The notes under the pieces: generated by a model
Told to the model about the DNA's origin: nothing
What the model saw: only the letters and a program-made list of their open reading frames with translations
The model's database searches: none
Position numbers and translations under genes: made by a program
Origin: Aquilaria yunnanensis
Lineage: Eukaryota > Streptophyta > Magnoliopsida > Malvales > Thymelaeaceae
Direction: 5' to 3'
Assembly (NCBI GenBank): GCA_039654915.1
Contig: CM077594.1
Span: forward strand, 96,176,893 to 96,240,892
Length of the DNA: 64,000 nucleotides
In this document: in pieces, positions 1-64,000 of the stretch
Numbering within the stretch: the first letter of the stretch is position 1
Layout: the number at the start of each line of letters is the position of its first letter

Positions 1-330
1 GAACTCGGCCGGAGGCTGATCGCGACTCGCGACAGAGAACTCAGCCGGCAGACGGGCGATCGCGACGCTCGACAGAGGATAACTCGGCTGGAGGGGAGAT
101 CGTGACTCGTGCCAGAGGCAGAGGGGCGAATCACGGAGGAGAACTCGGGCGGAGGCTGATCGGGACTCGCGACAGAGAACTCAGCCGTCAGACGGGCGAT
201 CGCGACGCTCGCGCGACAGAGGAGAGCTTGGGCGGAGGGGAGAATCACGACGCGCGACAGAGGGGAACTCGGGCCATCGGGCGGAGGGGTGAATCGAAAT
301 CTGTTCGGTGGCTCTCTGCCACTTCCTGAT
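1..330. repeat. GC-rich degenerate tandem repeat block
   Basis: Bases 1-71 and 141-211 are near-identical copies (three differences seen by eye), giving a period of about 140 bases. Shorter pieces of the same motifs (gactcgcgacaga, gggcggagggg) recur between and after them. The block is far richer in G and C than its surroundings. The open frame at 102-329 is a by-product of the repeat and I do not treat it as a gene. A short gaggt/gaggaga run continues to about 420. Confidence 0.6.
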
Positions 331-475
331 CGTGAGAAGGAGAACTCCAGCGCCGTCGATGGCCCGATTCTGAGGACTAAGGTGAGGTGAGGTGAGGAGA
401 ACTGAGTGAGGAGAGGAGACAGAAGCCCGATTTCACGTTTCTGGTTTACTTCCTTTAAATTAATAATAATAATAT

Positions 476-678
476 ATTATTATTATTATGTAGGTTCGAT
501 AGGCTCGAAAACCTATCGAATCAAATACTAACATATTCGAGTTCGATTCGATAAGATATCCGAATAATAAAAATGGCTCGGGCTCGTATTCGAAGTTCGT
601 AAAGCTCGGTTCGTTAAGTCTAATTTCGAGCTCGAATTCAAATAGTTCGATAAAAGCTCGATTCGATAACACCCCTAG
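476..678. mobile_element. hAT-type MITE fragment
   Basis: This stretch is dense in tcga and gctcg words and ends at about 669-678 with acacccctag. That is the inverted form of the common plant hAT terminus TAGGGGTGT, seen complete at 63254-63982. No matching left end or target duplication is visible; the left side runs into a TAA/TTA microsatellite (462-490), so it looks truncated. Confidence 0.4.
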
Positions 679-1414
679 TTTAAACTAAGGTTTCAAAAGT
701 TATTGTCAAACACTTTTAAAAACAGATGAGATAAATTGTAGATTTTTAAAAATAGAAGAGACAAAGTGTAAGTTAGACCAAACCATAGGGGGGTTTTGTC
801 ATTTTCCCTATTTATTAATAGCGTAATGATTAAAATTGTGGCATCTAGTACTAGTATAAATTTTGTTGAAGATAAACAAGTCTTTGGAAGATTTCTAAAT
901 AAATCCCCCCGGAAAAAGAAAAAAAGAACAAGAAGATACTACTTCTAGCTACAAAAACTTGGGAAACTTGCAATAACTCATGTGGTTTAACATAACCTAC
1001 ATTTTATTCTCATTATTTTTGAAAACCTAATTTTATCTCATTTTTTTTTACACTTTTCAATAAACACTTTTGAAACTATAATTCAAATTGTGTGATAATC
1101 ATTTTTCAGTAATTTTAATCTCTTCAATATCATTTTACATTTGATAGAAATTTTAAATTACTAATTTTTCTTCTTTGAAAATTTTTTTCCTGTAAATGCA
1201 AATCAACATTTTTTAAATGTCAATTAATTATGAAAAAAAAATATTAAAAATATTGAAATTGCTAAAATATAGTTACCAGTCAGTTTAAATTAAGATTTTA
1301 AAAGTTATTGTTGGATAATATAAAAAAATTAGGGGTAAAGTGTGAGCTTTTAAAAATAGAAGAGACAAAGTATAAGTTAGGCCAAACTTCAAAGGGGTTT
1401 GTGTAATTTTCGTA
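679..1414. repeat. Direct repeat pair of about 130 bp
   Basis: Bases 679-810 and 1285-1414 share a run containing ttaaaaatagaagagacaaa and, further on, gtaagttag followed by ccaaac. They lie in the same orientation about 600 bases apart. They look like two copies of the same dispersed repeat terminus. The AT-rich sequence between them has no recognisable gene. Confidence 0.5.
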
Positions 1415-1678
1415 AATACTAAAAAGGTCCCATCTGGCTTTAGCCTCAAGGCCCTCAACGATTTTGTGTCAAAGTTCTAAAAAAACTATCTAAAAGTTGT
1501 TTTTAATTTCCACCATCAATAAACTATCCAAAAACTCTAACAATGATCTTAAAAAGCTCTTCTGAAACAGGTTGAAGAACTTGAGGTACTAGCAGCCCTA
1601 CAATAGTAAATCACTTTATCATTCGCTTTCAGCCTCTCACTCACTTTTTCACACAGAAGACACCATAAATTTTTGTAC

Positions 1679-4660
1679 AGTGCAACTTAATCTCTCAACT
1701 ATGAGCCATTAGGCACTTTGCCCCTTTCACAATATATTTGCTAGTTGAGTAACCAGTAAAATTACACGTTTAGTCACCAGAGTTTTTAGTTTATCTCTTT
1801 TATACCCTCCACTTTACCATTTAACAATCTAATCCTCATCCCTATTTTTTCACAACACTAAATACCACCACCGCCCCAGCCGTTGATCCTGCCGCTGCAG
1901 TTGCTCCTAGACAGCCGCCCGCCCACTGCCATGTCCATTCCTCTGTCAGAGGACGCCGATGTTGCAGTCCGCCTTTCGCCCCATTTAGAGTCGGTGACAC
2001 CCCACATCGTGACACGATGCCGCTGCACATCACTCCTTCGCAGTCGCACCAGTGGGTGACGCCATCAACTCCACATAGGTTCCATCCGAAAAGCAACCAT
2101 ACGCACAGCCCTTTTAGTGGTCGAGTTCAGCCGGAAGCCGGATGGCCCCGGAGACATCTGGAAGCGAATGCACCGTGGAGCAGAAGGTGAGAAGGAGGTT
2201 GTCATCGGTGTGGATGCGGATAGTGGAAGAAAAAAGAGTTTAATCGAAGGAGCGAAGGCTGGAGGTGAGTCGGCGATGATTTTGGTGAGATCGGAGGACA
2301 GGGATTAGGCCCATCTATGGCCACTCCCCCTCATTTTCCGGCTCGAGTTCTTCGTTTCCCAGGTTGTCTTCTTCACTGGGACAATGGAATTTTCTTTGTG
2401 GTGATCGTCTGCAGACGGTAGCGCCAATGCGGCGAGCTTGCTATACATGAAGGGGTTGAGCAGGGACAGTATTTGCAGGCTACTCTATTCTTCGATCTAT
2501 AGAGGCGGAGGCTTCAGAGGCCAAATTTTGCCGCCGTGGGTTAGTTTGTAATTTTTTTACTTAATTAAAATTGATTATATTTTTGGTAATTAATTATATT
2601 ACTTGAAAAAATGTACCATTATTTATTTTTTCAATGAATTTTTTTTATAATTAAAATTAATTTTATAATTGAAGGATTATTTTTTTTTCTAAAAAATCAT
2701 AAAATTAGTTATTTTGCAGAAAAAAAATGATTGAAATACTAATCATTAGTTAAAACAGAATACAGATTTTTATTTTTAATGAATTTGAAATCATAAAATT
2801 ATTTTTTTAAAGTAGAATACTTCCAAACAAATTTGCGTTTGACTCCCATTAAGTGTATCAAGTTACTTAGTTTACAATAAGGCCATTGAACAATTAGAAA
2901 TGAGCATTGAAACTATGCACCTAGGTGTACAAGCACCTACCTAACAGTGTTAAGTTTCTGTTAGTTTTAAGTATAAATGGTAATTTTTACTTCTTAGGAT
3001 AAGTCATATTTAATTAGGATAGTTATGGAATATATTAACCTTATTCAAATTTTTAACTATGAGAAAGTTTTAAATTTGAATTCATTTGAAAAGATAATAC
3101 TAATGAAACAAATAAATATAATATGATAAATATGGTAATAATATGATTCTGGGTTTGTAAAAAATACAAATATGTATGTATGCTTTTGAGTTTCATTTGT
3201 ATGATTCTGGGTTTATAAAAAATACAAATATATATGTATGTTTCTGGATTTTATTTGTATGATTTTGGGTTTGTAAAAAACACAAATATATGTGTGTGTG
3301 TGTGTGTATTGTTTTAGACTATATGTGTATTGTATTAAACCATATGTGTGTGCATAATGTACTAAACTGGAAGTGAATTGTATTAAATTCTTTGGGCTAT
3401 GTATGAAACTATATGTGAAATGAATTAAACTAGAAGTCAAATGTATTAATTTGTGCGGCAAATTATAATACAAGAAAATGACATTGCCACGAAAAAAAAA
3501 TAAAACCACTAAAGTTATCGTCACCACCAGTATCATAATCAATATCGTCATAGCCATCAACTGGATGCGAAATGTATGTAACTTGAAGTGAAATGTATTA
3601 AACGTGTGGGATATGTATTAAACTGTAAGTAAATTGTATTAATCTGTATGGGATGTGCTAAATTGGAAATGAAATGTATTAAACTTTGTAGAATGTGTAT
3701 TAAACTGGAACTGAATTGTATTAAACTATGTGGGCTTTGTATTAAACTGTAATTGAAATGTATTAAACTGAAAGTCAAATATATTAATCTATGTGGCAAA
3801 ACCATCACATGAGAAAATGATATTACCACAAAAAAATAAAACCACTAAACTCATTATCACCACCAATACCATAATCGACACTGTCATCGTCATCAGCTCC
3901 ATTATCACGAACGCCAGTAGAGCCACGAGCAATAAGCTTGCCGATGCGATATAAAACAAGTCTAGAACTAAACCCCCAGAATTTTCTGATGCACTACCGC
4001 CGTCTTGAAGATGAAGAAGAAGAGGTTCGCTGTCATGTGTTGGAGTTTTCATGGTTAGAGGTGGAGGGGTTTGACAGAGAGAAAAAGCAAATTCTAGAAG
4101 TTAAAAATTCTTGAAAGCAGCAAAACGGAAATAAGTTTGTGTGATCAGAGACAAGGAAGCAATGAGAAAATTAGACGAGGAGAAAGCAACCAGAATGGAA
4201 GAGAAATTTAGGAGTGTGGCGTGAAAGGGAGTGATAATTAGGTTTTTAAATTGTGAGAGAGAAATTTAGGAGAGATAAGTATGAACTTTTTCTTTCTTTC
4301 CTAGATTTCCTCTCTTAATTTTGCGTCCCTATCCCTTCCTTATAAAAAAAAAAAAGGAACAATAATGCCATAATTATATTTAATTATAAAAATTTAATAT
4401 ACCATAATTATCCTGCCCAAGCAGACTTATACCGACAACAAAAACTTACCTTAACTTATACCAATAACAAAAACTTACCTTTTCCACAAAAACAAACGGA
4501 TTCTGTTGAAAACAAACATGGTGCACATACACTTAGGTGTACATCAGAATTGGTCATTAGAAATCTAGCGGAGTTAATGAAATGTTAAACTAACTGAGTC
4601 AATGAGTTAAAGAATTTAAGTATGTCACATTTTATAGTTGAGAGACTGAGTTGCAACTAA
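1679..4660. mobile_element. Candidate TIR element with GC-rich insert (pack-MULE-like)
   Basis: Bases 1679-1705 (tgcaacttaatctctcaact and neighbours) reappear inverted at about 4633-4660 (agttgagagactgagttgca), which suggests terminal inverted repeats. Between them lies a GC-rich block at 1865-2540, out of character for the area and resembling captured exon sequence, followed by a second smaller TIR element (2916-4543). The open frames at 1842-2308 on both strands cover the same block and show no domain I know. I could not define a target duplication, so the ends are uncertain. Confidence 0.3.
2916..4543. mobile_element. Candidate nested TIR element with internal duplications
   Basis: The left end tgcacctaggtgtacaagca and the inverted right end (4520-4543, seen on the plus strand as gtgcacatacacttaggtgt) match at about 17 of 22 positions. 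Inside, 3459-3560 and 3804-3900 are two copies of one unit. The sequence between and around them (3310-3800) is a degenerate run of a 20-odd-base motif built on tgtattaaactgg. A (TG)n microsatellite lies at 3293-3309. The minus-strand frames at 3213-4052 are translations of this repeat. I see no target duplication. Confidence 0.35.
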
Positions 4661-5147
4661 CCAAACTTTAGGTACTAAAGTAATAAGTGAAAGTTACTGC
4701 AATGTGAGGGAGTGAAATTGATTTTGGCCTATTTACTATGGCCAAAGCCAGGAAGTTGCTCTCTGGAAAAACCACCCCTACGAGGTGACTCTTCCTTCTG
4801 CCTCTTTTGATCGTCTTCTAGTCAACTTTCAGATAAGATGACCAACCAAACCATGATCATCTTCGCCCTAGTCAAGATCAGTCAAACCACAGTGGATGTG
4901 GATGTTTGCCATCATCTTGTGGAGGATGTTGATGCACGATTCTTGCGACAACACATTTGCCATAAGTAGAGGTATATAGATTGAGTTTGTACCCAGAAGT
5001 GTATATATTCACTTTTTTGAGCATTTACACAATTTCACAACGATGTACATGGAATGTCACAAGATTCAACCCCATTGCCCCTTACTCCTCTGTGTGAGTG
5101 TGATGATCTTGAACATACCAGTCAGACACTGGTAGAGGTACTAGCAT

Positions 5148-8100
5148 CTAACTATAATTAACATGACCTCCAGCATCATTAGACGGAGTCCTCAACTTCA
5201 CGATACTAGTAGCTGGATCCCTGGACAAAAATAAGTTACCTCCGGCATCCGTTTTCCCATATTCGGCAACTCGAGGATCCATAACGATTCTGCATGATCT
5301 TGATGACTCAACACCCTTTAAATCAACATCATAGTAACATAAATGGTCTGAGATGCTCTTCCCCATCACTGACCTGCAATTTAGGTAAAAATAGGTAAAA
5401 GAGAAGGCTTCCACACACAGGCATGCTTGCCAATAAAAGTTGTGTTGCTATCCTGCACTCCAACTTAAGATGATCAGGGAAGACAATGGTTGTGCACATA
5501 CTTTCTCATTGTTCGCATGTGAAGATTATAAGTCATAAAAAGTGAAATCTGCTCCATCACTTCCCCACAAGATAAGCTAATGTTATGAAGATGACCAAGT
5601 GGCTTCAGTCAGAAAACCAAACGTCAGTCAAATTAAACAGAATGATGACCGTACCTGCTACAGTCTGGATCTTCACCAGACCCATCGCAGACCTTCTCAA
5701 TCTGATAAACCAGACTTCCCAATCCAAGGTTACGTAACCATACCTAGAAAGGAAAAAGCAGTCTCAACAATTTTAAAATCAAAGAGAAGAGAAATGCAAT
5801 GAAGAAGCACAAATTAAAGCCCCATCGTGAAATTTACCAATAAATATGCATATGTTCATCTGTTAACATATCATTAGTGCATGAACCAACTAAGCTCTTT
5901 GTTACCATTTGTTCTCATGTACTAAAGAGTGGATCCGCACCAATGGGATTCATGCATGCTTAAAACTGGGTGGAAAAATGGATGGGAAAGGATAGCAGCT
6001 GAACATAACAATGAATCCAACAATGAAAAGGATGAAACAGAAGTCTCAGGAACTAGGGAGTAAGGATAGCTTCTCTGAGAATGCAAAGTAAGAATATATC
6101 ATAAACACAAAAAATGCACAAAACAGAAGTTTCAACTCCTGAATAATATACTAACAAGCCATACCTCTCGAGGAAAGTGATGGTATGTCTTTGAAGGGAA
6201 GAAGTAGTAGTATGGGGGCAAATGGGGCACAATATCACGTCCATTCGTTATCCGGAATGAGTTTGGCACAAGCTGCCTGTAGTAAGATGCAAAAGCAGCA
6301 TTGCCAACACGAGGCTGCCCAAATGTCATAACGATAACATTTTTGGCTTCACAATTGACCTGAGAGTAAAGAGCACAGAGTTTCAAAGTAAATTTAACTA
6401 CCAATCGTCCAAAATTTATTCAGGATAAACAATATATTCAGAAAAAAATTACTAAGATTTGAGTACTATGAACCAAACTTGGTAAGAAAGGTTTTGAAAC
6501 CTACTTTTAGATCAAGTCCACAAAATGCAGCCATAGCACCTCCCATTGAATGGCCAGTAACCATAATGTCAAGTTCTCCGTAAAATTTCTTTGCTCTTTC
6601 AATAGCATTTAAGATCCCAGGACGTAGCGTTGTGTTGTGGTAAGCAGAATAAAATCCATGGTGCACCTAATTAATGAGGTCAAAAAATTAACATAGGTCA
6701 CCCCTTTGAAATTACAGTAGTTATCTCGGTACACTTACCATTGCATCATCCATTCCAGGATAATTTAAATCAAGCTGTTTCCAGTACAAATCTTCAATCC
6801 AGTTCTGTATGCTGTGAAAATGAAGCTTTTAATTAAACCATATCTAGTAACATGGTGTTTGCATGTTTCTTTGATGAAATTTTTTATCCATGTAACTTCC
6901 TATTTTGCCTATCAATCGTGACAAGGCATTGATACATGCAAGTTTGATTAATCACCAACAACTAGAACACGGGCGTATGCCCGCAACACTTCAATCAAAG
7001 TTATTGCTCCAGCCCCCAAATCTACTCTTGAAAAGATTGTCCAGGAAGGATCTATACAACCAAATTGGTACGAGAGCATTTATACCTATTCTCTTTGGTT
7101 CCTCTAAAAGCAATAACAATAGCATTAAGATCCTTCGCCACCCCAACATATGCCTGTCAACCAAAGGTCATTCTCATGTCAACCATGTTCCAGAAGAATT
7201 AAACATAGGATAAGTGACCACATGTGGATATGCACCTGTAAGCAGCTTTCAACGTCAACAATAAGCTCTATAACTTGAAATCCCTGTTTAATAGGTCATT
7301 TGCATCAAAGAACTAGTTAGCAAGAAATTTACTCTGTGTGTATAACATAAATGACCGTGTACCTTTGTCAAACCGTCACATCTTGAGCATGTCCAGGTAA
7401 AAAGTTCAGTAAGGTCTGAAATGTACACCTGAAAGAACAAAATTCGTCAGTCACTAGTATAAGAATGTTGGGATACAAAATTGCAGATAATGAAAGAAGT
7501 TTAGCTCATATGTTTGTTAGGTGCTCCAGATTCAACAGTTCAGACTCATTCCATAACAGCAAGGACACCAAGATGAAGGGCTTTTCATATTTTTTGGTGA
7601 TAAGCATAGTCAGGAAATTGCAAGATTCTTGGGAATGAAAAATGTCAGTTAGGATCCTAATTGTGCATTCTATTTGGTAAAGAAATGGTAGATATATATG
7701 TAAAGATAAGAATGAGAATGAGTATACAGTACTATTACTGCTATAGAGCTTGTAGTTTTATCTACAATCTAAAACTACAATCTTTATGATGTCCATACAG
7801 TTGATTTTTCATAGAGCTTACCGCAGAAGCATACTCCACTAAAATGGTAGCAAGAGTGTGATTGAACCTAGGAAGATTGTCTTCATGCTTGACCTTAAGT
7901 TCTGAAGTAGGAAATAAACCTAGGTGAGATTGCCATTTGAAATATCACTTCAATCAAAGTTTAGTTGTGCATGTCATGTTCCTGTGTTATATAGATTGTT
8001 CTCCTTAACAAATGTCATATGCAGTTAAGTTACATGTCAAAAAGCAACAGAAGTAGCTGAATTTTTGAACGTTTAGAAAAGAAAAAATAATATTCTTACA

Positions 8101-8667
8101 ACCTCTTTGTTGTATGACAATTGAAACACCAAATAAAACCTAGAGTTCATCAACCTCTTTATCGTATGACAATTCTAGACCCGCTCTTATTAGAACTCAT
8201 GTATATCTTTATTAATTCCGATCTTAAACACTAACTACCAATCTTCCTTAACACAATAGAGCAATAAACTAGGCACATCCAAACCAAGTGCTCAATCTTT
8301 TTGCAAGACCAAAAGGACTGGTAGAAGACTCAATCTAGACCACTTCGAATCCAGAGACTCCAAATGGCAAAAACTTTAGTTTTGGCACTCTTCAAATACC
8401 CAATAACAGAACGTGAAAGGTGAAATTATTGACCATTACTATCCAAGAACTGCCCACTACTCAGCATTTGTCTAAAACTAGGTTCGTTTCCAATTGACGA
8501 AAAGTTCCGACAACTAAAAACTAATTTCAATTTAGAGTGAATAACCTCGAAAACAAATTAAATGATTGCAAGCGCCTAAAAGTTCCTTAATTACCTCTCC
8601 CGAGAGACGGAAGAAACACGCAAGTAAAAATCACGAAGATGAGCCACTTCGGGCCCATCCCCTGCAT
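5148..8667 (-). CDS. Class 3 (fungal lipase-like) triacylglycerol lipase, 10 exons
   Basis: I reconstructed ten exons: complement of 5148-5373, 5655-5743, 6165-6359, 6505-6666, 6739-6811, 7086-7153, 7236-7283, 7363-7428, 7822-7901 and 8595-8667. All introns are GT-AG and the phases agree throughout, giving 359 residues. The start is the first ATG in exon 1 and opens a hydrophobic signal peptide (about residues 1-24), so the enzyme is probably secreted or enters the endomembrane system. Residues 97-120 hold the conserved NAIVIAFRGT strand. The nucleophile elbow is GHSMGG with Ser176. Asp232 (GRDIVPHLPP) and His295 (DHLCYY) complete the expected triad. Exon order and sequence match the plant lipase family of Arabidopsis At5g18640 (from memory). 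The enzyme should hydrolyse ester bonds in acylglycerols; its natural substrate cannot be read from the sequence. It appears intact. Confidence 0.93.
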
Positions 8668-8945
8668 CGCAAGTCGCCAAATAAATGACCAGTGGTTAAA
8701 AGGACCTATTTCTTCATCAATCTGCGGTCGTGAAAAGAGGCCCACGGACGCAGAGTCGCTGGCAGAAAATGCGAAGACTCCGATTCCACGATCGGCGAGG
8801 CTTTAGAGAAGACGCCGATTGCACGCTCCGCGACGGCAGCCGGAGAGGGCCGGTGATGGCTGGCCGATGATGGAATTTCAGGAAGAAGAAATCCTTATCT
8901 GCGGACAAGAAGATAAGAATTGTAAACGGACACGGATTTCTTTCG
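8668..8945 (-). promoter_or_regulatory. 5' leader of the lipase gene
   Basis: Upstream of the lipase ATG, 8700-8900 is GC-richer than the flanks and carries pyrimidine-rich stretches on the minus strand, as expected of a plant 5' UTR. No TATA box is obvious, and the transcription start cannot be fixed. The minus-strand frame at 8717-8908 lies within this leader; it has no recognisable domain and could at most be an upstream ORF. Confidence 0.4.
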
Positions 8946-9419
8946 GTTTGAGCTGTTAGTTTTTAGGAACTACTTCCGTATTTGCCCTCTTTGGATACGT
9001 TGTGGTTGGTCGATAATTTGTAGCAAATTTTTAGGGGCAATTTGGTCAATTGAAAGAATAGTAACGTGGCCTGTCCGCAGCACCCAGAAGGATCATTCAC
9101 TGTTGTTTCGGGTTAGGACACAGGCCAACTGGCGTACTGCAGTATAACCTGGGCGAGGAAGCGGGAAAAATGACCTATGAAAATAGGATATACTTAAAAG
9201 CGTTTCAAGAGTGGTATATATAATTTTCATTTTATAATAGTTGTCTCTTTTTAACATTAGTTTAAGTGATTGCTTATTGAATATTATACGGGGACTGAAT
9301 TGAAAAGGAGGCAGGAGTTTAATAACTTTCTGGTAATTGATCCTCAAACTGGCCTTCTTGTTGAAAAGAAAGCAAATAGGCTCGGGCATTTTCATTTTGC
9401 TTAGAAGACAAAAGTCACA

Positions 9420-9700
9420 GCACAAAGAAACAGAGAGAGAGAGATAGAGAGAGGAAGCTCGGGCTGCTGTCTCATCTTTCCTCCTCTGCTTCCTTCACAC
9501 GACGTCGCAAGCTTTGGCGACAGCCTTCCTTCGCAGTAGTGGGCACACAAACGATGGCAACGGTGAAGAAGGTATTGGCCCAAATCTCGGAGAGGAAGCA
9601 TTCCTCCGCCACTTGGCCTGCAAAATCGGCACCTTTTATGGAAAAAAAAACTCATTTTTTGGACGTTTTCTCCAAAAATCACAAGCTGACGCGCTAAACA
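9420..9700 (+). pseudogene. Possible 5' gene fragment
   Basis: A (GA)n/CT-rich leader at 9430-9490 is followed by an ATG at 9554 opening a 47-codon frame to the stop at 9697. It begins MATVKKVLAQISERK. The layout, with a GA-rich 5' UTR, moderate GC and then an ATG in good context, looks like the start of a plant gene. The frame ends quickly in A-rich sequence and no downstream exon is recognisable. I do not know the protein. It may be a truncated first exon or a very small gene. Confidence 0.25.
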
Positions 9701-10599
9701 TCTGTGGAAATCGATGAATTGGGGCACCTAGAGTAGAACTGGGTCAATAGGGCTTCCGTTACCATGGATTTTCTTGTTAAGGAGTTCGATAGTGAGGAAA
9801 GTTTTAGATCAAGAGGACAAAGATATAAGAACTAAGGTGACTGTCATAAAAGAAAACTTGAGAATCAAAAAAGCAAGAAGCAATATCTGAGGGATCTATT
9901 TTAGCAGTTTTCCACTTTCTGGGTAATACTTGCACTATTTATTAGTGACTAATATTTTAGTTACGATAGATTTACAATAACTTAAACACATAATTAACAT
10001 ATACAAGCTGCAAGAAGCCACGTGTTGCACTGGTTCAATTCATGTTAACATTAAATATAAATATAATTGATAATGATTATAAATGAGGAAAAATTTCTCA
10101 TAAAAATTAAATAACTATTATTTAAATTTGATGTAAAATTAGGGTCTGGCCTTTATACAATAAAATCTTAGGACCCATAGGAAAAAGAGCGAGATTTTAG
10201 TGATTGGGAACAGTGTTTAACCATTGAAACAAAAGGGAATGAACAAAAGTAACAAAAAAAAAAAAGTAGCAAGAATCAAGACAAAAAGTCCAAAGTAAAG
10301 TTTGAGACTAAAGGCAAACAGAAAAACTTTAAGTACCAATAGTTTAACCATTGACTTATAAATAGGAAAAAGTGAAATTAGCCAAAATTGGATCATCCCA
10401 AATTATGCCCAATGGCAAATAAACAACAACTAAAGTTTTGTTTTAGAATGTAGAAATAATATAAAAAATGATAAAATACGGTTAATAATGGCATTCCAGT
10501 GACAAAAAGTGAGATTTAACGATTAGCACCAAAAAAACAACAAAAGTGGAGTGTTGACTTTCTATGTGAACTTTGACCTCAAACTTTGGACTCAATTCA

Positions 10600-12050
10600 T
10601 TATTATTTTCCTAGTTTCATTTTGTAGGTGTTAAGAGCTATTAGGAGCATGAGAAATAAATAAAAGCAATTGAAGCAAAAATGAGAAAATTTGATGACAA
10701 AAACAATCCAAGAAAAAGAGCGACTTGAAAGCCACTTTTTGACTTTTTCTTGAAAGATTGAGGCTTTGGTGAAAGCATAAAAGTTGTAGCCCTTTCTCTT
10801 AGCTTTACTTAGGATTTTGATTCTCCTCAATTGAATCTTTGTGCACAAGATTATGGCCAAAATATTAAAGGTATTAAAGTTGTCAAAATGGTAGTGTCTA
10901 GGTGCCAATTTGGCCCTTTCTGGCACCTAGGTGCCCCTACACCTAGAGAAAAATGGTCCCCCACCTCCAATTTGAATCTAAGCATGCTATTGGTAGGGGA
11001 TTTGATCCAAATTGGTAGATAAATAAAAAAGACACCTCCAAGACTTAGAAAAATATGGAATCAAGCTTAAAAACTCTCTATTCTTCTTCATCTTCTCATT
11101 TTAGACTTAGGTTTTTCATCACCATCTCTTGCATTTCTTCATCTTCCTTAAGAGCACTTGTGGATTATTATTTGGAGAAGGCTTGAAGGACTTGAAGACT
11201 TATAAGAGCCTTAAGGAATCAAGTATCTAGAGTTTCTTGGGTTCTTTCTTTCCTTCATTCTTCTTATATTTAGACTTGAATACTCTTTTATGTATTTTCA
11301 TGTTTTTGTTTGGTTTGGTTATGGTGTAGCCTTCCTTAACACTATCTATGGATGTAGCTACTTGAATTGATTATGTTGGATGAATTTATGGTTATGTGAT
11401 TTGGTTTTCTTTTAAATGCTTGTTTATCCTTCCTTTATACTCAATGTTGTGTTAGCTAATTGATGGCCATAATTAATTACACTTTAAATTGTTATGAAGC
11501 TCTTGGAAAATATTAAGAGCAATTGGACCTAAAAGAAGGGTTTAATGATAATAGGCTTGCTGGAAAACTAGTACAAGTCATTAGATGAAGGTAAATTAAG
11601 CTTTATTGCATTTTCCTAAGCTTGTAATCAGATGAAAATCTTTATTAAGTCTATGATTAGATAGGATAATTCTTTTATTTGGGAAAGTAAGAATGCAGTT
11701 CGGTACTTCACCAACAAGCCAAGAAAACTAAGTCATTAGCCTAAATCCACCAATTAATCAAGGCAAATAGTGAATCCATACGAAGTGTGCTTTCATAATT
11801 TGATTAAAAAAACCATAAATTTACATTGCATCCTTGCATTCTATATTAGTCGCATTTCACTTAGCTAAGTTTAGTTACTTGTTTGTCTTGCGTAAATCCT
11901 CATTCAACTTTGATTGTTTAGCTAAAGTTAACTTAGAGTAATGGTATTTGGTAAGCAATTCAATCAATCCTCATGGTAATGATACTCTTTCTTACCTAAC
12001 TTCAACGCCCATCATGCGCTTGCGGATTAGGGTTTAAAAATTCACAACAA
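10600..12050. other. Retroelement-like sequence, unassigned
   Basis: There is no coding region I can support. The layout resembles an LTR or leader of a Ty3/gypsy element: the stretch opens near tgttaagagctattaggagc (10628), has a pyrimidine-rich leader at 11080-11160, and ends with a gatactctttcttacctaac...cttgcgga segment near 11985-12027. I found no matching second LTR, primer-binding site or target duplication. The minus-strand frame 10603-10926 shows no domain. Confidence 0.25.
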
Positions 12051-12775
12051 AAAGAAAAAACTTTAGGTCAAATAAAGCAAATGAAAATACTACAGGTATT
12101 AATGGTAATCATTAACTTAATAAAAATAAAAATAAAATAAAATAAAATAAATAAATTGGTCAAAGCCAAATCAAAATGAGAAAGCAATTCAGGAATTGAA
12201 AACACGCTTTACAACAAACAAAATGAGAAACAGAATGAAATCTAGAAAACAACTAGACAAATCCTTGAATAAGCGATCATCTTTCTTAAAGGCGACTGAG
12301 TTTTTTCTTCTTTTACAAAAAGTGACCATCGTTCAAAAAAGGTGATTGTCCATTGAAAAGTGATATGTATTATTCATGAACAATAAATTTCACTGCCAAG
12401 TGAATAATGGCACCCTTTATGGCTTTTATAATATAGTAATAATATATGATTAGTTGCACCCTATTCCTACTTCCTGGAATGGTCCTTCCGTGATCTTTCT
12501 CAACATTCAAGCGATTTGCATCCTCTATTTGGATGTAGCATTACACATAGTCATAAAACTTCTCTACACTCTGAAGCCTATACCGAAGTCCTGCTCGGGT
12601 CAAACCCGACCTAACTCATTCAAGGCCCAATTCAAGCCAACCCTAGGGGAAGCATGGGAGAGGTAAGGCATGTGTAGGCTATAGGAACAGGTCAAAAAAA
12701 TTGGGCCAATCGGCTTAAAACCTAACTTCAACCAAGGCTTAGGACAAAATCGGGCTAGACAGGCCGAGCCTACCA

Positions 12776-15700
12776 TAGAGTAATGGCTGGCCACCCTAAA
12801 TTTCAAAAAGAAAAGGAAAAATGCCAAATTAACCCCCAACATTCCCAAAAGGCCGAAATATCATTTTTGCCCCCCACCCCTTAAAACATCTAGAAGCAGT
12901 TCGATTGAAATTAAAGCCATTTAAAGTGATCCCATTATTTGCATATCTCAATTCGAATGGAAGCCCCGTTTCTAGAACACTCCCTAAGTTTGAGTTATTT
13001 ACACCATCTTACCCCTCAACTTTACCCAACCACCCATTGTCTGAGCACCTCTCTCATGCGACAACCATGCAACCTTTTTTACCCATTCTTTTGCCGGAAA
13101 ACTGCCCGATAAAGTAGTTAATATAACAAGCCATTTTAGTGCATTTGGGTCAACCAAGCTTAGTAGTTTTTCTTCACTGCTTCAATTCAAGGTCAATACA
13201 TAGTCACCTCAATTCTCATAGCAAGTCAAATCAAACCCAAGCTTGATTCCTAGATGTAATCAAGTCGATGATGGCCTAGATTGAGGATGCTAACGAAGCC
13301 AAAGCTAGAACAAGATATGAAGCAATCAAAAGCTATTGCTTGGCAGATGACATTGCAATGGTTGAACCCAAATACGCCTGATGAACTCAGCTAGGACGGG
13401 AGCTAAAAAAATATGGACCTGGCAACGGAGAATCAAATCCATAGACAAGGGTCAATGACAAATGCTAGAATTTCTTCGACCTTACAATGATTCGATGAAA
13501 GAATGGCTAAACGGGACACACGGTGGTTGGACAGAGAAAAGGAGAAAGTTGCTTAGAATGGGGAATTTGGGTAAAGTTGAGAGGGGGTGGTAAGGGATGT
13601 AAATAACTCTAACTTGGAGAGTATTTCCAAAGTAAAGCTTCTGACCCATTTGAGACATGTGAATATTGAGGTCTCATTAAATTGCTTTAAACCCAACCAA
13701 ACTGCCCCTTAGTTTTTAGGGCATCTTGGGGAAATAAAATTTTGGCTATCCTATAAATAGAAAAGTTTATTTTCAATCTTTCTTGTACCAACATTTACAA
13801 TTTCTCTCCTGTATCTCTATTTATTTTCTCCATTTTACTACTTGCTCTCTTCAATTTTCTTTCTTTATTTAATCTTTTCTAATCTTTTCTTATTTTCTAT
13901 TTATTCTCTCTTGCTCATCTCCACCAATGGCATCAAGGAAAAGTAATTCGGCTAGTAGTTCCACATTGTAGTAGGTTCTTTTTTTTTTTACGCCCAATCG
14001 CCCTAAAAAAAAGGTTTGCATCCAAAAGGTTGATGACAACGCTATCAACATGACAAATATTGATTTGGGGCTTGACAAGCAGCTATCCAACAATGATACA
14101 AAAAAAGTGAAGGTCAATTTGACCATGGATCCAAATGGAAGAAAAAGGTCACAATCAACATCTTAAAGCCAACTTTATGAGGAAGCTCAAGGTAGTTTAG
14201 AAAACTGTCATCTTGGGTGTGAGAGCATTATGACAATGTGCACTCGTGTAGAAGTAAAAGCACAGTATAGAAAGTGCAAACATTGTGGTAAGAAGTTAGC
14301 ATATAAACCTAACTCCAGGATGGGAATGTTAAAATGCCATATGGATGATAACCATAAAAATTTGGGTCCTGGTGCAACCATGAGTTCTGCTATCCACACA
14401 GCTTACTGGTCAAACGAATAATATTGGTCCAGGTATTTTTTTTATTTAACTAAAAAGCATGTAGATAAGGCATGGTTAATCAAATAAAATTACTCAAGCT
14501 ATAATTTAACAAGCTAAGGATTCATATTTAGAAAATTGGATTATTGAACATTTAAATTTCACTTTTAAGAAGACATTTAGTAGTACTTCTAGGATAGAGA
14601 ACTTTAAATTATTTGAAAATAGGAAATCTAACATGTAAATATATTTCTCATGTTTAGACCATTGAGTTGCATTTACTTGTGATAAGTCAACATCTCTAAT
14701 TGGCCAATATTACTATTATGTTATTACATATTGGATTGATGATGATTTTGTGTCATGCAAAAATGTATTATTTCATTTAAGTGCATGAAATCTGATCATA
14801 CTGGATGAAATATTTAAAAATTCTACGAGAATTTTTTAATACTAGAGAATTTTTGTGTGTCTCATTTAATAGTGCATCAAACAATAATTTTGCTACATGT
14901 GAATTGAGTAAACATTTGAACCACCTCTAGAAGATGCATTTTTATATAAGATGTTTGTGTCACATTTTAAATTTATATGTCCGACAAAAGTTTGAACTTT
15001 TACAAACCAAAATTGTTCCTATTTGGTCTATATTACATTATTTGAAATTGACGCCAAATTTAATCATGAGTTCAAAGTGTTTTGATTTGAAAATAGGAAG
15101 AGTTTTTCTTGAAAAAATGTTTAAAATGGATTGTCTCATGCATTAGAACTCAATTTATGAAATATTGATGAATGCATATTCATATGCATCTCTGTTATTT
15201 TTTTTTTTTAATTTGAAAATAGGTTCTGAAGTTTTTACTTAACCATGTGGAACAATTGTTACAAACTAAGTGAAAGTTGCTAAAGCATTTCGACAAAGCA
15301 ACCTGTTTCTTCTCCAGTGTTTACAACCCCATTGCATATAAGGTTTTGTAAAATTTTATGAACATTGTATAGTATTTTTCATCAATATAAAAATAACTAA
15401 TTTTTAAAACCATAATTAAAAATATGTGACCTAATAACTTCAGTATTTCGAAGACATTCCTCCAATCTATGTAATTGAATCTATACTTGACATGTATCTG
15501 AAGTGAATGGGCACGCTTTAATTATTTAAGGCGTATTATTAGACTTTCTTAAGCATGGCCCAAAATAATGTGTTAGCTATTTTTACTATTGTTGATGTCT
15601 ATTTGCATGAGATGTTCAAGTTGTATTCTATCCGCTATTCAGATAAGGTAAGATCTACAGTGACTCAAATAGGCAGTGCTTCATCGTTAACCTAGTCATC

Positions 15701-16544
15701 AAGTCTCAACCTCGCCTTGCAAATCTCGAAGTTATATTCTGTTCGCTATTTAGATAAGGTAAGATCTACAATGCAACAAGACAAATGATGCTTCATCATA
15801 GCTTAACCTCATCTTACAAATCCTAAAATGTCCTTGATTGACTGCCTTAAGTCTGGCTAAAGTTGATGATTAGCTCTTCATCTCATTTGAGCTATGTTAT
15901 GTTGAGTTATTAGAGTGGTGGAAAACTAAAAAGGACAGATTTTTCATATTGTCCATAATTGTTTTAAGAGATTTTAATTGTACTAATCTCAACCATTACT
16001 TCCAAGTCTGCTTTAAATGCAGGTAAACGAATGATATCAAAAAATTGGTAAAGTTGACACTTAAGGTAGTTAAGGTTTTTGTTGGCAATTGTGATTAAAG
16101 TCTTGCTCAAATATGAAAACAAGATCAGAAGAGTTTCGATAATAGGGTACTTTGCAATGATGAGGTATGATTTTTTCCCTCATTTTCTTCTTTGTAGTCT
16201 TCATTTGTATTTGATTTGAATATACAATTAAGCACGAATATTAGGTTAGTTCTTTATTTCCTATTTATTTTTTTAGAACGTTTTGGTCATTTTCTCATAT
16301 GAGGCATGTTTTTTTATTGTAAGTGTCATTAAGATTTTAAATTAATAAAATGCACATCATTGGTGGTGCTTTATTCTTTTTAAAAAAATACTTATGCAAA
16401 TTAACTATAATATTTTTTATATTTAATTTTTTATTTTATTTTAAAAAATTAAAAAAAAAACCTCAATTAAGCCTTGTCCACGCCTAGCCCATATTACCTC
16501 GGCTGTGTTCGGGCCTTGCCCACTCACTGAACACCACCACTCTA
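12776..16544 (+). mobile_element. Dead hAT transposon (ends approximate)
   Basis: The right end is CCACCACTCTA at 16534-16544, preceded by a GC-rich subterminal stretch (16475-16525), typical of plant hAT elements. A candidate left end is TAGAGTAATGG at 12776, matching 9 of 11 bases inverted. The 8-bp flanks do not match convincingly, so the left boundary is a guess. The interior contains the broken transposase gene described separately. A partial duplication inside carries two copies of agataaggtaagatctaca at about 15640 and 15750. Confidence 0.45.
13927..16170 (+). pseudogene. hAT family transposase, decayed
   Basis: Fragments of a hAT transposase appear in order on the plus strand. A start-like ATG lies at 13927 (MASRKSNSASS). 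A BED zinc finger at 14263-14360 has C-x2-C followed by H-x4-H (CKHCGKK...KCHMDDNH). A catalytic-core piece at 14934-15060 reads IRCLCHILNLYV. The C-terminal dimerisation region at 15905-16130 opens with LEWWKTKKDRFFILSI. Stops and frameshifts separate all of these, so no functional protein can be made. The domain order is that of Ac-like hAT transposases, which cut and paste DNA between 8-bp target duplications. Confidence 0.75.
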
Positions 16545-16599
16545 AGTAAGGTTCTCTTACATATGGATCGAGAAAGAAAAGATTTTGTATAGATTCTAA

Positions 16600-17460
16600 T
16601 TGCATTGGCCAACAGATTCACATTGGAAGAAAAATATGGGATTTAGAGGGGTTCCAAGTTAAACCTCTTCAAGTAGTCCAAAAAAGGTTCATTCTTCTCT
16701 TATTTGACATATAGGAGTTTATTAATTGTCTTCTTGGAGGGGCAGCCCTCCATAAATTACCTCAAAAAACTCATGAAATGAATCATTGAATAAGGATAAC
16801 CTTTCCCTTGAGGTCCTGAACCAAATTAAGAAAACTCCAAAGAGTGTGAAATTGAAAGCCTTGAACATGATGGTAGCATTGGCTTTTTCAAGGTCCATTG
16901 TAGTAATACACATTTACAGGTGATTTATAAGATTGATTAGTACATCATATAGGTCTACTTTCAGCATCCAGAATCTTGAAAAAGTGTGTGCGTGTGAAAT
17001 CTCATTAAAAGCAAAAGACATATGTAACTAATATCTAATAATGACTTTCTTATAGGCTTTGCTTCTCCCATCTCATCCAATGGCTAAAGGACAATATTTA
17101 TGTTACTAACATTCAGTTATTCTTTACCATTCAATTGGTGATCTCATGAGATTGATTCCCCTTTTTGACATTGCCAGGACCCTATTTGGTGTCCCCTTGA
17201 TGAATTTCTACTTCATCTATTAAAGTTAGGGAAGAGTCCTTCTTATTTCCTGTTGTAACTATTTTCTTTTATCCTCTAGTAGGGAGTGCTTGAAAGCATT
17301 AAATTGGTCATTAGTTATGAGAGTTAGAGCTTTCCTCTTCCTAAATATTTGGGCATGGCGCAAGTTGTTATTTTGCACTATGGTCTCTGGAATGCTAGTC
17401 TGAACGTCCAGGATCAATAATGGAAATGTGATCAACCTAAGTTTTGGCATCCTCCCAAAC
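16600..17460 (-). pseudogene. Ty3/gypsy gag remnant
   Basis: On the minus strand, 16722-16913 translates to a segment with KANATIMFKAFNFTLFG, then WFRTSRERLSLFNDSFHEFF. This matches the capsid-like core of plant gypsy gag proteins (KCKAF.x.TL...WF..L....I.SF..L...F). The second frame, 17259-17450, may be a further piece. No pol, LTR or intact reading frame accompanies it. It is an old, truncated insertion unrelated in sequence to the giant element further right. Confidence 0.4.
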
Positions 17461-17499
17461 CTCCTTATGACTAATCTTCGTATACAAATGCAATCTTAG

Positions 17500-20400
17500 T
17501 GTCTTAACCATCATTGTTCATTTATATTCCTATAGAAAATACAAACTCCAAGTTGATATCCAACTAAGGTTGGGGGCTTGCAGACTATTACCACCTCATA
17601 AAAATGGGAGAATTACAAATAGTGATATAATGGTCAAAAACCATTATATTGTATAATTCTCATCATAGTAATTGAAGTGTGAGGGGTAAAGGGCATAATC
17701 AGCACGTCCTTAAAAGTGTTATAAGTTGGTAACTTAGCTCCCAAGAAAAGCCTTAAGGATTGCTTATTTTTCAAATAACCTATGGACCTTTTTGTAAAGT
17801 TTTGGAAATTCGGGTACTTAATTGTAAAACTCTAAAAAAAGAACCTTGGAGAGTTATGATAAGGATATGAATGGTATAAAAGTGCCATTGGAGGACCAAA
17901 TTGCTCATGGAAGAAAATTTTGGACAAAGGAAACACTAAAGGCATTAAGGACCTAAATGTCTTAGTGTAAACCTTAAGGTGTTCAAGCTTTTGACTTAAG
18001 TCAAATGGTGGAATTGTAGGGTTATCCCACTATGGGGGAGGTGGCTATTACTTGAAAAATAGTCAAAATGGTAAGAAAAATGTGGACCAATAAGTTTAGG
18101 ACAAAGAAATCATGTTTATGGGCAAAGAAAATGACATAAAGCATGATTAAGGCTAATAAGGATGTTTAGTGTCCTAAAGCTAATTTAAGATGCCAAACTC
18201 AATTTTTCTTCTCTCATATTCGACCCAACTAGCCACCACCCTCCTCCACACTTCTTCCATAGCTCCTTTATAGCCACCATACCTCCAAGACTGAAATTGA
18301 AGGCAAAATGAAGCAATTGAAAGCAAACTAAAGCTATTACTTGAATACTTCAAGGATCAAGCTTCAAATTCGGTCTACTCATCTTGGTAAGGGTTCTCTT
18401 GCTCTCATGGATTGTTTACTATATTTACAAGCATCTATGGAGCTAGGGCTAAGTTTGGAAGAGAGCCATGAGCTTGATGAACCATGCTTAGTGAGAAGAA
18501 TCCACTTATTGAAGGTTTTGTGACCTAGTGTGAAGTGCACAATGATGGTAGTGAAGTGAGAGATTCTAGAGCTCAAAGTTAGTACTAACTAGTGTTAAAA
18601 TCCTCCTAAGACTAAGTATTAGCTTGAGGAGGGCTGTCATAGTGATTTACCTAAGTTTATTGTATGTTTTATGGACTAACCTATGGTTTATGTTGCTACC
18701 GCATTTCATGTGTTTGTTGGTTGTGAATGGCTGCTGCATTTGGTTACTATATCTTGTATATATACATTGTGGTTTTGTGTTTTAGTGTCTTTAGATGCAT
18801 GTTTTAATGAGGATTACATTTCCTTAAGAAACCAAGTGTTTTCCTTACTAAGTTTCATAATGAAACTTGTTCCACTCAATTCTACCATTTCAGGTTCAGT
18901 AGAAATATCACATTCAAACTGACTTTTGTCATTTGAGTTTTGATCTGAAATTTCAAGTATTTTAACTTTCATGTATCTAGTTGTGATCTGGAAAGTGTGG
19001 TGATTCATTTAGTATTTTCAGTGATGGTGCCTATTGTGTTATGTAGCAGCTGTCCAGCATCCTATTTATGGAGTCCATTGTGTCTCAGGCACTCCTGTAA
19101 CTTAGGGTGTGTATTTAGCTAGGTTAAGACTATTATGTAGTGCATGTATGCATGTACATGTAGTGTAAGTAAAATGAGACAAGTATGTGAACATTTAAGT
19201 AATGTTTTGGCTGTATATGTGATGTGGTGCAAAGCTGTCTAAGTGTAAATGATAGGCTGCTTATTTGTAAATTCTTTTTTTGTCACATAAAGTTGCTAGA
19301 TGCAAGAGTATGAAATTCTTATGTATATTGGACATATATGGGATAGTTTTGGAGGGCTTACCCCTTGTGAATGAAGTGTTTGCACACTTATGAAATTTTA
19401 TATGGGCAAAATAGTCATAAAGTGACCAGAATTTTGATTATGTACTGAAAGCTCTATATCTCCTTATGTAGAATGAATCTTGGTATGAAATTTTGACCAC
19501 ACCTAAAGCATATCTAGAGGTTGAACTAGGATTTAGAATTTATAAATTTGGAGCCCCATAGCCAAAGATATGACATTGCAAAATTGGCTAAGTTACTATT
19601 CATTTGGTTAAAATTTTGTAACTAACTTAAAAAATCCATAACTTGGTCCATAAGTGGGCTATTGATGTAAAACCAAATTACTTGGTTTGCTTAAAGACTC
19701 TACTTGATAATGATGTAAATAAAACATAGGATTACATAGCTAGATTAATACAATTTTTTAGAAGAAGTTTCAGATGCAATGGCTGGTCACTTACACTTAA
19801 TAAGATTGCCTAATGTGTGGTAGCGAAAATTAAGACTTGTGCTACTGTTCTCCTTCCTTGCTACCATGGTGTGCATAAAATATGAATATGTGTGTAATGG
19901 TCGGACCAATATATATGCATTTACATAATGCCTACGAGGGCCACATGGGCATACACACTAATGGTATTATTCTAATGGCCTAAAAACATACTAATCCTGG
20001 GAGTTTTAAATGCACAATTTTGACACCATAACTAGACTACCCCATAGTGGGTAACAGAGACGACGAGTAAAAGAGCAAAAAGGTTGTAACTAAAGAGAGG
20101 TTAGGTCCCCGGAGTTATCTATCGAAAGAAAACCTTTTGATGCTTAAGTTAGTAATCGAACCAAAAGAAAGTGAGCTAAAGTTTTTAGGGTAATACATGC
20201 ATACCAAGGATTTTTACCAATTCTTAGATGCAAGCAAGGTTCCTTATTTTTCAAGCTAAGATTATCCTTCAAGCTGGATTATAATATCTTATAGTAAAGG
20301 ATATTGATGATTTAGCTTTCAATTAGATGTGATCTCTTAATCATATATTTAGGTATGTCTCACATAGACCCATGAGCTTAGCTTCAATGGATAATTGGAA

Positions 20401-21400
20401 ATGCATTAAGAGATCAAGCCTAGCCCAATATAGTATCACTTCAACCCTTTCTGCCATCTCTCATTTGCTTCATTCGATTGTTAGCATTCAATCACCCTAA
20501 GTACATACATTAATATATTTGGTGGTTGTTTTGTTTGAACTTGTGGTCACATCGGCTACGTCATCAATAAAAAAAATGATTGGTAGGATTGTGCCCATTT
20601 AGCTGTTATACATTGAATTATTAAGGTTGGGTTTCAAGCTCAAAGACCAAGTGGTTAAAGGCTCAATCTTCTAAATACACTAGCCTATGGCGAGAACCAA
20701 AATCATGATATTGGCATGGTGCAATTGATATGGTGGAGTGCTTAATTCTTTTAGGTACACGAGGATGAGGTTGAGAGGGCATAAGAGTTAAATCTTGAAC
20801 CTTCTAATAACAATCACAAGTTCGACCCATTAGATCCATACTTTGGTTGTATGGGCGGTCAGTTCTTTGCCTCGATATATTTGAGCATTGGTCCTCAACC
20901 CTACAACCTAATAATTAATATACTTGTCTATTGCCACTAAAACAGATTTCAAAACAGCGGCAATTGTACCATCCATATTGTACAAGAAAGCATCAAATTA
21001 TGGCAAGATAAACGCATTGGCCTTTCAAATCACAATGTATGTACTTCCATACTATGCTTGTATGGCGTGGGATTGTCATTTTTTGTTGTATTTAGTTTTC
21101 GTTGGCATCTTGTTGGATAATAAAACAATTTGCTTTGCCAATAAAAAAAATGCACTTCCATACTATATATGTATATATATGTATATGTGTATACACACAT
21201 TGTTATTCATACTTTATGTAGTTATTATTCTCAAGATACAAATCTCTGGGTTAAGTAAAAAAATGACAATTAAAAGGGAAGTGCGAATGAAAAAAGTAAA
21301 ATAAAAGGACAAATATAAATGAAGGTCGCATTTTTCCTTTTGGAACTATGTATGGTAGAACTAGGATAATTTATACTCCATTGAAATACGAATTTCCCTA
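17500..21400. other. No gene recognised; AT-rich, possibly old retroelement
   Basis: The ORFs here (for example 18341-18523, 18683-18922 and 20924-21304) have no recognisable domain and no plant-like codon structure. Stretches around 18180-18400 resemble the leader of an LTR, with a short TATA-like word, a pyrimidine-rich run and aag-rich sequence. No matching partner LTR is seen. A (TA)/(TG)-rich low-complexity run lies at 21165-21200. Confidence 0.3.
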
Positions 21401-21414
21401 CTCATTTTTTTTTG

Positions 21415-21752
21415 TAGAAATATTAAATATACCACTAATATTTTTAATACGGAGCGAATATGCCACTATAATTTTTTTTCCCAATCTTCCATTAATATTT
21501 TAAAATGGGGCAGATATGCTACTGCCAGTTAGAAAATAATAGAAAATGGTAAAAATAGCATATTTTGAAATATTAGGGCTATTATGCATCTTTAAAAAAA
21601 TATTATGACCTTTGAGATTTTTGCCAAGAGATGGTCTAATCTCCGCCACTAGCGCTTCAGCCCTATCGTTGTCTTCATCACCAGTGTCCCAATCCCGTCA
21701 CCATCCTCACTCTGTCTCTACTGTCTAATTTTCTCACTGGCATTCAAGAGAT

Positions 21753-21804
<52 letters not shown>

Positions 21805-22072
21805 TCCAATTACAAGAGATCAAGTTTGTAAAAATTTACATTATCACCCTAAAATTTCAAAACTCGTTATTTTTAATGTATTTTTGTTAGCTTTGTAATG
21901 TTTTTTGTTAGCTTTTTAACCAGAAATAGCATATCCACTCTTAATTTGAAACTTCAGTAGCATATCTACTCCATTTTAAGACATTAATGGGAGATTGGGT
22001 TAAAAAACAAAAACTATAGTGGCATATTTGCTGTCAACCCAAAATATTAATGGCAAATTTGATATTTTTGCC
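21415..22072. mobile_element. Foldback/MITE with ~110-bp inverted arms
   Basis: The left arm (about 21417-21528) and right arm (about 21954-22072) are inverted copies. Shared words include gatatgctactg, ccattaatatttt and aatatgccactata. They differ by scattered substitutions and small gaps, so the element is old. The centre (about 425 bp) holds a GC-richer patch and a (GA)n microsatellite at 21750-21801. There is no transposase. Confidence 0.7.
21750..21801. repeat. (GA)n microsatellite
   Basis: An uninterrupted run of more than 20 AG/GA dinucleotides follows a short agatagagatag preface. It lies in the loop of the foldback element. Confidence 0.95.
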
Positions 22073-22432
22073 CATTTTTTATTAATTTTTGAACATTTGA
22101 TTAAGTATGTCTTTTTTGTTGAGATAACCTTCGAAACTGCTCATCCAAGAAATGTCTCCATTAACTGTAATTTTGTTGTCTTTCATAAAGTATTTAGGAC
22201 AAATATTTTGACAGATACTTCTGCACTTAGATCTTTTTGTAATTAGGGCCCTTCAACCTCTGCTTCTACTACTATTTGCCTTGATAACTGAACTTTGCAT
22301 CACTTTTTGACTGCTATAGCCTTCTAAGGCTAACTTTTGTAGCCCAGGCTAGTCACCTGGCTTTGTTTCTTCAATTATATATTATGCCTAATTTACCAAA
22401 AAAAAAACAAGATAACTCAAAGTAGTAGCTAG

Positions 22433-22741
22433 CTAGAGCCAAAGGGCACCTGCACTTTTGAGCAGGTTTTTCAAGGAGCCATTAAGGTGGAGGGTCATGA
22501 CAGTATGGGCAGAGCCGATGAATTTGCCACCAATGAAAACAGTTGGGACAACAGGGTTACAGCCCAAACGAAGAAGGGCCCGCTCCATCTCATTCCCTCT
22601 GAGGTCCTGGTCTAGCTCGTACACCGCCGGACTCACCCCTTGCTCATAGAACAATCTCTTTATTGCATGGCTCATGCAGCAGGAGGTCTTGCTAAATATC
22701 ACAACCGCCTTTTGCGACGCCAACTTCACCACCCGATCCAT
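22433..22741 (-). CDS. CC-type glutaredoxin (ROXY class), 102 aa
   Basis: This is an intact single-exon gene. The start [19 protein letters not shown] at 22741 is where the family begins; the longer frame to 22864 adds sequence foreign to the family. The active site is CCMS (residues 21-24, after SKTS), the CCxS form of plant CC-type glutaredoxins. A glutathione-binding [13 protein letters not shown] segment follows at about residues 66-78. The protein ends GALWL; in this family the C-terminal ALWL motif mediates binding to TGA transcription factors and co-repressors. Members act in nucleus and cytosol, altering TGA activity in development, nitrogen signalling and defence. Nothing suggests it is broken. 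The nearest neighbours are transposons. Confidence 0.95.
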
Positions 22742-22843
22742 TAATAATTTGTGCACACTGACGCACAATAAGCAACTCCCCAGATGATGAAAATTTTTAT
22801 TAATTTGTTTATGATGTGAGCGAAAACAAATTTGTAAGAGCAT

Positions 22844-22852
22844 CCTATATAG
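22844..22852 (-). promoter_or_regulatory. TATA box of the glutaredoxin gene
   Basis: On the minus strand the sequence reads CTATATAGG about 105 bases before the start codon, a good position for a plant TATA box with a leader of about 75 bases. Confidence 0.5.
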
Positions 22853-22999
22853 GGGGCTTGCCAAGGTGCCAAGGGTATTGATTCAAAAGCACTTTTTTTT
22901 CTTTTGAAGTTGTTAATTAGATTATGCAAAAGTATTGAGGGAAAGATAAGATTTTTAAAAGGTTAAGGTTCGATATTTGGACTTTGGATTGACATCTTC

Positions 23000-25900
23000 C
23001 CCAAACGATCCATTACTACCTTTTGATGGTGACCTATTGATGGTGATGTGATAGGGAATTGACTAGTTTGGTTCTTTTAATTGGCCCAATTGTGAGCAGA
23101 ATCTTTGAGTAGTGTGTGGAATATGGATAAGTCTAATATTGCCGAAAGTGAATTCTGTACACAAAATGGACACATATAATTCTTTTTTTAAAAAAAAAAT
23201 GGCACATACCTTTATATTGGGTAGGTGACGATTAATTGATTTCAAGTAAAAAAGATGTAAACATAAAAATAAGTTGTTTTGAATTAAGTTGGCTTAAGTT
23301 AAAACAAATTGGCAGTTAGTTTTCAACACCATCAATTTTTTTTCTTGGTTTTTAATTATTTATAAGTAATACTATTGGTACAATATTTATTTACCATGCA
23401 TGTTACAATGGTTCAATTTATAATATCATTTAATATAAATATAATAAACTATAAAATATAAAATTTGAAGATAAAGAGAGAAAATATCAGAGTTATATCA
23501 ATTAAAAATATGTTTAACCATTGATGAAAAAAAAAATCATTTTCATGAAATTCATAAAACTAGATCAATTCCGAGGGAGGGTTGAAACTTGAAAACCGTA
23601 GAAACATCCAAAATAGCAACATTCCCTGAAATTTTACACAATACTAATATAAGAAATCAACTTAATCTAAAAAGTTTCAAATTGTTTCCAGTAGAGCCAT
23701 TATTATCATTATGAGGACAAATATAGAAGAAAAGAAATGCCATGAATACAAATTACAATACTCAAATTATTAGCATTGATTACAAGGGCAATGAGCCTAG
23801 AGGGAGGATCTATTTACACAGGTTTAAGATTAAAAGTCTTACAGCTTTTATCAAACATTGATCTGAAATTAATCACTTATCCTAAACTTAAGTGATAATT
23901 TTCATTGATTTGTTTCCCCTTTTCAACGAAAATTTTGTCTCCCTCCTCCCAGGTACGCTTTCATCCCTCGTTTTGGCCTTTATCAAACCAATCTCACCCA
24001 GTCGAACTTATAAATTAAATCTCCAGAACACAATTCAGGGAAAAAAAATCTACATAATAATATTCTTCCCTTGTCAAGATGCCACATTTCTTCCTTGCTC
24101 TACATCTGGTCCCAACTCTCTTCGCCGGCTACCATAAATTCTGAACCAATGAGTCCTTTATAAAGAGATTAGAACAACTCTACTACAATGAATTGAAGGA
24201 TTTATCACTTCTTCGAGTTTCCCTTATGGAGTTCAATTTTATGAAATCAGTGAATGCTATTCTTGTCCCCAAGGATGACATGAATTCCATAGTTTTCAAC
24301 AAGAAGATCAGAAAACCCATTTTATTTTGATTCTTATCTTCAATTTGAAGAAATAGATCTCTTTAGTTCATTTGAAGCTAGCCTGAATTTTTTTTAGGCC
24401 TTAATTGTCTTTGAAGAAGTAGATTTGTAGAGTTGATTTGGCAAGATGAGTTGAGAGGAGGAACCGTGGCAAATAGACTAATGATGAAAAAGAAAATATT
24501 TTCGAAGTTTGTTTGGAATACAAGGATCAGAGATAATTTTTGTTTCCCTTAAAGTCTAGTTATCATATAATTAATCCATTTTGACGTAGAAGTCTTATAA
24601 CTCAGAGGAGAGGCTAGATTTTGGGTGAAGCAAGACAGAGTTGAGGACTTGAGGTCAAGAGTTCATCCAGGAAAGGAAACCCTATGCGGCGGCGGCGGCG
24701 GAAGGATTGGAGAAGGAGACAACAAGAAACTGGTTTCAAAGGGTTTGGGCTCCTGTTGGATATGCTTAGGATAATGGGCTAGAAGCCGGGCCTGATTTGG
24801 ATATGGACTCAATCTCAAGTGGGGGGGCTTCATTAATGTCTATGAATCCTAATCTTGTTGAGTTGTCATTTGGGCTTCTCTAGATCTGGTAATGCTGAGG
24901 GTGGGGTCTCTGTTCACGTCACGTTGATGCTTCATCTTCTGGCATCAAGTTTGCTGTATCCTGTTAACAGTACGTCTGCTGCTAGTGGCGATGATTTTTT
25001 GCTAACGATTCATCAGCTTTAGGTTGATAGATTCTTGAAAAAGGGTTTGTAAAATAGCCGGGTTCTTTTTTTTGACGAGTTTGGGGACCTTGCTATTAAA
25101 TTTTTTAAGGAAAATGACAGGAAAAGAGAACTGTTGAAGGGATCATTAAAAAGCAAGCAAGTTGTTCAAAGAAAATGAGTGACTGTTAATCAAGAGCTTA
25201 AAGGATTGGAAAGTAGCATAAATTACAAAGTTAGAAAATGTGATATTTGGTAAGGAGAATAGATGTCATTGTTAAGTGTTTGGACCGTTTACATGCTGTT
25301 TTATTTTTATTGGGTCAATTTATAAATTAGTAATCAAGTTAAAAAAAAAAAGTTATTCAAATCCCATAATTGGTTCAATATCCTTAAAAAAAGTGATTTA
25401 CTAGCTTTTAATTAGCTTTGTTATTTTTATATAGTTTTTCCACAACTGTCTGTCTTAACTTTTTAGCTTTTCTCAAACAGAACTTGTCTTTACCACCTCT
25501 TTATAAAAGTATATTAGTATATAAAATTGTTCCTTCTCTGTATAAATGTTAACTTTTAAAAACATAAAATTTATAATATTCCAAAATCACCTCACTTTAT
25601 TCTAATTTCTAAACCTTTTACAGTTATTAGTTACTATAAAAAATAAACTTTATAATAAAATAAATATAAACTCTTAAAACTTTAAAAAAGGGTAAATTCC
25701 TCTAGGGGTCATTTAGCTTATTTTCGTATCCTAAAATAGTATTATATCTTAAATTCTATCTTGAAATTCTATGCAACATTGTTGTTTGACTTTGTTGTAG
25801 TAGCTTGATTTCCCTCCTTCTCTTTTGCATTTCACAAGTCGTGCCAAAAAATCATTAGCGTCGGTGTCACTCTTCTCTGTTGTCATTTTCATTGTTCCAC

Positions 25901-26000
25901 CACCTCTGCCATCATCTTTATCACTCTTCCATCTCCACCATCATCTTCCTCGCTCTCCCATCTTTGCTGAGTCTCCATTCTTCGATGCCAGCATCAAACC
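23000..26000. other. No gene firmly recognised
   Basis: The sequence is AT-rich. A short (GGC)n run (about 24686-24700) lies in a pyrimidine-rich context on the minus strand, like a 5' leader. About 360 bases downstream on that strand is a 46-codon frame (24183-24320, starting MGFLIFLLKTMEF). I cannot tie this to a family, and it may be chance. The pyrimidine-rich stretch at 25800-26030 gives low-complexity frames only. Confidence 0.3.
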
Positions 26001-26042
26001 TACCACTGAGACACCGCCAACTTTTTGTTTCTCTATTTGAGT

Positions 26043-28146
26043 TAGAGATATCAATAGGTTGGATTTGGGTAGGATGAGAGTATTCTCTCATCCTATCCGC
26101 TACCTTGAACACTCTACCTGTATCCAACCCATCACCCCTTAGGTAAATAATTTTTATATTCATATTCTACCCATTTTTAGGCGAGTTGGGTTGGGTAAAA
26201 CCTATCTACCAACCATATTTTCACAGCCACAAATTTATTAAATCATCTCATGCCAAATCATACATTTGTTATTATTAAAAACATCCATTATATCTTATCT
26301 ATTAAAGCAACTGTCACTTATTTTTAATTTCATATAACTTATCCATTATATTTTTATTTTCATCACATAACTAATATTATTATGCTATATACACACATAT
26401 CGATTAGATGTGAAGCAAATGAACCCCAAACCTGCTGGTTGGTCGTCGAAACCGCAAAAAATAATTTTGGTATCACTAACAACTTAAAATAAATAAATTT
26501 GAAGTTTAGCAGTGAAAACTAGGTCGAATCCCAAGAAAAAATTTTTAACCGAAAGCTTTCTGTCAGAAAACTAAAATAAAAGATTAGGGGGTTTCTTGAT
26601 TTAAAGGTTAAAATAAATTGACTGTAGAATTAAAATGAAATTAACCAATACTAAAAACGCTCAATTCAAGGTTGATTATCAATTCCAATCACGCAGTTTA
26701 TCATCGAAAAAATTTACTTCTTCAATCCAAGCAAATAAACATGACTCTTTTTAAAGCTAAAAAGAATACAGGGAATTCAGTAGTAAAATTAACCAGAAAA
26801 AGTTTTAGATTAATTTCTTAATTTTGAGTAACCAAATATTGAAATGTAATTTTTAATTATCTTAAAATCAGCATTAAAAACAATGAACCAAAAAAGTTTA
26901 TTCCAGGCAATAATCCAAAAGCTTGAACAATTTAACATGTCTTACTTTTTCGTATGAACTAACCAGAAATAAAAAAAATCTCCAATTAATTCACTTGCTT
27001 CTAATTGAATTCTTCACCTAAGTGGTTGAAAGAAAATCAAGAAAATTTGTAATCGCATAACCAATTCAATAAGCGAAAATAGAAAAATTAATTGTAATAA
27101 ATATTAACAACAAAAAAATAAATATTTGAATTTAAAAAAAGTTTAAGCATGTAAAATCAATCCTTACAACCAGTATTAGCGATGGAAATCATCCTTAGAA
27201 CTGAATCAGAAAAATTACTCACTCATGTTTTGAAGAAAATAAAAAATAAAAAATAAAAAAAACCTAAGACTGTCTAAAAAAACAAAAAGCCTGATAGGGG
27301 TGCATCCCCTGCCTTTAAAACCAAAAAAAATGTAACCTAGTGTGATAAATTCATAAAATCTCTCTAAACTTTCTATATTATTACAAAATTACCCCAAATA
27401 AATAAAAAGATTCAAAATAATTAGAAGCTTTTAAAGTTGTCAGTCAAACAATGCTCTAGAACAGCAATAGCAACTTTAAGCAGAGATTCGACCTTGATTC
27501 AGTCACTATTTCTCAAAACTCAAAGCATGAAAGTTGTAGAACTTTTTCTTAGCTTCAATACAACACCTGAATCATATAAAATGGACATCTACAGCCAAAG
27601 ATATGCCTAAAATACCGCAACTACTTCCGAACCAGTGATGACTTGCAAATAGTGACTTTGAAGCTAAATTGACCCTCTTAACGTGGAAACTAGGTTTCAT
27701 AGTCTAAATGTGAATTGTAGTTCCAGATGTCAGCTTTCCAATGAATCAAGAATCACTTGATTCCAATCTCTGTAGCTGAAGATATGACTTTTCTACCGAA
27801 ACATCGCCAATATGTCAAAATCCTGAAAGAACACAACCAAATTAAAATTTGTAAAATTACAAATCCACTTTCAATTAATTGGGTCCAAATTTTGCTCTAA
27901 GCTACAAAAAATACTCAAAATATATGTTTAAGGTTCAAAACATATTAAAATATACTAAATATGAGAGAAATAAATATAATAAATATAAGCTTATCACCTA
28001 CATCTTACCCATACCTGCTGGCTAATGAAAAAAGAAATATCACATCTAACCTGAACCCTGATTAATTGTAAAAAAAAAAAAAAACTAACCCATCATATCA
28101 GATGCAACCGAATGCCCACCGAATCAAACATCTATTGACATTCCTA
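26043..28146. mobile_element. hAT-like element interrupted by a second insertion
   Basis: The left end TAGAGATATCAATAG (26043) and the inverted right end CTATTGACATTCCTA (28132-28146) match at 12 of 15 positions. The 8-bp flanks atttgagt and gttttagt agree at 6 of 8. Subterminal ggttgggtaggat-type words (26055-26110 and 26180-26215) fit plant hAT MITEs. From about 26410 to 27991 the sequence changes character, to low-GC sequence without those words. That inner piece may be a solo LTR on the minus strand (starting tgataagcttatattt), but I could not define its duplication. Confidence 0.5.
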
Positions 28147-28149
28147 GTT

Positions 28150-30640
28150 TTAGTGGGTTTGAACAAAACCCAAACAAAGAGATTAGGATCTGAGAATTCA
28201 TTTTGAGTTTGAATTCTTTTTAGGCCCTTTTTGTTTCTCTGTTTAAATTTTATTTTCTGGAGCTAAGGTTCCTAATTTTAATCTAGTAGAGTTTGATTGA
28301 ATTTAAGGTTTTTCAATGGCAAATTCAATGGATGGGGAAGAAGATGAGCTTAGGTGGATGATGAAAGAGAGAGATGTGAGAAAAGTTAGGAATACAATTT
28401 GGCATAACCCAAACCTGGTTGCAAAACCCAAATTCTTTAGAATTAATTATTTTGTAATTTGGGTTGGTTGTGGATGTTTTTTGTGGTTGGAAAGAGAGAT
28501 TAGAAAAGTTGGGTTTGTTATTAATGTTCATATTTAAAGGTTTAGAATTATTGATTAGAAAAGTTCGATAACTAAAATTGTCATTTTATATTTATTTAAA
28601 TTTTAATTAATGTCACGTCAGCAATTTTCATTCAATTTAATGTTAAAATTGACAGAAATGACTCAATTGCGATAAGATAATGAGGTATGGTGCTTCGATA
28701 TACTTCTTCCATTTTGCATTAATTGACTATTTTACCTCTTTTGATTGAAGTTTGACTTTAACATATTCATATTAATATGTATTGAAATTTTTAAAAAAAA
28801 TGATATTTAGAAACTATAATATTTAAATTTTCATTTTCATATAAAATATTTATATTTTTATAATAAATTTTGAAAGAAATAAATCTTAAATTAATTACTG
28901 TGAATGGTCAAATGGTCAATTTTTATAAAACAGATAAAATAATTAATTTAAGGTACAGTACCATTTTAAAATACGAAAATGAGTTAAAGGTCACCTGAAG
29001 AAATTTATCCATTAAAGAAAATATACTAATCTCATGCGTTGCATGAACATGTGTACCTTGTTTTACCAAACCTTCGGAGTTGTAATTTGTCTCTGATTTA
29101 ATATTCATTAACTATAACCCCGGAACTAAGTAGAGACAAATATAATTAATGAACATTACGGTAAAATTTTCATGAGCTTTTCCTAATAGTATGGGAAAAA
29201 TTTTGTGGAAATAATGCCTCCTTAGAAAAGTTTTGTCAAAGTACATTTTGTTTTGTTTTATTTTTATTCAAAATCAGTATTACAATATATAGAATTTTAA
29301 GGGATACAATCATAATAGGGAAATGTGAATTAGCTTGGGACCATAAGACCACGTAACCTAGTACCAAAACATTGTGGGAATTTAGGGAGGGAATGAGGGA
29401 AGTGGCGATTTGATCTTCTACTGTGGTAAGAGATCAGTGTTTCGTTTCCCAATCGGATAAGGCTGGCGGGTTCATGTCATCTTTCAAATGGTATAGAACA
29501 TGCTTAAGTCGAATCAAATATAGATCCCCATCTAGAAACAATTTTTATTATTAATGTTAGAGTTTTTGATAATTTAGGTTTCATTTGAGAATAATATTTA
29601 AAATTAGTGTAAGAGGTTAGAATAAATTATCAATATTTGTGATAGTTTTTCCATAACTCTAATGCTAAAAGTTACCATAGTTTTTTCATCACTCTAATGC
29701 TAAAAGTTACCATTGAATAGTTTTTTCAATCTCGAATACTAAACGCCGATGTTGTTCCTAAATGAAATCTTATTAACGATAAAAATGAAACTACTAAAAC
29801 TAAAAACTACCTTTTTAGATAGTTTTTTTTTTTTTAAACTCTAAAGTTGATTGCTGACATTAATATTAAATGAGGCCATATAGATTTTTATTTTCTTACA
29901 AAAATACCTCGATATAAGAAAAATCTATAAACTTAAACCAACGGCGATTTGATAAGTGGCACAGAACAACCAAAAAAACTTTCATCTTAAACCGGTAGAA
30001 GAACTGTAAAGAGGGGCAATAAATCAAATTAAAGTACAAAAATAAATATTAAAAGAAAGGAAGCCAAATACAAATAAAACACACAACTAAGCGAGCACTA
30101 TACGTATCCATATATCGTCAGTAATCCGATATTCAAATAACCTCTAAACCAAAGCATACATAATCTGTTCCCACCATATTAATATAGCCTGGATGTGTCT
30201 ATGTGTTCTCTCTTCTTTTCATGCATGTAGCTAGACTTTGGTATGACTGGGCGTGAGGAATGGAGTAACAACTTGAGCTTAACACGTTTAATTTCGTTAA
30301 ATTGTTATCAATTCAAGCCCAAACAAAAATTTCAAACGCAATGCATAATTTAAACAGAACTCAATTCATCAATTTCCCAGTTTAACTTAGGTTGGTTTCA
30401 ATTTATTCCCTTGATTTAAACAAATAACTCAAGCTTAACTTGAGCTCTCAAGCGATATAGATTTAAAACTCATTTATGGTTTATCCATATATATTTTAAT
30501 CCAAATATAAATAAAATATTAAGCTCAACTTAATACATATATATTTCAAGCTGAACATGATCAGGCTATTACATGATACAGCTTAGCTCGTTTTTACCTT
30601 TATGTGTCACCAAGATTGCACAAAATTTGATTAAATTTAA
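28150..30640. other. No gene recognised
   Basis: AT-rich sequence with short unrelated frames. The 73-codon frame at 28316-28537 begins MANSMDGEEDELRWMMKERD and has no domain I know. A small direct duplication (ccataactctaatgctaaaa / atcactctaatgctaaaagt) lies at 29650-29710. Confidence 0.3.
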
Positions 30641-30829
30641 TGCATTATTATGTATTGTTGAATAAATTCTATCCATGACCCATAATCTTTTATAATTGTA
30701 CTATTTTAGACTCTAACATCGATTTCTTGCATAAAAAGTCCCTAACTTTGTTAAGTATTATGTTTTGGACCTTCCATTAACTTGATGGGTTAAGTTGGAC
30801 AGAAAAAATAAAGTGAACAACTTGTTTTA

Positions 30830-30834
30830 ACCTC
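30830..30834. other. Target site duplication, left copy
   Basis: ACCTC immediately precedes the TG of the 5' LTR and matches 56383-56387 exactly. Five bases is the usual length for Ty3/gypsy integrases. Confidence 0.9.
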
Positions 30835-31360
30835 TGTTGACACCCAATTTCGTCCGGCTTTTTTTAAAAAAAAAAAAAAATTTTAAAAAAAAAAAAAAAA
30901 ACTAATTAAAAAAATTATTATTATTATTATTATTATTATTGCTAAAAAATTTTAATTATGTTAATTAGTTTAAAATATATTTTTATTTTGAGAAGATTTG
31001 ATTTAAAATAATATATGTGTGAATATGTATGTGTTTGGAATAAAAATAAAATTTCAGAAAAAAATGACAAAAAAATTAAAAGTTTGAGGTAAAAATGACA
31101 AAATTGAGAAGTTTCGGATAAAATTGACAAATTCTGAAAGTTTCAGGAGCTTTGGGTAATTTTTCGCGTCAATTTTGGGCCTAAACGGACGTTTCTAGCC
31201 CAAATTGACAGAAAACGTTAAAATTGTCAAAATCAGAAGCTTCTGAGCTTATCCAGAGCTGGAGTAACGTAAAGGACTGAAACTGTCATTTTACCAATTT
31301 AAAAGATAAGTTTGATATTTTTTATTAATTTATCCGTCCACAGTTCAGCTAAGCTCCTTC

Positions 31361-31368
31361 TATAAATA
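31361..31368 (+). promoter_or_regulatory. TATA box of the 5' LTR
   Basis: TATAAATA sits between ctccttc and a C-run, followed about 25-30 bases later by a likely transcription start near 31390. This gives U3 of about 550 bp and an R-U5 of about 3.3 kb, an exceptionally long leader. The 3' LTR copy is at 53128-53135. Confidence 0.75.
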
Positions 31369-32714
31369 CCCCCCCAAATTCAGTGCTGAACACAAAAAAT
31401 CAGAGAAAAAAGTTCAGAGCTCCGTTTTAAAAATAGAGAAAATTACAGCCTTATTCCCTGGCCTCTCCTCCTTCTGCCAGAAAGTCTCAAAATTTTATTT
31501 TTCTACGATTTGACCATCTCTTTCGTTTGATCTCCTTCGTTGTTCTCTCTCTCTCTCCTCTCGTTTTCTCTCTCTTTCTCCTCCTGCCGTCACGCTGTCC
31601 CGCTGCCGACGCCGTCGCCGGTCGCCGTTTGCTCCCACGCCGTCCCGCCGCCGTCTTTTTCTCCTTTCCGTTTTTCCTTCCGCCGCGTTTCTTCTCTCCC
31701 TCCGCCGGCTGCTGCCTGCGGCTCCTCCGCCGCCCTCCGCCCACGCCGCCGTCGCCCCTCCGCCCACGCCGCCGTCGCCCCTCCGCCCACGCCGCCGTCG
31801 CCCCTCCGCCCACGCCTCGCCGCCCCACGCCCGTGCTCGCCTCCCTGCCGTGCCAGCTGCGCTTCGTCGCGTTTTCTGTTTTCCCAGCAAAACAGAATTT
31901 CAAATTCATTTCCCAAGGGTAAAACCTCCTTTCAGTCCTTCATCTTTTCAATTCTTTTCATTTTGGTCACTAATCTTTTTATTTTGTTTTTTTTTCAGAA
32001 TTAATTACTAACTTTATTTTTTTTACTTGTGTATTTATTTGTTTATTATTGTTATTGTTACTAACCTTTTTTTTTTTTTTGTTATTATTAACTTGTTAAC
32101 TAACTTACTAACAACTAACTTTTAACATTATTATTGTTACTAACCTTTTAATTTTTGCATTATTACTAACTTTTATTACTGTTAATTAATTTAATCAACT
32201 TGGTTAATTAACAATTAATTAATTTGGCTAAATTTTATTATTGTTGTTAATTAATTAATTTAATTAACTTGACTAACTTTTTATTATTGTTGTTAACAAT
32301 TAATTTAATTAAACTTGGCTAATTTTTATTATTGTTGTTAATTAATTTAATCTAACTTTTTACTAACCTTTTTTATTTTTATTAACTAACTAATCCAACT
32401 AATCTAACTATATTAATTGTGCTAACTTTTATTATTATTGTGTTATTAAAGTGGATGGCCAAAAAGCCCCACTTTATTAATTGAATTTTTTTTATGATTA
32501 AAAGATAAAAAAAGGAATTTTATGTGAATAATTTTCTAAAGGCTAATAAAAATTACTTTTTTTAATTTTGAAACAAAGTTTTTATTCCTTTTAATAAACA
32601 AACATAATGAAATAATTCAAAAACTAAAATAAATAAATAAATAAACATAAAATCATTCTTTTAATACATCTTTAAAATTAATAATTAATGAAATATAAAA
32701 AAAAATTTAAAACT

Positions 32715-32750
32715 CCATGACCAAATGATCCGCCAGGATCCATGGCTCGG
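32715..32750 (+). promoter_or_regulatory. Leader hairpin motif, copy 1
   Basis: GATCC-GCCA-GGATC (32727-32740) is an inverted repeat, enclosed by a second pairing, CCATG (32715-32719) with CATGG (32741-32745). It is the first of four related motifs in the LTR, in transcribed leader RNA. Confidence 0.55.
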
Positions 32751-32851
32751 AAATATTTTTAAATAAAATATATAAATAAATTTTTTCTTTATAAAAAAAT
32801 AAAAAAAAACTTTAGACTAATATATTAATTATCTATTAATATATAATTTTT

Positions 32852-33345
32852 TTTTAGTTTTCTTTATTAATAAAAAGAATAAAAAGCGTAAAATTTTTGG
32901 GTTAATATTTTTCAGTAATATTTTATTTATTTCTTTTAAAATAATAAAATATAAATTTTTTTAGTAAAAAGAATAAAAAAAAGTAATTTTTTTTGGGTTA
33001 ATATTTTTCAGTAAAATTTATTTCTTTTAAAATAATAAAATATAACTTTTTAATTTTCTCTTTTAATAAAAAGAATAAAAAGAGTAAAATTTTTGGGTTA
33101 ATATTTTATTCAGTAATATTTTACTTATTTCTTTTAAAATATAACTTTTTTTTAGTTTTCTTTATTAATAAAAAGAATAAAAAGAGTAAATTTTGAGTTA
33201 ATATTTTTCAATAATATTTTATTTATTTCTTTTAAAATATAATTTTTTTTAGTTTTCTTTATTAATAAAAAGAATGAAAAGAATAAAAATTTTGGGTTAA
33301 TATTTTATTCAGTAATATTTTACTTATTAAAAGATATAACTTTTT
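32852..33345 (+). repeat. Five tandem copies of a ~100-bp AT-rich unit in the LTR
   Basis: Each unit contains ttaataaaaagaataaaaag, then gggttaatattt, then cagtaatatttta followed by ttcttttaaaata. Units vary from about 90 to 110 bases. The same array is present in the 3' LTR at about 54579-55068. Confidence 0.7.
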
Positions 33346-33746
33346 GTTTCCTTTATAAAAATCTTAATCAAATAATTTCAAAATAATACAAAATAAAACA
33401 AAAATAATTAAATTTTCTCTTAAATATTTTTGACTTATTGATTAGATATATTTTCAGAAATATAAATTAAAATTAAAAAAAAAATCTTTCATCAAACAAA
33501 GAAGAATATAAAAAATAAAAATATCAAGACTTTTGTTTTAAAATACATATAAGTTTTCAGTTAAATAATCTTTTATTCCAAAATAAATTAAATAAATATC
33601 AAAACTTTTCTTCTTTTGTTTAAAATATACATATAAATTTTTGATTCTCTTAATAAAACAATTACTTTTGGTTAATCTTTTATAAAAAAAATAATAATAA
33701 TAATAATAAATAAAAAAATAATAAATAAAAAATAAAAAATTTTAGT

Positions 33747-33842
33747 TCATGGTATATTGGCTGGAAACTGTCTCGTGCCCGCTTTTGAGCTGCTTCACCT
33801 GGTGAAGAGGGTCTGGCTGAGTAACAACGCCCCGTACCATGA
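33747..33842 (+). promoter_or_regulatory. Structured GC island in LTR leader
   Basis: A 96-base island of normal GC stands in very AT-rich sequence. Its ends pair exactly (TCATGGTA with TACCATGA), and inside lies CTTCACCTGGTGAAG (33793-33807), a near-perfect palindrome. The two LTR copies differ at only one base inside (G/T at about 33810). It behaves like a closed RNA domain, perhaps for packaging, dimerisation or translation. No known RNA family is recognised. Confidence 0.5.
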
Positions 33843-34187
33843 TCAAAATTTTTATTTTTAAATTCTTTGATTCCTTTAAATTAACTTCTTATTAAATAAA
33901 AAAATTAATTTTTTTTAATTCTTTTATAAATTGAGTAATTCTTTAAATAATAAATATCCTTCATTAAACAAGAAAAAAATCAAAAAAAGAAAAGATAAGA
34001 AAAAGAAAAGAAAGATAAGAAAAAGAAAACAAAAGAAAGAAAAGAAAAGAAAATTAAAAAGTAAAAATAAGAAGAAAAAGAAAGAAAGAAAAAGTAAAAA
34101 TATAAAGATAAATTTAGTAATTAAACTAAAAATTAATAATAAGAATTAAATAATTACGATAAATTAAATCAATTTCCATATCCGGAT

Positions 34188-34201
34188 GATCCGGCAGGAT
34201 C
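34188..34201 (+). promoter_or_regulatory. Leader hairpin motif, copy 2
   Basis: GATCC-GGCA-GGATC, the same stem as copy 1 with one loop change. Confidence 0.5.
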
Positions 34202-34303
34202 TACGGTTTGGAAAATATCAAACTTTTAAAATAAATAAATTAAATAAAAAGATAAAAATCCATATTTTTACGATATGGATTGATTGTTTAAAATTTCACC
34301 AAA

Positions 34304-34390
34304 TTCCGTGTCCAAATGACTCGGCAGAGTCCATGGTTCGGAATCAAAATCTTCCGTGTCCAAATGACTCGGCAGAGTCCATGGTTCGGA
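34304..34390 (+). promoter_or_regulatory. Leader hairpin motif, copies 3 and 4
   Basis: Two nearly identical tandem copies, each GACTC-GGCA-GAGTC (34318-34331 and 34366-34379). CCGTG and CATGG outside extend the pairing with one G-U. Relative to copies 1 and 2, two base pairs of the stem are exchanged on both sides, so pairing is kept while sequence changes. Confidence 0.6.
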
Positions 34391-34653
34391 AGTATAAAAT
34401 TTTATCCGAATTAATTACCAAAATCCACATTTTCGACTAATTCAGGTAAAATATCTAAATTAACTGAAAAGTTTTAAAAGCAAAGTAAAACAAAATTAAA
34501 ATCAACTAAGGTGCCAATTTTGGACGCTATAACAAAGTTGTTTTAGCGTAACCGTACTCCCGATCCCTGAACTCTCGCAGACCAATTTTAAGGTGACCAA
34601 TCGACCTAAGAAAACTGATTGGTGGTGACTCCAGAAAACCCGACGTTGCCACA

Positions 34654-35277
34654 GCTTGGCGACTCCACTGGGGAGTCAATATTAGTGAGTCGAGCTTAAA
34701 GTTGATTTGTTTTGATTTACTTTGCTTTACTATTATGTGGATTTATATATTATATTTACTTAAGTAAACATGCATAATGCATTCACAAAATGAAGCTCTA
34801 TACCCGAGCTTCCTTAAATCAAACACGATTCTTTCTAAGCGGAATTGGTGTTGCTGTCCTTGTGAGGCCACGGTCTCCAAGCCTTCACCGGTTTCAAAGT
34901 AGCAAAGTAGTGTATTGCCTTCTGAGACGGTTAGTCTCTGCATGGGCCCACGAAAAGCTACGACTCGAATTAATCCATTCCTTACATAAACCCTAGAGGG
35001 TAAGGAATCGGGCCGTCACTATGATTTAGTGACGGGATTCGGGAACTATCCCTTGCCTTTTTGATAAACCACCTTCTGCATATAGAATTCCTTACTTTAC
35101 CTTAGAACCAGCCATTAAGAATTTTCTATACCTCGGTTCCCATTTCCATAGGTTTTGTTTTATCTATATGTTTGTATGATCTTATGTGTTACCTTTTTAC
35201 TAACTCTGTTTTTCCTTATTTTTCCGGCATACACATTTCATCATTAAAGATAAATATTTGGTGAAAGAACCATTATC
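34654..35277 (+). other. Untranslated leader between 5' LTR and ORF1
   Basis: It contains the primer-binding site at its left edge. The rest is non-coding by my reading; short frames at 34743-34996 on both strands are not recognisable. Confidence 0.6.
34657..34674 (+). other. Primer-binding site
   Basis: TGGCGACTCCACTGGGGA begins three bases after the LTR. Its complement ends in CCA, as a tRNA 3' end must. The choice of an arginine tRNA is from memory of Ogre elements. GACTCC and GGAGTC (34661-34677) could form a small hairpin over the site. Confidence 0.75.
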
Positions 35278-36972
35278 ATGGATATTCTCGATTATCTTCC
35301 CACGGCTGTTACTGCATCATGGAATGACACTGTAATCGAAACTCAGCCTGAAGCTATGGAATATTCCGAAACAGCTCAAAAGCTTCACGGAGATGCTCTG
35401 ACATCCCACTCTCACATACAGCTTAAGGACCAGGTATCGGTTCGGATAAACCATAATGACACTATGGAATTATTACAAGTCTGGAATAGTTGGAACTCTG
35501 CTGATCGGGAAGCTTTTACGGCAAAATATGGTCACATCGCTTGCCTACTAAAGGTTACCGTTGATGCATCACTTGTCCGGGCTCTAACACAATTTTGGGA
35601 TCCATTTTATCGATGCTTTTCTTTCGATAAGATGGATCTGGTTCCAACCATTGAAGAATACAATAACCTCTTGGGTTGGTCCTCCAACTATCCAATTGAG
35701 ACGTATCAATATGATAGAAGAACGGAGCCTCATCGAGCCCTAGCAAAATTATTGGACATGCCAGCTTCCAGTCTTCAACCCAAATTTGCAACAAAAGGGT
35801 GTCGGAAATTTATCAGCTGGACCGATCTAAAACAACTAAGTCACACCCTCCCTCAGAAGAATCAACGACGCAAGTTGTTCGCCTTGGCAATATATGGCCT
35901 GGTAGTCTTCCCAAGAATTGTCGGATTTATTGAAGGAGACGTCATCACATTATTTGAGCAAGTCTGCAATGCCCAAGTAAATCCGACCTCAGTGATATTA
36001 TGTGAAACTATCAGGGCATTAAACTTTTGTCGCCAAAGAGGAGGCAAATTCATAGGATGTTCACATCTCCTCAACGTTTGGATCAAAAGCCACCTTCCTT
36101 GTGAGAAGCAACATTTTGGAAATCGCTTTTCAAAGGACTTCATCCCAATTGAAGCCTTTTTGAAAAGTGAAACCACTAATCATGATAGCAAGGAAGCATG
36201 GGTTGACTACTTCAAGAACATCAGCGAATTCCAAATTGAATGGAGAGCACCCTGGTCCACCACCACCCGCATAGTTTACCGTTGCGGCAATTGCCCGTGG
36301 GTTCCTCTCTTAGGCATATGGGGAGGAACAAGCTATGCTCCAGCCCAAGTACGTAAACAATTTGGGTCCATGCAATTTATACCCATGACACATAACCTGA
36401 GCAAGTTGGAGTTTTCACATGAAGATCCAAATTCAAATAAGCTTGCAATGGGTATTTCAGTTGCATGGAAAAGACTTTTCATATTAAAGTCAGGCCCTAT
36501 TATTTCTCCTACTGCGTATTATGAATGGAGAAATAATCGGAAAGAAGGAATAGTTCTTCCCGAAGAGGTCATCAGAAAATTGGCAAAAAGAGAGTTGGAG
36601 AAAGAGCTAGAGGAAGAAAAGGAGAAGAACAAGAAGATGCTCTTCGACATACAACAGCTCAGTCACAAAACACAACTCCTCGAAGAAAAGATCGAAAGCC
36701 AAAAACAAGTCATCACCGAATTAGTTGATGAAACCGATCAAACAGAGATGAGAGCAAGATATTGGGAAGATCAATACAGATTTTCTCAAGAACAGCTTCA
36801 AATATTTTTGGCAGAAGTCAGAAAAGTGACTGAGCAAGCCCAACTAATGGGCGAAGAAGCCAAGGAGTTAGAAGAATTGAGCTGCCCTACTCCATCAGTG
36901 AATATTCAAAAAATGATGGAGTTTATTTCAAAGGCCAGAAAGCAATACTGTACTTTGGGCCGTTTCTTTTGA
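35278..36972 (+). CDS. Tat/Ogre ORF1 protein, DUF7745-like with C-terminal coiled coil
   Basis: An intact 564-codon frame upstream of gag. Residues about 60-400 match the plant transposon domain I know as DUF7745: LVRALTQFWDPFYRCFSFDKMDLVPTIEEY near residues 99-128, LAIYGLVVFPRIVGFIEGDV near 200-220, and WRAPWSTTTRIVYRCG...WVPLLGIWG near 320-350. It is distantly related to plant mobile domains. Residues about 430-540 are rich in E, K and Q with heptad spacing, a likely coiled coil for self-association. No enzymatic motif is visible. An extra ORF in this position is a hallmark of the Ogre lineage and its function is unknown. The start at 35278 follows a run without other ATGs in frame. It is in a different frame from gag, 193 bases upstream. 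Confidence 0.88.
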   Translation: MDILDYLPTAVTASWNDTVIETQPEAMEYSETAQKLHGDALTSHSHIQLKDQVSVRINHNDTMELLQVWNSWNSADREAFTAKYGHIACLLKVTVDASLVRALTQFWDPFYRCFSFDKMDLVPTIEEYNNLLGWSSNYPIETYQYDRRTEPHRALAKLLDMPASSLQPKFATKGCRKFISWTDLKQLSHTLPQKNQRRKLFALAIYGLVVFPRIVGFIEGDVITLFEQVCNAQVNPTSVILCETIRALNFCRQRGGKFIGCSHLLNVWIKSHLPCEKQHFGNRFSKDFIPIEAFLKSETTNHDSKEAWVDYFKNISEFQIEWRAPWSTTTRIVYRCGNCPWVPLLGIWGGTSYAPAQVRKQFGSMQFIPMTHNLSKLEFSHEDPNSNKLAMGISVAWKRLFILKSGPIISPTAYYEWRNNRKEGIVLPEEVIRKLAKRELEKELEEEKEKNKKMLFDIQQLSHKTQLLEEKIESQKQVITELVDETDQTEMRARYWEDQYRFSQEQLQIFLAEVRKVTEQAQLMGEEAKELEELSCPTPSVNIQKMMEFISKARKQYCTLGRFF

Positions 36973-37165
36973 AAATAATAAGCTTTTGGTGAATGTAATT
37001 GAGAAATTCCACTATAATTCTTCTTTCACCAAGTATTTACAATATTCATGCATGCATCCATCACATCAATCATACACACATAGAATCTAATAAAATAAAT
37101 ATTTCCTTTAAAAGGGTAAAATTGGACCTCAACACCGATATTCAACTCGACTCCAAACAAGATTA
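36973..37165 (+). other. ORF1-gag spacer
   Basis: A 193-base AT-rich spacer with no frame. Gag is either translated internally or from another transcript; no splice pair is clear here. Confidence 0.4.
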
Positions 37166-38923
37166 ATGGCAGAACAAGCCGAAGGACGTCTCATGGAGAT
37201 GGAGTCCAAGATTGAAAGTATGTCAGAACAGATGAAACAATTGATGGAATTAATCAAAGGGAAAGCAACTCAAGTCCCCATCAAAGAAGTACAAGATCCC
37301 ACTTATCCCCCGGGATTCACCCCGCAACGAGTCTCAGTCCAAGAAAACCTGTTTCAAGAATCAGGACCCTCTGCTAGTGTTCACCTGAAACAAGACACTG
37401 TACAGGAAGAGAAGAAGACATTACCAAAAGATGAAGCAGAATCTCAAAAAATCGAGACAATAGGGAAAAGACTGAGAGCCATTGAAGGAGGCACTATATT
37501 CGGATCCCTTTCAGTGGATGACCTCTGCTTAGTGCCAGACGTCGTAATCCCTTCAGATTTTAAGGTGCCAGATTTCGTAAAATACGATGGAACGAGTGAT
37601 CCCATCACTCACATCACTTTGTTTCTCAGAAGACTACAACCACTTACCAAAGATGAGAAGGTGTGGATCGCACTTTTTCAGGAAAGTCTCACAAAATCAG
37701 CATTACAGTGGTATCTAAGCCAAGGTCCAAGAAACATAAAAACTTGGAATGACCTTGCTCAGGCCTTCATCGGCAACTATAAACATGTTATGGACTTAGC
37801 TCCGGATCGCCAAACTCTCCAAAACATGGAGAAGAAAAAAACAGAAACTTTTAAGGAATACGCCCAACGATGGAGGGACTTAGCTGCACAAGTACAGCCA
37901 CCCATGACAGAAAGAGAAATGGTCACTTTGTTTGTCCAGACACTGAAATACCCATATTATGACAAACTTATTGGCAATGCGGCAACTAACTTCTCCGACG
38001 TAGTCATGTCTGGAGAAAGGATCGAGCATGGTATCAGAACCGGGAAGATTACTGAGTCCTTTAGTGATCCTATGAAAAGAGGAGGACCATCCAGAAGAAA
38101 AGATGAAGAAATACAACAAATCGGACGAGGAAGAGGGATTCCCCTCGTGGGTACCGTGGCTACCGGACCTCGCCTATCCTATTCTGCCAACAGGCCCAAT
38201 TATTATCCTACCAATAGGCCCAATGATTATCCTCCAAATAGGCCCAGTGATTATCTTCCCAATAGACCCAACAATTATCCTCTCAACAGGCCTAATCAGT
38301 TACGGCCACCTGTTCCGACTCCTCCAATGCCTGCACCAAGACCAAGAGAAATTTTCGCACCGATTCCCATGACTTATACTGAGTTATATCCAAAACTCAT
38401 CCAGAGCCAACTCATTCACCCAATTCCCACAAGGCCATTCGAACCCCCATATCCAACATGGTATGACCCTAAACTAAATTGCCCATATCATGATGGTGCC
38501 GTGGGCCACGGACTCGAAAATTGCATAGCATTGAAGCGTATAGTCCAACAATTAATTGAGTCAAAGTGGTTGGACTTTTCCGATGAACCAAACGTCACTC
38601 ATAATCCATTGCCTCCTCATCAAGCCAAACCAGTCAATATGATGGAAGAATACTGGCCGATGAAGAAAACAGTCAATGATATCATAACCCCTCTTAAGCA
38701 TGTATATTCATGCCTTGTGAAAGAAGGGATTATCATAGGAAAGTCTTCTGGAAATAAAGAAGTCGAGGATGAGGAGTGGTGCAACTTTCATAACAGTAAG
38801 AGTCATTCTATCCAAGAATGCCCAGAATTCCGTAAAAGTCTACAAAGTCTCATGGACTCCTCCCAAATCATCGTTTTTATGTCAGATAAAGAGGATGACG
38901 TGAATGTGATAATTAAAGAATAA
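37166..38923 (+). CDS. gag: Gag polyprotein, 585 aa
   Basis: This is the structural protein of the retrotransposon particle. Residues about 5-35 form a short coiled coil. Residues about 130-290 are the capsid-like retrotrans_gag region (DFVKYDGTSDPITHITLFLR, then ALQWYL, FKEYAQRWRDLA and LFVQTLKYPYYDKL). Residues about 340-378 are an 8-residue tandem repeat starting NRPNxYP, coded by about four 24-base repeats. Two zinc knuckles follow, both in CHHC form: C-x2-H-x5-H-x4-C (about residue 437) and C-x2-H-x4-H-x4-C (about residue 532). They should bind element RNA. The frame ends in a single TAA at 38921, and the same frame continues directly into the protease ORF. Confidence 0.9.
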   Translation: MAEQAEGRLMEMESKIESMSEQMKQLMELIKGKATQVPIKEVQDPTYPPGFTPQRVSVQENLFQESGPSASVHLKQDTVQEEKKTLPKDEAESQKIETIGKRLRAIEGGTIFGSLSVDDLCLVPDVVIPSDFKVPDFVKYDGTSDPITHITLFLRRLQPLTKDEKVWIALFQESLTKSALQWYLSQGPRNIKTWNDLAQAFIGNYKHVMDLAPDRQTLQNMEKKKTETFKEYAQRWRDLAAQVQPPMTEREMVTLFVQTLKYPYYDKLIGNAATNFSDVVMSGERIEHGIRTGKITESFSDPMKRGGPSRRKDEEIQQIGRGRGIPLVGTVATGPRLSYSANRPNYYPTNRPNDYPPNRPSDYLPNRPNNYPLNRPNQLRPPVPTPPMPAPRPREIFAPIPMTYTELYPKLIQSQLIHPIPTRPFEPPYPTWYDPKLNCPYHDGAVGHGLENCIALKRIVQQLIESKWLDFSDEPNVTHNPLPPHQAKPVNMMEEYWPMKKTVNDIITPLKHVYSCLVKEGIIIGKSSGNKEVEDEEWCNFHNSKSHSIQECPEFRKSLQSLMDSSQIIVFMSDKEDDVNVIIKE

Positions 38924-38935
38924 GAAGTCAATATC

Positions 38936-40477
38936 ATGCCAAGACCACTAGTCATTCCAATCTCAAAATCTGCTCTCAAGCCTTTAAGAATTCAAGTTCC
39001 AAAGCCATTCCCGTACAAATCAGACAAAACTGTTCCATGGAACTATGGCTATACTTCTAACATCACATCAACTCCGTTAGAAGTTGGGGGCATGACTAGA
39101 AGCGGTCAGTGTTATTCTCCCGAGCAAATGAACAAGCTCCAACAAGAGAAGAATGTTACGGATCTAGCAAATGGACCTATTAACACATCTAAAGAGCAAG
39201 AGATGCCTCGAGCAGTAACAGATGAACAAGCTACTGAGTTTCTCAAACTCATAAAGCAAAGTGAATACAGTATCGTGGAGCAGTTGAACCGTCTGCCAGC
39301 AAAGATCTCCATACTTTCATTACTCTTAAGTTCTGATGCCCATCGAGAAGCTCTTCTCAAAGTCCTGAATAAGGCTTATGTTGAACAAGATATCTCCGTG
39401 AACAACTTTGACCACCTTGTCAACAACATCACGGCACAAAATCTCATCACATTCACTGACGATGAGATACCAGCAGAAGGAAGGGGTCACTCTAAGGCTC
39501 TACATATTTCGATTAAATACAAAGATCGGATTATGGCTAGAGTTCTGATCGACAATGGATCAGCTCTAAATGTAATGCCATTAGAAACTTTACATAAGAT
39601 CGGTTTAGACCCATCACACCTCAACAACAGTCATATTGTTGTTCGAGCATTTGACGGAACAAAGAGAGATGTGGTTGGAGAAATAGAGCTACCAATTGGG
39701 ATTGGTCCCTGTCTTTTCCATATCACATTCCAAGTCATGGACATTTCTCCATCTTATACTTGTCTGCTGGGAAGACCATGGATCCATATGGCTGGAGCAA
39801 TTCCTTCCTCATTACATCAAAAAATGAAATTCATCATTGAAGGAAAGATAATCACAGTCTTTGCTGAAGAAGACATTCTGCTATCTAGACCTGCGGATGC
39901 TCAATATGTTGAGGTCAATGAAAATATACCTGATTGCTCCTTCAGGTCTTTTGAGATTGTCAATGCTGCTTATGTCAGTGAATATGGAGAAGAACCCGTT
40001 CCTAACATCTCTAAAACAAGTCGCATGGTCGCCAAACTCATGATAAAAGGAGGATACTCACCAGGGTTAGGTTTGGGACAAGATTTACAAGGAATCCCAG
40101 AGCCATTGAAAATATCCGCAAATGAAGGGAAATACGGCCTAGGCTTCACACCGACAAGACATGATAAAATGAAGGCAGTAGCTGAAAAGAGAGAAAAGAG
40201 GATTGCACGATTAACAGGGCATCCTCTCCAGGAAAGAAATCTGGATATCCCTGAAATCACCGAAACGTTCGTGAGTGGTGGTCTCATTCCGAAAAATGAC
40301 AATGAAGGCAAGCTGACTATCAACATCAACAAGTCTTTTGAAAGTCTTTCTATTCAGGCAATCATCAGCGATTCACCTGAAGAGGAGGAGCTCGTTCAAC
40401 CTTGTGGCCCACGGGATGTGCTGAACAATTGGGAGGCGATAGAACTGCCTGTTATAATCGAAAGCTTTCCAAAGTAA
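38936..40477 (+). CDS. pro: Aspartic protease with G-patch domain, 513 aa
   Basis: It is in the same frame as gag, separated by one stop codon and 12 bases. The active site is VLIDNGSALNVMP with Asp206, the DNGS form usual in Tat elements rather than DTG/DSG. The flap and second half follow (FQVMDISPSYTCLLGRPWIH near residues 265-285). Residues about 355-405 are a G-patch (GGYSPGLGLGQDLQGIPEPL), which other Tat elements also carry at this place and which usually contacts RNA or helicases. The enzyme would cleave the Gag-Pol polyprotein. The stop at 40475 overlaps a splice donor; see the intron entry. Confidence 0.88.
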   Translation: MPRPLVIPISKSALKPLRIQVPKPFPYKSDKTVPWNYGYTSNITSTPLEVGGMTRSGQCYSPEQMNKLQQEKNVTDLANGPINTSKEQEMPRAVTDEQATEFLKLIKQSEYSIVEQLNRLPAKISILSLLLSSDAHREALLKVLNKAYVEQDISVNNFDHLVNNITAQNLITFTDDEIPAEGRGHSKALHISIKYKDRIMARVLIDNGSALNVMPLETLHKIGLDPSHLNNSHIVVRAFDGTKRDVVGEIELPIGIGPCLFHITFQVMDISPSYTCLLGRPWIHMAGAIPSSLHQKMKFIIEGKIITVFAEEDILLSRPADAQYVEVNENIPDCSFRSFEIVNAAYVSEYGEEPVPNISKTSRMVAKLMIKGGYSPGLGLGQDLQGIPEPLKISANEGKYGLGFTPTRHDKMKAVAEKREKRIARLTGHPLQERNLDIPEITETFVSGGLIPKNDNEGKLTININKSFESLSIQAIISDSPEEEELVQPCGPRDVLNNWEAIELPVIIESFPK

Positions 40478-40672
40478 TCTAATAGTAAAAACCTCCTAAA
40501 GAAAGGTTCAATCAATAGGGTGTAGTCTTTGTTTAAGTGAACCTTTTAGTTATTGCTTTTTATTCCAATAAAGTTGTGATTTATGCACATTGTAAATAAA
40601 GTACCAGTTTGCATCCATCTCATTCGTGCCATTTTTTTTCTCTTCTCTTTCTTTTCTCTCTGGATAATGCAG
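40474..40672 (+). other. Predicted intron between protease and RT
   Basis: The donor GTAATC begins at 40474, inside the last codon of the protease ORF, so the stop is within the intron. The acceptor AG is at 40671-40672, after a strong pyrimidine tract at 40632-40660. Removing these 199 bases keeps the reading frame open into pol with no stop before 40704. Elements of the Ogre group are known to carry an intron in this position, and partial splicing sets the Gag-Pol ratio. Confidence 0.75.
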
Positions 40673-40703
40673 ACCCAAAACTCTCTTTGATGACAATGAA
40701 AGA

Positions 40704-43700
40704 ATGAACTTTGATAATCCTGTAAACACTACCGACTCGGACGACGAAGATCTTCAAGTATCTCCTGAGCTATTAAAAATGATTGAGCAAGATGAAAAAG
40801 AAAGAGCAACAAGTCAAGAACCAACTGAGGTATTCAACCTAGGAGACAGTCAGGATGTAAAAGAAGTCAAGATTGGCACTTTATTCCCTCCTGAAGAAAA
40901 AGAAGAATTAGTCCATTTATTGAAAGAATATGTGGATGTATTCGCTTGGTCATACCAAGATATGCCCGGCTTAAGCTCAGACATTGTACTACACAAAATA
41001 CCCTTGAAACCTGGGGCGAAGCCTGTCAGACAGAAGTTACGAAGATTAAAGCCGGAGTTAATCTTAAGAGTAAAAGACGAGATTCAAAAGCTGTGGGATG
41101 CAGGATTCCTGGGGGTTGCTGAATATACAGAATGGGTGGTTAACATTGTCCCAGTCGAAAAGAAAGAAAGTGGGAAACTAAGAGTTTGTCAGGACTACCG
41201 GCCTTTGAACGAAGCCAGTCCTAAAGATAACTTCCCACTTCCTCATATTGATACACTGGTGGATAATACCGCAGGAAACTCCTACTTTTCCTTCATGGAT
41301 GGTTTTTCTGGATACAATCAAATCAAACTTGATCCAGATGACATGATAAAAACTGCTTTTATTACCCTTTGGGGTACCTTCTACTATAAGGTGATGCCTT
41401 TCGGGTTAAAGAATGCTGGTGCTACATATCAAAGAGCCATGGTCACGTTGTTCCATGACATGATGCATAAAGAAATTGAAGTATATGTGGACGACATGAT
41501 CGCCAAAACTTTCACTGCTGGGGGGCATCTAAAAGTGCTAAGAAAACTATTCGATAGACTTCACAAATATCAATTGAAGTTGAATCCTGCCAAATGTACT
41601 TTTGGAGCCTCTTCAGGAAAGTTATTGGGTTTCATAGTCAGCAAGGACGGGATTCGAGTTGACCCGAGTAAAGTCAAAGCGATACAAGAAATGCAACCCC
41701 CGAAGACTCCAAAACAAGTAAGAAGTTTTCTGGGTAGAATCAACTTCATAGCAAGGTTCATATCACAATTGACGTCCAAGTGTGAACCGCTTTTCAAATC
41801 ACTAAAGAAGAACAATCCGATTGAGTGGAATAACGAATGTCAAGAAGCGTTCGAGAAAATCAAACGATATCTATCAAATCCACCAGTCTTGATACCACCT
41901 CGATCCGGAGAACCGTTGATTCTATATTTATCCATACAGGATTCTTCATTAGGATCCGTATTGGGTCAACGTGATGAGACAAGCAAGAAGGAGCATGCAA
42001 TTTACTATTTGAGCAAAAAGCTTACCACATATGAAGCTAAATACTCAATAGTAGAAAAGTCCTGTTGTGCCCTTGCATGGGTAGCACATCGACTACGACA
42101 CTACATGCTCAACAACACAACATTACTGATCTCCAAGACTGACCCCATTAAGTACATTTTCGAGAAACCCGCTTTATCAGGCAGGATTGCAAAATGGCAA
42201 ATGCTGTTATCTGAATACGACATACAGTATGTCACCCAAAAGGCCGTAAAAGGAAGTGTGATCGCTGAATATCTGGCTGATAGAGCATTGGAGGATTATG
42301 AGCCCATGAGAATGGACTTTCCTGATGGAGATATAATGACGATAGAACAGGAAGTCGATGAAGAAAATGAAACATGGAAAATGGCATTCGATGGAGCATC
42401 TAATGCTTTGGGACAAGGGATCGGAGCTATACTCATCTCTCCAAGCGGAGAGCAGTTTCCCCTCACAGCAAAAATTACATTTCCTTGTACCAACAATATA
42501 GTAGAGTATGAAGCATGTGCTATGGGACTCCAAATGGCATTGGATTTGAAAGTGCGAGATCTCCGAGTCTATGGGGATTCCGCATTAGTCATATATCAAA
42601 TCAATGGAGAATGGGAGACAAGAGATTCAAAATTAATCCCTTACCAAAAGCTTATACTAGACATGACTCGAAGATTTAACAGTATAAGTTTCCATCATCT
42701 TCCAAGGGAAGATAATCAAATCCCAGACGCTTTAGCTACTTTGGCTGCTATGTACAAGATAAGCGACCCTGAGCATACTCCTGTGTTCGAGATGAAAATA
42801 ATAGATTCTCCAGCTTATTGCATGAGCATCGAAGAAGAATTGGATGGAAAGCCTTGGTATCATGATATCAAGAAATACCTCCAAGAACGAACATATCCAC
42901 TAGAAGCATCAGAAAATGACAAGAAATTTCTACGAAGATTGTCAATGGGTTTTCTTTTAAACTTAGACATACTCTACAAGAAAACCCCAGACTCGATGCT
43001 ACTTCGCTGTGTAGATACTCATGAAGCACGAAAGATCATGGAAGAAGTTCATTCTGGAATATGTGGAGCACACACTAGTGGTCATACCATGGCAAGACAA
43101 ATAATGAGGGCTGGCTACTATTGGCTCACATTGGAAAGTGATTGTATTAATCACGTGAGAAAATGTCACAAATGTCAAATATATGCCAACAAGATCCAAG
43201 CTCCACCCACCCCTCTTAATGTAACAGCAATACCTTGGCCTTTTGCCATGTGGGGAATTGACGTCATTGGAGCCATTACCCCTAAAGCTTCCAATGGTCA
43301 CAAATTCATCCTAGTGGCAATTGACTACTTCACTAAATGGGTAGAAGCTATGTCATATGCAAGTGTGACTCAAAAGGTGGTATGCCGGTTCATTAAGAAA
43401 GAAATCATTTGTCGTTATGGGCCGCCGGAATGTATCATCTCAGACAATGCCACGAACCTGAACAATGCAATGATGCAGACTTTGTGCCGGCAGTTCAAAA
43501 TCAAACATCTCAATTCGGCACCTTATCGACCAATGATGAATGGTGCAGTAGAAGCGGCCAATAAAAATATCAAGAGAATTGTTGAAAAGATGATCGTCAC
43601 TTACAAGGACTGGCATGAGATGTTACCTTTTGCACTACATGCTTATAGAACTTCTACCCGTACTTCTACTGGAGCAACACCTTTTTCTCTGGTATACGGT

Positions 43701-44102
43701 ATGGAGGCTGTATTGCCCATCGAAGTTGAAATACCTTCATTAAGGGTACTAATGGATACTCAATTAAGAGAAGCAGAATGGGTCAAAGCTAGATACGAGC
43801 AATTAAATCTAATTGATGAAAGAAGAATGATAGCCCTCTGCCATGGGCAACTTTATCAAAGAAGGATGATTCGTTCTTACAACAAAAAGGTTCGCCCACG
43901 ACAATTTCACGAGGGTGACATAGTGCTCAAGAAAATTTTACCCATGCAACATGATTCAAGAGGAAAATGGACACCAAATTATGACGGGCCATATGTCGTG
44001 AAGAAAGCATTTTCAGGAGGGGCACTAATTCTGACAGAAATGGATGGACGAGAATTACCGAAGCCAGTAAATTCGGATGCAGTAAAGAAATACTTTGCAT
44101 AA
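40704..44102 (+). CDS. pol: Pol: RT, RNase H, second RNase H, integrase
   Basis: An intact 1132-codon frame; after splicing it would be continuous with protease through 40673. Reverse transcriptase covers about residues 100-340 with YVDDM at 261-265. The first RNase H lies at about 400-530 and looks degenerate. A second, archaeal-like RNase H lies at about 558-690 with Asp563 (MAFDGAS), Glu in NNIVEYEACA, Asp in VYGDSAL and Asp in NQIPDALA. Integrase has an HHCC zinc region at about 775-830 (KCHKCQ) and catalytic Asp853, Asp914 and Glu950, a DD35E spacing. No chromodomain follows. The dual RNase H is diagnostic of the Tat lineage. All key residues are present, so the element may be autonomous. 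Confidence 0.93.
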   Translation: MNFDNPVNTTDSDDEDLQVSPELLKMIEQDEKERATSQEPTEVFNLGDSQDVKEVKIGTLFPPEEKEELVHLLKEYVDVFAWSYQDMPGLSSDIVLHKIPLKPGAKPVRQKLRRLKPELILRVKDEIQKLWDAGFLGVAEYTEWVVNIVPVEKKESGKLRVCQDYRPLNEASPKDNFPLPHIDTLVDNTAGNSYFSFMDGFSGYNQIKLDPDDMIKTAFITLWGTFYYKVMPFGLKNAGATYQRAMVTLFHDMMHKEIEVYVDDMIAKTFTAGGHLKVLRKLFDRLHKYQLKLNPAKCTFGASSGKLLGFIVSKDGIRVDPSKVKAIQEMQPPKTPKQVRSFLGRINFIARFISQLTSKCEPLFKSLKKNNPIEWNNECQEAFEKIKRYLSNPPVLIPPRSGEPLILYLSIQDSSLGSVLGQRDETSKKEHAIYYLSKKLTTYEAKYSIVEKSCCALAWVAHRLRHYMLNNTTLLISKTDPIKYIFEKPALSGRIAKWQMLLSEYDIQYVTQKAVKGSVIAEYLADRALEDYEPMRMDFPDGDIMTIEQEVDEENETWKMAFDGASNALGQGIGAILISPSGEQFPLTAKITFPCTNNIVEYEACAMGLQMALDLKVRDLRVYGDSALVIYQINGEWETRDSKLIPYQKLILDMTRRFNSISFHHLPREDNQIPDALATLAAMYKISDPEHTPVFEMKIIDSPAYCMSIEEELDGKPWYHDIKKYLQERTYPLEASENDKKFLRRLSMGFLLNLDILYKKTPDSMLLRCVDTHEARKIMEEVHSGICGAHTSGHTMARQIMRAGYYWLTLESDCINHVRKCHKCQIYANKIQAPPTPLNVTAIPWPFAMWGIDVIGAITPKASNGHKFILVAIDYFTKWVEAMSYASVTQKVVCRFIKKEIICRYGPPECIISDNATNLNNAMMQTLCRQFKIKHLNSAPYRPMMNGAVEAANKNIKRIVEKMIVTYKDWHEMLPFALHAYRTSTRTSTGATPFSLVYGMEAVLPIEVEIPSLRVLMDTQLREAEWVKARYEQLNLIDERRMIALCHGQLYQRRMIRSYNKKVRPRQFHEGDIVLKKILPMQHDSRGKWTPNYDGPYVVKKAFSGGALILTEMDGRELPKPVNSDAVKKYFA

Positions 44103-45468
44103 TGAAGAAATTTTCAAACAGAAGGGGAGAAGTGGATACAGGGTTACCAAAGTTTATTTGATCAAAGTTGTCAAAGAGAGCTTTCTTCTCTTACACTTTC
44201 ATTATCTATCTGCACCCAAGATTTTCATATTACTCATAAATAAAAAGCCAATTTTCTTTAACTTACCTTAGATTCTCACGTTCAAAATGCTAAAGTCGCT
44301 TCTATCCAGTTCTTTTCCTTCAAATCTCACATTCTTACTAGCCTTAAGTGTGCAATAAATTATGACTTTTGAAGGAAGAATAGTAATAATTAAAACTTAG
44401 AAAAAACAAAGACCGTAGATTACTTTGATAAGCTTTATGAATTAAAACAGGTAAGATTGAGGTCCTGCTTTGCGAGCGGCACAGAACATAGGCTAACAAA
44501 GAAGAAGGAGTAACAAATCTTTGGGAGATAGCCTTGGTGGTAGCCTGAATGATCGCTTCAGAAGTCTTAACACGTCCATGTCAGCAAGAAAGAATCATAC
44601 TCACGAATATCTCAACAGGGACAATTATCCAGAGAGGCATAAAGTACGAGGCGGACATTAAGGAAATTGAAGCCAAAATTTAAGAACAAATCAAGGAAAG
44701 AAGATTTTTGAAAAGAGTTAGGCTTTTGAGACAATGGACAATAGCTGGAAAGCGAGACAATGAACAACAGCTGGAAAGCAAGACAATGAACAACAGCTGG
44801 AAAGTGAAACAATGGACAACAGTTGGAAAGCATAAAGAGATTCAACGATAGAAGGCAATTACAAAGAGGATCCAGTAAAGCAAAGATATAAAAAAATAAT
44901 AAATCCATCAGTTACACATGCTCTGCATTCATGCATTTCACATCATGCATGCATGGCATACAGAACAAGGATCAAATGGGAAGCGTATCCACCGCACAGT
45001 CACAGCAGTATAAGCTGACGTCTCAGTGACATCCGTTTTTACCAATCTACCGCTGGATGCACAGCTGATATAGTAGACCCAGCCCCATCAGCAATTCAAG
45101 GATAAAGTAGACAATATTGTCAAAATCCTGGTAATCAATTCAATAATCGAGGCTACACCGGGATGGACAGAATTGACGCCAGCTTAGCAGTATCCAAGAT
45201 AAGAAATAGCTATGGTCAAAGATAAGCGTGGATATCGAGAAATATTGTCGTCGAAAGCAGACAATGGATTCAATAATCAAGGACTGGATCAATGTCATGC
45301 CTGATGAGATATCAAAGATAAGAAATATCTATGATACTAAAATAAAGTAGGATCCACTTTTCCGGTTAAACGGCGGATACGGTACCCCGTGACTCTCAAG
45401 TCGGTTCTCTCAGTTGCCCATAATAACTGATTCCTTCACCCCTTCTTTCTTTTACTTCCTCCTAGAAA
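44103..45468 (+). other. Post-pol spacer with short repeats
   Basis: No supported ORF. It holds a polypurine-like run (agaaggggagaag, about 44119-44132) just after pol, perhaps a relic or internal second-strand primer; four exact-length copies of a 26-bp unit (44728-44831); and a partial duplication around 45139-45215 and 45268-45334 sharing ttcaataatc and gataagaaat. The last 100 bases (from about 45370) are the 5' part of a duplicated unit shared with the second and third cargo ORFs (ccccgtgact, then aataactgattc). Confidence 0.55.
44728..44831 (+). repeat. 4 x 26-bp tandem repeat
   Basis: Units begin at 44728, 44754, 44780 and 44806. Each reads close to gagacaatgaacaacagctg followed by gaaagc. 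Confidence 0.85.
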
Positions 45469-46017
45469 ATGGATCCTACTTTTTCCGCCTTGCGAAAGTA
45501 TTTCCCTTCTCTCCCAATGAACATCCTAAAAAAGATCTACCAAGTTCGCTGTGAACGATTAAGAGCTCTGATGCATAAAGGAATCCCTGAAGATGTGCGG
45601 TGGTTAATTGAAGCTAAGGTTCGTCTGGCAGGTGAAATCCCAGAGGCATTTGTGTCTTACATGCCTGGTGTTGGCAAAAGTTCTTATGCCAGAAAAAGAA
45701 GAGCGAAAAGATTACAAGTCTGCCATAAATGTGGTAGGTGGACTTGTAAGACTAGGTGTCGTTCTTTAGGAATGATCTCCAATAATCGAGAAGATAAAAT
45801 ACGGTTCATCAAGAATGGCTTGAGTAAGGACTCATTGGATGATATCCAATTGACTCTTGAGACGCATTCTTGTGGATCTGTGCAACGTGAAATTCTTGAT
45901 TTATGGAGTATTTTTCATGAAGAACGAGACCGTTACAGTCCCGGGAATCTGACTTTAAACGACCCTGTTTGCCGGCTTGTAAGAAAGCTAGATGGGAAGC
46001 AGATCCTCGACTCATAG
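45469..46017 (+). CDS. Cargo ORF 1: basic zinc-cluster protein, viral NABP-like
   Basis: An intact 182-codon frame after a CT-rich leader, with ATGG context. Residues 7-28 (ALRKYFPSLPMNILKKIYQV) are amphipathic. Residues 69-81 form a GKSSYARKRRAKR basic patch, followed at once by Cys85-x2-Cys88-x4-Cys93-x3-Cys97, then FIKNGL at 113-118. This order (G-[KR]-S, two to five Arg/Lys, Cys cluster, F-[IV]-K-x-G) resembles the cysteine-rich nucleic-acid-binding proteins at the 3' end of carlavirus and vitivirus genomes, several of which suppress RNA silencing. The C-terminal 60 residues have no counterpart I know. The similarity is from pattern recognition only. It likely binds nucleic acid. It is first of three tandem paralogues; copies have stayed open while diverging, which suggests selection. 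Confidence 0.72.
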   Translation: MDPTFSALRKYFPSLPMNILKKIYQVRCERLRALMHKGIPEDVRWLIEAKVRLAGEIPEAFVSYMPGVGKSSYARKRRAKRLQVCHKCGRWTCKTRCRSLGMISNNREDKIRFIKNGLSKDSLDDIQLTLETHSCGSVQREILDLWSIFHEERDRYSPGNLTLNDPVCRLVRKLDGKQILDS

Positions 46018-46179
46018 AAGCCGTTAATGCCGTTACTGGACGTAAAACCAGTGGAAGATGTAAGCCACAGTCACAATTACTGTACATACAGTTTGTTATA
46101 TTTGGAAAAATTTGCATTTTCTTTTGACAGATGTACATGCTCCCCTAAGTGTAATCGACACGTTATCCCTTTTCATCAC

Positions 46180-46186
46180 TATAAAT
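46180..46186 (+). promoter_or_regulatory. TATA-like box before cargo ORF 2
   Basis: CTATAAATGCG lies about 125 bases upstream of the ATG at 46307, after tttcatca. The same word in the same setting occurs before ORF 3 at 47005-47011. Possible internal promoters duplicated with the genes. Confidence 0.4.
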
Positions 46187-46306
46187 GCGTGTTCTTCCTT
46201 CTGATTAAACAACAGATAAGATACCCCGTGACTTCTAAAGTCGATTATTCCAGTTTCCTGCAATAACTGATTCATTTCCCTCTTCTCTCAAATTCTTCTC
46301 TCATCA

Positions 46307-46855
46307 ATGGATTCTACTCTTTCTGTACTGCGAAAATACTTTCCTTCCCTCCCACTAAAAGTCCTTAAAAAGATCTACCTTGCTAGATGTGAAAGAATCA
46401 GAGTTTTTACACGCAAAGGCATTCCCGACAATGTGCAGTGGATAATTGAAGCTAAGGTCCGTTTGGCGGGTGAAGTTCCAGATGCATTTATGCCCCGCAT
46501 GCCCGGTTTAGGTAAAAGCCGTTATGCCAAAAGGCGAAGAGCAAAGAGACTAGGCGTGTGTTATAAATGTGGGCGATGGAATTGTAATACTAAATGTCGC
46601 TCTTTAGGATACATCTCCATAAATCGTGAAGATAAAAGAAAATTCATTAAGAATGGCCTGCGTAAGGAGTCTCTGAAAGATATCCGAGAGACTCTTGAAA
46701 CGCATTCTTGCGGAAAAGTGCAAGGTGAAATTATCGGTTTATGGAGGACTTACCATAAAGAACGAAACCGTTACAGTCTTGGGAATGTGATTTTAAACGA
46801 CCCCGTTTGTCAGTTTGTAAGAAAACTAGATGGGAAGCAAATCCCCGACTTATAG
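46307..46855 (+). CDS. Cargo ORF 2: basic zinc-cluster protein, viral NABP-like
   Basis: Paralogue of the ORF at 45469, also 182 codons. The basic patch is GKSRYAKRRRAKR, the Cys cluster C-x2-C-x4-C-x3-C is conserved at the same positions (CYKCGRWNCNTKC), and FIKNGL and the C-terminal LNDPVCQFVRKLDGKQIP segment are kept. The upstream leader and about 60 bases after the stop (gaagccattactggac) are also shared, so the duplicated unit of about 800-840 bases includes flanks. Role as for ORF 1. Substitutions relative to the others fall mostly outside the Cys cluster and basic patch. Confidence 0.72.
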   Translation: MDSTLSVLRKYFPSLPLKVLKKIYLARCERIRVFTRKGIPDNVQWIIEAKVRLAGEVPDAFMPRMPGLGKSRYAKRRRAKRLGVCYKCGRWNCNTKCRSLGYISINREDKRKFIKNGLRKESLKDIRETLETHSCGKVQGEIIGLWRTYHKERNRYSLGNVILNDPVCQFVRKLDGKQIPDL

Positions 46856-47004
46856 AAGGCATTGAAGCCATTACTGGACATGAATTAGTGGAAGATGAGA
46901 GCCACAGTCATGATTGCTGTACATATAAGCTGTCATTTGTCTTTTCTTTTGGCAATAATGTACTTACTTCCGTAAGTGTAATAAACGCATTATCCTTTCA
47001 TCAC

Positions 47005-47011
47005 TATAAAT
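47005..47011 (+). promoter_or_regulatory. TATA-like box before cargo ORF 3
   Basis: TATAAAT in the same setting as at 46180, about 110 bases before the likely start at 47120. Confidence 0.4.
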
Positions 47012-47119
47012 GCGTGTTCTTCCTTCTGGATACGGTACTCCATAACTCCCAAATTCAGTTATTTCCATTTCCTACAATCACTAATTTCTTTCTTTTTCTC
47101 TTAAATGCCTCATTCATCA

Positions 47120-47668
47120 ATGGAGCCTTCTCTTTCCGCTCTACGAAAATATTTCCCTTCTTTCCCAATAAATGTTCTTAAAAAGGTTTATCAAGCTAGA
47201 TGTGAACGATTCCGACTATTTATGCACAAAGGCATTCCTGATAATGTGCGATGGCTAATCGAAGCTAAAGTTCGTTCGGCTGGTGAAGTTCCAGATGCGT
47301 TCTTTCCCCGTATGCCCGGCTTTGGTAAAAGCGTTTATGCCAAAAAGAGAAGAGCAAAGAGGCTAGGCGTCTGTCACAATTGTGGATGGTGGATTTGCGG
47401 CAATAAATGTCGTTCTCCAGGAGTGATCACCAGAAATCGTAATGATAGAATAAAATTCATCAAGAATGGCTTGCGTAAGGAATCTCTGGAAGATATCCGA
47501 GAGGTTCTTGAAGCGCATTCTTGCGGAATAGTGCAATTTGAGGTTGTTGGATTATGGATAATTCTCCAAAAAGAACGAGAACGTTACAGTCTTGGGAATC
47601 TGACCCTAAACGACCCTGTTTGCCAGTTTGTGAAAAAGCTAGATGAGATGCAAATCACTGATTCATAG
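47120..47668 (+). CDS. Cargo ORF 3: basic zinc-cluster protein, viral NABP-like
   Basis: Third paralogue. I choose the ATG at 47120 (MEPSLSALRKYFPS) rather than 47105, because it gives 182 residues and aligns with the other two starts. The basic patch is GKSVYAKKRRAKR and the cluster CHNCGWWICGNKC keeps the C-x2-C-x4-C-x3-C spacing; FIKNGLRKESLEDI follows. It shares the post-stop segment with the other units, after which a different tandem repeat begins. All three copies are uninterrupted, with no frameshift or stop. Confidence 0.72.
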   Translation: MEPSLSALRKYFPSFPINVLKKVYQARCERFRLFMHKGIPDNVRWLIEAKVRSAGEVPDAFFPRMPGFGKSVYAKKRRAKRLGVCHNCGWWICGNKCRSPGVITRNRNDRIKFIKNGLRKESLEDIREVLEAHSCGIVQFEVVGLWIILQKERERYSLGNLTLNDPVCQFVKKLDEMQITDS

Positions 47669-47699
47669 AAAGCATTGAAGCCGTTACTGGACGCAAAGC

Positions 47700-48190
47700 C
47701 AGTAGAAGACGGAACAAGGTCACGATTACTGTACGTGCTAGCTGTCGCTTTTGAAATTTTCCTCCCCTTTTGGTAATAATGTATCCACTCCTGACATGAA
47801 CCAAAGTCACGATTACTGTACGTGCTAGCTGTCGCTTTTGAAATTTTCCTCCTCTTTCAGCAATAATGTATCCACTCTTGACATAAGCCATAGTCACGAT
47901 ACTGTACATGCTAGCTGACGCTTTTGAAATTTTCCTCCCATAATGTACCCACTCCTGACATGAGCTATAATTATGACTACTGTATATACCTGCCACTTTT
48001 GAAATTTTCCTTCTCATCCGACAATCATGTACCTACTCCTGACATAAGCTACAGTCGCAACTACTGTACATGCTAGCAGCTATTTTGAAAATTTTCCTCC
48101 TCTTTTAACGATAGTGTACCCATACCTGACCAGAGTCATACCCGTGACTACTATGAATAGCTGGCAATAATGTATCCATTCTTGAAAAAT
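47700..48190 (+). repeat. Degenerate ~80-bp tandem repeat between cargo ORF 3 and LOG
   Basis: Five to six degraded units share cacgattactgta, gctagctg, ttttgaaattttcctcc and aatgtatccactc followed by tgacat. The word cacgattactgtac and its flank also follow the stop of each zinc-cluster ORF, so the repeat appears to have grown from the 3' flank of those genes. Confidence 0.75.
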
Positions 48191-48217
48191 AAAATTATTG
48201 CCTTATCTCTTCATCTC

Positions 48218-48227
48218 TATAAATATA
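48218..48227 (+). promoter_or_regulatory. TATA box before the captured LOG gene
   Basis: TATAAATATA lies 40 bases before the LOG ATG (48258), followed by cctcttttctcac, a typical plant start region. This suggests the LOG ORF may have its own short-leader promoter. Confidence 0.5.
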
Positions 48228-48257
48228 TCCTCTTTTCTCACAAGGGTAAGGATAGGA

Positions 48258-48887
48258 ATGGAGAAAACCCCAACTCGTAAATCCCGAAGTATTTGTGTAT
48301 TTTCTGGGGCTTTTCCAGGAAAAGATGAAGAGTATTTAAAAGCAGCCAACCATTTGGGTAGAGTATTAGCTGAGCGAAAAATACATTTAGTTTATGGAGG
48401 AGGTAGTGTCGGATTAATGGGAGGTGTAGCATCAGCAGCATCTCTAGGAGGAAGTCAAGTTCTGGGCATTATCCCTGGACCTCTGAAATTTATTTCTGGG
48501 GGCACGATTGGAGAAGAATTAGTGGTTAAAAATTTACAAGAGCGTGTGTTACAAATGCTTTTAAATGCTGATGCTTTTATCGCTCTACCAGGTGGTTTTG
48601 GCACATTGGGAGAAGTCTTTCAAATTGCTTCTATGGCCCAACTTAATTTGCATAAGAAACCCATTGGGCTTTTAAATGTTAACAATTTCTTTACAGGTCT
48701 GATAGCTTTTATGGATTATGCTATGCAGAAGAATTTTATATCAAGAGTGGCACGGCGAATCATAATATCCGCAACAACTGCTGAAGAATTGCTAGATAAA
48801 ATACAAGCTTTTGTTCCTGAACCAGATCCAGCAATGATTCAGATAGACTGGACGCGACAGTCTTTCCCGAACAGTTCGATCCCATAA
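48258..48887 (+). CDS. LOG: LOG cytokinin riboside 5'-monophosphate phosphoribohydrolase (captured)
   Basis: An intact, intronless 209-codon frame inside the retrotransposon. I start at 48258 (MEKTPTRKSRS) because upstream codons to 48198 are unlike the family. Residues 47-55 (GGGSVGLMG) and 111-119 (PGGFGTLGE) are the nucleotide-binding and PGGxGTxxE signature; catalytic Glu119 and Arg96 (LQER) are present with the usual 23-residue spacing. LOG enzymes release free, active cytokinin bases from nucleotide precursors in one step, in cytosol and nucleus. Length is normal. The nearest relatives by memory are plant LOGs of the TIGEEL...LLNADAFIALPGG type. Host LOG genes have several introns, so a spliced mRNA was probably captured. 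The frame is open and the motifs are intact, so it may be active. Confidence 0.93.
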   Translation: MEKTPTRKSRSICVFSGAFPGKDEEYLKAANHLGRVLAERKIHLVYGGGSVGLMGGVASAASLGGSQVLGIIPGPLKFISGGTIGEELVVKNLQERVLQMLLNADAFIALPGGFGTLGEVFQIASMAQLNLHKKPIGLLNVNNFFTGLIAFMDYAMQKNFISRVARRIIISATTAEELLDKIQAFVPEPDPAMIQIDWTRQSFPNSSIP

Positions 48888-49403
48888 TAGTCCTCTACTA
48901 ACCCTGTTGAAATATTGTGGAAGAAGAAGTGATCCGATCCGTTTTGCTTGTCCTTTAGTTTTATTATCAGCATTTTCTTTCGTGTTTTAGTTTTTCTTTC
49001 AGGGAATTTCTTTTTTTATCTTATAAGATAGTCTCGTCCATGCTGATATTAAAACCATAGGACAATGCCATTAGGTTGGAATGGCTGAGTAAAGAGTAAT
49101 TTTTATTGCTCTTGAGACGCATCCTATTAGGTCTACTAGGCATAACATTTTAGGATAGTTAAGCTTCAACCTTATTTGGATGACATATCTCTCAAGCGAA
49201 TCTATATTTACTAAAGAAAATATTAGATGAACCTTGGATATTGATTCCAAACATCCGTTCCCTTTACATAATTTGTTAGCGATATTGTCATCATCAAGAT
49301 TCACTCATTTTATCGAAGTCTAAAATTTCGCACTCGCCTATTATGCAAATTCACATTTTCGAAGAAAATTATTCCAATTCTAATTGCTTTCATATAAATT
49401 TCG
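48888..49403 (+). other. LOG 3' flank
   Basis: Non-coding by my reading. It opens with tandem stops, then T-rich sequence with ttttatc words, and could contain the LOG poly(A) region. The minus-strand frame 49071-49304 has no domain. Confidence 0.4.
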
Positions 49404-52400
49404 CTCGAGGTTCAAGGAGATTTCCTTAACCTCATTCCATCAATTTTCCTTCAAACGATAGGAGAGTTCCTATCGTCGAGGTTCTAAGGTAGGGCCCTTA
49501 ACCTCAAAATCATCAATTTTCCTTCAAACGATAGGAGAGTTCCTATCGTCGAGGTTCTAAGGTAGGACCCTTAACCTCATTCAATCAATTTTCCTTCAAA
49601 CGATAGGAGAGTTCCTATCGTCGAGGTTCTAAGGTAGGACCCTTAACCTCAAAATCATCAATTTTCCTTCAAACGATAGGAGAGTTCCTATCGTCGAGGT
49701 TCTAAGGTAGGACCCTTAACCTCAAAACAATCAATTTTCCTTCAAACGATAGGAGAGTTCCTATCGTCGAGGTTCTAAGGTAGGGCCCTTAACCTCAAAA
49801 TCATCAATTTTCCTTCAAACGATAGGAGAGTTCCTATCGTCGAGGTTCTAAGGTAGGACCCTTAACCTCATTCAATCAATTTTACTTCAAACGATAGGAG
49901 AGTTCCTATCGTCGAGGTTCTAAGGTAGGACCCTTAACCTCAAAATCATCAATTTTCCTTCAAACGATAGGAGAGTTCCTATCGTCGAGGTTCTAAGGTA
50001 GGACCCTTAACCTCATTCAAACAATTTTCCTTCAAACGATAGGAGAGTTCCTATCGTCGAGGTTCTAAGGTAGGGCCCTTAACCTCAAAATCATCAATTT
50101 TCCTTCAAACGATAGGAGAGTTCCTATTGTCGAGGTTCTAAGGTAGGACCCTTAACCTCAAAAACAATCAATTTTACTTCAAACGATAGGAGAGTTCCTA
50201 TCGTCGAGGTTCTAAGGTAGGACCCTTAACCTCAAAATCATCAATTTTCCTTCAAACGATAGGAGAGTTCCTATCGTCGAGGTTCTAAGGTAGGACCCTT
50301 AACCTCATTCAAACAATTTTCCTTCAAACGATAGGAGAGTTCCTATCATCGAGGTTCTAAGGTAGGGCCCTTAACCTCAAAATCATCAATTTTCCTTCAA
50401 ACGATAGGAGAGTTCCTATTGTCGAGGTTCTAAGGTAGGACCCTTAACCTAAAAAACAATCAATTTTCCTTCAAACGATAGGAGAGTTCCTATTGTCGAG
50501 GTTCTAAGGTAGGGCCCTTAACCTCAAAATCATCAATTTTCCTTCAAACGATAGGAGAGTTCCTATTGTCGAGGTTCTAAGGTAGGACCCTTAACCTCAA
50601 AATCATCAATTTTCCTTCAAACGATAGGAGAGTTCCTATCGTCGAGGTTCTAAGGTAGGGCCCTTAACCTCAAAATCATCAATTTTCCTTCAAACGATAG
50701 GAGAGTTCCTATCGTCGAGGTTCTAAGGTAGGACCCTTAACCTCATTCAATCAATTTTACTTCAAACGATAGGAGAGTTCCTATCGTCGAGGTTCTAAGG
50801 TAGGACCCTTAACCTCAAAATCATCAATTTTCCTTCAAACGATAGGAGAGTTCCTATCGTCGAGGTTCTAAGGTAGGACCCTTAACCTCATTCAAACAAT
50901 TTTCCTTCAAACGATAGGAGAGTTCCTATCGTCGAGGTTCTAAGGTAGGGCCCTTAACCTCAAAATCATCAATTTTCCTTCAAACGATAGGAGAGTTCCT
51001 ATTGTCGAGGTTCTAAGGTAGGACCCTTAACCTCAAAAACAATCAATTTTCCTTCAAACGATAGGAGAGTTCCTATCGTCGAGGTTCTAAGGTAGGGCCC
51101 TTAACCTCAAAATCATCAATTTTCCTTCAAACGATAGGAGAGTTCCTATTGTCGAGGTTCTAAGGTAGGACCCTTAACCTCAAAATCATCAATTTTCCTT
51201 CAAACGATAGGAGAGTTCCTATCGTCGAGGTTCTAAGGTAGGGCCCTTAACCTCAAAATCATCAATTTTCCTTCAAACGATAGGAGAGTTCCTATCGTCG
51301 AGGTTCTAAGGTAGGACCCTTAACCTCATTCAATCAATTTTACTTCAAACGATAGGAGAGTTCCTATCGTCGAGGTTCTAAGGTAGGACCCTTAACCTCA
51401 AAATCATCAATTTTCCTTCAAACGATAGGAGAGTTCCTATCGTCGAGGTTCTAAGGTAGGACCCTTAACCTCATTCAAACAATTTTCCTTCAAACGATAG
51501 GAGAGTTCCTATCGTCGAGGTTCTAAGGTAGGGCCCTTAACCTCAAAATCATCAATTTTCCTTCAAACGATAGGAGAGTTCCTATTGTCGAGGTTCTAAG
51601 GTAGGACCCTTAACCTCAAAATCATCAATTTTCCTTCAAACGATAGGAGAGTTCCTATCGTCGAGGTTCTAAGGTAGGACCCTTAACCTCAAAATCATCA
51701 ATTTTCCTTCAAACGATAGGAGAGTTCCTATCGTCGAGGTTCTAAGGTAGGACCCTTAACCTCAAAACAATCAATTTTCCTTCAAACGATAGGAGAGTTC
51801 CTATCGTCGAGGTTCTAAGGTAGGGCCCTTAACCTCAAAATCATCAATTTTCCTTCAAACGATAGGAGAGTTCCTATTGTCGAGGTTCTAAGGTAGGACC
51901 CTTAACCTCAAAATCATCAATTTTCCTTCAAACAATAGGAGAGTTCCTATCGTCGAGGTTCTAAGGTAGGGCCCTTTACCTCAAAATCATCAATTTTCCT
52001 TCAAACGATAGGAGAGTTCCTATCGTCGAGGTTCTAAGGTAGGACCCTTAACCTCATTCAAACAATTTTCCTTCAAACGATAGGAGAGTTCCTATCGTCG
52101 AGGTTCTAAGGTAGGACCCTTAACCTCAAAATCATCAATTTTCCTTCAAACGATAGGAGAGTTCCTATCGTCGAGGTTCTAAGGTAGGACCCTTAACCTC
52201 AAAACAATCAATTTTACTTCAAACGATAGAAGAGTTCCTATCGTCGAGGTTCTAAGGTAGGACCCTTAACCTCAAAATCATCAATTTTCCTTCAAACGAT
52301 AGGAGAGTTCCTATCGTCGAAGTTCTAAGGTAGGACCCTTAACCTCAAAACAATCAATTTTACTTCAAACGATAGGAGAGTTCCTATCGTCGAGGTTCTA

Positions 52401-52470
52401 AGGTAGGACCCTTAACCTCAAAATTATCAAATTTTCTCTTCAACGATAGGAGAGTTCTTATCGCAGAGGC
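49404..52470 (+). repeat. Array of ~42 copies of a 73-bp double-hairpin unit
   Basis: Units of about 73 bases run from 49455 to 52443, with a degenerate unit at each end. Each unit has ACGATAGGA-GAGT-TCCTATCGT, a perfect 9-bp hairpin, then GAGGTT...AAGG...CCTT...AACCTC, a second stem. The spacer between units comes in a few forms (aaaatcatc, attcaatc, attcaaac, aaaacaatc). The order of forms repeats at larger steps: the form with ttttacttc returns at 49876, 50751 and 51334, the latter two 583 bases (8 units) apart. Variation inside the stem is mostly G-U compatible (attgtcg for atcgtcg). The array lies in the 3' untranslated region, as the repeats of other Tat elements do. Confidence 0.95.
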
Positions 52471-52537
52471 TCTAAAAAAAAATTTTCCTTAACCACATAG
52501 TTTAGGCGGCGAGAAGGTTCTCAATGCCTAGCTAAGA

Positions 52538-52623
52538 CGGACGAAATTTGGTAACTACTTTGCATACATCATGTCCCATGAAGCATGCAAAGGGGGGCAG
52601 CTGTTGACACCCAATTTCGTCCG
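52538..52623 (+). promoter_or_regulatory. Inverted repeat flanking the polypurine tract
   Basis: CGGACGAAATTTGG (52538-52551) is the inverse of CCAATTTCGTCCG at the start of the 3' LTR (52611-52623), with one unpaired T. In element RNA this would fold the polypurine tract into a loop. Confidence 0.6.
52588..52601 (+). other. Polypurine tract
   Basis: CAAAGGGGGGCAGC directly precedes the TG of the 3' LTR. This is the expected primer for second-strand DNA synthesis. Confidence 0.85.
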
Positions 52624-55600
52624 GCCTTTTTTTAAAAAAAAAAAAAATTTAAAAAAAAAAAAAAAAAACTAATTAAAAAAATTATTATTATTATTATTAT
52701 TATTACTGCTAAAAAATTTTAATTATGTTAATTAGTTTAAAATATATTTTTATTTTGAGAAGATTTGATTTAAAATAATATATGTGTGAATATGTATGTG
52801 TTTGGAATAAAAATAAAATTTCAGAAAAAAATGACAAAAAAATTAAAAGTTTGAGGTAAAAATGACAAAATTGAGAAGTTTCGGATAAAATTGACAAATT
52901 CTGAAAGTTTCAGGAGCTTTGGGTAATTTTTCGCGTCAATTTTGGGCCTAAACGGACGTTTCTAGCCCAAATTGACAGAAAACGTTAAAATTGTCAAAAT
53001 CAGAAGCTTCTGAGCTTCTCCAGAGCTGGAGTAACGTAAAGGACTGAAACTGTCATTTTACCAATTTAAAAGATAAGTTTGATATTTTTTATTAATTTAT
53101 CCGTCCACAGTTCAGCTAAGCTCCTTCTATAAATACCCCCCCAAATTCAGTGCTGAACACAAAAAATCAGAGAAAAAAGTTCAGAGCTCCGTTTTAAAAA
53201 TAGAGAAAATTACAGCCTTATTCCCTAGCCTCTCCTCCTTCTGCCAGAAAGTCTCAAAATTTTATTTTTCTACGATTTGACCATCTCTTTCGTTTGATCT
53301 CCTTCGTTGTTCTCTCTCTCTCTCCTCTCGTTTTCTCTCTCTTTCTCCTCCTGCCGTCACGCTGTCCCGCTGCCGACGCCGTCGCCGGTCGCCGTTTGCT
53401 CCCACGCCGTCCCGCCGCCGTCTTTTTCTCCTTTCCGTTTTTCCTTCCGCCGCGTTTCTTCTCTCCCTCCGCCGGCTGCTGCCTGCGGCTCCTCCGCCGC
53501 CCTCCGCCCACGCCGCCGTCGCCCCTCCGCCCACGCCGCCGTCGCCCCTCCGCCCACGCCTCGCCGCCCCACGCCCGTGCTCGCCTCCCTGCCGTGCCAG
53601 CTGCGCTTCGTCGCGTTTTCTGTTTTCCCAGCAAAACAGAATTTCAAATTCATTTCCCAAGGGTAAAACCTCCTTTCAGTCCTTCATCTTTTCAATTCTT
53701 TTCATTTTGGTCACTAATCTTTTTATTTTGTTTTTTTTTCAGAATTAATTACTAACTTTATTTTTTTTACTTGTGTATTTATTTGTTTATTATTGTTATT
53801 GTTACTAACCTTTTTTTTTTTTTGTTATTATTAACTTGTTAACTAACTTACTAACAACTAACTTTTAACATTATTATTGTTACTAACCTTTTAATTTTTG
53901 CATTATTACTAACTTTTATTACTGTTAATTAATTTAATCAACTTGGTTAATTAACAATTAATTAATTTGGCTAAATTTTATTATTGTTGTTAATTAATTA
54001 ATTTAATTAACTTGACTAACTTTTTATTATTGTTGTTAACAATTAATTTAATTAAACTTGGCTAATTTTTATTATTGTTGTTAATTAATTTAATCTAACT
54101 TTTTACTAACCTTTTTTATTTTTATTAACTAACTAATCCAACTAATCTAACTATATTAATTGTGCTAACTTTTATTATTATTGTGTTATTAAAGTGGATG
54201 GCCAAAAAGCCCCACTTTATTAATTGAATTTTTTTTATGATTAAAAGATAAAAAAAGGAATTTTATGTGAATAAAAAAGCCCCACTTTTTTTAATTTTGA
54301 AACAAAGTTTTTATTCCTTTTAATAAACAAACATAATGAAATAATTCAAAAACTAAAATAAATAAATAAATAAACATAAAATCATTCTTTTAATACATCT
54401 TTAAAATTAATAATTAATGAAATATAAAAAAAAATTTAAAACTCCATGACCAAATGATCCGCCAGGATCCATGGCTCGGAAATATTTTTAAATAAAATAT
54501 ATAAATAAATTTTTTCTTTATAAAAAAATAAAAAAAAACTTTAGACTAATATATTAATTATCTATTAATATATAATTTTTTTTTAGTTTTCTTTATTAAT
54601 AAAAAGAATAAAAAGCGTAAAATTTTTGGGTTAATATTTTTCAGTAATATTTTATTTATTTCTTTTAAAATAATAAAATATAAATTTTTTTAGTAAAAAG
54701 AATAAAAAAAAGTAATTTTTTTTGGGTTAATATTTTTCAGTAAAATTTATTTCTTTTAAAATAATAAAATATAACTTTTTAATTTTCTCTTTTAATAAAA
54801 AGAATAAAAAGAGTAAAATTTTTGGGTTAATATTTTATTCAGTAATATTTTACTTATTTCTTTTAAAATATAACTTTTTTTTAGTTTTCTTTATTAATAA
54901 AAAGAATAAAAAGAGTAAATTTTGAGTTAATATTTTTCAATAATATTTTATTTATTTCTTTTAAAATATAATTTTTTTTAGTTTTCTTTATTAATAAAAA
55001 GAATGAAAAGAATAAAAATTTTGGGTTAATATTTTATTCAGTAATATTTTACTTATTAAAAGATATAACTTTTTGTTTCCTTTATAAAAATCTTAATCAA
55101 ATAATTTCAAAATAATACAAAATAAAACAAAAATAATTGAATTTTCTCTTAAATATTTTTGACTTATTGATTAGATATATTTTCAGAAATATAAATTAAA
55201 ATTAAAAAAAAAATCTTTCATCAAACAAAGAAGAATATAAAAAATAAAAATATCAAGACTTTTGTTTTAAAATACATATAAGTTTTCAGTTAAATAATCT
55301 TTTATTCCAAAATAAATTAAATAAATATCAAAACTTTTCTTCTTTTGTTTAAAATATACATATAAATTTTTGATTCTCTTAATAAAACAATTACTTTTGG
55401 TTAATCTTTTATAAAAAAAATAATAATAATAATAAAAAATAAAAAAATAATAAATAAAAAATAAAAAATTTTAGTTCATGGTATATTGGCTGGAAACTGT
55501 CTCGTGCCCGCTTTTGAGCTGCTTCACCTGGTGAAGATGGTCTGGCTGAGTAACAACGCCCCGTACCATGATCAAAATTTTTATTTTTAAATTCTTTGAT

Positions 55601-56382
55601 TCCTTTAAATTAACTTCTTATTAAATAAAAAAATTAATTTTTTTTAATTCTTTTATAAATTGAGTAATTCTTTAAATAATAAATATCCTTCATTAAACAA
55701 GAAAAAAATCAAAAAAAGAAAAGATAAGAAAAAGAAAAGAAAGATAAGAAAAAGAAAACAAAAGAAAGAAAAGAAAAGAAAATTAAAAAGTAAAAATAAG
55801 AAGAAAAAGAAAGAAAGAAAAAGTAAAAATATAAAGATAAATTTAGTAATTAAACTAAAAATTAATAATAAGAATTAAATAATTACGATAAATTAAATCA
55901 ATTTCCATATCCGGATGATCCGGCAGGATCTACGGTTTGGAAAATATCAAACTTTTAAAATAAATAAATTAAATAAAAAGATAAAAATCCATATTTTTAC
56001 GATATGGATTGATTGTTTAAAATTTCACCAAATTCCGTGTCCAAATGACTCGGCAGAGTCCATGGTTCGGAATCAAAATCTTCCGTGTCCAAATGACTCG
56101 GCAGAGTCCATGGTTCGGAAGTATAAAATTTTATCCGAATTAATTACCAAAATCCACATTTTCGACTAATTCAGGTAAAATATCTAAATTAACTGAAAAG
56201 TTTTAAAAGCAAAGTAAAACAAAATTAAAATCAACTAAGGTGCCAATTTTGGACGCTATAACAAAGTTGTTTTAGCGTAACCGTACTCCCGATCCCCGAA
56301 CTCTCGCAGACCAATTTTAAGGTGATCAATCGACCTAAGAAACTTGATTGGTGGTGACTCCAGAAAACCCGACGTTGCCACA
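52602..56382 (+). repeat. 3' LTR (3781 bp)
   Basis: Matches the 5' LTR almost base for base, with the same TG start and CA end. Differences include one fewer 24-bp GC-rich unit and a replaced block near 54273-54287, where aaaaagccccactt has been copied from about 70 bases upstream. About ten single-base changes were seen by eye, for example gcttctccag for gcttatccag. Confidence 0.95.
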
Positions 56383-56387
56383 ACCTC
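56383..56387. other. Target site duplication, right copy
   Basis: ACCTC, identical to 30830-30834. Confidence 0.9.
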
Positions 56388-57439
56388 TAAAGACTTTCCA
56401 TTAACTTGATGGTTATGAATTCATCGACGATCTTAAGGCCTTGAGCGCCGCTCTAGTCGCTTCCTCTTCCCCAACCCAATCGGCCCCTCGCTGAAACTGA
56501 AACAGATCTTGTTGAATGAAATCACCCTCCCCAATCCCAGTCCCTTCCTTACTGAAATCGCCCTCCCCAATCATTTCCTTGTCCCCCCAGTTTTGGATGG
56601 CTTCGATAAGGAATATTTGGCGGTAGTGGCAGCAAGGAAGATTTGGTGGTTGTGGCGGTGGACGAAATGGCGAGGAAGAGTTGGCAATGGTGGCGGTGGG
56701 ACGAAGCGGCGAGGAATAGTTTGCGATAGTAGCAATGAGGGAGAGCTGGTGGTATAATTGTGAGGGAGTGGTGGCGGCGGGCCGTGAGACGAATCGACAA
56801 GGAAAAGTCGATAATGGTGGTGGTGAGATAAAGCGGCAAGGAAGAACATGTGCTTTACAGTTTGAATCAAAAAATGAAGTAGACGGTGTTAAGGTAAAAA
56901 ACATCACGTGATGCACAGATGAGGGAAAAAGGGGTAAAGTGTCCCATTTTTGAAAGTTTTGAGATAAGTTAGACCGATTCCAAGTTTAGGGGGTTAAGTG
57001 TCCATATCATTCAAGTTCAAGTTGCTAAAAATGGCTTTAGGCCTTTTTTTATTCATTTAAAAGAAGATGCCTAAAATAGACGGGAATGGAAGGTTGGGAG
57101 GACGGGTGAGGGTGAAGAAAGAAAGGAAGAGTATGGTTGGCTCTTGGCATTGGTTGGAGAGAGATAAGAGTATGGTCGATATTAATATCATGGTTGAATT
57201 GTTAGAGAAAAAAGTTTAAAGGTTTCTAAGGCAAATGAAAAGTTTTCAAGAGTCAAAACTTATTTTTAATTTTTTTCCGTTCAACTTAAGACTTTAAGTT
57301 AACGGAAGGTCCAAAACAAAACACTTAAACAATGTTAAAGACTTTTTATGCAAGAAATTGATATTAGGGTTTAAAATGGTACAATAAAAAAAGGTTAAGG
57401 GTCACAAATACAATTTACTCAGCATTGTTCTTACATAAA

Positions 57440-59800
57440 TTGATTATTTGTTTGGATTATGAATTCACTAAAACTCTACACTTTAAAATTTTTAAAAACT
57501 AGTTTATGAACATTTTTTAAAAAAAGTGAGCTAAGTTGTTTTAACTTAAGTCAATTTAATAAAAAATGACTTATTTTTATTTTTAAATTTTTTTTATCTA
57601 TAATCAATTTTAATTGAAAGTCAACATTATGCGGATGTAATAATCCATTTAAAATATAATTTTTATAATCTTATTAAATTTTTATGAATTTTTCATTTTT
57701 AATGCCTAGAAGAAAAAAATTCATAAAAATTTAATAATATCAAAAAAATTAAGAAAAATTCATAAAAGTTTAATAACATCATGAAAATTTACTTTCAAAT
57801 TGATTATTACATTTACTAAATATTATCTTTTAAATGAAATTGGCTATGTATTTTGAATTAATTTTTCCTTTTTTCAAGTTGGATAAGTTAAAAATAAGTA
57901 AAAAAATACTTTCTTTTCAGGTAAAAAGCATCACTAGTCATAAACCTTTAACTCCGTTTCAAATCTGTCCTTAACTTTATTTCATTGCAAATTGATCCAA
58001 AATATTTATAATTCACTGCTAATAGGTTACTAGACCCTTGCCAAGCAGTCATAGAAACTCGATGTAGAAAGAAAAAAATGATAGTTTAAATTATCCATTA
58101 ACTATTAAAAAATTATGTCATTGATTGAATTTATAGAAAAATAACTATGAATAGTTTAAATTAGAATTTAGAAATTTTATATCAGATAATTAATAAGAGT
58201 TAATAAATTCAAACTGTTCAATAGTTGTTTTCCAATAATTTTAAAATGTATCATAATTTTCTCATAATTAACAACAATTTAAACTATCTATTGTTTTCTC
58301 CATCCATCAAGTTTTTGTGTCTACCTAGGAGCCAGGACCAGTATGTATTAAATTATAAAGGTTTAGGACCAATTTGCAATAAAATGAAGGCCAAGAACAT
58401 ATTTGCAATGGAAATTAAAGGTTGGGACCATTGGTGCCATTTACCCCTTTCATTTTGCACATAATACTTTAAGAATACATGTTTTAAAATTTTAAATGTT
58501 AAGGTCTCAATAAATTAATAATTTAAATAAATAATCACTTTCTATAATAATAATAATAGTACACAATAATACATTAAATTTAATTAATGACTGCGACCTT
58601 GAGGCAGAATCAGAAACTCCATTATTAACAGAGTAATACACCGTTTGCTTGAAGTCCAAATCGTCGAGATTGGAAAATCTGGAAAGGTTGATACATGGAG
58701 GCACGTGTTGAATGCTTGTAATTTTATGGTTCTGATGGGAGGTTGAGGGCAGTAGTGGAAATGGAATGTTGGAGAGAAGGTGAGGTGAGGCTGCCCTGCT
58801 GGCTGCTGGGTTGGAATCGTTTGTTTTCCATCTTAAGTGATAGAAGGGGAGGAATTTCAAAAGGGAAGCAAATTGAATTGAATCCATTCAATCTTGGGTA
58901 AGTGACAAATCCTTAGGTTTTCACTAACTTATAGATACACCCCTCTATTTTTAAAAATTTATATTTATCCCGTTAATAGTTAACATCGTCACCCTATCTG
59001 TGAAGGGATGGGTTCAAATCCTCTTATTACCCATGAAAGTTTCAGAATAATGCAAATGAACCCCCAGATTTATTTTTACCACCTCCAACATAATTTTCCC
59101 TCGATATATTTAAAAAAAATGAGTTTGTTAGAAATTTCAAATCCTCAGTTTCTGATAAATATTAATATATTTTAATTAATGGGATTTTAGAGATAAATAT
59201 ATTTTAGGTCATATAAAAGAAATCTACACATTCTACAATTTACTTGAGCAACATATATTATAAACATTTATTTCCTAATTTTTATTAAAATATGTCTTTT
59301 ATTACAAACATGTTATGATTGAAAATTTTTTACTTTTGAGGTTAAGCAATGAAAATTTACCATTTCCCTCAAAATTTTATAAATATACTAAAATTTGGTG
59401 AATTAATTAATATATTAAGAAAAAAAATTGAAAAACTGGTTAGTTCAAAACTGAAAAAAATGGAAAAGGCAAAAAAAAACTAATCATCCGGGCACGAGCA
59501 AAAATTTTACTTGCATTAGGCTACGTTGTTTTGTTTGTAAACCAAAAGTAACAAAAAAAAAATAATTGGAAAAAGAAGAAAGCCCCATGGCCAGACCCAA
59601 AACGAACTCAGCCGATGTTTCTTATTTCTACGGATCTGTTTGCTTTCCTTCATTGTAACCGTTAATCTTACCAGCAAGCTCTCACAGTTTCACTTGACCC
59701 AACTCGTCCATCGTGCGCCATTGCTGTTCTTTTTTGGTCCAGATTCCAAACCCCAAATTAATCTCCAAGCTTTTCCTGTCTTTCTCGAACGTTGTCCCTT
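57440..59800. other. No gene firmly recognised; one orphan frame
   Basis: Very AT-rich. The minus-strand frame 58507-58887 (126 codons, MDSIQFASLLKFLPFYHLRW) sits in a GC-richer patch (58600-58890). Its Ser/Pro/Asn-rich N-terminus could be a transit peptide, so it may be a first exon, but no downstream exon is visible and I do not recognise it. Confidence 0.3.
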
Positions 59801-59814
59801 CCATTTTCCTTGCT

Positions 59815-60150
59815 CAACGAGCTCAAAAAAGTTGCCGCCAACAAGGCTGTGGAATATTTTGTCGAGTTCAGGACGGTCCTTGCCCTCAATGTTGACTCCA
59901 CTGCCAAGCACAGTGTCAACTGCATCAAAATCTCCATACCGAAGAAGACCCAAAAACAAGCAATCTCATGACAATCCCTCTCTCGATCTTGACCACCACC
60001 TCATTGTTTATTAGGTAACCGATGGTGCCGATAAGATCGACCCACATCTCAATCTTGCCAAAGGTCGAGTTGGGTCACTCCTCAGAGAGAAAATGGTGGA
60101 GGGAGTTTATAAGAAATTCATCGTAACTGTGGATGAATCAAACTGGTGGC
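59815..60150 (+). pseudogene. Ribose-5-phosphate isomerase A pseudogene
   Basis: Two in-order pieces resemble plant ribose-5-phosphate isomerase. From 59820: ELKKVAANKAVEY, then VLALNVDSTAKHSV. From about 60020: DGADKIDPHLNLAKG, then LLREKMVEGVYKKFIVTVDE. Between them a large internal part is lost and stops intervene (for example the TGA at about 59967). The active enzyme interconverts ribose and ribulose 5-phosphates in the pentose phosphate and Calvin cycles. This copy lacks the segment between the two blocks and has DST where active enzymes have a GTGST-like loop. It cannot be functional. Confidence 0.75.
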
Positions 60151-60955
60151 ATATTGGGGGGGTGGGGGGAGTGGAGCCTGAGTTTCTGAGTTTTGTTTCT
60201 TTTTTTTGTTTCAGTTTCTGAAATTAAGCCATAAAACTGGTTTGTTTCGGATGATGGTTAGTTGGTTAGATGTAAAAGATTATGGGTGAAAGTTCCTAGA
60301 CAAAAAAGGCTGGTATGAAAAGCTAGGTTTTGTCCATTTTTTGGCTGAACGGACAGTGTAGACTGTAGAGCTTGCAATTCAGGAGGGAGGAGGGTAAATG
60401 TTGGTTCCTTAAAATAAAACGGGGTAATTGTAGGTCATGGGAAACCTGGGGGAAGGGTTTCGTAACTTTCCCTTCAACTTTTAGGTCTCTTAAGCTAGCC
60501 TTTTTCCTTTTCTTGTTTCAAAGTAATAAAAAATACAAACAAGTGGGCAAGAAGAAATGATCGCTTGGTTTATTCAATTTAAACTAAACCAAAATAGTCG
60601 GTTTATTTAGTTTTCAGTTTTGGATGATAAGAAACTAAATAAACCAAATCAGCCTCTAAAATCAAATTCAAACTAAACTGAAATATTTTGATTTCGATTT
60701 GGTCCAAACCAGATTAACTGAAAAAAAATGGAAGTGGGATTTTATGACAGAGGGAATGAGAAATAGATATTGTTCTTCTTTCTAAATTTCATTCAATATA
60801 GAAAACTTATTGTCCATGGAAAGAAAGAAAACAATAATTCAAGCTAATTTGGGTTGGTTTGTAGCTTTATTGTCTATAAAGAAAATTTTAAAAAAAAACT
60901 AATAACAAAAAATTTGGTTACAAAATTAATCGATATCCAAAACCGAAACTGAGAT

Positions 60956-62578
60956 AACTACAAGAGAAATGTTAAAATGTGACTAATTTATGTGACTGAA
61001 TGTTAGTAGTATGACATTTCAATCGCACGTCAGTAGCATATGTGTAGGCCACAATCTTCTATACGACTGAAATCTTCAATTGTACAAAAGTTAGTTACAT
61101 GTCAGTAGCACAATTTAAAAAATATTAAATTTCAATCACGCGTAAAGTGGATCACAGTCATTTACGAGACTGAAATGATCAATCGTATAAACGTCAGTCA
61201 CACAATTTAAAAAATATTAAATTGTCAGTAGCATAGTTGTCACACAATTTAAATTAATTTCTCTGTTAGTTGCACAATAGTGCGACATATTAAATATATT
61301 TTGCTTTTCAGTCATATGATAGTCGCATAAATTAAATATATTTTCCTTTAGTTGCACATCAGTGGCAAAAAAATTATCAGTGGCAAATTCAGTCGCACAA
61401 AATGCCTTTTTTTGCCACATTTGTTTCTCTTCCTCATTTTTCCACCTTCTCCGATGTTCTCCTTCTCTTTTTCCATTTTCTCTGGCTGAAGTTATGCTGC
61501 CTTCAAATTGCATCATTTCAATCTCTAGTTATCAGCATAGAATTAACTTGTATTTTCAGCCAATTTCTTCTTCCATCTTGCACTTTTCCTCATTCAATTT
61601 TCTGGTCATTATTCATCCATTTACCATGCCATTTGTTGCTTCTGGTAAGGGAATCAACCTTTTTTTTTGTTTTCAATTTGTTTTCTATGTTCAATGTTAC
61701 TGTTGCATCTTTAAATTTTTTTTACTATTCATTTTCTAACTTGATTGTTAGTGTTACCTTTTTTTTTTCAATTTTTTTTCTATATTGAATGTTAGTGTTG
61801 GACAAATGTTGCTGGAATTTTAGTGTTGATTTTAGGATGAAATTTTATTGCTGAAATTAAATTGTAGGATTAAATTTAGCTTTAGTAGTACTGATAAATT
61901 TTAATGTAAATTTATGGTTTAATATCCAAGGATTAATTTTAAAGTTATTTAAAGGTCAATTTTAGTAATAACTCTATTGTTAATTATAGTGCTTAAATTT
62001 AGAACTTAATTTTAGTGTTAGCTCTCTTCTTAATTTTATTGTTAATTTTAGTCCTTAAATTTTAGTACTTAATTTTAGTGTTCATTTTATTGTTAATTTT
62101 ACCGTTAATTTTATTTATTAGTTTTAGTACAAAATGATTTAGTAGAGAATTTTTTTTCATTATTATAATGATTATATATTTTTCATTATTATAATAATTG
62201 TAATTCAATTATAATAAAATTTTTAATTAATTTTTTTAAATATGTATGAGTTGTGTGACTGAAATTTAGTCGCATCATATGACTACTTTCTGTCAGTCGC
62301 ATAGTTCTTTATGCGATTGAAATTGTAAGTCACACGATGCGACTAAGATTTAGTCACACAATGCGACTGACAGATTCAGTCTCACGAATTCATCTGGCTC
62401 ATTTTATCCTACTGATACACTTAGTCACACGATAGTGGCATGTTTTCAGTCATATGATAGTGGCACGACTTGTGCAACTAGCATTTTTGCTACAAAATTT
62501 TCCTATGGAATATCAATCACATAGTGCGACTAAATACCACTGTTTCTTCAGCTGCATCATCCTATTTTTCTAGTAGTG
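60956..62578. mobile_element. Non-autonomous CACTA element
   Basis: The right end ATTTTTCTAGTAGTG (62564-62578) is the inverse of the CACTACTAGAAAAAT type end. The left end is ACTACAAGAGAAAT with the first C changed to A. The interior is packed with subterminal words in both orientations (gtcagtagcaca, cagtcgcac, gcgactga), as expected for binding sites of a CACTA transposition protein. Flanks gat/aat match at two of three bases. No transposase is encoded; the frames at 61362-61788 are T-rich low complexity. The element interrupts an older repeat made of aaactaaaccaaa-type words (60560-60950 and 62579-62665). Confidence 0.8.
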
Positions 62579-62679
62579 AATTTTATTATTTGGTTTTATC
62601 TGAAACAAAACTGAATTATCAAATTATTTTGATTTTTTGGTTTGAACCAAAAACTAACCATCCTAGGTAAGAGATAGCC

Positions 62680-63253
62680 AGTGACAAGGAATAGTAATAA
62701 TAGAACGCTTAGCCATAAAATCTAGTGATAAGAGTTATAGGTTAATTCATTAACTAATTCTACAGTCAGTAATTAATTAGGGAGTCATTTGAGCTGGTGT
62801 GGATCAATCTCTAATAATGCTTCTCATGAACAATTAAATAGAATGGTTATCACTGGGAGACCATTAATATGTACAAATCAAGGGTAAAATCCAAATATTT
62901 TCCCCTAATTTTAAAGATCATCAGAAAGTAATCCAATAAATTTTTTTTGTCCTCTTAAGGTCCCCTACTTCAACTAGCGTGCCCTATTTTAATCCTTACC
63001 ATCAGTTTAATCGTTAGTTTAGATGAAAATTGCCTACGTGACATCCTCTTTTATGACAACAAATGACAAAATTGGAAAACTAATAAATCTCATGGTAGAA
63101 TTAACTCAAACATATAATTTTCAAGATGTAATGGGTTGATTAACGCAAATCTCATTCTTTTCCCGCCTCTTCTCACCGCTCACCGATTACGCCAATCTCA
63201 CTGTCCTCCTTCACGCCACCATCTCACCGTCCTCCACACTGGCCCTCTATTCT
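62680..63253. other. No gene recognised
   Basis: It contains words like ggtcccctacttcaactagc and a C-rich patch (63165-63245). They look like the ends of old MULE-type repeats; no frame is supported. Confidence 0.3.
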
Positions 63254-63982
63254 TAGGGGTGTAAACGAACAGAACATTCGGTAAACTATTCTATAAGAGT
63301 TCATTTATATTTGTTTATTTAGTTAAACGAACAAACACGAACATATTTTTTTATTCGATTATTTAAATGAATGAACACGAATAAGATATTGTTTATTCAT
63401 TTGCGTTTATAAACCGTTCGGTTATTATTCATTTATGTTCATTTATTTATTTGTTCATTTATATTGATTTATTTGTTTATTTATATATTAGCTGTACATT
63501 TATTATTATATATGTTTTATAGATCATGCATTTTTATTAGTGTCTACATATTCCATTCACGTGATTATACTCCAATTTTTCCCAAATTAATATATTTTTT
63601 TGTTTCCCTAAACATAATCAGTCATTTTCCTCATAGCGTGAACCTGCTGCAGCATCAAGCTGAGCCCCATTGTCATAACTCATAATCTCTCTCACCATCA
63701 CCTATTACTCTATTCATTGTTAGACTCACTCCAATTTAGATTGATGATAGTCATCAGGTTTAATTGTTCGTGTTCGTGTTCATTTATTAATAAATGAACG
63801 AACATGAACAAAGAAGTTACGTTCGTTTATTATTTTGTATTCGTGTTCATATTCGTTTAAAGTTAAACGAACAAACATGAACACAAACTATAAACGAACG
63901 TAATTTCTTTGTTCATGAACATAAACAATAAACGAACATGAACATGGCTTGTTCGTGTTCGTTCGATTCATTTACAACCCTA
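63254..63982. mobile_element. hAT-type MITE, 729 bp
   Basis: Ends TAGGGGTGTAAA and TTTACAACCCTA are inverted copies with one mismatch. The flanks tctattct and cctattct are 8-bp duplications with one mismatch. The interior is dense in aaacgaacaaac/gttcgtttatt words on both strands, as in the common plant hAT MITEs. The frame at 63464-63685 is not a gene. Confidence 0.85.
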
Positions 63983-64000
63983 CCTATTCTCCTATCCTTT

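Follow-up and report, generated by a model that had tools for sequence, protein, structure and literature searches.

A Tat-type LTR retrotransposon of Aquilaria yunnanensis carries three diverged genes akin by profile to viral nucleic-acid-binding proteins, next to a LOG-like gene

The stretch of DNA analysed here, referred to as the window, comprises 64,000 nt of Aquilaria yunnanensis on the forward strand (CM077594.1, 96,176,893-96,240,892; GCA_039654915.1). It harbors a complete LTR retrotransposon, in which three tandem ORFs resembling viral nucleic-acid-binding proteins (NABPs) and one LOG-like ORF are found downstream of pol. In window positions, the features are:

30835..56382, + strand: complete LTR retrotransposon, Ty3/gypsy, Tat type (Ogre-like), ~25.5 kb (LTR pair, target duplication, domains)
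30835..34653, + strand: 5' LTR, 3819 bp (pair comparison with the 3' LTR)
34654..34683, + strand: putative primer binding site region (directly 3' of the 5' LTR)
35278..36972, + strand: ORF upstream of gag, 564 aa, DUF7745/plant mobile domain type (PF24924, E 4.2e-55)
37166..38923, + strand: gag ORF, 585 aa (Retrotrans_gag PF03732, E 2.4e-12)
38936..40477, + strand: protease ORF with G-patch, 513 aa (G-patch PF01585, E 3.7e-8)
40704..44102, + strand: pol ORF, 1132 aa, with RT, RNase H, archaeal-type RNase H and integrase (Pfam RVT_1, RT_RNaseH, RVT_3, Integrase_H2C2, rve)
45469..46017, + strand: NABP-like ORF N1, 182 aa (Viral_NABP 28.8 bits, Carla_C4 24.1)
46173..46186, + strand: TATA-type motif TCATCNCTATAAAT before N2 (pattern search)
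46307..46855, + strand: NABP-like ORF N2, 182 aa (Viral_NABP 32.7 bits, Carla_C4 24.8)
46998..47011, + strand: TATA-type motif before N3 (pattern search)
47120..47668, + strand: NABP-like ORF N3, 182 aa (Viral_NABP 26.6 bits, Carla_C4 21.9)
47715..48130, + strand: 87-bp tandem repeats, 4.9 copies, between N3 and LOG
48211..48224, + strand: TATA-type motif before LOG (pattern search)
48258..48887, + strand: LOG-like ORF, 209 aa, cytokinin riboside monophosphate phosphoribohydrolase family (PF03641, E 1.3e-30)
49424..52475, + strand: 73-bp tandem array, ~42 units, with hairpins
52602..56382, + strand: 3' LTR, 3781 bp (G-rich polypurine-like tract just upstream)

The preliminary description had placed the three ORFs inside a retrotransposon, and this is borne out by the LTR pair, by the 5-bp target duplication ACCTC flanking both element ends, and by the gag, protease/G-patch, RT, two RNase H and integrase domains. 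The LTRs are separated by a K2P distance of 0.0050 (19 differences over 3781 aligned bases), and the 25.5-kb element has been recently active. Two traits assign it to the Tat/Ogre type. A second, archaeal-type RNase H, described in the Tat lineage (PMC6317226), is present downstream of RT_RNaseH (RVT_3 PF13456, E 5.6e-20), and a spacer of 226 bp (40477 to 40704) separates the protease and pol ORFs, the corresponding spacer between the gag-protease and RT ORFs of Ogre averaging 274 bp (PMC6317226). The gag and protease ORFs share one frame with a stop between them in the window copy, a stop that is missing in all four other copies examined. Aspartyl protease models score below their cut-offs on the protease/G-patch ORF, and the plant mobile domain model (PMD, PF10536) reaches only 31.6 bits on the 564-aa ORF, below its cut-off of 34.9. 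In gag, a zf-CCHC match is absent from the Pfam search at E<=1; Cys/His clusters are visible by eye in the translation. Hairpin folding in the 73-bp array has a z of -5.4 for one 146-base piece.

In N1, N2 and N3, a Ty3/gypsy element of a plant carries one accessory gene in three copies, diverged yet conserved. The three ORFs had been described as three intact, diverged 182-codon paralogues that share a basic patch, a Cys cluster and FIKNGL, and translations and alignment confirm both statements: the tandem ORFs are all open, with pairwise identities of 67-71% (protein) and 75-80% (nucleotide), and each displays GKSxYA leading into a stretch rich in K and R (KRRRAKR in N2), then C-x2-C-x4-C-x3-C and FIKNGL. 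The coding 546 bp align without gaps, as opposed to 29 gap columns in the spacers in each of two comparisons. Across an alignment of 46 homologues, conservation is at least 90% at the four Cys, at K75-K80 in the basic stretch and at F, I, K, G and L in FIKxGL, and the N- and C-terminal parts beyond the Pfam match are conserved as well. N3 has an alternative start 15 bases upstream (open from 47105).

An identical N2 protein is encoded at no fewer than 150 loci, the window locus included, and the whole accessory set was found in each of 20 further copies sampled. The copies L001-L040 were picked for an identical N2, which biases them toward young copies. In the copies read, the gene order is pol, two or three NABPs, then LOG; one diverged copy has two NABPs in the same order, with pol broken and the NABPs and LOG open. 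Two of the eight closely examined copies have no protease or pol match and still have open NABPs, one of them (L001) with LOG open and with an open gag whose matched stretch is 89% identical, the other (L002) with a diverged gag.

Purifying selection acts on N1-N3. NG86 dN/dS ranges from 0.05 to 0.34 in all comparisons with dS > 0.05. Between paralogues the ratio is 0.26-0.31 (NG86) and up to 0.375 (YN00), with bootstrap upper limits of 0.41-0.51; between copies, where dS > 0.05, it is 0.10-0.20 for N1, 0.05-0.26 for N3, 0.10-0.25 for LOG and 0.08-0.10 for pol. For most copy pairs the changes are too few to yield a ratio, and individual pairs of young copies come to 0.5 or more (e.g., N3 in L001). 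The proposal that the open frames reflect selection is thus upheld by dN/dS well below 1, the neutral ratio named as evidence against it having failed to appear. Since the motif residues are also at least 90% conserved, the likeness of N1-N3 is more than chance, and the NABP and LOG genes appear to be maintained by selection as working genes. Exchange between copies (mosaics) could be another cause of the likeness between ORFs.

The LOG-like ORF is a fourth accessory gene, missed in the preliminary description. It scores 106.7 bits with PF03641 (cut-off 27) and 149.6 bits with TIGR00730 (cut-off 96.35), and matches the Arabidopsis At2g37210 chain 2a33_A at E 9.3e-52; with the NCBI equivalog NF058542 it scores 98.7 bits, below the cut-off of 300. 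It contains the LONELY GUY (LOG) motif PGGxGTxxE and the preceding Arg; the Lys that follows this Arg in the two Arabidopsis proteins compared is replaced. Regarding expression, the TATA-type motif occurs three times in the window against 0.35 expected, and is exact in 28/28 copies before N2 and before N3 and in 26/28 before LOG, where copy L041 lacks the exact pattern. Internal promoters of TATA type possibly precede N2, N3 and LOG, judging from this pattern.

With regard to profile kinship, the curated Pfam cut-offs are 23 bits for Viral_NABP (PF05515) and 20.9 bits for Carla_C4 (PF01623). N1, N2 and N3 all score above both, with Viral_NABP E-values of 1.5e-6, 9.6e-8 and 7.2e-6, respectively, and no other Pfam family is listed for them at E<=10. 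The profile search proposed earlier finds the expected similarity to viral NABPs, and a lack of such similarity, named beforehand as a refutation, did not occur. Among the 46 homologues, 42 match the Viral_NABP model and 43 the Carla_C4 model at E<=0.01; other families are confined to SHQ1 (2/46) and P2_N (1/46), best 5.7e-4. Seven of ten hand-picked homologues exceed the Viral_NABP cut-off and three lie below both cut-offs; a ZNF592-type finger appears in one of the ten at E 0.049. Passing matches score only 22-35 bits and extend over up to 93-104 residues, past the Cys cluster. No viral sequence is named among the 120 protein matches listed of 146, or of 420, and two scans of viral contigs found no relative. 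Searches with two weak structural models (mean pLDDT 65 and 70) gave no Foldseek match to viral models (BFVD) at E<=0.001; flexuous-virus proteins made up 14 of the 16 top rows in the first of these searches, with no single row reaching significance. By profile, N1-N3 can be counted as members of the viral NABP families. The shared ancestry proposed earlier is upheld as to profile kinship; in fold, the comparison with these weak models gave no significant match.

A common layout with the carlavirus and vitivirus proteins had also been claimed, and here the basic patch followed by a Cys cluster stands, with vitivirus p10 nearest, and the carlavirus Cys spacing does not. In p10 of grapevine virus A, described as binding RNA and suppressing silencing, KRRRARR is followed by a finger given in print as C-X-C-X4-H-X4-C and by the stretch HKLDRLRFVKEGRV, which the other vitiviruses in that comparison do not conserve (PMC9104223). 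The order in N2 is KRRRAKR, C-x2-C-x4-C-x3-C, then NREDKRKFIKNGL. Vitivirus p10 and the element proteins have in common a patch rich in arginine that is immediately followed by a compact Cys cluster, and DRLRFVKEG in grapevine virus A p10 resembles EDKRKFIKNG in the element. The vitivirus finger differs from that of the element in its exact spacing and His, with similar size and order; unlike p10, the element protein is the product of an LTR retrotransposon and is 182 aa long, with conservation in its N- and C-terminal parts too. Cysteine-rich proteins of carlaviruses, such as p12 of chrysanthemum virus B (CVB), likewise have a basic patch and then a C4 cluster, and the Carla_C4 cut-off is passed, but their finger is C-X2-C-X12-C-X4-C (PMC8839810), a spacing that the element proteins do not share. 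Judging by residue order, the element proteins would resemble vitivirus p10 more than the carlavirus proteins.

The reading we prefer, which we consider about evenly balanced between right and wrong, is that the element carries a gene sharing ancestry with flexuous-virus NABPs that would counter silencing and/or alter transcription, with LOG as a modifier of the host cell. NABPs would be produced during element expression, possibly from the internal promoters before N2, N3 and LOG, and the basic patch and C4 zinc cluster would bind small or double-stranded RNA and/or DNA. Element RNA or chromatin could thereby escape small-RNA silencing; alternatively, host and element transcription may be altered, as reported for CVB p12. 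The adjacent LOG-like enzyme may raise active cytokinin locally, so that cells stay dividing and permissive. Countering silencing and/or altering transcription as a nucleic-acid-binding protein is the most likely role, by analogy only, and silencing suppression by N1-N3 is proposed solely from the viral relatives.

Regarding the direction of transfer, the gene could instead be old in plant retrotransposons and have been taken by flexuous RNA viruses from element transcripts, a tentative proposal with a sizeable chance of being correct. It is favored by relatives from named plants of Sapindales, Rosales, Lamiales and Malpighiales, all of them eudicot orders, which are 52-63% identical to N2 among the matches listed, and by the patchy occurrence of NABPs within Betaflexiviridae, where they are found in Vitivirus, Carlavirus and some Trichovirus members (PMC4472227); conservation of the two terminal parts that the Pfam match does not cover is compatible with either direction.

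A mainly nuclear action of the NABPs, at promoters of the element or the host, would be a doubtful though possible function, modelled on CVB p12, for which activation in the nucleus and weak suppression in the cytoplasm are reported, together with a reduced proportion of 24-nt species among GFP siRNAs (PMC7588395). A KKRRAK run resembling a nuclear signal agrees with it, and the LOG partner likewise suggests that cell growth is being controlled, but such activation overlaps with the preferred explanation and does not exclude it. A nucleocapsid-type role, in which NABPs would chaperone or package the very long element RNA and would not be directed against the host, is unlikely. Nucleocapsids also have a basic patch and a zinc cluster, gag has no zf-CCHC match at E<=1, and the retention of gag and NABPs in copies devoid of pol (L001, and L002 with its diverged gag) would fit a structural role as well and makes it slightly more probable; against this, gag itself shows Cys/His clusters by eye, packaging leaves the LOG retained alongside unexplained, and the profile kin are viral proteins that include suppressors. 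Chance convergence of an unrelated small zinc protein on viral NABPs is very improbable, since the short basic domain, the low bit scores, the three homologues under both cut-offs and the fold searches without significance are set against three paralogues and most homologues matching two viral families, other families being rare or weak, against a match extending beyond the Cys cluster, and against flexuous-virus proteins in most of the best rows of the first fold search, none of them significant singly.

N1-N3 and LOG suggest an element equipped with tools of its own to act upon the host. A bolder proposal, to which we give rather little credence, is that NABP and LOG together form a portable cassette with which LTR retrotransposons of plants manipulate the host, partly under promoters of its own, moved between lineages and kept without pol. 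The cassette would resemble a viral pathogenicity module in blunting small-RNA silencing and driving cell division and would draw on one gene pool with the flexuous-virus NABP suppressors. Several gene models bear on this. In Rhamnella, P0082 combines an NABP with an integrase-like tail that shares only 25% identity (116 aa) with the window pol, and P0094 combines NABP and LOG in one model, its NABP part being below the Pfam cut-off; in Orobanche, P0114 joins an NABP to a stretch without clear protease match (E 0.22 vs the window protease). P0082 and P0114 look Athila-type; Pfam names neither, so NABP exchange between element lineages is a lead only. The LOG-carrying elements of Citrus and Populus are also said to be Athila-like, in contrast to the Tat-type window element. 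Equal longest-contig sizes of NABP and LOG matches (8723, 4511, 2425 and 2128) suggest NABP-LOG linkage in other genomes.

For plant transposons, self-encoded protection from silencing has a precedent in an element that is reportedly a VANDAL DNA transposon and whose anti-silencing factor is not known to be related to viral proteins. The protein it encodes (Fu et al., 2013, in PMC13317346) parallels the role proposed for the NABPs, and related elements are hypomethylated through shared motifs (PMC13317346). Insect LINE elements with captured viral RNA helicase domains, for which silencing suppression is reported, likewise keep a gene with kin in positive-strand RNA viruses, but they are non-LTR elements with the helicase within ORF1 or ORF2, whereas the NABPs are separate tandem genes (PMC5563155). 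The TRP28 ORFs of Retand are antisense and have another domain, unlike the sense-strand NABPs, and according to that survey none of its sense ORFs encodes a known domain (PMC11963269). LOG-like (YgdH/LOG domain) extra ORFs are already published for Ty3/gypsy elements of Citrus and Populus (Steinbauerova 2011, cited in PMC9289625), a trait common with the window element, and NABPs are not named in the available text of that source. Nor are NABPs in retrotransposons named in the titles and abstract beginnings among the matches listed from the open-licence literature searched.

If the preferred reading is true, plant LTR retrotransposons use kin of viral silencing suppressors against the small-RNA machinery that restrains both, and a shared gene links RNA viruses and retrotransposons in plants, as the helicases do in insect LINEs. 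It would also make it possible to test directly how elements of such great size gain high copy numbers, and with the neighboring LOG gene hormone manipulation by a transposon becomes testable. Annotations that call such ORFs viral or host genes would need correction; 'Viral nucleic acid binding' is the name that one database source gives to a protein of this kind.

Three paralogous nucleic-acid-binding protein (NABP)-like genes, N1, N2, and N3, and a LONELY GUY-like (LOG) gene are carried by a Ty3/gypsy retrotransposon with the following features.

30835-56382, + strand: complete Ty3/gypsy insertion, with an LTR pair and ACCTC flanking both ends
35278-36972, + strand: ORF 5' of gag, DUF7745, with a plant mobile domain (PMD) match below cut-off
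45469-46017, 46307-46855, and 47120-47668, + strand: N1, N2, and N3
48258-48887, + strand: LOG-like ORF, assigned to the LOG family by profile/database match

The preliminary description had noticed three intact, diverged 182-codon paralogues with a basic patch, a Cys cluster, and FIKNGL, and this observation is real. N1, N2, and N3 each have 182 aa, with pairwise identities of 67-71%, and have in common GKSxYA, a K/R-rich run, C-x2-C-x4-C-x3-C, and FIKNGL. Their coding stretches align gap-free and their spacers with gaps, the starts lie 838 and 813 bp apart, and the arrangement is a tandem triplication. In a tree of 123 NABPs, they form one clade with the database proteins P0001 and P0002 (support 0.998); since P0001 is closest to N3 and P0002 to N1, the triplication probably predates the divergence from the source or sources of these two proteins.

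Kinship with carlavirus and vitivirus proteins had also been proposed, and it holds in part. In the profile search against the viral families, N1, N2, and N3 all score above the curated Pfam cut-offs of Viral_NABP and Carla_C4. An aligned set of 46 homologues contains 42 with a Viral_NABP match and 43 with a Carla_C4 match at E<=0.01, while 7 of 10 hand-picked homologues exceed the Viral_NABP cut-off and 3 fall below both. The p10 of grapevine virus A is described with KRRRARR, a finger printed as C-X-C-X4-H-X4-C, and the stretch HKLDRLRFVKEGRV, which according to its authors is not conserved in other vitiviruses (PMC9104223). N2 displays KRRRAKR, C-x2-C-x4-C-x3-C, and NREDKRKFIKNGL, so that p10 has the closest layout, although its printed finger is unmatched. 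The carlavirus finger, given as C-X2-C-X12-C-X4-C (PMC8839810), differs as well, and N1-N3 as carlavirus C4 proteins are ruled out by this Cys spacing. Pfam matches place N1-N3, as judged from sequence, in the NABP profile family, with the vitivirus layout nearest. A fold search against viral structures with low-confidence models (mean pLDDT 65 and 70) gave no hit at E<=0.001.

Homologues number 146 proteins at E<=1 and 420 in a profile search at E<=10, their details resting on the best 120 of each. Named sources among the matches listed are Xanthoceras, Acer, Rhamnella, Orobanche, and Populus, from the orders Sapindales (to which Acer belongs), Rosales, Lamiales, and Malpighiales; no virus-named homologue occurs among these best 120 of 146 and best 120 of 420. 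Homologues tied to an element context are those of this genome and two gene models, P0082 (Rhamnella) and P0114 (Orobanche), in which the NABP is fused to integrase-like or protease-like tails unlike those of the window element. These tails hint that the NABP gene may also reside in another Ty3/gypsy lineage.

In the plant's own 842-Mb genome, an identical N2 protein is encoded at at least 150 loci, the window counted (150 of 8650 candidates were scored). N1, N2, and N3 are open in all eight copies L001-L008, and LOG in 6/6 whose LOG was read. All four ORFs are present in 20/20 further copies hand-picked from the 150, being open without gap or stop in 18 (N1), 18 (N3), and 17 (LOG); N3 is alignable only from the second codon in one more, and LOG only to base 620 in two more. 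Copies selected by identical N2 are biased toward young ones and uninformative on N2 itself. L041, a diverged subfamily member found with an Orobanche NABP query, shows the same gene order, with two NABPs in place of three (87% identical to N1 and 85% to N3) and LOG (95%); its pol is fragmented, its NABPs and LOG open.

That open ORFs reflect selection is supported by dN/dS. Among the window paralogues it amounts to 0.26-0.31 (NG86) or up to 0.375 (YN00), with bootstrap upper limits of 0.41-0.51, and pooled over the 20 further copies to 0.23 for N1, 0.22 for N3, and 0.16 for LOG. Most pairs hold too few changes for dN/dS, and dS exceeds 0.05 in 10 of 115 comparisons, two copies being counted twice; there, values across genome copies are well under 1 for N1 (L001, 0.10; L002, 0.14; L008, 0.12), N3 (L002, 0.16; L027, 0.26; L038, 0.05), and LOG (L001 under its second label L009, 0.10; L027, 0.25). 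Against L041, dN/dS is 0.20 for N1, 0.23 for N3, 0.28-0.34 for N2, 0.15 for LOG, and 0.08 for the first 280 codons of pol; reference values are 0.09-0.10 for pol (L014, L015) and 0.09 for the protease ORF (L014). The accessory genes are thus under constraint, somewhat weaker than that of pol. Between L001 and L002, dN/dS components are 0.017/0.079 for N1 and 0.026/0.146 for N3.

L001 (also L042, L009) consists of an LTR, a leader, an open gag (594 codons between stops, with 89% identity to the window gag over the match), and about 1.5 kb with no protease or pol match, followed by NABPs and LOG. L002 (L010) has a similar layout with a more diverged gag, likewise with no protease or pol match between gag and NABPs, and has 1.5 kb of spacer in common with L001 (91% identity). 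These two copies therefore represent a subfamily without pol that keeps the NABPs; LOG in pol-less copies was read in L001 only. In L003 (L013) and L040 (L043), most of pol is gone at the expected place, and stretches of other LTR or rearranged elements interrupt near its end. The NABPs of L001 and L002 may owe their retention partly to mosaic-forming exchange with complete copies, since the window is matched at 99.5% identity by N2 of both and by N3 of L001. Mosaicism is seen in L027, L001, and L002, where N2 is ~99.5% identical to the window, N3 and LOG 89-90% in L027, and N1 92-93% in L001/L002, which suggests recombination between subfamilies or conversion.

Regarding function, p12 of CVB is reported as a nuclear transcription activator and weak cytoplasmic silencing suppressor that moves GFP siRNAs away from 24 nt (PMC7588395), and grapevine virus A p10 as an RNA-binding silencing suppressor (PMC9104223). 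By analogy, the NABPs may serve the element as p12 and p10 serve viruses, through transcription activation and silencing suppression, and LOG would render the cell permissive. A structural, nucleocapsid-like role of the NABPs gains slightly from the pol-less copies, which hold gag together with NABPs, and is still unlikely. For a retrotransposon bearing a virus-derived, silencing-suppressing domain, insect LINEs provide a precedent (PMC5563155). LTR retrotransposons bearing accessory genes are known, and here they include genes of viral-suppressor kinship. The LOG partner, selection, and retention of NABPs even without pol go beyond the preliminary description; finger pattern, direction, and function are weaker than it claimed.

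The LOG ORF retains PGGxGTxxE and the preceding Arg, not the Lys after this Arg, and its closest relative is a database protein 92% identical. Ty3/gypsy elements with LOG-like domains have been published from Citrus and Populus, in an article whose section text covers 15 non-canonical domains and leaves NABP unnamed (PMC9289625). Between N3 and LOG lie 87-bp repeats (47715-48130), whose unit looks by eye like the spacer 3' of the NABP ORFs, so that LOG could be preceded by degenerate flanking sequence of NABP genes.

A candidate internal promoter motif, TCATCNCTATAAAT, has three matches in the window versus 0.35 expected, a count that is not a blind test because the motif was first spotted by eye. 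It precedes the start codons of N2, N3, and LOG by 134, 122, and 47 bp, respectively, with no match upstream of N1 in the window. Its conservation (N2 28/28, N3 28/28, LOG 26/28 copies) is weak evidence because the copies are mostly young; in L041 it stands only ahead of the second NABP.

The LTRs of the insertion (3819 and 3781 bp) differ at 19 of 3781 aligned bases (K2P 0.0050), corresponding to an age of roughly 0.2 million years at a plant substitution rate of 1.3e-8 per site per year. On the + strand, the DUF7745 ORF is followed by gag, a G-patch ORF in the protease position (protease profile matches below threshold), and pol, which encodes RT, two RNase H domains, and integrase. A second RNase H is a reported feature of the Tat lineage (PMC6317226), and length, LTR size, and split ORFs agree with Ogre. 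The plant mobile domain, matched below threshold in the DUF7745 ORF, is the one present in MAIN and MAIL1, host factors that have been tied to TE silencing (PMC9289625). An in-frame stop (38921-38935) separates gag from protease in the window and is absent in 4/4 other copies examined; intact copies occur. Immediately 5' of the 3' LTR, about 42 head-to-tail units of 73 bp extend over 49424-52475. In a folded 146-base piece of this array, one unit contains a perfect 9-bp hairpin with a 4-base loop, the adjoining second hairpin being imperfect, and the piece folds much more strongly than shuffles (z -5.4).
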